The notes under the pieces are model-generated. The model was given only the letters and a program-made list of their open reading frames with translations, was not told the DNA's origin and ran no database searches. Shown piece after piece: positions 1 to 31,221 of a DNA stretch of 31,221 nt; the first letter of the stretch is position 1; each line of letters starts with the position of its first letter. Made by a program: the position numbers and the translations under genes. The DNA comes from an uncultured bacterium (GTDB taxonomy: Bacteria; Bacillota; Clostridia; Lachnospirales; Lachnospiraceae), in NCBI GenBank assembly GCA_905215155.1, contig CAJMPJ010000041.1, positions 1 through 31,221 on the forward strand, written 5' to 3'.

Positions 1-16
1 CGCAGATTTTAAAATA

Positions 17-55
17 AGACAAGCATACCACGTTGCTAAAAAGGTGTACCTTTTT
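17..55. repeat. Direct repeat copy 1 with palindromic core
   Basis: The 14-base box AGACAAGCATACCA (17-30) is followed after 7 bases by the 18-bp near-perfect palindrome AAAAAGGTGTACCTTTTT (38-55). The same two-part arrangement with identical internal spacing recurs at 148-186. Conserved spacing with a variable spacer suggests a two-part protein-binding site or recombination site rather than chance. The function is unknown. Confidence 0.7.
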
Positions 56-147
56 ATATCTGATCTTCAATCCCCCATCCTCTCATTTTTATTGTTGAAA
101 TATGGCGAAATTATGATTATAATATAATATGGTTGATTTTACTCATT

Positions 148-186
148 AGACAAGCATACCATCATGTCAAAAAGGTACACCTTTTT
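148..186. repeat. Direct repeat copy 2 with palindromic core
   Basis: The box AGACAAGCATACCA (148-161) is identical to copy 1. The core AAAAAGGTACACCTTTTT (169-186) is the exact reverse complement of the copy 1 core, so the central RY dinucleotide is inverted while the outer arms are the same. The offset from copy 1 is 131 bp. It could be an operator, a recombinase core or an iteron; the sequence alone does not decide. Confidence 0.7.
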
Positions 187-240
187 GTCAGATAAAATAA
201 AATGCGTACAGACAGCAAATACCAATATTCATACAAAATA

Positions 241-577
241 AACAAGGGCTGCGAATATATTAATCGTATATCCCCTGTTTCTCATATCCGTAACCATTCA
301 GTTCTCTTATAGTCCAGGCAAAAAGGTCTGCTAACGGAGTAACGTGTTTCAGAAGGGAGGTAGAAAGCCTATGTTTAATATCTTTCATACGGGTGAGAAG
401 AGTAAGTTCTCCTGGTAGTTGGCAGGAGATATAGCAGACGGACGGGAAAAAGCACCGGCTGTTAGAGTATACCATAAAAATGGAATTGTCAAACCTGTAC
501 GGTGAGACGTGAACAACGTTATTTTCCATGGAAACCAGTCTGAAGCAAAGGTCAATCATTGAGTGAAGGTGTAATAA
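241..577 (+). other. Gene-free leader with nested self-complementary segments
   Basis: No convincing reading frame is present on either strand. Several complementary segments are visible: GTCTGCTA (326-333) with TAGCAGAC (432-439), enclosing the 7-bp hairpin TCTCCTG (408-414)/CAGGAGA (423-429); ATGGAA (480-485) with TTCCAT (524-529); and an outer hairpin at about 241-279 with arms AACAAGGG and CCCCTGTT (one mismatch). This could be a structured 5' leader of the diguanylate cyclase gene. I do not recognise it as a c-di-GMP-I or c-di-GMP-II riboswitch or any other named class. Folding by eye gives low certainty. Confidence 0.25.
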
Positions 578-1642
578 ATGACGGAAAAAGATGCGAACAC
601 TCTTTTGGAGCAGATCTGCAATATGATATGGAACAGGCCGGCCGGCGGAAAGCTTGAGGACAAAAGCCAGGCTGGGCGGAAACCGCTTTATGCCTCCATA
701 AAACAAATCATCGGGCAGGTCAAGCAGGTGATAAAGGAAAATTACAGACAAAAGAGAAATTTTACAAGTGCTTTTTCCGGACTGTTTCATGAAGTGTCTG
801 TCCAGCTGGAAAAAGAAAAGAAATTCAATACCCTTCTGGTATCCATTTTGGATCGTTTAAAGGAATGGGTGATCGTAACAGAAGAAGAAACCGGAGAGAT
901 CCTATATGTCAATAAACTGGCTAAAAAACGGTTTTATGACCCGGAGACCGGAGGGATCGTCTGTGAAAAAGACTGTCCGTTTATGGCAAGAATTCAATCC
1001 TGCCACGGACAGGAGGCAGAACAGCGGTACGAGTTTCGGTGTTTCCATGATAAGATTTTTCAGGTTAAAGCATATTCGTTGCTTTGGGAGGATAAAAAAG
1101 CGGTGGTTCATCTTATTACAGATATTACCTGTCAGAAAGAAACTGAAGCATATTTGGAGGTCATGGCATACAAAGACGAGCTGACAGGACTTAATAACCG
1201 GAGAAATTGTCTGAAGACCATTGACAATTACATTAAAAGTGGCATCCCCTTCTCCATCTGCATGATTGATCTTGATGATTTAAAGCAGATCAATGACCAG
1301 GATGGACACTTACACGGGGACGAATATATAAAGCTGGTATCAGAGGAAATAAAAAAATCAGCTTGTGAAGAAGATTTCACCTGCCGGTACGGCGGAGATG
1401 AATTTGTGGTGTTATATAAAGGCTGCAGCCAGCAGACTGCCGCCGAAAGACTTGCTGCCATTGACCGGAATCTGGCTTCGGGAGATAAAAAATATCCCAT
1501 GTCCATCAGCTACGGCGTAGTATATGTTGAAACGGGAACAGATGTTCTTCCGGAAAGTGTTTTGAAAATAGCAGATGAACGGATGTATGCCTTTAAAAGA
1601 GAGCGGAAGCAAATGAAAGAGAATGGGGACGGTCTCATTTAG
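578..1642 (+). CDS. PAS-GGDEF diguanylate cyclase
   Basis: Probable diguanylate cyclase making the second messenger c-di-GMP from two GTP. The protein has 354 residues and no signal peptide or membrane segment, so it should be cytosolic. An N-terminal helical, charged region (about 1-80) precedes a PAS-like sensor fold (about 84-180, with the typical ETGEILYVNK start and an LITDIT end). The GGDEF catalytic domain spans about 190-345: the metal-binding Asp lies in MIDLDD (D231) and the active-site loop is RYGGDEF with GGDEF at 272-276. The inhibitory RxxD site expected just before the loop reads CEED, so its Arg is missing and product inhibition may be weak. The ATG at 578 directly follows an in-frame TAA and a modest GAAGG ribosome site. 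The ligand of the PAS domain is unknown. Next to it are DNA methylase genes with no obvious functional link. Confidence 0.88.
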   Translation: MTEKDANTLLEQICNMIWNRPAGGKLEDKSQAGRKPLYASIKQIIGQVKQVIKENYRQKRNFTSAFSGLFHEVSVQLEKEKKFNTLLVSILDRLKEWVIVTEEETGEILYVNKLAKKRFYDPETGGIVCEKDCPFMARIQSCHGQEAEQRYEFRCFHDKIFQVKAYSLLWEDKKAVVHLITDITCQKETEAYLEVMAYKDELTGLNNRRNCLKTIDNYIKSGIPFSICMIDLDDLKQINDQDGHLHGDEYIKLVSEEIKKSACEEDFTCRYGGDEFVVLYKGCSQQTAAERLAAIDRNLASGDKKYPMSISYGVVYVETGTDVLPESVLKIADERMYAFKRERKQMKENGDGLI

Positions 1643-1656
1643 ACCCTTATCTTTTC

Positions 1657-1685
1657 TTGTGTTTTTTCTCATTTTCCTTTATAAT
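1657..1685 (+). promoter_or_regulatory. Sigma-A-type promoter before the methylase pair
   Basis: TTGTGT (1657-1662), a 17-base spacer and a perfect TATAAT (1680-1685) lie just downstream of the cyclase stop and 36 bases before the first methylase start. The methylases are therefore probably transcribed independently of the cyclase gene. Confidence 0.6.
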
Positions 1686-1721
1686 GATATGCAGGTTAAA
1701 AGAAATGGGAGCAAGAAAAGA

Positions 1722-2771
1722 ATGAGATTTATTGGAAGCAAGACACTGCTGCTGGACCAGATCAAACAGGTGATTGATGATAAGGCGCCAGAGGCGAAAA
1801 GCTTTTGTGATATATTTTCCGGGACCGCTGCGGTTGCCAGATATTTTAAACAGTGGTATCAGGTCTGTTCCAATGACCTGCTGTACTTTTCCTACGTGCT
1901 GCAGCGGGCTACCGTTGAGAATGACAGCATGCCCGGGTTTGCTCTTTTAAAAGAGACTTTGGGAATTGAAGATCCGGTGGAGTACTTTAACGGAAGAGAG
2001 AAAAAACATTTAGAGGAGCTTCCAAAGGAGCGACGCTTTTTTCAGAATACCTATGCCCCTGAGGGGGGACGTATGTATTTAAACGATGAGAATGCCCTTC
2101 GCATCGACTTTGCCAGATGCAGCGTGGAGGACTGGAAGGCGGCTGGTTTATTAAACGACCATGAATATTATTATCTGGTTGCCTGCATCGTGGAGGGAAT
2201 TCCTTTTGTGTCCAATACTTCAGGGACTTATGGTGCATTCCATAAGACCTGGGAGAGGCGCAGCTATAAACGGTACGAGCTTTTCCGTCTTCCCGTCACC
2301 CACAACGGCAAGGAGAATAAGTGCTACAACGAGGACGGAGCGGAGCTATTGACCCGGCTCGAGGGAGACATCCTATACATTGATCCGCCGTATAATGCCC
2401 GCCAGTATCTATCCAATTACCATGTACTTGAGACAGCGGCCCGCTATGATTATCCCCAGGTGCGGGGCGTGACCGGACAGCGGCCCGACACAGGGCAGAA
2501 ATCAGAATTCTGCATGAAAGCGAAGGTGCTTCCTGCCTTTGAAAAGCTCCTCACCAATGCCAGGTTTACCCATATCATACTGAGCTACAGTACGGACGGG
2601 CTTATGAGCGTAAAGGAGATCGAAGAAGTCATGAAAGCCTGCGGAAAGCCGGAGACTTTTAAAGTCTATGAGATCCCTTACAGAAGGTATAAGAGCCGGA
2701 AGGTAAAGGAAACAGAGCGGTTGAAGGAGCTTCTGTTTTATATTGAGAAGCAGGTGCCGCCATGTTTATAA
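1722..2771 (+). CDS. D12-class DNA adenine N6-methyltransferase (first of pair)
   Basis: Methylates adenine N6 in DNA using S-adenosylmethionine. With the start at 1722 it has 349 residues beginning MRFIGSK, the usual opening of this family; the frame stays open upstream to 1623, but that part would be an unrelated hydrophobic extension. The SAM-binding motif is FCDIFSGTA (28-36) and the catalytic motif IV is DPPY at 221-224, followed by NARQYLSNYH, typical of the FokI/Dam (D12, alpha) class. The gene overlaps the next methylase by 10 bp, so the two are translationally coupled. Two different D12 methylases side by side are what type IIS systems with asymmetric sites use, one enzyme per strand; in M.FokI both halves are fused. 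No restriction endonuclease gene lies next to it in this window. The target sequence cannot be read from the protein. Confidence 0.85.
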   Translation: MRFIGSKTLLLDQIKQVIDDKAPEAKSFCDIFSGTAAVARYFKQWYQVCSNDLLYFSYVLQRATVENDSMPGFALLKETLGIEDPVEYFNGREKKHLEELPKERRFFQNTYAPEGGRMYLNDENALRIDFARCSVEDWKAAGLLNDHEYYYLVACIVEGIPFVSNTSGTYGAFHKTWERRSYKRYELFRLPVTHNGKENKCYNEDGAELLTRLEGDILYIDPPYNARQYLSNYHVLETAARYDYPQVRGVTGQRPDTGQKSEFCMKAKVLPAFEKLLTNARFTHIILSYSTDGLMSVKEIEEVMKACGKPETFKVYEIPYRRYKSRKVKETERLKELLFYIEKQVPPCL

Positions 2772-3613
2772 AAAGTCCTCTCAACTATACCGGGGGAAAG
2801 TTTAAGATTTTAGAGCCTGTTTTCCAGGCATTTCCAAAGGATATCAGAACCTTTGTGGATGTTTTTGCAGGGGGGTTTAACGTAGGCATCAATGCCGAGG
2901 CAGAACGGATCATTTGCAACGACCAAATCACATATTTAATTGAATTATTTAAACTGTTTCAAAAAACGGAAATAAACGAACTCCTAGATGAAATTAAGGG
3001 ACTGATTGAAGAATACGGGCTGACCCAGCAGAATACGGAAGGGTACTATGCCCTGCGGTCGGACTATAATAAGACAAAGGATTTAACCCGGCTTTTTGTA
3101 CTGACCTGTTATGCCTTTAATCATCAGATCCGCTTTAATAACAGCCATGAGTTCAATTCTCCCTTTGGAAGAAACCGGAGTTCCTTTAATGGCAGCATCG
3201 AAAAGAACTTAACTCAGTTTTGCGAGGCACTTCATAAAAAGAACATTGAGTTTTCCAATCTGGATTTTACAGAGCTCAATTATTCCGGTCTTGGAAAAGA
3301 AGATCTGGTTTACTGTGACCCGCCCTATTTGATTTCCACAGGTAATTATAACGACGGCAACCGTGGGTTTAAGGACTGGAAGGAAAAGGAAGAACGGGAG
3401 CTTTTGGAACTGCTGGACACTCTGGATGCCAGAGGGGTCCGGTTTGCTTTATCCAATGTGCTGTATCACAAGGGACTGTCTAACGATCTTTTGATTGAAT
3501 GGAGTAAGAAGTATCACATTCATTACATTGATAAGACTTATTCCAACTGCAATTATCAGTTCAAAGAGCGGAATGCCGTTACAGTGGAAGTGCTGATAAC
3601 CAATTATAAATAA
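2762..3613 (+). CDS. D12-class DNA adenine N6-methyltransferase (second of pair)
   Basis: A second adenine methylase, 283 residues, of the Dam-like D12 class but clearly different from its neighbour. The N-terminus KSPLNYTGGKFKI is the family's SAM-side motif, followed by motif I FVDVFAGGFNVG (31-42) and catalytic motif IV DPPY at 186-189. The C-terminal half carries conserved NCNYQFKERN, as in phage and Dam-like members. It starts inside the last codons of the upstream methylase (10-bp overlap) and ends just before a strong terminator, closing a two-gene operon. The likely role is to methylate the complementary strand of the same asymmetric site. It may belong to a restriction-modification system that has lost its nuclease, or to an orphan epigenetic pair. 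Confidence 0.85.
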   Translation: MFIKSPLNYTGGKFKILEPVFQAFPKDIRTFVDVFAGGFNVGINAEAERIICNDQITYLIELFKLFQKTEINELLDEIKGLIEEYGLTQQNTEGYYALRSDYNKTKDLTRLFVLTCYAFNHQIRFNNSHEFNSPFGRNRSSFNGSIEKNLTQFCEALHKKNIEFSNLDFTELNYSGLGKEDLVYCDPPYLISTGNYNDGNRGFKDWKEKEERELLELLDTLDARGVRFALSNVLYHKGLSNDLLIEWSKKYHIHYIDKTYSNCNYQFKERNAVTVEVLITNYK

Positions 3614-3618
3614 AAAAT

Positions 3619-3658
3619 ACAGATTTCTGGATTGAGATTCCGGGAGTCTGTTTTTTTA
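3619..3658 (+). terminator. Rho-independent terminator of methylase operon
   Basis: A 12-bp stem (3619-3630 with 3640-3651, including G-U pairs) and a 9-base loop are followed by a run of seven T (3651-3657). It lies five bases after the stop codon of the second methylase. Confidence 0.8.
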
Positions 3659-3660
3659 TT

Positions 3661-4060
3661 AGAATTAGAAAAGATTATAGTGTTAAGCAAAAGACTGCAA
3701 ATTTTGGCACTAAAAGTGTACAATTTCAGCTTTTAGGTTGAAAACTGTAATTATATAGATATACTTGAAATAACTGTAAGGTGATATAAAAAACATGCTG
3801 TTATGCGAATTATTGCCAATTCAATTTAAATCAATTACAACATATAAAAGAAAGCGGTGATTCCATTGTACTATATTAGTCCTGTAATAGCGTAGCAAGT
3901 AATTCTATAAAATTTTTTATACTAAGCTTTTATGGGGAGTTGCAGAATCTTTTGAATATAATCTTACCAACGAATTAGTTGTAGAAAATGTTAATGTACT
4001 TTAAGTGTAAAAATATTGTAAGTAAATATTTTTACTGTTATGATTAAGGAGGAAATTTAT
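3661..4060. other. AT-rich gene-free stretch, possible mobile-element remnant
   Basis: About 400 bases without a credible gene, much more AT-rich than the methylases before it. Three similar short motifs occur in a row: ACTGCAAATTTT (3694), GTGTACAATTT (3716) and ACTGTAATTAT (about 3744). This pattern recalls the multiple terminal repeats of IS21-family elements, but no transposase is present. A 24-codon open fragment ending in TAA at about 4003 (LWGVAESFEYNLTNEL...) could be the tail of a decayed gene. Both readings are weak. Confidence 0.25.
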
Positions 4061-4561
4061 ATGATAAAGAAAGTTTTGGGCCTTTTTTTAGCCGTTATGA
4101 TGTTAATGGGATTCAATATAATTTCATATGCAGCAAATGATAGTGGAAAAATTGAATTAAGCAAGCTTGATAAAATAGGCAATCTTACAGATATGGCAAA
4201 AGATATAGAAAATAAAAAAGGTATTGTAACACCCATGCTATGGACAGGAGAAAAGATACCACAAGTAACAAGCATTGATCTATATGATTATGGAACTCTT
4301 GAAAATGGAAATTTTGCTGTTATAATTGAAGTAATGGGATATGGAAGAGAAGATACATATTTTAATGGAAATAAAATAAGCTATATTCAAAACTCACCCA
4401 TCGTTTTATATGGCACAGGAGCAGATGGTTTTCTTTATTTATATGATTGCGGAGAAATTACTAATTCTGGAAATTATTTATTTAAAACAACCTTTACTTC
4501 GCAGGAGTATCCATACTCAAAGGTGAGTGCTTCTTATCCATTTGATATTACTGTTGATTGA
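4061..4561 (+). CDS. Small secreted protein of unknown function
   Basis: Not recognised. The frame opens at 4040, but AAGGAGG at 4046-4052 places the start at the ATG of 4061, giving 166 residues. The N-terminus MIKKVLGLFLAVMMLMGF followed by ISYAAND is a clear signal peptide with cleavage near residue 24, so the product should be exported. The mature part (about 140 residues) is mostly beta-strand-like with many Tyr, Gly and Asn, contains no Cys pair apart from a single YDCG, and has no cell-wall or membrane anchor. Codons are AT-rich compared with flanking genes, which suggests recent acquisition. It is followed by a perfect 13-bp hairpin and a second unknown gene in the same direction. Confidence 0.7.
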   Translation: MIKKVLGLFLAVMMLMGFNIISYAANDSGKIELSKLDKIGNLTDMAKDIENKKGIVTPMLWTGEKIPQVTSIDLYDYGTLENGNFAVIIEVMGYGREDTYFNGNKISYIQNSPIVLYGTGADGFLYLYDCGEITNSGNYLFKTTFTSQEYPYSKVSASYPFDITVD

Positions 4562-4576
4562 GTTAAAAGTTTTTTG

Positions 4577-4610
4577 TAATAGCTTTATATACCGATCTAT
4601 AAAGCTATTA
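4577..4610 (+). other. Perfect 13-bp hairpin between two unknown genes
   Basis: TAATAGCTTTATA (4577-4589) pairs perfectly with TATAAAGCTATTA (4598-4610) across an 8-base loop. No good T-run follows, so it is a weak terminator at best; it could also be an attenuator, an mRNA-stability element or a dyad operator for the gene at 4639. Confidence 0.5.
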
Positions 4611-4638
4611 TATATTCTACATCTGGAGGTTTGTTATA

Positions 4639-5205
4639 ATGATATCATCTGATTTGTTTACTTTAATAAATAGGCCCTATGACCAAAGAAATAGTTTGGG
4701 TAGTAAAAATTTTTCATCCTCTGCTTCAGATAGCTCTAATGATGAAAAAGCCACCAAAGTGCCAGATAATTCTTCTAGTTATAAGATGTATATGAAAAAG
4801 GGAGCATTGTATTCTGGTGGAAATGGGACTGGATTATCTTATTACCTTGAATATGCGGAGGGTTCAACGAAAGAAAATCCACTAGTGACCGCAAAGGGTG
4901 TAGATGAGAATGGGGATGAGTTTGAGCAAACGATTTCTATTAATGACATAAATCCAAAGAATGCCACCATTGTTGAATTACAATCTTTGGCCTCACATTA
5001 TGGAATTGGTGAAAAGATAATGGGTCTTAGTTCTTTGCCGGCAGAAATAAGAAACGTAGGACGCACTGATCGTGTCAATCTTTTTGAAGCTTTTGATAAA
5101 GGTATTAAGGATTTTCAAACGGTAGGGAGACATGATTTAGAAGCGCTTTATAAGAAAAATTATAATACATATTTAGAATTATTTGAGAGTTTAGGAATAG
5201 AGTAA
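4639..5205 (+). CDS. Hypothetical protein, Ser-rich N-terminus
   Basis: Not recognised. The protein has 188 residues with a good ribosome site (CTGGAGG, about 8 bases before the ATG). The first 50 residues are low-complexity and rich in Ser, Asn and Asp. Residues about 50-105 look like a short beta domain (ALYSGGNGTGLSYYLEYAEG). The rest is probably helical, beginning with the phrase INPKNATIVELQSLASHYG, a style I associate with multicopy clostridial hypothetical proteins. There is no signal peptide or membrane segment, so it is probably cytosolic. It shares the AT-rich codon use of the preceding secreted protein and ends at a shared terminator facing the pot operon. Whether the two genes form a functional pair cannot be judged. 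Confidence 0.65.
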   Translation: MISSDLFTLINRPYDQRNSLGSKNFSSSASDSSNDEKATKVPDNSSSYKMYMKKGALYSGGNGTGLSYYLEYAEGSTKENPLVTAKGVDENGDEFEQTISINDINPKNATIVELQSLASHYGIGEKIMGLSSLPAEIRNVGRTDRVNLFEAFDKGIKDFQTVGRHDLEALYKKNYNTYLELFESLGIE

Positions 5206-5215
5206 AGTTTATTTT

Positions 5216-5257
5216 AAAAGCGGAATCTCCGGTTTGTAAACCAGGGTTTCCGCTTTT
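5216..5257. terminator. Bidirectional terminator between convergent genes
   Basis: AAAAGCGGAA (5216-5225) pairs with TTCCGCTTTT (5248-5257), and an inner GGTTT/AAACC stem extends it. A-rich and T-rich flanks let it serve both the gene at 4639 (plus) and potD (minus). Confidence 0.85.
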
Positions 5258-5269
5258 GTTTTAAGTGGT

Positions 5270-6367
5270 TTAATTTGATTTTACTTCTTTCCAAGCTTCA
5301 TTATAAAGAGAATCCACTTCATCCCCAAGATACTTGTAAACCTCGCTGGTCTTTAACATGTTCTCATCCGGGAACAGAGCTTTATTGTTCTTTATTTCCG
5401 GATCAAGAAGGTCAAAGGCCCCTTTGTTTGGAGTCGGGTAGGTGATGTAATCAAAGTTCTTCTTTGCGATATCAGGACGGCTCAGGAAGTTGATCCATTT
5501 TTCCGCATTCTCTTTGTTGGGAGCATTGGCAGGAATGACCCAGGAGTCCAGCCAGAGGTTGGTTCCTTCCTCCGGAATCACATACTCTAAGGAATAATCA
5601 AGGTTTAAATCCTTTACTTCATTCTGGATATAAAGCATTTCCCCGGAGTAGATCACGCCTAATGCAGCCTCGCCGCCGATCATCTTATCCCGTACCTGGT
5701 CAATGACATAAGCCTGTACCAGCGGTTTCTGCTTGATCAGCAAATCCCTTGCTTCCTGGATCTCCGCTTCATTGGTGGTGTTCATAGAGTATCCCAGGGA
5801 CTTTAAAGCCACCATGAAGGCATCCCGGACGCTGTCCTGCATCAGAATGTTGTCTTTGAATTTCTCATCCCACAAATCGGACCATTTGGTAGGGACATCT
5901 TTTGGATCTACCATGCTGGTGTTATAGAGAATTCCCACGGTGCCCCAGCAGTAAGGAACGGAATATTTGTTTTCCGGGTCAAAGCTTTTGGACATCTCCA
6001 TGTATTTAGGGTCGATCTCCTTGATGTTTGGAACGTTGTCAAAATTGATCTCAGACAGAAGATTGTTTTCCGCCATCTTCTGGATCATATAGTCGGAAGG
6101 GCAGACCGCATCGTATTTTACGCCGCCCGCTTCAATGACCGGGTACATCTCTTCATTGGTCTCAAATAAGTCATAGATGACCTTGATTCCGGTTTCTTTT
6201 TCAAATTGTTCGATGACGGATTCATCAATGTATTCGCCCCAGTTGTAAACATAAACTTCTCCGGCACTTCCTGCTTTGGAGCTTTGTTTCCCGCAGCCGC
6301 TCAGCAGAGAGAGGGAGAGAACGGTCAAGGTACCAAATGCGAGAATTCTCAATAGACTTTTTTTCAT
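5270..6367 (-). CDS. potD: Spermidine/putrescine-binding lipoprotein
   Basis: Extracellular solute-binding protein of a polyamine ABC importer, captured on the cell surface as a lipoprotein. The signal peptide ends in the lipobox LLSGC, with the lipidated Cys near residue 25. The mature N-terminus VYVYNWGEYIDESVIEQF is the PotD/PotF hallmark, and the Trp and Asp residues that line polyamine sites are visible later (for example LWLDSWVIP). A first ATG at 6373 sits only 3 bases from the AGGAG, so the second ATG at 6367 (9 bases) is preferred; this gives 365 residues, normal for the family. It is the last gene of the operon, 15 bases after potC by this start, and ends at a bidirectional terminator. 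Exact polyamine preference is not visible. Confidence 0.92.
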   Translation of the reverse strand: MKKSLLRILAFGTLTVLSLSLLSGCGKQSSKAGSAGEVYVYNWGEYIDESVIEQFEKETGIKVIYDLFETNEEMYPVIEAGGVKYDAVCPSDYMIQKMAENNLLSEINFDNVPNIKEIDPKYMEMSKSFDPENKYSVPYCWGTVGILYNTSMVDPKDVPTKWSDLWDEKFKDNILMQDSVRDAFMVALKSLGYSMNTTNEAEIQEARDLLIKQKPLVQAYVIDQVRDKMIGGEAALGVIYSGEMLYIQNEVKDLNLDYSLEYVIPEEGTNLWLDSWVIPANAPNKENAEKWINFLSRPDIAKKNFDYITYPTPNKGAFDLLDPEIKNNKALFPDENMLKTSEVYKYLGDEVDSLYNEAWKEVKSN

Positions 6368-6382
6368 GTACATATTCTCCTG

Positions 6383-7174
6383 TTATTTTTTCTTTTTGGG
6401 TGCAAAATTGGTGATTAAAAGAAGCACCAGCACCGTTGCAAAGATGATGGTTGAAAGTGCGTACATGGAAGGCTTGATGCCGCGGCGCACTTCGCTGTAA
6501 ATGAGTGTCGATAACGTATTGATGCCGGCCCCTCTTGTGAAATGGGTGATGATAAAATCATCCAAAGACATGGTAAATGCCAGCAGAAAACCGGAAAGCA
6601 CGCCCGGAAGGATGTCCGGGAACACGACCTTAAAGAATGCCGAAGCCGGGGTGGCTCCTAAATCCATGGCAGCTTCGTAGGTACTTTTATCTGTCTGCTT
6701 TAACTTCGGCATGACGCTCAATATGACATACGGAATGTTAAAGGTAATATGTGCGATCAATATGGTCTGGAATCCCAAAGAGATTCCAAAGGCGATAAAT
6801 GCCAGCATGAGGGAGATTCCTGTTACGATATCCGCATTGAGCATGGGAATGTTGGTGATCCCCATCAAAAGAGAGCGGGGAACACGGTCCATGCTGTTGA
6901 TGGCAATGGCAGCTGCCGTTCCGATGATGACCGCGATCAGAGAGGATAGAAAAGCGATCAAAAGCGTATTGTAAAGGGCTGTCATTATGGTGCTGCTGGA
7001 AAACAGCTCTTTGTACCAGCTGAAGGTAAAACCGCCCCACTGGGTACGGGACTTGGAGCTGTTAAAGGAGAGGACTCCCATGGTGAAAATCGGTGCGTAA
7101 AGAAACAGCAGAATGATCACCAGATAAAAATCCTGTAAGCTCCGTTTGATAAAATCAAGTTTTCTGTTCATCAA
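6383..7174 (-). CDS. potC: Polyamine ABC transporter permease PotC
   Basis: Inner-membrane permease of the spermidine/putrescine importer, 263 residues with about six transmembrane helices. The conserved EAA loop that docks on the ATPase reads EAAMDLGATPASAFFKVVFPD, directly followed by LPGVLSGFLLAFTMSLDDFIITHF, the usual PotC sequence. The start codon overlaps the stop of potB in an ATGA arrangement, so the two permeases are translationally coupled. The length is typical and there are no defects. Confidence 0.93.
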   Translation of the reverse strand: MMNRKLDFIKRSLQDFYLVIILLFLYAPIFTMGVLSFNSSKSRTQWGGFTFSWYKELFSSSTIMTALYNTLLIAFLSSLIAVIIGTAAAIAINSMDRVPRSLLMGITNIPMLNADIVTGISLMLAFIAFGISLGFQTILIAHITFNIPYVILSVMPKLKQTDKSTYEAAMDLGATPASAFFKVVFPDILPGVLSGFLLAFTMSLDDFIITHFTRGAGINTLSTLIYSEVRRGIKPSMYALSTIIFATVLVLLLITNFAPKKKK

Positions 7175-7983
7175 AATGCGGTTCCCTCCCCATTCTTGTC
7201 GTATTTGGCAATAAGCGCCATGCTGATCAGGATGAAGACCATCAAGACCAGAGAAAGGCCGGAGCCTAAATTCCAGTTGCTCCCCTTTGTGAATTCCTGT
7301 TCAATGACATTGCCGATCAAAAGAATCTTGCTTCCGCCCAGCAGGTTTGAGATAACAAAGGTGGTAAGAGACGGAACGAAAACCATGGTAATTCCGCTCA
7401 CGATCCCTGGAATGCTGAGGGGCAGCAGAATCCGGACGAATACCTGCAAGGAATTGGCCCCCAGGTCTCTGGCTGCACTGACCACATTGTCATCAATTTT
7501 CATCAGCACATTATAAATAGGAAGAACCATAAAGGGCAGGAAGTTATAAACCATGCCAAGGATAATGGCTCCCGAAGTGTTGATTAAGTTCTGGTTTGGC
7601 AGGTGAAGTGTGGATAAGATTCCGTTAATGACTCCGTTCTTTTCCAGCAAGGTCTGCCAGGCCAGGGTTCGTAAAAGAAAGTTCATCCACATGGGCAGGA
7701 TGAAAATAAAAACAATAAAGCTTCCCTGTCCCATTCCCCGGGAACGCAGAATCATAGCAAGAGGATAAGCCAGGACCAGACACAGCACGGTACTGATAAG
7801 GGAAAGTCCTAAGGAAAGCCATAGGGCCTTTGCATGTTCCGAGGTGGTGATGGATACGACGTTAGCCAGGGTAAATGCCCCGGACCGGTCGGTCAATCCG
7901 TAGAACACGATCAAAGCCAGGGGAATGATGATAAAGCCGGTCATCCATATGATATATGGTCCGGATAATAATTTTTTATTCAT
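7171..7983 (-). CDS. potB: Polyamine ABC transporter permease PotB
   Basis: Partner permease of PotC, 270 residues, about six membrane helices. The EAA loop is present as [22 protein letters not shown] followed by [12 protein letters not shown]. The frame is open to 8109, but that extension overlaps potA in another frame; the ATG at 7983 gives the normal family N-terminus ([14 protein letters not shown]) and overlaps the end of potA by 8 bases, the usual coupling in this operon type. It forms the membrane heterodimer with PotC. Confidence 0.92.
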
Positions 7984-9052
7984 TGATTCCAACCGCCTCC
8001 TCATCTTCTGAAGCAGGCTTGTGCATGATCTGGATATCAAAGGGGTCCACGTGAATGCCCACATTCTGGCCCACGGGGAACATATCTGTGCTGTGCACCA
8101 GCCATTCAAAGCCGTCGGGTGAAGTCACCTCCATCTCATAATGGACTCCTTTAAAGATCAAATGGGTGACCGTTCCCAAAAGGCTGCCTTCCTCCGGTTT
8201 GACCAGATCAATGTCTTCCGGACGGATGACAACGTCCACCGGTTTGTTGACACCAAAGCCCTTGTCCACACAGGCGAATTTGGCACCGAAGATTTCCACC
8301 AGCTCATCCCTCAGCATAATTCCGGGCATGATGTTGCTTTCCCCGATAAAGTCCGCCACAAATGCATTTTCCGGTTCATTGTAGATGTTCTCCGGAGAAC
8401 CCATCTGCTGGATATAGCCCTGGTTCATGACCACAATGGTATCAGACATGGTAAGGGCCTCCTCCTGGTCATGGGTCACATAGATGAAGGTGATGCCAAG
8501 TTCATTTTTCAAACGGATCAGTTCATACTGCATATCCTGGCGCAGCTTTAAGTCCAAAGCGCCCAGGGGCTCGTCTAGCAAAAGAACCCTCGGTTCGTTG
8601 ACAATGGCTCTGGCGATGGCAATTCTCTGCTGCTGGCCGCCGCTTAAAGAGCTTACGGTACGGTTCTCGTAGCCGTCAAGATTCACTAGTTTTAAGGCGT
8701 ATTTGATCTTATCCTGGATGTACTTCTTTGGCTTATTCTTGATCTTTAAACCAAAGGCAATGTTCTCTGCTATGGACATGTGTGAAAATAAGGCGTATTT
8801 CTGAAAAACTGTGTTTAGCTGACGCTTGTTGGGAGGCAGGTTCGTAATGTCCTGTCCTTCAAAAATCACCTGGCCTTTGCCGGGACGTTCAAACCCTCCG
8901 ATGATACGGAGCGTGGTGGTCTTGCCGCAGCCGCTGGGTCCTAATAAGGTAACAAATGTGTTCTCCTTCACAGAGAGATTCAAATCATCCAGTACCATGG
9001 TACCGTCAAAACTTTTTGTAATATTCCGTAAATCAATTAATGGCTGACCCAT
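7976..9052 (-). CDS. potA: Polyamine ABC transporter ATPase PotA
   Basis: ATP-hydrolysing subunit that powers polyamine import, 358 residues. Walker A is GPSGCGKTT (38-46), the ABC signature LSGGQQQR (136-143), Walker B LLLDEP (157-162), followed by the switch His in YVTHDQEEA. The C-terminal third (about 240-350) is the TOBE-type regulatory domain with the phrase [16 protein letters not shown] lies 10 bases before the ATG. It is the second gene of the operon, 17 bases after the regulator. Confidence 0.94.
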
Positions 9053-9069
9053 GACCTTTTATCCTCCTG

Positions 9070-9603
9070 TCAAAAGCTTGGCGGGGAACTTACCCAGATG
9101 AGTGTCGCACCGGCCTTGCTGCTTAAATAATGTTTTTTATCTGATATAAAGTAAAAGGATTCCCCTTTTTTGGCTTTATATGTTTTATTTCCTATATGAA
9201 TGGAAATGCTGCCCTGCAGGATATAGCCGAATTCCTCCCCTTCATGGGGATTGTCCGGGTAGGTTTGTCCTCCGGCTTCCAGGGTCAGAAGGATCGGCTC
9301 CATCATATTCTTCTGGGCGTTGGGAATGATCCAGCAGACTTCATTTTTCAAATCCCCGTCGAATTTTTCAAAATAGTCTCCCTTTCCGAATACGATCTGT
9401 TCCTCCGGGGTCTCATTAAAGAACTCCCCGATGGAGGTGCCGAGGCATTGTAAAATATCCATAAGAGTTGCAATGGAGGGAGAGGTTAGGTCCCTTTCCA
9501 GCTGGGATATGAATCCCTTTGAGAGTTCTGCGCGGTCAGCCAGCTCTTCCTGAGTCAGACCTTTTAATACACGCAGTTCTTTTAATTTTGCACCGATATC
9601 CAT
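9070..9603 (-). CDS. XRE-cupin transcriptional regulator of the pot operon
   Basis: DNA-binding regulator, 177 residues: an N-terminal helix-turn-helix of the XRE type (about 6-60, LTQEELADRAELSKGFISQLE) and a C-terminal cupin sensor (about 105-175, with NPHEGEEFGYILQGSISIHIG). This HTH-cupin layout is used by PuuR-like regulators that sense polyamines or related small molecules. It is the first gene of the pot operon, transcribed from a strong promoter behind it, with candidate operator repeats between promoter and start codon. It probably represses its own operon and is released or activated by polyamine bound in the cupin; the ligand is inference. The ribosome site AAGGAGGAG is excellent. 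Confidence 0.9.
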   Translation of the reverse strand: MDIGAKLKELRVLKGLTQEELADRAELSKGFISQLERDLTSPSIATLMDILQCLGTSIGEFFNETPEEQIVFGKGDYFEKFDGDLKNEVCWIIPNAQKNMMEPILLTLEAGGQTYPDNPHEGEEFGYILQGSISIHIGNKTYKAKKGESFYFISDKKHYLSSKAGATLIWVSSPPSF

Positions 9604-9631
9604 ATGCTCCTCCTTGTTATTATGTTAAGCC

Positions 9632-9678
9632 GAAAGTTTACTTATACTAACTGACGATAAATATAACCTGAAAGTTTA
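9632..9678 (-). promoter_or_regulatory. Candidate operator repeats for the XRE-cupin regulator
   Basis: GAAAGTTTA occurs twice in the same orientation (9632-9640 and 9670-9678), 38 bp apart, about 20 and 60 bases inside the predicted transcript start of the pot operon. Each copy is followed by a TA-rich tail (CTTATA, GTAATAATAAAC). The position fits repression by roadblock. Confidence 0.45.
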
Positions 9679-9704
9679 GTAATAATAAACAGGCAGCAAG
9701 ATAC

Positions 9705-9732
9705 ATTATACTTATTTTTCCTGTTATGTCAA
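9705..9732 (-). promoter_or_regulatory. Consensus sigma-A promoter of the pot operon
   Basis: Read on the minus strand: TTGACA (9732-9727), a 16-base spacer, TATAAT (9710-9705). Both hexamers are perfect. It is about 100 bases upstream of the regulator start. Confidence 0.85.
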
Positions 9733-9754
9733 TACTTTTTACGCAAGTTTTTCC

Positions 9755-9783
9755 TTAACAAATGTCGAATCTTATGATATGAT
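9755..9783 (+). promoter_or_regulatory. Sigma-A-type promoter of the lactonase-aroC-rpiB group
   Basis: TTAACA (9755-9760), a 17-base spacer and TATGAT (9778-9783), about 40 bases before the lactonase start. It is divergent from the pot promoter; the two -35 regions are only about 22 bases apart. Confidence 0.6.
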
Positions 9784-9824
9784 ATTTGGTAGTTTGCACA
9801 AGGAAAAACCCAGGAGGATATATG

Positions 9825-10886
9825 ATGATGAAAGGTAGATATATGGCTTATGTAGGCTCCTATTCCTACAATGGAAAAGCAAAGGGGATTACAGTATATG
9901 ATGTGAATGTGGAAAAGGGCAGTTTTATCCCCAGGTGTGAGGTTGAGGTAGATAATTCTTCTTATCTGGTGGCATCTAACAACGGAAAGACACTCTATTC
10001 CATCGCAGATGAAGGAGTCGTATCATTCCGCATTCATGAGAACGGTTCCATTACAAAACTGAACTCTGCCAGCATTAAGGGAATGAGAGGCTGTCATCTG
10101 TCAACGGATGCAGAGGATAAGTATCTGTTCGTATCAGGATATCATGACGGGAAATGTACGGTGCTGCATTTAAATGAAGACGGCTCTGTGGGAGAGATCG
10201 TTACAGGCGTGTTCCATAAGGGACTTGGAAGTGTGGCAGAAAGAAATTTCCGCCCCCATATCAGCTGTTCCAGAAGAACACCGGACGGAAAGTTTATTTT
10301 GGTTGCTGACTTAGGCATCGACCAGGTCAAGATTTACCGGTTTGATGAAAAAGAAGAACAGATGGTCTTAATGGATGCCATCCGCTGTGATCTGGAATCC
10401 GCGCCAAGATGTTTCCGCTTTAGTTCAGACGGCAGGTTTTTTTATCTGCTCTATGAATTAAAGAACGTGATTGATGTATTTACTTATGAGACCGGAGACC
10501 GTTTGCCAAAGATCGAGAAGATCCAGACCATTAAGACCACGGGAAAGGCCCCTCTGACTCAGCTGACGGCCGCCTGCTCCATGCGTCTGTCCAACGATGA
10601 GACTCACATGTTCTGCGGCAATGCAGGAGATAATACGGTTACGGTTTATGACCGTGATTCAAAGACCGGACTTCTTACATTTTCCTGCTGTCTTCCCATC
10701 AGCGGCAGCTATCCCAAGGATATCTGCGTGTTCCCCGATGACAGGCATATCGCTTCGCTCAACCATGAGACAGGCAGCATTACATTCTTTACGGTGGATT
10801 ATGAGAAAGGGCTCCTGATCATGAACGGCAAAGAGTTAAAGGTCAACGAACCCAACAGCTGCGTAATTGTAAAGGTCAGCGATTAA
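9825..10886 (+). CDS. Lactonase family protein (6-phosphogluconolactonase-like)
   Basis: Seven-bladed beta-propeller of the YbhE/Pgl lactonase family, 353 residues by this start. The opening MAYVGSYSYNGKAKGITVYDV and the central FRPHISCSRRTPDGKF...VADLGIDQVKIY are the family's conserved phrases. Pgl enzymes hydrolyse 6-phosphogluconolactone in the oxidative pentose phosphate pathway, but many clostridial members are unproven, so the substrate is uncertain. Three ATGs stand in a row (9822, 9825, 9828) behind AGGAGG (9812-9817); 9825 has the best spacing, and the TTG further upstream is unlikely. It is followed 32 bases later by aroC, probably in the same transcript. It has no signal peptide, so it should be cytosolic. 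Confidence 0.8.
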   Translation: MMKGRYMAYVGSYSYNGKAKGITVYDVNVEKGSFIPRCEVEVDNSSYLVASNNGKTLYSIADEGVVSFRIHENGSITKLNSASIKGMRGCHLSTDAEDKYLFVSGYHDGKCTVLHLNEDGSVGEIVTGVFHKGLGSVAERNFRPHISCSRRTPDGKFILVADLGIDQVKIYRFDEKEEQMVLMDAIRCDLESAPRCFRFSSDGRFFYLLYELKNVIDVFTYETGDRLPKIEKIQTIKTTGKAPLTQLTAACSMRLSNDETHMFCGNAGDNTVTVYDRDSKTGLLTFSCCLPISGSYPKDICVFPDDRHIASLNHETGSITFFTVDYEKGLLIMNGKELKVNEPNSCVIVKVSD

Positions 10887-10918
10887 AATACTTCAGGAGG
10901 CGGAAAGGAGAGACATTC

Positions 10919-12055
10919 ATGGCAGGATCAACACTGGGGACAATATGGAAGATAACCACCTGGGGAGAATCCCATGGAAAGGGGATCGGAGTGGTTGTGG
11001 ACGGCTGCCCGGCAGGACTTGCCCTTAAAGAGGCGGATATTCAGGAATATTTAAACCGCAGAAAACCGGGGCAGAGCAAATTTACCACAAAGCGCCAGGA
11101 AGCGGATCAGGTGGAGATCCTTTCCGGTGTTTTTGAAGGGAAGACCACGGGGACTCCCATTTCCATGATCGTATGGAACACAGACCAGCGTTCCAGGGAT
11201 TACGGCAATATCGTGGAGGTCTTTCGTCCCGGACATGCGGATTTTACCTTTGATGCCAAATACGGGTTCCGGGATTACCGGGGCGGAGGCCGTTCCTCAG
11301 GAAGAGAAACCATTGCAAGAGTGGCTGCAGGAGCGGTTGCGGCCAGCTTTTTAAAGTCGTTAGGGATCACGGTAACGGCTTATACTAAATCCGTAGGGCC
11401 TTATGAGGCTGATCCGGAACGTTTTTGTATAGAAGAGAGAGATAACAACCGCCTTTATATGCCGGACAAAGAAACGGCTGCAAAAGCAGAAGCCTATTTA
11501 GAAGAGATGATGGCAAACAAGGACTCAGTCGGCGGAGTGGTGGAATGCGTCATCGACGGCGTTCCTGCCGGAATCGGAGACCCGGTTTTTGAAAAATACG
11601 ATGCGGCTCTTGCAAAAGCGGTCATGTCCATCGGGGCGGTAAAGGGATTTGAGATCGGAGACGGGTTTGCGGCTTCCCGTGCGCTTGGTTCTGAGAACAA
11701 TGACGGCTTTATAAAAGGAACAAAAAAAGCAGTGGAAAAAGCGACCAATCATTCCGGTGGCATCCTGGGCGGCATCAGCGATGGGTCCAGAGTCCTATTC
11801 CGTGCGGCCTTTAAGCCCACTCCCTCCATCGCCAGTCCGCAGAGGACGGTGACAAGACAGGGAGAGGAAACGGAGATCGAGATTAAGGGACGCCACGATC
11901 CCATTGTTGTTCCCAGGGCCGTAGTGGTGGTGGAAGCCATGGCAGCCATCACAACTGCGGACTTGCTTCTTGCCAACATGACAGCTAGAATGGACCATAT
12001 TGTCTCTTTTTATGAACGTGAAAATAAAACAACCGGTAAAGGCACAGAATATTGA
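10919..12055 (+). CDS. aroC: Chorismate synthase
   Basis: Last step of the shikimate pathway: converts 5-enolpyruvylshikimate-3-phosphate to chorismate, using reduced FMN. The protein has 378 residues, slightly longer than the usual 350-370. Signature regions are present: [15 protein letters not shown] near the N-terminus, the FMN/phosphate region [20 protein letters not shown], and the C-terminal [12 protein letters not shown] with RHDP and [20 protein letters not shown] precedes the ATG. No other shikimate genes are adjacent; its neighbours are a lactonase and rpiB, both carbon-phosphate-sugar enzymes, so the grouping may reflect supply of erythrose-4-phosphate rather than one pathway. Confidence 0.96.
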
Positions 12056-12062
12056 TTAAATC

Positions 12063-12088
12063 CGGCATTTATGATATGGTAAATGCCG
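12063..12088 (+). other. Hairpin in the aroC-rpiB gap
   Basis: CGGCATTTA (12063-12071) pairs perfectly with TAAATGCCG (12080-12088) across 8 bases. No T-run follows, so it is not a normal terminator; it may modulate or process the aroC-rpiB message. Confidence 0.45.
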
Positions 12089-12116
12089 CATATACTTTAT
12101 TGACGGGAGAAAAAAC

Positions 12117-12560
12117 ATGAAAATTGCAATGGGAAATGACCATACGGCCATAGAAATGAAGAATGAAATTAAGAAATTTGTAGAGAGCAAGGGCTATGAA
12201 GTCCTTGATTTTGGAACCAATGCGACGGAAAGCTGTGACTATCCGGTGTATGGCGAAAAGGTAGGCCGCGCCGTGGCGGACGGAGAGGCTGATCTTGGCA
12301 TCGCCATCTGCGGAACCGGAGTAGGAATCTCTCTTGCCTGCAATAAGGTAAAGGGAATCCGTGCCTGTGTCTGCAGCGAGCCTTACACCGCAAAGCTTTC
12401 CAGAATGCACAACGATTCCAATGTACTTTGCTTTGGCGCCCGTGTCATTGGCGTGGAGATGGCAAAGATGATCACCGAGGAATGGCTGGATGCTGCTTAC
12501 GAAGGCGGAAGGCATCAGCGCCGTGTCGATATGGTAATGGATATTGAAAACAGGAAATAA
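12117..12560 (+). CDS. rpiB: Ribose-5-phosphate isomerase B
   Basis: Interconverts ribulose-5-phosphate and ribose-5-phosphate in the non-oxidative pentose phosphate pathway. The protein has 147 residues, the normal size. The active-site elements of the RpiB/LacAB family are visible: D8-H9 (GNDHTA), the loop CGTGVGIS with catalytic C65, and H98 in RMHNDSN. The substrate could be a related sugar such as allose-6-phosphate, which the sequence does not exclude. It sits 61 bases after aroC with its own GGGAGA ribosome site and ends the group at a terminator. Confidence 0.92.
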   Translation: MKIAMGNDHTAIEMKNEIKKFVESKGYEVLDFGTNATESCDYPVYGEKVGRAVADGEADLGIAICGTGVGISLACNKVKGIRACVCSEPYTAKLSRMHNDSNVLCFGARVIGVEMAKMITEEWLDAAYEGGRHQRRVDMVMDIENRK

Positions 12561-12624
12561 ATGGTAAAGGTTCTGGAAAATTTTATGGAAACCGGAGCGG
12601 CATTTACCGGAGCCAATCACTTAT

Positions 12625-12667
12625 ACAGGAGCCTGGATGCGGCAATCACATCAAGGCTCCTGTTTTC
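12625..12667 (+). terminator. Rho-independent terminator after rpiB
   Basis: ACAGGAGCCT (12625-12634) pairs perfectly with AGGCTCCTGT (12654-12663) and is followed by TTTT. It separates rpiB from the convergent chemotaxis gene. Confidence 0.75.
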
Positions 12668-12682
12668 GGATCGTTATAAGTC

Positions 12683-13651
12683 TTATTTGTCCTTCACCAT
12701 ATCCGCAAGCATATTTTCCATCTGCTGAAGAAAATCAATGACACTGCAGATGATTCTGGATTTCCGGCTCATTTTCACATTGAGATTCTCTATCTTTACC
12801 CCAAAGGAATCAACCACATCGGAGATCGCCCCCGTACCCTGGGCGGCACCGTTCATGCGGATGCTGGTGGCGTCGATATCGGTGATGATCTGTCTGCTGA
12901 AGTTCTTAATTTCCTCCGTACAGGCGCTGACCTGGGTGATGTTTTCCCGGACCTCGTCGACCTTTTTTAAATTGGATAAGCTGGAGGCTTTTGATGCTTC
13001 GATTTCGTTATGTACATCGCTGATTCCCTGAAACAGGGTATAGATGCTGTCATCAATTCCGTCCACCAGATCCTTGGTGGACTTGGAAAGAAGGCGGATC
13101 TGCTCTGCGATGACGGCAAATCCTTTGCCGGCTTCTCCCGCCCTTGCTGCCTCAATGGACGCGTTCAGAGCCAGTAAATTGGTCTGGGAGGCGATGCCGG
13201 TGATGGAATTGGACAGATTCTGGATATTAAAAAAATCATGCTCCAGGCGCTGGAACACCTCTGCAATGGCTTCCAGCTGCTGGTTGGTTCCCCGGATGTT
13301 ATCGGTCAGCCCGTTGGCATTTTGGGTGGTACTCTCTATAACTCCGTTGGAACGGTCAATGATCTCATTGATCTCATTGGCGTAGGAACCGAATTTTTTA
13401 AAGTCGTCATTGATTTCATTGATTTTTTCGTTGATGGAGGCAATCTGTTCGTAGGTATCTGTAATATCCTCCATATACTTTGTTACTTCTGCTTCTTCCT
13501 GCATCAGCTGCTCGATCTTTTCCTCAATGTGAAGAACTCCGAACTGAAGACTTTTTTCCAGCTGCTTGTCCTGTGTTGCGGTACAGGCCGCTTCTGTTTG
13601 TGTGTTTTCCCGATTTCGCTGATTTTTTTCCCTTTTACGAAACAAACCCAT
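12683..13651 (-). CDS. Soluble methyl-accepting chemotaxis signalling protein
   Basis: Cytosolic chemoreceptor-type signalling protein of 322 residues without membrane helices or a recognised sensor domain. The whole length is predicted coiled coil, and the conserved hairpin tip that contacts CheA/CheW is at about 155-190: TNLLALNASIEAARAGEAGKGF then AVIAEQIRLLSKS. A basic N-terminus (MGLFRKREKNQRNR) is followed by heptad-like helices. It lies 12 bases downstream of a FIST sensor gene on the same strand, so the likely arrangement is that the separate FIST protein supplies sensing and this protein passes the signal on. AGGAGG lies before the ATG. No che genes are in the window. Confidence 0.9.
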   Translation of the reverse strand: MGLFRKREKNQRNRENTQTEAACTATQDKQLEKSLQFGVLHIEEKIEQLMQEEAEVTKYMEDITDTYEQIASINEKINEINDDFKKFGSYANEINEIIDRSNGVIESTTQNANGLTDNIRGTNQQLEAIAEVFQRLEHDFFNIQNLSNSITGIASQTNLLALNASIEAARAGEAGKGFAVIAEQIRLLSKSTKDLVDGIDDSIYTLFQGISDVHNEIEASKASSLSNLKKVDEVRENITQVSACTEEIKNFSRQIITDIDATSIRMNGAAQGTGAISDVVDSFGVKIENLNVKMSRKSRIICSVIDFLQQMENMLADMVKDK

Positions 13652-13663
13652 AGCAGTTTCCTC

Positions 13664-14764
13664 CTACTCAAATACAGCCAATAACATGGTCTGGTTAAAA
13701 TGCTGTTCGTTTAATTGTTCCCCGTATCCTGCAAAGCCTGCGAAATCTCCCACAGAATTTCCCACAGTGGCGGCAAACTCATTCAAGTAGCCGTCCGCTT
13801 CAAAAAGAAGGGATCTGGCGAGACAGTTTACCATTAACGTAAAGCTTGGCCTGCTGCATTCCTGCTTTACCTGTTTTAAGGTCTCTCCGATTACAGACTG
13901 GTACTGGTCCGCTTCCAGAAGGACCACCTGGGAGTTGTTGTAAATCCGGGCATGGTATTCCATGGCAGAACCATTGACCACGGTGTTATTGGCTACAATA
14001 TACATTTCATTTCCGATGATTCTGCCCATCGGAGACTGATCTAAATATTTGGGAAGCTGGGCGATGGATACGCCCAAAGCATCTGCCATCACCTTTGCTG
14101 CCGGTTTGTTGTCGTATTCGTATACGATTCGCTTTCTCACATCCACTTTGGTAGCTTTAAAATAATGGGTGGTGGGTTTGTAAATATTTTCCCGGTACAG
14201 ACGGATTCTTCCGCCCAGGTTTTCTATCATCACAAAGACACATGCATTCTGGAAAACCTGGCCGTTTAAGGCGATCATGGTTTTTTCCGCCTTGCCTTTA
14301 TCCCCGGCAGAGCCTCCGAAAACAGGTATTTTTTTCTTTTCCATGACTGCGTTTATGGTAGAGAGCACCAGTTCCTCACACCGGATCAAAGCACTTGAAA
14401 ATTCCAGACAGATGGTATTTTCCGGTTTGTTAAACTGGGAAGCACACCGGATTACCTGGTCCACATATTTCAGGGAATATTGCTCCGCTTCCTGTAAAAG
14501 ACCGGCTTCACACCGGATGCCCTCCTCAAATCCGATTACCATCAGGGTTTCCTTAAAGGCCCCATCCTTACAAAAAGCAGCAAAGGTAGTGGCGCCCATG
14601 GAAATGGCCTGGGGAAACCGTTCTTTGATCTCTGCTGCAAATTCTTCAAATTGATCGACTCCGGAAAAGAAGAGGATTAATTTGGGGTTGTGCAGCTGGG
14701 AAGCGGATTCCGCCACGGCTGCCTTTGGATTGCTGTTTTTGCTTCTTCCTATTTTGTAGTTCAT
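13664..14764 (-). CDS. FIST domain sensory protein
   Basis: Stand-alone sensor of 366 residues made of the FIST N-terminal domain (about 25-210; LILFFSGVDQFEEFAAEIKE, then FGGSAGD) and the FIST C-terminal domain (about 215-360; ending DFAGFAGYGEQLNEQHFNQT, the family's typical GYGEQ...N.T phrase). FIST modules are thought to bind small ligands, possibly amino acids, and are often linked to chemoreceptors or c-di-GMP enzymes. The protein has no membrane segment, so it would sense inside the cell. It is the first gene of a two-gene unit with the soluble chemotaxis protein. The ribosome site is AAAGGA. A palindrome shared by both ends of the upstream region may control it. Confidence 0.88.
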   Translation of the reverse strand: MNYKIGRSKNSNPKAAVAESASQLHNPKLILFFSGVDQFEEFAAEIKERFPQAISMGATTFAAFCKDGAFKETLMVIGFEEGIRCEAGLLQEAEQYSLKYVDQVIRCASQFNKPENTICLEFSSALIRCEELVLSTINAVMEKKKIPVFGGSAGDKGKAEKTMIALNGQVFQNACVFVMIENLGGRIRLYRENIYKPTTHYFKATKVDVRKRIVYEYDNKPAAKVMADALGVSIAQLPKYLDQSPMGRIIGNEMYIVANNTVVNGSAMEYHARIYNNSQVVLLEADQYQSVIGETLKQVKQECSRPSFTLMVNCLARSLLFEADGYLNEFAATVGNSVGDFAGFAGYGEQLNEQHFNQTMLLAVFE

Positions 14765-15121
14765 CTCATGATCCTTTCGTGCAATTGAAATGCGACTTTT
14801 TTATCATCAGCAAAATACGGTTACAAAATTTCTGAAATGCAGTAATTTTCCGATTTATCTGTGATTGTATCACATCATTGCAAAATTTTCTATCAGAAAT
14901 AAAAACAAAATACATCGGGCAAGTGAATGATTCCCATAATGAATGAGTTGCTTTTGTTAATATTTTCCAAAAAGTATTGTTTGTTTCAAAAATTCGTTGA
15001 CGGCTATTACAAGAAACTTGATTTTTTCTGTACAACGTATTTCTGAAATGCTACAATCAAAGAAAGAGCCAGGCAAGTAATTCCTTATTATCTGCCCAAA
15101 CGAAAAAAGGAGGAACAACGG
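14765..15121. promoter_or_regulatory. Divergent AT-rich intergenic region with repeated palindrome
   Basis: About 357 bases between the FIST gene (minus) and a dehydrogenase gene (plus), with no credible gene. ATTTCTGAAATGC, whose first 11 bases form a palindrome (ATTTC-T-GAAAT), occurs at 14828-14840 and again at 15039-15051, one copy near each divergent gene. I could not place a convincing promoter for either gene with certainty. Confidence 0.45.
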
Positions 15122-15985
15122 ATGAAGAACATCGGATTTATTGGTGTGGGGATCATGGGAAAATCAATGGTACGCAACCTGTTGAAAGCAGGGTTTGAGG
15201 TGTCGGTCTATACCAGGACCAGAGAAAAGGCAGAGGAGGTCATAAAGGAAGGGGCAAAATGGTGTGAAGATGTAAAATCCTGTGCAAAAGGCAGAGATGC
15301 CGTGATCACCATCGTGGGATATCCTAAGGACGTAGAAGAGGTTTACTTTGGAGAAAATGGCATTTTATCCAGCGCAGATCCGGGAACTTATCTCATTGAT
15401 ATGACGACCACCAGCCCCAGGCTTGCGGTGCGGATTTATGAGGAAGCCAAAAAGAAGGGGTTAAATGCCCTGGATGCACCTGTTACCGGAGGGGATACCG
15501 GGGCAAGGGAAGGAACCCTTACCATACTGGCAGGGGGAGAAGAGAAAGCTTTTAACCACTGTCTGCCGGTGTTTGAAGCCATGGGAAAGGCCATCAAATA
15601 TCAGGGGATGGCAGGAAACGGCCAGCATACCAAGATGTGCAACCAGATCGCCATTGCCGGCGCCCTGTCCGGTGTCTGTGAAGCGTTGGCCTATGCAAAA
15701 GCCAATGGCCTTAATGAAAAGACTATGGTGGAATCCATCGGGACGGGAGCCGCAGGAAGCGCCCAGTTAAAGGCATTGGCCCCAAGAATTCTTGCCGGAG
15801 ATTTTGAACCGGGATTTTTTATCAAGCATTTTATCAAGGATATGAAAATCGCTGCAGAAGAATCCAGGGAGGCAGGGGTGCATCTGGGAGTGTTGGAATA
15901 CGTGCTTTCCATGTATGAAACCATGGCGGAACAGGGTCATGGAGACGAGGGGACTCAGGCATTGGTGAAATATTATTCGTGGTGA
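15122..15985 (+). CDS. NAD(P)-dependent beta-hydroxyacid dehydrogenase (3-hydroxyisobutyrate dehydrogenase family)
   Basis: Oxidoreductase of the 3-hydroxyisobutyrate dehydrogenase / tartronate semialdehyde reductase family, 287 residues. The Rossmann motif GVGIMGKSM lies at 8-16, the substrate-binding loop DAPVTGGDTGAREGTL in the middle, and the catalytic Lys is in GNGQHTKMCNQ. The C-terminal helical domain is complete. The substrate cannot be decided: candidates are 3-hydroxyisobutyrate, tartronate semialdehyde and succinic semialdehyde. The ribosome site AAAGGAGG is strong. It is a single gene bounded by the divergent region upstream and a bidirectional terminator downstream. Confidence 0.88.
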   Translation: MKNIGFIGVGIMGKSMVRNLLKAGFEVSVYTRTREKAEEVIKEGAKWCEDVKSCAKGRDAVITIVGYPKDVEEVYFGENGILSSADPGTYLIDMTTTSPRLAVRIYEEAKKKGLNALDAPVTGGDTGAREGTLTILAGGEEKAFNHCLPVFEAMGKAIKYQGMAGNGQHTKMCNQIAIAGALSGVCEALAYAKANGLNEKTMVESIGTGAAGSAQLKALAPRILAGDFEPGFFIKHFIKDMKIAAEESREAGVHLGVLEYVLSMYETMAEQGHGDEGTQALVKYYSW

Positions 15986-16025
15986 TGGAAAGACGGGCTG
16001 GTTTGTTCGTGTCTGCTTGCTGATA

Positions 16026-16065
16026 AAAAACGCAGGTCAGGAACCAAATCCTGAACTGCGTTTTT
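16026..16065. terminator. Bidirectional terminator between dehydrogenase and lepB
   Basis: AAAAACGCAG (16026-16035) pairs perfectly with CTGCGTTTTT (16056-16065), and CAGGA/TCCTG adds an inner stem. It serves both convergent genes. Confidence 0.9.
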
Positions 16066-16072
16066 AATGGAA

Positions 16073-16639
16073 TTATTGAATTTTCTTAATGGATGGAAAA
16101 TAGCGGAATAAGACCTTAGCAATGATCTTGTTCTTCTTCACATATTTATGATTCCATCTTCTGGCGTCTGCGGAAAAGTTCCGGTTGTCGCCCAGCATGA
16201 AATAAGAATCTTCCGGAACTTCAAAGTGTGCATCCGGTTCCGGTATCATAGGTTCCGGCAGATAGGGTTCCTCAAGCGGAGTTTCGGAATGATTTAAGTA
16301 GACCTTTCCGTTTCGGATATCAATGACATCTCCGGGAAGTCCGATGATACGTTTAACGTAATAGGTCTTACCGGTAGGATCATCCGGGAAATGGAAGATA
16401 ACCACATCTCCCCGCTGCGGATCAGAAAAATAATAGGACAGCCGGGAACCGATCACCCGGTCGCCTGTCATAATGGTCTGCTCCATAGAGCCGCTTGGCA
16501 CTCTGCTGTTGGCAATGATGAAATTGTTCAGTACAAATGCAATGGCGGCTGCAGTGATGATAATTTTAATCCAACTGATAAGTTCTTCTTTCCAGTGGAA
16601 CGGCTTTTGTTCATTCGGCATCGTTTTGTCTCTTTTCAT
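16073..16639 (-). CDS. lepB: Signal peptidase I
   Basis: Membrane protease that removes signal peptides from exported proteins. With the ATG at 16639 it has 188 residues; an ATG at 16621 (182 residues) is equally possible, and the longer frame to 16708 begins with TTG and is unlikely. One N-terminal membrane anchor (about 24-43) is followed by box B PSGSMEQTI with catalytic S51, box D with catalytic K97 (YYVKRIIGLPGD) and box E GDNRNFSADARRW. In box E the usual second Ser (SxDSR) is Ala. This Gram-positive-type enzyme would process the many exported proteins of the region, including the heme operon products. The gene is convergent with the dehydrogenase and divergent from mscS. Confidence 0.92.
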   Translation of the reverse strand: MKRDKTMPNEQKPFHWKEELISWIKIIITAAAIAFVLNNFIIANSRVPSGSMEQTIMTGDRVIGSRLSYYFSDPQRGDVVIFHFPDDPTGKTYYVKRIIGLPGDVIDIRNGKVYLNHSETPLEEPYLPEPMIPEPDAHFEVPEDSYFMLGDNRNFSADARRWNHKYVKKNKIIAKVLFRYFPSIKKIQ

Positions 16640-16796
16640 TTTATTTCTTATTTGGATTTCCTGGGTGGTTCCATTATTGAGTGTATATGAGTTTAAAGCA
16701 GAACGCAAGGGGATTCACAAAATGGTAAGAAAATATTCACAAACATATCACGGAATAGCCACATCGGGCTGGTAGGATAAAGGCCGGGGGTGGATA

Positions 16797-16825
16797 TTGA
16801 AAAATTTCCGGGGGAATGATAAAAT
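16797..16825 (+). promoter_or_regulatory. Sigma-A-type promoter of the MscS gene
   Basis: TTGAAA (16797-16802), a 17-base spacer and TAAAAT (16820-16825), about 40 bases before the start codon. Confidence 0.65.
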
Positions 16826-16866
16826 GATTTCCAGTTAGTAAAATATGTGAAGTTAGGAGATTGCGA

Positions 16867-17775
16867 ATGATATTGTATGCCCTTACCAGTTCGGCAGCCA
16901 ATGAGACTTTGACGGATATCGGGCAGGAGGTTCAGGAAAATTTAGAACAGCTAAAGCCTAATGTTCTATTTGAAACAATCAAAAGCTGGGGACCGGATCT
17001 GATCACGTTTGGGGTTAAACTTTTGATTGCCCTTTTGATTTTTTTTGCAGGTTCCAGAATCATAAAGCTTTTTTATCATATGCTGGAACGTTCCTTTAAA
17101 AAGATGGACATGGAGATCAGCTTAAGAAAATTTCTGCTGTCCGTATTGAATGCCGGTATGTATTGCCTTCTGGCATTTATCGTTGCAGGACAGATCGGTG
17201 TCAATTCCGCCTCCATCGTTGCGCTTCTCGGTTCTGCCAGTATCGCCATCGGACTGGCAATTAAGGGAAGTCTTGCCAATTTTGCGGGAGGGGTGCTGAT
17301 TCTGATGATGAAGCCTTTCCGGGTGGGAGACTATATCATTTCCCAGGAGGGAGAAGGAACGGTACAGACCATTGGTCTTGTTTACACGATTTTAACCACA
17401 GCCGATAATAAGCAGGTGGTCATTCCAAACGGGACTCTTTCCAATTCTGCGCTCACCAATGTGACGGCCATGAAAAACCGGAGACTTGATGTGCTTATAC
17501 GGATCAGCTATGGCTCAGATTTAAAAAGGGCCAAAGACGTTCTGGAGAAAATCATCAAAAACCACCCTGGTATCTTAAAAGAAGAGCCGATGGAGGTATT
17601 TGTCAGCGATTTAACCGATCAGGCGGTGATTCTGGGAGTCAGAGGCTGGACGATGATGGAAAATTACTGGACCGTCCGCGCAGAGGTGTTAGAACAGATC
17701 AAGCTCCGTCTGGATGAAGCCGGAATTGAGGTTCCTTATAATCTTTTATCCGTTTACGGAAAAGAAAAATCATAA
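16867..17775 (+). CDS. Small-conductance mechanosensitive channel (MscS family)
   Basis: Membrane channel opened by tension to release solutes on osmotic downshock. The protein has 302 residues from the ATG at 16867, which sits 6 bases after AGGAG; the TTG at 16861 is too close to that site. Three membrane helices (about 45-70, 90-115, 120-155) end in the pore helix with Gly/Ala packing (GSASIAIGLAIKGSLANFAGG), then VLILMMKPFRVGDYI, the family signature. The cytosolic vestibule has the beta domain (VVIPNGTLSNSALTN) and the C-terminal alpha-beta part. The length is close to E. coli MscS. The gene is monocistronic, with promoter and terminator both visible. Confidence 0.93.
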   Translation: MILYALTSSAANETLTDIGQEVQENLEQLKPNVLFETIKSWGPDLITFGVKLLIALLIFFAGSRIIKLFYHMLERSFKKMDMEISLRKFLLSVLNAGMYCLLAFIVAGQIGVNSASIVALLGSASIAIGLAIKGSLANFAGGVLILMMKPFRVGDYIISQEGEGTVQTIGLVYTILTTADNKQVVIPNGTLSNSALTNVTAMKNRRLDVLIRISYGSDLKRAKDVLEKIIKNHPGILKEEPMEVFVSDLTDQAVILGVRGWTMMENYWTVRAEVLEQIKLRLDEAGIEVPYNLLSVYGKEKS

Positions 17776-17799
17776 AATAAATGTCATATTGAGATAATT

Positions 17800-17839
17800 G
17801 GTCAAAAAGTTTGTTTTCAAAGACTTTTTGACCTTTTTT
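17800..17839 (+). terminator. Rho-independent terminator after mscS
   Basis: GGTCAAAAAGT (17800-17810) pairs with ACTTTTTGACC (17823-17833), followed by six T (17834-17839). Confidence 0.9.
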
Positions 17840-17915
17840 GTTATAATAAACCGTAAATTTTTGAAAAGGCCAATAAAGATGAGCATTGAGACCTAAATTC
17901 CAAGATTGAATCATA

Positions 17916-17945
17916 TTGAAAGTCCATTTTTTATAAATATATAAT
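17916..17945 (+). promoter_or_regulatory. Sigma-A promoter of the heme operon
   Basis: TTGAAA (17916-17921), an 18-base spacer and perfect TATAAT (17940-17945). It lies about 80 bases before srtB, with a palindromic operator between promoter and gene. Confidence 0.75.
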
Positions 17946-17989
17946 GCTAATGTGGAAAGGAAACGGATTAGTTTCTCTTTTTTTACCAA

Positions 17990-18012
17990 CAAGTTAGCAT
18001 AGGCTAACTTGG
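17990..18012 (+). promoter_or_regulatory. Palindromic operator resembling a DtxR/IdeR box
   Basis: Perfect 9-bp arms CAAGTTAGC (17990-17998) and GCTAACTTG (18003-18011) are separated by 4 bases. Within it, TTAGCATAGGCTAACTTGG (17994-18012) matches 14 of 19 positions of the classical DtxR/IdeR iron box as I recall it. It lies about 38 bases after the predicted transcript start, a good position for iron-dependent repression of the heme operon. The assigned regulator family is inference; another metalloregulator is possible. Confidence 0.55.
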
Positions 18013-18025
18013 ACGGAAAGGATGG

Positions 18026-18835
18026 ATGACGATGAATCTCGAAAAAGAGCTGAGACGGCTTCAGAAAAATCTAAAAAAGGTTACATATAAATCCATGTTA
18101 CAAAAGGCAGGCATTGGGACCGCAGTGGTGTGTACCGTGCTTCTTGGCAGATACTATTTGGAGACAAGCAGAGCAGAAGAAGCGGTGAATCAGCTTCGCC
18201 AGACGAAAGAGATTTCCCAAAGGGACGGCGCAGGTGAGACGGAGGCGGTTGGTGAGGAACGTGTGATGCCAGAGTATCAGACTTTATTTTCTGAAAATCC
18301 CGATCTGGAAGGCTGGCTTACCATTGAAGGGACGAAGGTGGATTATCCGGTCATGTGGACCCCGGAGGACCCGGAATATTACAGCCACCGGGGATTTGAT
18401 AAGGAGAAGAGCAAAAACGGACTTTTGTTTATGGATGAAGCCAGTGATATGTCAGAGCATGGGGGAAACATCATCATTTACGGTCACAACATGAAGAATG
18501 GTTCCATGTTTGCAGACCTTTTAAAGTATAAGGATGAGGATTACTATAAAGAGCACCCCCTGATCCGGCTGGATACGCTTTATGAAACAAGGACGTATGA
18601 GATCGCCAGTGTGGCGGCGGACAACGATCTGGAGGAACTTCCCTATGGTTTTACAAGTGCATCTGACCCGGAAGCAGAGAAGGCAATAGAAGCGATGGAG
18701 TCCAATTCCCTTTATGATACAGGAGTCGTTCTCACTTATGGAGATGATTGTTTGACCCTTTCCACCTGTGATTACAGCAAAGAAAACGGAAGGCTGGTGA
18801 TAATGGCAAGGAGGGCTGCGCCGGATGAAGATTAA
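18026..18835 (+). CDS. srtB: Class B sortase
   Basis: Membrane-anchored transpeptidase that joins surface proteins to peptidoglycan, 269 residues. One N-terminal membrane segment (about 27-44) is followed by a charged linker and the sortase fold. Catalytic residues are visible: H154 in IYGHNMKNGSMF, C248 in TLSTCDYSKENGR, and R256. The extra helix before the catalytic Cys and its position in a heme locus mark it as class B. It is the first gene of the heme operon; the likely substrate is the giant NEAT protein at 23346 with its IPYTG signal. The ATG at 18026 is close to GGAAAGG; an ATG at 18032 would have better spacing and remove two residues. The stop overlaps the next gene by 11 bp. Confidence 0.93.
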   Translation: MTMNLEKELRRLQKNLKKVTYKSMLQKAGIGTAVVCTVLLGRYYLETSRAEEAVNQLRQTKEISQRDGAGETEAVGEERVMPEYQTLFSENPDLEGWLTIEGTKVDYPVMWTPEDPEYYSHRGFDKEKSKNGLLFMDEASDMSEHGGNIIIYGHNMKNGSMFADLLKYKDEDYYKEHPLIRLDTLYETRTYEIASVAADNDLEELPYGFTSASDPEAEKAIEAMESNSLYDTGVVLTYGDDCLTLSTCDYSKENGRLVIMARRAAPDED

Positions 18836-19928
18836 AAAGAGACTGGTGGAAAAAAGAGCCGTGGCACGGATTCTCGCACTGGTTATGATGCAGGCTCTGG
18901 CAATCGGAGCGGTCCATCCGGTTTTGGTTTGGGCGGAGGAGGAAGGGACCTATCTGGTAACTATTACTCCCAGCTATAAGGACCCGGAGACAGGCAAGAT
19001 TGAAGATCCGGGCAATAATGAGGCCATCGGACAGGGAATGACCGAGCGCATGTGCGGTTCCACCGCACTTTTGGAGGTGGACGGTTCAGGGACCATGTAC
19101 CTTACGGTGCGGTATTATTTATCCAGGTTTATCCGTGATGTTACGTTTGAAGAGCGGGAAGGAGATTCCTATACGGAGCTGCCTTATCAGGAGGTTCAGT
19201 CAAAAACGGCAGAGGAAGGGGCTTCGGATCTTGGGGATAAGTATGGATATACGGATTACCGCATGAAAATAACCAGTCTGGATTCTGTATACCGGGGGAA
19301 AGCCTTTATAAAACCAGCGGAAAGAAATGTCGTTTTCTTTTTTACCGCAAAAGATCCGGTGGCAGGAAGCGGAGATTTTGTTACCGGAAAATCGGAAGAT
19401 TCCAAGGAAATACAATCAAAGAGCATGGAATCAAAGAGAACGGAATCGAAGAATAAGGCCAAGACCGCCGAAGAATTGCAGGAAGAAGAAAATGAAGCCT
19501 TGGGATTAAAAGAAAGTTCAGAGGAAAAAGTGCTTACTTTTGATGGGAAAGAAGAGGAGATGGGAAACGGCAGCGGGGAAGCAGATGATCCGGTAACCGG
19601 AATTCCGGAAAAACCTTCTTTAACATCAACAGCTCCAGAAAACATCCAAAACCAGAACGAAGCCATATCGTATCATCTGGATACGTCTTATGATTTATCC
19701 CAGGTTTCCATGGAAGAAGCCAGAAAGCAGACCAGCCAGATGTTAAAAGACGCGGTTGGAATTGTGACGGTGACAGGAACCCGGCCGGAAGAAGGGGGGA
19801 AACGGATACCAAAGCCCCAAGAGTCTGAAAACCGGAAGGTTATGATGGGGTTGTTTGGGGTATCCGCAGTTTTGGCAGCATTTATGGGACTGGGAGTTTT
19901 AAGACAGCGGCAGGGAGACAGACAATGA
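18825..19928 (+). CDS. Membrane-anchored Shp-like heme-binding protein
   Basis: Probable surface heme relay, 367 residues. The basic N-terminus and hydrophobic stretch (about 12-37, ending VWAEEE) form a signal peptide. Residues about 40-175 match my memory of the Shp-type heme-binding domain (GTYLVTITPSYKDPETG, then EAIGQGMTERM and a long beta region ending NVVFFF). In streptococcal Shp two Met residues hold the heme; here M72, M76 and M147 are candidates. A long Glu/Lys/Ser-rich stalk (about 185-335) leads to a C-terminal membrane helix (about 341-358) with a short basic tail and no sortase motif, so it is membrane-tethered rather than wall-linked. It is coupled to srtB (11-bp overlap) and to the next gene (ATGA overlap), fitting heme hand-over to the IsdE-like lipoprotein. 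Confidence 0.78.
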   Translation: MKIKKRLVEKRAVARILALVMMQALAIGAVHPVLVWAEEEGTYLVTITPSYKDPETGKIEDPGNNEAIGQGMTERMCGSTALLEVDGSGTMYLTVRYYLSRFIRDVTFEEREGDSYTELPYQEVQSKTAEEGASDLGDKYGYTDYRMKITSLDSVYRGKAFIKPAERNVVFFFTAKDPVAGSGDFVTGKSEDSKEIQSKSMESKRTESKNKAKTAEELQEEENEALGLKESSEEKVLTFDGKEEEMGNGSGEADDPVTGIPEKPSLTSTAPENIQNQNEAISYHLDTSYDLSQVSMEEARKQTSQMLKDAVGIVTVTGTRPEEGGKRIPKPQESENRKVMMGLFGVSAVLAAFMGLGVLRQRQGDRQ

Positions 19929-20818
19929 AAAGAAAAGGATTCATCAAAACAATGTTTGCAATTGTCGGTCTGACATCTGTTGTTCTTACCGGCTGTGTAG
20001 ACCAGACCGGTACAGGAGTCAGGAATACAGATGCCGGTAATCTTAAAATAGCGGCGGCCTCACCGGCGGTTACGGAACTCATGGCAAGGCTTGACATTGA
20101 TCTTGTTGGAGTGCCGGAGTCAGGCCTTTCTAAGATTCCCTCCCGCTATGACGGCGTTACCAGAATCGGCCTGGCCATGAATCCGGATGCAGAAGTCATA
20201 AAAACACTGGACCCGGATTATGTGGTGGGACCTTCGGCCCTTCAGTCTGATCTGCAGCCAAAGCTTGATGCGGCAGGAGTGAGCGGTGTATTTATAAATC
20301 TGGAAAGTGTGGAAGGGCTTTATAAGAGTGTGGAGGAGCTTGGGGAACTATTTGGAAGGCAGGAGGAAGCCCGGAAGATGACCGATGAGTTTTCCGCCTT
20401 CTATTATGAATACCGCAAGGTCAATCAGTTCAAGGAAAGTCCCAGAGTACTGGTTTTGATGGGGCTGCCGGGTTCCTATGTGGTGGCGACCGGCAAAAGC
20501 TATGTGGGAAGTCTGGTAAGGCTGGCAGGGGGGATCAATGTGTATGAAAACGAAGAAAAGAATTTCATTACGGCCAATACGGAGGATATGCAGTCAAAGG
20601 ATCCGGATATTATTTTAAGAGCCGCACATGCCATGCCAGAGGATGTGGTGCAGATGTTTCAGGACGAGTTTGAAACAAACGACATATGGAAGCATTTCCG
20701 GGCGGTCCGGGAGAAAGCGGTCTATGACCTTCCCTACGACCAGTTTGGCATGAGCGCCAAATTTAATTTTCCGGAAGCCCTGGAAACTCTGCAGCCAATG
20801 ATTTACGGGGAGGAATAG
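19925..20818 (+). CDS. isdE: Heme-binding lipoprotein, IsdE-like
   Basis: Substrate-binding lipoprotein of a heme ABC importer, 297 residues. The signal peptide ends with lipobox VLTGC, Cys24 being the lipidated residue. The fold is the two-lobed class III (FecB/BtuF) type. The heme ligands of S. aureus IsdE (a Met and a His) have clear counterparts: M85 in IGLAMNPDAEVIK and H235 in LRAAHAMPEDV, followed by the family phrase FETNDIWKHFRAV and VYDLPYDQFGMSAKF. It overlaps the Shp-like gene by ATGA and is 2 bases from the permease gene, so it is surely co-transcribed. It probably receives heme from the Shp-like protein and delivers it to the permease. Confidence 0.92.
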   Translation: MKRKGFIKTMFAIVGLTSVVLTGCVDQTGTGVRNTDAGNLKIAAASPAVTELMARLDIDLVGVPESGLSKIPSRYDGVTRIGLAMNPDAEVIKTLDPDYVVGPSALQSDLQPKLDAAGVSGVFINLESVEGLYKSVEELGELFGRQEEARKMTDEFSAFYYEYRKVNQFKESPRVLVLMGLPGSYVVATGKSYVGSLVRLAGGINVYENEEKNFITANTEDMQSKDPDIILRAAHAMPEDVVQMFQDEFETNDIWKHFRAVREKAVYDLPYDQFGMSAKFNFPEALETLQPMIYGEE

Positions 20819-20820
20819 GT

Positions 20821-21843
20821 ATGACAGAAATCAGTGTGCAAAGCCATAAGAAGGCGGAGGCAGGCAGTTATAAAGGATTCTATTTCCTGGGACTGGGGCT
20901 TTTGTTTCTCATCACCGTTTTTATATCGGTAAACACAGGAAGTCTGAACATTTCCATAAAACAGCTTCTTTCCGGTTTGTTTGTAAAATATGATCCCGAT
21001 GTGGCCGCTGTCTGGGACCTGCGGTTTCCCAGAATTTTCATCGCCTCTCTCGGCGGTGCAGCCCTTTCCGTATCAGGCGTTCTTTTTCAGGCATGTATGA
21101 AAAATCCCATTGCAGACCCGGGAATTATGGGAGTCAGTGCCGGGGCAGGTTTTGTGTCGGTGCTGATTGCAGGAATGTTTCCTTCCCTGTATTTTTTTAT
21201 TCCCTTCTTTGCCTTTGCCGGAGGGGTCGTCTCCTGCGTGCTTGTGTATCTTCTGGCATTTAAAAACGGCTTAAATCCTCTGCGGGTCATTCTTGTGGGA
21301 GTGGCGGTCAATGCAGTATTTACAGGGCTTACCCAGGCATTTCACTCCATGACAGGCGGAAATTTGACAGGAGCTGCCTCCATTGCCAATATTTCACAGA
21401 AAACCTGGGAGGATGTGTACATGATCTCCGGATATGTGGTGCTTGGCCTGGTGTTGGCCTTTGGGTCATTTTATTCCTGCGATCTGCTGTCATTGAGCGA
21501 TCAGACCGCCAGAGGGCTTGGGGTCCATGTGACCACAGCCAGGATTTCCGTTTCTTTCATCGCTGTGGTGCTGGCCGGCATTTCCACGGCTGAGATGGGG
21601 GTGGTTTCCTTTATCGGGTTGATCGTTCCTCATATTGCAAGACTTTTGGTTGGCTCAAGCCATAAGGTTCTTATCCCGTTTTCCATGCTGGGCGGAGCGT
21701 TTCTCATGCTGCTGGCAGACACCTTGGGGCGGACCATTGCAGCCCCCTATGAAATATCCGCCTCCATTCTGTTTTCCATTGTGGGCGGCCCCATGCTGAT
21801 AATTTTGATTCGCAGGAGTGAGGAAATTTATGGCGTGCAGTGA
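20821..21843 (+). CDS. isdF: Heme ABC transporter permease, IsdF-like
   Basis: FecCD-family membrane permease of 340 residues with about nine to ten helices. Family landmarks: LRFPRIFIASLGGAALSVSG, then QACMKNPIADPGIMGVSAGAG, the cytosolic coupling loop, and the C-terminal VVSFIGLIVPHIARLLVGSS and LADTLGR regions. Partner of the IsdE-like lipoprotein and the ATPase that follows, with which it overlaps by 14 bp. The substrate heme is inferred from the IsdE ligands and the operon; siderophore permeases share this fold. Confidence 0.92.
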   Translation: MTEISVQSHKKAEAGSYKGFYFLGLGLLFLITVFISVNTGSLNISIKQLLSGLFVKYDPDVAAVWDLRFPRIFIASLGGAALSVSGVLFQACMKNPIADPGIMGVSAGAGFVSVLIAGMFPSLYFFIPFFAFAGGVVSCVLVYLLAFKNGLNPLRVILVGVAVNAVFTGLTQAFHSMTGGNLTGAASIANISQKTWEDVYMISGYVVLGLVLAFGSFYSCDLLSLSDQTARGLGVHVTTARISVSFIAVVLAGISTAEMGVVSFIGLIVPHIARLLVGSSHKVLIPFSMLGGAFLMLLADTLGRTIAAPYEISASILFSIVGGPMLIILIRRSEEIYGVQ

Positions 21844-22651
21844 AGAAATTGTGATGAGAGCGGAAAACTTAACCTTTTCCTATGACGGGCTAAATAACAT
21901 CATAGAGGACTTAGAGCTTTCCATCCGGCAGGGGAAAATCACCGTATTGATGGGAGCCAATGGCTGCGGGAAAAGTACGCTGTTTCATTTGCTGACAAAG
22001 AATCTGATTCCTGATCAGGGCAGGATTTTACTTGGGGAAATGGACATTGAAGACATGAGACGGAAAGAATTTGCAAAACAGGCTGCCATTGTCCATCAAG
22101 ACAATACGGTACCTGCAGATTTAACGGTCAACAGGCTGGTTGGCTATGGACGGACGCCCTATTTTCATTCCTTTCAGACTGCAGGCACCAGGGAGGATGA
22201 GGACATCATTAACTGGGCTATGGAGGTGACGGATTTACGGTCCATAAAAAATCAGCGTGTTTCCCAGCTTTCCGGGGGCCAGAGGCAGAGAGTCTTTATC
22301 GCTATGGCGCTTGCCCAGAAAACAAAGATATTATTTCTCGACGAACCCACCACGTATCTGGATATCCGGTATCAAATCGAGATTATGAAGCTGGTGCAAA
22401 GACTGAATAAAGAGTATGGGATCACCGTTATTATGGTGCTTCATGACATCAATCAGGCCATGGAATACGGGGATATCTTTGTGGGCATGAAGCATGGAAC
22501 CATCGTGGCAGAGGGGCCGCCTGAAGAAGTGATTGATTGTGAAATTCTTCACGAACTTTATGGAATCCGCCTTCCGGTGGTTGAGGTGGGGGGCCGGAAG
22601 TTTGTGCTTCCGGTTGAATCATTTGCCTCAATGGAATTGCCGGAGGAATAA
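21830..22651 (+). CDS. Heme/iron ABC transporter ATPase
   Basis: ATPase of the FecE/FhuC type, 273 residues from the ATG at 21830; an upstream in-frame GTG (21818) lies inside the ribosome site and is rejected. Walker A is GANGCGKS (42-49), the signature LSGGQRQR begins near residue 147, Walker B is ILFLDEPTTYLD (167-178), and the switch His is in LHDINQAMEYGD. It drives the IsdF-like permease; S. aureus borrows FhuC for the same job, whereas here the ATPase is in the operon. It is followed by a 143-base gap with a small hairpin and then the secreted-protein gene. Confidence 0.93.
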   Translation: MACSEEIVMRAENLTFSYDGLNNIIEDLELSIRQGKITVLMGANGCGKSTLFHLLTKNLIPDQGRILLGEMDIEDMRRKEFAKQAAIVHQDNTVPADLTVNRLVGYGRTPYFHSFQTAGTREDEDIINWAMEVTDLRSIKNQRVSQLSGGQRQRVFIAMALAQKTKILFLDEPTTYLDIRYQIEIMKLVQRLNKEYGITVIMVLHDINQAMEYGDIFVGMKHGTIVAEGPPEEVIDCEILHELYGIRLPVVEVGGRKFVLPVESFASMELPEE

Positions 22652-22794
22652 AATCAGGCACACAGTCTGGAAATGTGGATGCCGGGCTTTCGGTAAAACA
22701 CCGGATCAGACAAAAGAACACAAGACTGTCCTGCAATGGACAGGAGTCACTATAAACGTCCCGGAAAGGGAGAACATACAGGAGGTATCAGTCT

Positions 22795-23244
22795 ATGAAA
22801 ATCTTAAAAAGAGTTGCAGCAGGCCTGACAGCAGCCGTTATGATGGCGGGCGGAGCCATGACCGCAATGGCAAACACAACCGGTACATATTTCTACTTAC
22901 TTAGAGATGGAGTTTATACTCCGGCTCCAATGGGCCAGAACTGTGTTTCTGGTTATACGGTTTCCGGGAACCGGGTGACGCTGAATCTTCAGGAAGCCAA
23001 GTATGAAAACAAAGGTCATACTTATACGGGCAAGATCTCCAATGCCTTTATTGATCAAAATGCGAACGGGGTGTACGACAAGAACGTGGACACCAAACTC
23101 TTTGTTAAAGGAAGAAAAGGGGATCAGATCAAGTACAATAAGGATCCGGACGCATACGGATATACAAACTTTTCCATTACCGTTGATATTACTTCCTATG
23201 CGACCAAGACATTTCGTGTCTACATTCCCGATCTGCAGGAATAG
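22795..23244 (+). CDS. Small secreted protein of the heme operon, unknown type
   Basis: Not recognised with confidence. The protein has 149 residues: a signal peptide (1-26, ending AMTAMA), then about 120 mature residues with alternating beta-strand-like stretches (NRVTLNLQEAKY, FSITVDI, TFRVYI) compatible with a single immunoglobulin-like or NEAT-like sandwich. Residues 87-99 (DQNANGVYDKNVD) look like a calcium-binding DxNxNG loop, as in dockerins. There is one Cys and no wall or membrane anchor, so the mature protein would be released. ACAGGAGG precedes the ATG. Its place between the ATPase and the giant NEAT protein suggests a soluble hemophore or a partner of the giant; this is inference from context only. 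Confidence 0.75.
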   Translation: MKILKRVAAGLTAAVMMAGGAMTAMANTTGTYFYLLRDGVYTPAPMGQNCVSGYTVSGNRVTLNLQEAKYENKGHTYTGKISNAFIDQNANGVYDKNVDTKLFVKGRKGDQIKYNKDPDAYGYTNFSITVDITSYATKTFRVYIPDLQE

Positions 23245-23262
23245 CATGTGATTTTGAAATGG

Positions 23263-23291
23263 GCCTCCCGCAGAAATCCACTGCAGGAGGC
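23263..23291 (+). other. Strong intra-operon hairpin before the giant gene
   Basis: GCCTCC (23263) and GCAG pair with CTGC and GGAGGC (ending 23291) through one C-A mismatch, around a 7-base loop. No T-run follows. It sits 55 bases before the giant gene and may set relative expression by mRNA processing or partial attenuation. Confidence 0.5.
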
Positions 23292-23345
23292 AGGTGCCAA
23301 AAAGGTTGTGCAGCGGTGCAAACAGCATAAATATTGAGGTGAAAA

Positions 23346-26300
23346 ATGAAAAGCAAACTGTTAAGAATCGTTCTCATGTCAGCCCTTTTTCTGCTTCCTG
23401 CAACCGTCTGGGCAGAGATAAATACAAACGTCCCGGCAAGTACTACTTTGCAGTCTGGGGAACCAATAACGGGAGAGCAGCAGATTGTACCGTTAGAAAT
23501 CTACAGCGGAAACGATACCTATGCGAAAAAGGAGGAACTGGGTACACCAAGAAACCAAATCGGTGAAACCGCGTTGGTAAAAAAAGTAACAGATGGGTAT
23601 CAGGTGACCCTGCGCATCGGTTCTTATCATCTCCTTAATATGATACAGGTTGTAAAGGAAGAAAAGGCGGCTCAAGTACTTGAGAAGGACAATAAATTGA
23701 CGCAGGGAGAATTCTGGAGGCTTCCCACTGGAACTTTCACATATTGGGAGGGTGGGGAAGATCGTTACAATGCCTGGGTTTCAGAAGGAGAGGTAAACGG
23801 AGAATACAATGATTATTACCTGCCAAAGGACCAGGTGATTTTAAACAGTGATGCCGATCCGGATATGGATGCCGGCACCGTAACCATTAAGGTAAAAGAT
23901 TTAGAAAATCCAATATTAATAAAGACTTATTCTGATTTTTATGGGAAACAAAAGGATTCAAACGAAGAATATCCGACCGCGCAGATCATTTCATTAAAAC
24001 CAGAAAGTGCAGTCAATGGTGAAGCCTTAACTGAAGGAGAGTATTCCTGCACAATCAAATGGATGGGCTTTAAAGAAAATGTAAGTTTAGCGGAAACAAC
24101 TCATATCCGGGGCAGTCAGGCGGGGGCGGACAGTTTTTTTGCAAAAGGATTTGCAGACAATGCCTCCGTTAAGGTAGACGCAAACGGAAACATGTTTGCA
24201 GTGCTTACCATAAAGCAGCTGCAGGAAGGTGCTTTTGATGAAATTGTTAAAATGGAACGGGCAGTAAGCAGAAATACTTCCGATCAGGAGAGCTTTACGG
24301 GGGAAGACGTAAGAAAGCTGCTGACAGAGTATGATGCAGAATATGAAGAACTTGAAATCAAGGACGGGCAGGTAATCATACCTGTGCGTGATTTAATATA
24401 TGGGCAGGGAGTGCGGATCACGACAAAACATCTGCAGGAGTCCAATCAGGGAAAAAGCCCTGAAAACCAACAGTATCACTGTGCATTTTTGCATATCTGG
24501 CCGGTAGAAGCAGACGAAAAGGCAGTCTATTGGGACCCGGACACCGGAGTTTCCGTGGTGTATGATAAAAGGGATTTTCCAGGAGGTGCACCACAGATTG
24601 ATGTGACAAAGGAAGCGGATTATTTAACAGAATCCACACTTCATAGTTATGCGTGTTTTTCAAAAGATTACAAAACCTATACCTTTCACATGTTAGATAA
24701 CAAGGGAGAGATGACCGATACCGTCAATCCGGTGAAGAAGGTTATCCCAATTCCTGAGGGCTGGAATATTGACACGATGAGGATTTTCCGTCTGGGTGCG
24801 GATAAGGCATCCGCTGAATTTTCTCCATACCAATATTTCAATGAAGAAAAAAATGAACTGGTATTTTCAGATCATACCAGGGGTAGCAACAACTGCACTT
24901 TGATTCTTTACGATGCGGGAACGGCAGAAACCGCCGAAGGCCTGGAGGACGGGATATACAAAACCAAAGTGGGAATCGGCCATAAGGATGATTCTTTGCG
25001 GGTATCTCTGGCAAATGCGGCATTTGCAGCAAAGGATGCTTATATTGAAGTAAAGGATGGCCTTGCCACCTTGTATACAGAGATAGGAAACGCCTCCTTT
25101 GGAACCCAGTCCGGCTTCTTGAGCAATATGTTTTATTGGAATGATGGAAATTATGAGACCAAAAAGGAAGTCACTTATTTAAAGTATGGCACAGATGATG
25201 CCGGAAATGTGCGTACCAACACGGACGGAAAGAAATATATGGTCTTTGAAGTGGAACGAGTATCCTTCCCTCTTAGGAAGCCTACAAAAAGCAATACATA
25301 CTGGGTCAGCTTTTTCATTCCTGCAATGGATGGAATCGCAGGCGGATTGCCGGGCAGCGGAAAATCAGAGCAGTCGGCTCAGGTGCGGTTATCCCGGATT
25401 GAAAAGGTGGAAAACGGCGAAAATCCCATTCACGGGTACGACCAAAGTGTTGTTTTCGCAGGTGCTTCCAAACTTGAATTTTTGGGTGAAAACGGTAGCT
25501 GGACCCATGAAAAGGCTGCCTATGCAAAACGGATCAGTCAGGAGACAAGAGAGCAGTTAGAAAATGGTACTGTTGTTACGGAAAATCAGGAAGCAGTTGC
25601 TCATGCGCGGTCCATTTTAAACGCTGCTTATAACGCTCTGGCCCTGGAACAGGGGATCTATGAGATTCCGGTAATGAATACGGAGGATTGGAACGATTAT
25701 AAAATACCCGTAAACGTGGCGATCAAAGGCAAAACCATGACAGTGCAGCTTGAAAAAGCGGATCAGACCCTTATGCCAACGGTTGAATACCATGGGGATT
25801 ATGGGGAGTATCAAACCGATGCCATCGTATCCGGGGATGGGAAACTTGTGAGTTTTTCCCTTCCCTATACGGAAGCACCTCTTTTCGTAAAGACGGCTTT
25901 AGAAGAACGTGCCCTGTCTTTGGATTTTGCCAATGCAAAACGTATGAGTGCAGATATATCATCTCTGAAGCATCTTCTTGCTAAGGCAAAAGAGCTCCTG
26001 TCAGGGGAAACCAAATACACTTCAAGCACTGAAAAAAAACTGACCGATGAAATTAAATATACAGAGGCTCTTATAGAAACTTTTGATGCCGAGCAGACCA
26101 AGATCAATGATCAGAATGAGTCCCTTCAGCTGGCCATAGACGGCCTTTTGGAAAGGGCCAGTTTGGCACAGTTAAAAAGGGATCTCATTCAGGCCGTCAA
26201 AGCGTCTAAAAATACAGACTATACGGAAAAAAGCAGAAAGAAGCTGGCATCTCTCATCAATGAGATACAAAAAAAGACACAGAAAGAAGACGATGTCAGC

Positions 26301-29300
26301 AAGGCAGATGAAGATCATTACAGAAACCAGCTTGAGGAAGGAATGGCTGCTTTAAAGAAAGAAGGCGGCAATGAAGGAAGTGACACTGAATCGGATGGAA
26401 GCTTAAAATCCTTTTTAAAAGATTATGATTCCTGGGTAAAGGAAGAAAACTTTACAAAAGAATCCTGGGATGAATATGAAAAATCAAAGTCTGAGGCAGA
26501 ATACCTGCTTTCTAAGGGAGATTTAACAAAAGCAGAGGAAGAAGAAGCGATTCAGAATCTATTGGAAGCGAGAAATAAGCTGATTGCAGAAACCGGAACA
26601 CAGAGCCGTCTGGCCTGCCTGAGTGAGACGCTGGAAGAGATCGAAGACCGATCCTGTGAATACGCAGGTCTTTTGACTTATGATTCGCTGGAAGCCGCGA
26701 TGGAAGCAGCCAAACTGGCCATAGAAGGAAACTATTATTTGACGAATCAGGAGATAACCCTGCTTCAGAAATCACTGGAAGCTCATGAAAAGGTCTGTGA
26801 AGCTGAAGCCAACGGCCAGGCGGAGCCAGAGAGTCTGAAAATGGATATTCCTGAGCTTTCGTTGGAAGATTTAGAGGAACTCGAAGAAAAGAAAACGGTC
26901 AATCTGCCGGAAAAGACAATGCCAGAATCAGAACCAGAGACTGGTGCAGATGGGATAAAAGAAGAACGCACGAAGGAAGCAGAAACTAAGGGAGAAGCGG
27001 AAAGCATGGAAGAAGCGGAAACCAAGGCACAAGCAGGAACCAAGGAAGAAGCGGAAACAAAGTCAAATGAAGAGACAAAGGAAGAAGCAGAAACAAAGGA
27101 AGAAGCAGAAACAAAGGAAGAAGCAGAAACAAAGGAAGAAGCAGAAACGAAGGAAGAAGCAGAAACGAAGGAAGAAGCAGAAACGAAGGAAGAAACAGAA
27201 ACGAAGGAAGAAGCGGAAACGAAGGCAAAAGCAGAAACAAGGGCAAATGCGGAAAGCAAACCAGAAGCAGAAACTAAGGCAAAAACAGAGACCAAGGCAA
27301 AAGCAGAAGCCAAAGAAAAAGCTAGAACAAGGGCAAAGTCAGAATCTAAGCCAAAAACAGATGCTAAGTCAAAAACAGAAACTAATCCTATAACAAAAGT
27401 TAGGTTAATTACACAAGCCAGCACAAAATTAAGCCCAGCCCTGCCCACCAACAGCAGTAAGGAAAATGCACAAAAAAAATTCGTAACTTCAGCTGGCATT
27501 TCCCGAAATACCCCACACGTTCTAACAGCCGCAGACTCTGCTGACACAAAAAAGAATGGAACCTATTCCGTTGATTACGATCTATGGAAATGGAATGAAA
27601 ATAATGCTTCCATGGGCAATGCTGCATTGGATTATGGAACTGAGCCTGGGAAAATAATCCTTGACCATGGGAAATGGACTCTCTATGTCCATTTGAATAA
27701 GATAAAATTTGATGGGTTTGAGGGCAGCTTAAGAACCATGAAAAAGGTCATAGACCGAAAGGAAAATGAGGACGGTATTTCTTATAAGACACAGAAGGCA
27801 GACTACCCAGAGTCCATAACGGATTATCCTGATATTTTAGGTTTTGTTGTCACCCCTCAAAGCGGAAAGCAGTATACATATCTGCCGATAGAAGTGGAAG
27901 TAGATGTACCGGGAATGGCACTTCCAGCCCAGATTGCAAGACTTCGGGTGGATTGGAACAGTCTGGACTATATGAACGGTTCCACAGACATAGATTCCTC
28001 CCTGGACCTTGAAAACCTGCAAAAAGCCATACGGAAGGCAGAAAAGCTGGAAGCAAAGAAATCCTCCTATACCCCATTTAGCTGGAAGGTATTAACGGAG
28101 AGCATAAAGGCAGCAAAGGAAATCAAAGTCTCCGACCTGATGACTCAGGAGATGGCAGACAGTGAGGCAAAGGCTATTGAAGCAAGCATTGACGCTTTGG
28201 TCCCTGTGGCAGACGAAAGCACCATGTCAAATTTAAGCAGTACACTGTTGGAAGCCTATCTGGCCGAAGAATCGGATTACAGCATCAATGCCTGGAAAGA
28301 ACTGGAGCGGGCAAAAACGTTTGCGGAGAGTATACAGGAAGCGGATTATGTGACAGAGGGGATGGTGAAGCAGGCGGTTTTAAGTCTTACCTCAGCAATC
28401 GACCGGACGGCGGGCTGCAGAGACAGGGACAAAGAAGGATTAAGCACTTCGGTTCTTGAGAGGTTGATCCGTCTGGCAGAAAAAGAAACAGAAGAAACTT
28501 ATACCAGGGAGAGCTGGAAGGACCTTGAGTCAGCTTTAAAGGGGGCAAAATCAATTCTTATCAAGGCGGCAAAAAATCAGTGCACGCAGGGAGAAATTGA
28601 TGAACAGATCTTACTGCTTAAAAAGGCTTATAAAAGCTTAAAAAAGAAACAAAAACCAGATACCGGTACAGGAACCGTTAATTTTAAGTATTTAAAAGCA
28701 TTGATAAAAAGGTCTGAAGAATTCTTAGCACAAACTTCAAAATATACGGATGAATCCATTCGCAGGCTTATGATAGAGTATGATGCTGCAGTCACAATGC
28801 TGAAGGATGATTCCGTTACACAAGCGGATGTAGAGAAACAAAAGGAAAAACTCTGTACGGCAATCAAAGCACTGGCATTGGTGTCCGGCAGCTCCGGCGG
28901 CGTTGAGAATGACAGCGGTGGAGGAAGTGACGGCACAAGCAGAAGCAACGGCACAAGTAGAAGCAACGGCCAAAGTGGAAGCAGTAGAAGTAAAAGCAGG
29001 CACAAGGACGGTTATTATAAAGTAAAAGTACGACTGTGGCATGCGACGATGAACAAAGCCTCGGCAGGGGCATCGGCAATCATATCCACCGCCTATATGC
29101 AGATCGAAGATGATGAGGTTACTATGCGTCTGCAGACCAAAAACATGTCACTCAGCGGCATTACCGCCCATCTCCACGATTTTTATATCTATGATGGTGA
29201 TGATTATGAAGCTGCGGAATTGGTTTCTACGGAAGATAATAAATGGATTTATGAATTTAAATTACCTGATGACGACAGTAAGTATTATAAATGTAAGGTT

Positions 29301-30191
29301 GATCCCCAGGTAGAGGTTATGGGAACCGATCCGGTTAAAGCGCGTCTCAGGGTTGACTGGGGGTCTTTAAACAAATCCAAGGAGGAAGCATGGGATAAAT
29401 TAACTGGTGATGTAGATGAGGATAAAGATGACTCCGCAAAAAACGGGTCCGGTACAGGAACCAGTGTCACAGAATTAATCAGCGCTGAGACCGGAATCAG
29501 GATTAAAGGGAATACCGGAGGGCCGGCGGTAACCATGGAAGCGAGCAAAAAGACCAGCGGAACCGAGTATGAAAAGGCTCATACCATGTTAAGCAAAACA
29601 GCCAGCCAGTTTGTTCTGTACGATATCAAACTGAAAGCCGGGTCAGGATACATACAGCCAAAGGAATCAGTCACACTCCGGATTCCTGTTCCCACAGGGT
29701 TTGACACGGAAAAGCTGGTCCTTTACCGGATCAACGGCGACGGCGTAAAAGAAGAGATCAACGGCAGGCTGAACGGAAGTTATTATGAAGCCAGCGTGGA
29801 CCATTTCACTCTCTTTGCTCTGGCAGAAAGCGGCCGTGTAATTGCCGCTGCTTCCCCAATGGGAAACGCCAGACCGGAAGATAAAAAAGCCCGAAACCGA
29901 ACAAAAACCACTTCCGGCCGCAGCAAAAGTCTGAAAGCCTTATCAAAGGACAGCACCAAGAAAGAGGAAAGGGAGGACTCTGCTTCCCAGCAGATTGGAG
30001 ACGGACGTGTGATTCCTTACACCGGGGACCGGACGCCGGTATCAGGGCTAGTGGGAGCAGAAGCCCTGTCAATTCTCCTCCTTTTGATCTGTGCCCCCAT
30101 GAATGAGGTGCTGTGGGCTTTGAGGGGAAAATCAATGGAGCAGGGATCTCATAAACGAAAAATGAAGCATGAGAAGGAAACAGACGCATGA
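23346..30191 (+). CDS. Giant cell-wall-anchored NEAT/FIVAR-like heme protein
   Basis: Surface protein of 2281 residues. Signal peptide 1-23. Residues about 70-860 hold five beta-rich modules (starts near 70, 230, 428, 534, 767), at least two of them NEAT-like (DGIYKTKVGIGHKDDSLRV; EQGIYEIPVMNTEDWNDYK). Residues 865-1171 hold helical FIVAR-like repeats, 1188-1351 a Glu/Lys/Ala/Thr stalk, and 1402-1541 a good NEAT-like domain (GTYSVDYDLWKWNENNASMG). More FIVAR-like repeats (1551-1848), a Gly/Ser/Asn linker, a second good NEAT-like domain (1886-2008) and a C-terminal beta domain (2040-2162) follow. The end carries sorting signal IPYTG (2223-2227), a hydrophobic helix and a basic tail, fitting the operon's sortase B. 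The classical YxxxY motif is missing in both good NEAT-like domains; M1423/M1524 and M1902/M1992 are candidate ligands. Likely role: capture of heme or hemoprotein and transfer inward. Domain edges are estimates. Confidence 0.87.
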   Translation: MKSKLLRIVLMSALFLLPATVWAEINTNVPASTTLQSGEPITGEQQIVPLEIYSGNDTYAKKEELGTPRNQIGETALVKKVTDGYQVTLRIGSYHLLNMIQVVKEEKAAQVLEKDNKLTQGEFWRLPTGTFTYWEGGEDRYNAWVSEGEVNGEYNDYYLPKDQVILNSDADPDMDAGTVTIKVKDLENPILIKTYSDFYGKQKDSNEEYPTAQIISLKPESAVNGEALTEGEYSCTIKWMGFKENVSLAETTHIRGSQAGADSFFAKGFADNASVKVDANGNMFAVLTIKQLQEGAFDEIVKMERAVSRNTSDQESFTGEDVRKLLTEYDAEYEELEIKDGQVIIPVRDLIYGQGVRITTKHLQESNQGKSPENQQYHCAFLHIWPVEADEKAVYWDPDTGVSVVYDKRDFPGGAPQIDVTKEADYLTESTLHSYACFSKDYKTYTFHMLDNKGEMTDTVNPVKKVIPIPEGWNIDTMRIFRLGADKASAEFSPYQYFNEEKNELVFSDHTRGSNNCTLILYDAGTAETAEGLEDGIYKTKVGIGHKDDSLRVSLANAAFAAKDAYIEVKDGLATLYTEIGNASFGTQSGFLSNMFYWNDGNYETKKEVTYLKYGTDDAGNVRTNTDGKKYMVFEVERVSFPLRKPTKSNTYWVSFFIPAMDGIAGGLPGSGKSEQSAQVRLSRIEKVENGENPIHGYDQSVVFAGASKLEFLGENGSWTHEKAAYAKRISQETREQLENGTVVTENQEAVAHARSILNAAYNALALEQGIYEIPVMNTEDWNDYKIPVNVAIKGKTMTVQLEKADQTLMPTVEYHGDYGEYQTDAIVSGDGKLVSFSLPYTEAPLFVKTALEERALSLDFANAKRMSADISSLKHLLAKAKELLSGETKYTSSTEKKLTDEIKYTEALIETFDAEQTKINDQNESLQLAIDGLLERASLAQLKRDLIQAVKASKNTDYTEKSRKKLASLINEIQKKTQKEDDVSKADEDHYRNQLEEGMAALKKEGGNEGSDTESDGSLKSFLKDYDSWVKEENFTKESWDEYEKSKSEAEYLLSKGDLTKAEEEEAIQNLLEARNKLIAETGTQSRLACLSETLEEIEDRSCEYAGLLTYDSLEAAMEAAKLAIEGNYYLTNQEITLLQKSLEAHEKVCEAEANGQAEPESLKMDIPELSLEDLEELEEKKTVNLPEKTMPESEPETGADGIKEERTKEAETKGEAESMEEAETKAQAGTKEEAETKSNEETKEEAETKEEAETKEEAETKEEAETKEEAETKEEAETKEETETKEEAETKAKAETRANAESKPEAETKAKTETKAKAEAKEKARTRAKSESKPKTDAKSKTETNPITKVRLITQASTKLSPALPTNSSKENAQKKFVTSAGISRNTPHVLTAADSADTKKNGTYSVDYDLWKWNENNASMGNAALDYGTEPGKIILDHGKWTLYVHLNKIKFDGFEGSLRTMKKVIDRKENEDGISYKTQKADYPESITDYPDILGFVVTPQSGKQYTYLPIEVEVDVPGMALPAQIARLRVDWNSLDYMNGSTDIDSSLDLENLQKAIRKAEKLEAKKSSYTPFSWKVLTESIKAAKEIKVSDLMTQEMADSEAKAIEASIDALVPVADESTMSNLSSTLLEAYLAEESDYSINAWKELERAKTFAESIQEADYVTEGMVKQAVLSLTSAIDRTAGCRDRDKEGLSTSVLERLIRLAEKETEETYTRESWKDLESALKGAKSILIKAAKNQCTQGEIDEQILLLKKAYKSLKKKQKPDTGTGTVNFKYLKALIKRSEEFLAQTSKYTDESIRRLMIEYDAAVTMLKDDSVTQADVEKQKEKLCTAIKALALVSGSSGGVENDSGGGSDGTSRSNGTSRSNGQSGSSRSKSRHKDGYYKVKVRLWHATMNKASAGASAIISTAYMQIEDDEVTMRLQTKNMSLSGITAHLHDFYIYDGDDYEAAELVSTEDNKWIYEFKLPDDDSKYYKCKVDPQVEVMGTDPVKARLRVDWGSLNKSKEEAWDKLTGDVDEDKDDSAKNGSGTGTSVTELISAETGIRIKGNTGGPAVTMEASKKTSGTEYEKAHTMLSKTASQFVLYDIKLKAGSGYIQPKESVTLRIPVPTGFDTEKLVLYRINGDGVKEEINGRLNGSYYEASVDHFTLFALAESGRVIAAASPMGNARPEDKKARNRTKTTSGRSKSLKALSKDSTKKEEREDSASQQIGDGRVIPYTGDRTPVSGLVGAEALSILLLLICAPMNEVLWALRGKSMEQGSHKRKMKHEKETDA
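27075..27236 (+). repeat. 18-bp in-frame tandem repeat, about nine units
   Basis: The unit ACAAAGGAAGAAGCAGAA encodes TKEEAE. Units 1-4 are identical; units 5-8 carry ACG instead of ACA for Thr, with single changes in units 7 (Ala to Thr) and 8; unit 9 is degenerate. The shared silent change shows that blocks were copied together. Degenerate versions extend over about 26930-27400 and form the charged stalk of the giant protein. Copy number may vary between strains by slippage without a frameshift. Confidence 0.92.
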
Positions 30192-30511
30192 ATGTCCAGG
30201 AAAAAAAAGAACGTGAGATGCAGATTACCTATCATATGATCGCATTATACTGCAGGAAAAAGCATGGAACAAAAAAAGAACTGTGCGGCGATTGCAGAGA
30301 ACTGGAAGCTTACGCCCGCAGCAAAACGGAAAGCTGTCCTTTTATGGAGACAAAGACCTTCTGCTCTCAATGCAAAGTACACTGCTACCGGGCGGATATG
30401 AGAGAGAGAATCCGGGAAGTTATGCGGTTTTCCGGGATGCGATTGATTTTCAAACATCCGGTCATGGTCACCCGGCATTTAATCGAAACCCAAAAGGCAG
30501 GGAAACAGTGA
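30188..30511 (+). CDS. YgbA/NOsP-family cysteine-rich protein
   Basis: Small cytosolic protein of 107 residues of the family called nitrous-oxide-stimulated promoter protein (YgbA in E. coli). Seven Cys stand in conserved patterns: C22, C33-x2-C36 (CGDC), C50, C59-x2-C62-x3-C66 (CSQCKVHCYRADMRE), which suggest metal or Fe-S binding. YgbA has been linked to recovery from nitrosative stress and iron limitation; the biochemical role is not settled. Its start overlaps the stop of the giant gene (ATGA), so it is the last gene of the heme operon. A role in iron handling after heme import is plausible but inferred from context. Confidence 0.82.
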   Translation: MNVQEKKEREMQITYHMIALYCRKKHGTKKELCGDCRELEAYARSKTESCPFMETKTFCSQCKVHCYRADMRERIREVMRFSGMRLIFKHPVMVTRHLIETQKAGKQ

Positions 30512-30532
30512 CTTTTAGCCGAGGGAGCAGCG

Positions 30533-30582
30533 AAAAATTCCAGATTGTCTTTTACAGCAGGCGGTAGAAAGACAATCTGGAA
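30533..30582 (-). terminator. Terminator of the SIMPL gene (minus strand)
   Basis: TTCCAGATTGTCTTT (30538-30552) pairs perfectly over 15 bp with its complement at 30568-30582. On the minus strand the hairpin is followed by five T (30537-30533), making a good terminator for the gene coming from the right. For the heme operon on the plus strand no T-run follows, though the hairpin may still protect the message end. Confidence 0.75.
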
Positions 30583-30631
30583 AGCTAAGTGAAGCAGCGT
30601 GCAAGGACGGTGAAAACCAAGCGTACTCTTT

Positions 30632-31221
30632 TTATTTGATTTTATAGGATACGGTCACCTGCGCCTGGACATTTAACTGTCCCGGCTCTACTACCATGGA
30701 TTTTGGATTGCCCTGTGCCGCACTTTCTGCCGCAGTGTAACCAACATAACGGGTATTGTTATAGGTGCTGACCTCTTCTATATGGAAAATACCTCCAAGG
30801 GAGGTGCCGCTGGCTGCTGCAATGGCCTCCGCCTTAACTTTTGAAGACTCGATGGCTTTTTTAAGTGCCTCCTGGTAGCTTTCGTCATACTTGCTGGACA
30901 GGTAAGAGATGCTGTCAATGTTGTTGATTCCGGTAGCAATGCTGGAGGAGACCAGAGTTCCTACCTTATCAATGGGAAGATTGGAAACCAGAATGCTGGT
31001 GCGCATCTGATAGCCTGTGATTTTCTGCCCGGAAGTGTAATCGTAAATGGGTGAAAGTCCGTAATTGGAAGTCTGGATCGACGTTTCATCCACGCCCGAC
31101 TGCTTTAAAAATTCAATGACCTTATTTAAGTCCTGGCTGTTTTTCTCCTGAGCGGCTTTGGGGTCCGCCTCCTGGGTGGAAACAGCAAAATTGATTTCCG
31201 CCATATCCGGGGTGACCTTTA
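30632..31221 (-). CDS. SIMPL (DUF541) domain protein, 5' end cut off
   Basis: C-terminal 196 residues of a SIMPL/DUF541 family protein; the gene starts beyond the window edge, since the frame stays open to 31221 (KVTPDMAEINFAVST, the family's usual opening strand). Typical features are the central SNYGLSPIYDYTSGQKITGYQ and the helix-strand part AIESSKVKAEAIAAASGTSLG. Family members are usually exported or periplasmic-side proteins, often lipoproteins; the signal region is not visible here. The function is not established for the family; some members are linked to stress or signalling. Confidence 0.88.
   Translation of the reverse strand, partial: KVTPDMAEINFAVSTQEADPKAAQEKNSQDLNKVIEFLKQSGVDETSIQTSNYGLSPIYDYTSGQKITGYQMRTSILVSNLPIDKVGTLVSSSIATGINNIDSISYLSSKYDESYQEALKKAIESSKVKAEAIAAASGTSLGGIFHIEEVSTYNNTRYVGYTAAESAAQGNPKSMVVEPGQLNVQAQVTVSYKIK

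Follow-up and report, generated by a model that had tools for sequence, protein, structure and literature searches.

The locus described here raises the question of how heme could be held by NEAT domains that lack the tyrosine motif YxxxY. It lies in a stretch of 31,221 nucleotides, referred to as the window, which encodes a giant surface protein together with a Shp homologue, a heme lipoprotein and an ABC transporter. The original prediction had named two NEAT-like domains of the giant (A and B), each with one Met in the lip (M1423, M1902) and one at a late site (M1524, M1992), and had proposed a surface relay based on methionine. The Tyr motif is indeed missing from the relay, which is not, however, bis-Met throughout. 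Judged by the residues at the two ligand positions, one of its four domains (A) is bis-Met and three are single-Met, namely a further NEAT domain of the giant (N), domain B and the Shp homologue.

Organization of the locus

All six smaller genes of the relay locus lie upstream of the giant gene on the same strand (Table 1). The sortase scored 152.8 bits against TIGR03064, slightly below the cut-off of 153.75. Genes for the sortase, Shp homologue, IsdE-type lipoprotein, permease and ATPase were found together by tblastn in all five related loci that were fetched (L001-L005), and the giant was recognized in three of these (L001, L004, and L005); the small secreted-looking protein was not found in the five by tblastn. 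Homologues occur in records labelled Lachnospiraceae, Clostridiales, and Eubacteriales, among others, and for the small protein one record names Lacrimispora sp., which makes a Lachnospiraceae source likely. No plasmid match was obtained by megablast for positions 19925-22651, and Rfam returned 0 matches at gathering scores. A gene for a YgbA-type protein (30188-30511; PF11756, 136 bits) overlaps the final four bases of the giant gene, and two adjacent, overlapping genes for D12-class adenine methyltransferases are located at 1623-3613.

Table 1. Features of the putative heme relay locus, with positions in the window.
Feature	Position	Strand	Basis or residues
Sortase, probably class B	18026..18835	+	PF04203 61.1 bits, cut-off 26.6
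Shp homologue, 367 aa	18825..19928	+	PF11545 123.9 bits, cut-off 26.4
IsdE/HtsA-type heme lipoprotein	19925..20818	+	TIGR03659 363.9 bits, cut-off 298.65
ABC transporter permease	20821..21843	+	Named from sequence and position; adjoins IsdE in 5/5 related loci (tblastn)
ABC transporter ATPase	21818..22651	+	Named from sequence and position; in 5/5 related loci (tblastn)
Small secreted-looking protein, 149 aa	22795..23244	+	7 homologues, alignment
Giant surface protein, 2281 aa	23346..30191	+	ORF translation
NEAT domain N, residues 530-690	24933..25415	+	Lip Ser554-Leu555, late Met661
NEAT domain A, residues 1404-1545	27555..27980	+	Lip Ser1422-Met1423, late Met1524; bis-Met candidate
Codon Met1423, lip ligand candidate	27612..27614	+	Met in 29/29 orthologues
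Codon Met1524, late ligand candidate	27915..27917	+	Met 21/29, Ala 8/29 orthologues
NEAT domain B, residues 1888-2011	29007..29378	+	Lip Ser1906-Ala1907, late Met1992; single-Met candidate
Codon Met1902, lip ligand of the original prediction	29049..29051	+	Met 19, Lys 8, Leu 2 of 29; five residues before lip site
Codon Ala1907, homologue of lip Met	29064..29066	+	Met 15, Ala 9, Leu 5 of 29 orthologues
Codon Met1992, late ligand candidate	29319..29321	+	Met in 29/29 orthologues

The giant surface protein

The giant comprises three NEAT domains (N, A, and B) and KEEAET-type repeats, and a signal peptide, an IPYTGD-type sorting signal and a hydrophobic tail were read by eye. Domain N had been missed by the original prediction. 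Against the Pfam NEAT family (PF05031) the whole protein scored 31.3 bits over two stretches, 1.5 bits short of the cut-off of 32.8; an orthologue of domain B from genome G004 scored 38.4 bits, above the cut-off. NEAT was the sole Pfam domain matched by the giant up to a threshold of E=1. A phmmer search of the PDB with the single domains gave no significant match (best 0.086 for A and 0.38 for B), and AlphaFold2 models of both domains adopt the NEAT beta-sandwich fold. The Shr NEAT structures 9W5Y and 9W5Z were absent among the best 50 matches listed by VIA and Foldseek for these models.

Translation places Met at residues 1423, 1524, 1902, and 1992, in exact agreement with the four residues originally named. 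YxxxY strings occur in the giant at residues 154, 195, 329, 815, and 1407 and nowhere else, the last of these lying in the first strand of domain A. None was found by a string search in the late-strand region of any of the three NEAT domains, so that these are not of the Tyr (Isd) type and the reported lack of the classical motif in A and B was correct. Met makes up 1.9% of the giant (43/2281), and from this content two preset positions would both be Met by chance with a frequency of approximately 4e-4 per domain.

Other features of the giants were observed. Approximately 20 copies of an 18-bp repeat at 26976-27385, immediately ahead of domain A, encode KEEAET-type repeats. Residues ~770-865 (25653-25940) resemble a further NEAT-like module without Ser-Met, and in the G004 giant PF05031 matches a region at a comparable distance from the start (L089). 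The giant of L005 is split over two overlapping ORFs in different frames (14979-18362 and 18211-21165, both +).

Domain A as the bis-Met candidate

Over its whole length, the family profile of domain A matched Shr NEAT2 of S. pyogenes (9W5Y; E=8.4e-28); in this alignment the Ser-Met lips coincide and V-P-V-M is paired with V-P-I-M. The aligned Met residues of the 9W5Y chain (28 and 138) are 110 apart, which is the spacing of Met997 and Met1107, described as the axial heme ligands of Shr NEAT2 (PMC12796733); for Shr NEAT1 the same account gives the Ser389-Met390 lip and Met475. The comparison with Shr NEAT domains that the original prediction had suggested thus places both Met residues of A on the Met997/Met1107 motif positions. 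Conservation among the 29 orthologous giants used for the counts in A and B was complete for M1423 and M1992 and partial for M1524 (21) and M1902 (19).

The AlphaFold2 model of A shows a lip helix at 1423-1427 that is opened by M1423; confidence was lower near the lip, with mean pLDDT of 77 and 69 over domain residues 21-40, which include M1423. The stretch from the beta7 Tyr to the late Met is two residues longer in A than in some relatives (e.g., P0007 and P0009), bringing M1524 nearer to beta8, and in one alignment (A2) P1522, rather than M1524, stands opposite the late Met of these two relatives. The register of M1524 therefore depends on a two-residue gap, with the V-P-x-M motif and the gapped alignments taken as its anchor. 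Bis-Met ligation in domain A, a candidate by homology to Shr NEAT2, is well supported by these comparisons.

Domains N and B

In hhalign, domain N matched the family of A with E=5.7e-19, and the N family profile matched 9W5Y (E=1.1e-10) with both motifs in the register of A. The orthologue table for N, from which identical cores were dropped and in which only rows with E under 1e-5 were kept, lists 24 domains, whose lip residue is Met in 11, Leu in 6, and Ala in 7.

Domains A and B align without gaps through the lip ('NNASMGNAAL' on 'NKASAGASAI'), such that Ser1422-Met1423 is opposite Ser1906-Ala1907; the family-to-family comparison by hhalign (E=2e-27) likewise put M1423 opposite A1907. The best match of the domain B profile was IsdX1 (E=5e-9); Shr NEAT2 was matched over the first half of B (E=1.5e-5). 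In the model of B, mean pLDDT was 70 over domain residues 101-110, which include M1992. A late Met between beta7 and beta8 is present in N (M661), A, and B, and a Met follows the lip Ser in A and not in N (Leu555) or B (Ala1907).

The other Met residues of A and B are conserved to differing degrees: M1543 and M1918 in 0/29 orthologues, M1465 in 18/29, and M1927 and M1934 of B in 29/29. Invariance alone was set aside as evidence of a ligand, given that M1927 and M1934 are as invariant as M1992, and is considered suggestive of ligation, not decisive.

The Shp homologue, the lipoprotein and the small protein

In the Shp homologue, aligned with S. pyogenes Shp (2q7a), the lip IGQGM is conserved and M72 lies opposite chain residue 38, while the late site (chain residue 125) is occupied by Ala165. 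The two chain residues are 87 apart, as are Met66 and Met153, the numbering given for the Shp ligands (PMC5026354). The Met candidates that had been seen in this protein are therefore reduced to one, M72 on Met66, and by these residues the protein is not bis-Met. Across 103 Shp homologues, including that of the window, the lip Met is universal (103/103) and the late site is Met in 75, Pro in 18, and Ala in 10. The 38 Shp-type rows from fetched loci were all Met/Met at lip and late site; among them L004 and L092 represent a single gene, and the 103 probably include L001-L005 as well.

For the IsdE/HtsA-type lipoprotein, alignment with 2q8p and 5joq gives Met85 and His235 as candidate ligands; their counterparts in 2q8p, likewise a Met and a His, are taken to be the heme ligands of IsdE. 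For HtsA the pair is given as Met-79/His-229 (PMC5026354).

The small 149-aa protein has an invariant APMGQ-(D/N)-CV motif (8/8 aligned sequences). Its lip-like APMGQ led to its consideration as a NEAT or Shp domain, and this was rejected: hhalign gave a probability of at most 8.7% against the A, B, and Shp families, and the best of these matches was within the signal peptide. A profile search of the PDB gave nothing below E=0.07, and the late Tyr of the protein is Phe or Ala in some homologues. Three of the seven homologues pair with window-clade giants (P0001, P0003, and P0006; pairing presumed). In these three cases the small protein would go with giants of the window clade, whose relay domains have lost Met ligands.

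Ligand pattern across orthologues and clades

The lip residues of N and B vary together: both were Met in 11 and both non-Met in 13 of the orthologues with a listed N, a concordance of 24/24. Relatives with complete pairs were found in the fetched loci. Met/Met in N, A, B, and Shp was read from linked DNA for L004 and L005 (domain B of these genomes in L006 and L009), and Met/Met in N and Shp for L001. Linkage was presumed, not read from DNA, for seven pairs of giant and Shp orthologues, in which the bis-Met giants P0044, P0047, P0068, P0091, and P0116 go with a Met/Met Shp and the window-clade giants P0038 and P0039 with a Met/Ala Shp, as in the window.

A second clade (P0021 and P0023-P0029) has another combination of lip/late residues, with Ala at the late site of A (Met/Ala) and at the lip of B and, where listed, of N (both Ala/Met). 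In a tree built without the ligand columns, this clade and the window clade were sisters with support of only 0.56; one or two origins are thus possible, and the 24 concordant orthologues are not 24 independent cases. The concordant lip losses may go back to one or two events followed by inheritance within a clade. An order-wide search, in which 30/392 genomes matched, revealed no Pro-type Shp sharing a genome with second-clade giants and no close relatives of these giants beyond G004. Within the genus of G004, a Shp homologue was found in 1/25 genomes, G004 itself, indicating that the system is sporadic. A minus-strand ORF of L012 (residues 16-633) contains four NEAT domains with Met/Pro, Ala/Met, Met/Gly, and Met/Met at lip/late sites, a further instance of mixed ligands.

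Survey of NEAT loci

A class-level draw of 341 genomes yielded PF05031 matches in 23 and a total of 30 loci (second loci for seven), including the Shp-type L064 and domain B of G004 (L049). Motif strings were picked by eye and then checked by script, with YxxxY sought in residues 70-150 of each stretch. The lip Met was present in 25/30 loci, the late Met in 27/30, and both in 24/30, the exceptions being L041, L054, L056, L057, L058, and L063; these survey loci, like those below, are not independent samples. The lip was Ser-Met in 22 loci and had another residue before Met in L055, L060, and L061. YxxxY was found in the late region of 0/30 class-draw loci; a looser expression also found it in L038, C-terminal to the domain.

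A phylum-level draw (398 genomes, 13 matched) gave 30 loci, five of them read before and 25 new. The script found YxxxY in 8/25, of which seven, from G857 and G891, are true, showing that this reading is able to detect Tyr types; the eighth (L078) was dismissed as coincidental since it sits before an IPMG motif. Three of the seven true YxxxY loci (L067, L076, and L084) have a Ser-Met lip, and a lip Met alone is therefore no marker of a bis-Met domain. The survey suggests that loci of the class to which the window's relatives belong usually carry a lip Met together with a late Met. Among clostridia, bis-Met may be the default, from which the clade of the window lost one ligand in each of three domains; no published statement of a class-wide bis-Met state was found in the open-access literature searched.

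A putative heme relay and alternative readings

The reading that we hold with fair confidence is a Shr/Shp-type heme relay in which all four domains descend from bis-Met domains, A having kept both Met residues and N, B, and Shp one each. The giant would take up heme and pass it among its own NEAT domains, as in Shr-Shp-HtsABC, and then to the membrane-anchored Shp homologue, from which it would reach the IsdE/HtsA-type lipoprotein (Met85/His235) and the ABC importer. In the ancestral domains, the iron would have been held from both faces by the Met of the beta7-beta8 turn and by a lip Met, preceded by Ser in the case of N, A, and B, and bis-Met would be the older state. N and B would have lost the lip Met and kept the late one, and Shp the reverse. 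Heme would be held by two Met residues in domain A and by one in N, B, and Shp, in a more open state that would permit easier exchange; the open face could speed transfer or take a ligand from a partner. Single-Met domains could still bind heme, since the M997S and M1107S single mutants of Shr NEAT2 are reported to bind it comparably to wild type and the double mutant drastically less (PMC12796733).

Alternatively, N and B might no longer bind heme and instead serve hemoglobin binding, spacing or anchoring, leaving A and Shp as the only carriers. Each of the two domains is without one of its two ligands, and hemoglobin-binding NEAT domains without the heme motif are described for IsdB and IsdH (PMC7815599). 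The retention of the late Met in B (29/29) and in N (24/24 with a listed N), and of the lip Ser in the window, would be unexpected for an idle pocket, however, and this reading is regarded as rather unlikely.

Ligation in B could also be bis-Met, as had been predicted, with M1902 as a displaced lip ligand. The prediction of a Met at lip and late sites stood for M1423, M1524, and M1992 but failed for M1902: the alignments identify A1907 as the lip site, and in the model of B the lip helix is 1909-1911 with M1902 in the preceding loop, ruling it out as the homologous lip ligand. M1902 could still stand in for that ligand, since the window and 6/6 close orthologues (P0001-P0006), all without the lip Met, retain it. 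Yet it also occurs beside the lip Met in 13/15 lip-Met orthologues and is Lys in the eight orthologues of the other clade without a lip Met, behavior unlike that of a simple substitute. Bis-Met ligation in both A and B by this route appears improbable.

The remaining alternative, that the late Met residues contact the heme edge and that the iron is bound by no residue or by a different one (a beta8 Phe, for example), has its basis in a C. botulinum model in which Met-101 of the beta7-beta8 loop is near a vinyl group and Phe-108 a possible ligand (Honsa et al. 2014, PMC4143258). This homology model predates the Shr NEAT structures, in which the V-P-x-M Met is an axial ligand in 9W5Y (PMC12796733), and the same authors also suggest that the loop Met may compensate for a missing ligand (PMC4143258). 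The ten residues after the late Met contain no Phe in N, A, or B. Given the 2025 Shr structures, the axial-ligand reading of the late Met would now be the simpler one, and edge contact alone is improbable as well.

A bolder extension of the favored relay is that open single-Met domains replaced closed, six-coordinate bis-Met ones in this lineage, with one Met contributed by the donor (N or B) and one by the acceptor (Shp), so that a bis-Met site would form only across the hand-over interface. It draws on the ligand positions of Shr and Shp, by which the remaining Met residues would lie on opposite faces in N and B versus Shp, and is highly speculative; if true, heme transfer would be partner-specific. 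The same logic could apply to the second clade with its other combination, which we consider a similarly long shot.

Relation to known heme uptake systems

Shr is described as a surface protein that hands heme to Shp (PMC12796733). The domains of the window resemble S. pyogenes Shr NEAT2 (9W5Y) and NEAT1 (9W5Z) in NEAT family, Ser-Met lip, and late Met (PMC12796733). Unlike Shr, the giant has three such domains, two of them without the lip Met, as well as KEEAET repeats. The Shp homologue is similar to S. pyogenes Shp in its PF11545 domain and its lip with the Met66 equivalent but differs at the Met153 equivalent, which is Ala or Pro in 28/103 homologues.

Among clostridia, C. perfringens ChtD and ChtE are described as heme-binding NEAT surface proteins without the invariant Tyr pair (PMC5026354), a likeness of published description rather than of sequence or gene order; that 2016 paper notes that ChtE keeps the Shp Met residues, the ligands there being inferred (PMC5026354). 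The Clostridial Group NEAT domains of Honsa et al. (2014) are likewise described as lacking YXXXY and having a conserved Met in an extended beta7-beta8 loop, with an SXXXXY lip in 33/51 (PMC4143258), although the roles proposed for Phe-108 and Met-101 differ from the reading given here. In IsdX1/IsdX2/IsdC-type domains, heme is reported to be coordinated by the Tyr of YxxxY in beta8 (PMC7815599), of which the domains of the window have none. The 2025 Shr paper sets Met ligation in S. pyogenes against tyrosinate ligation in S. aureus, B. anthracis, and L. monocytogenes (PMC12796733).

These findings suggest that ligand loss can affect several domains within a single heme relay. The puzzle raised in 2014, how heme is held in clostridial NEAT domains that lack YxxxY, becomes directly testable, and natural bis-Met and single-Met relays provide material for asking what purpose the second Met serves.
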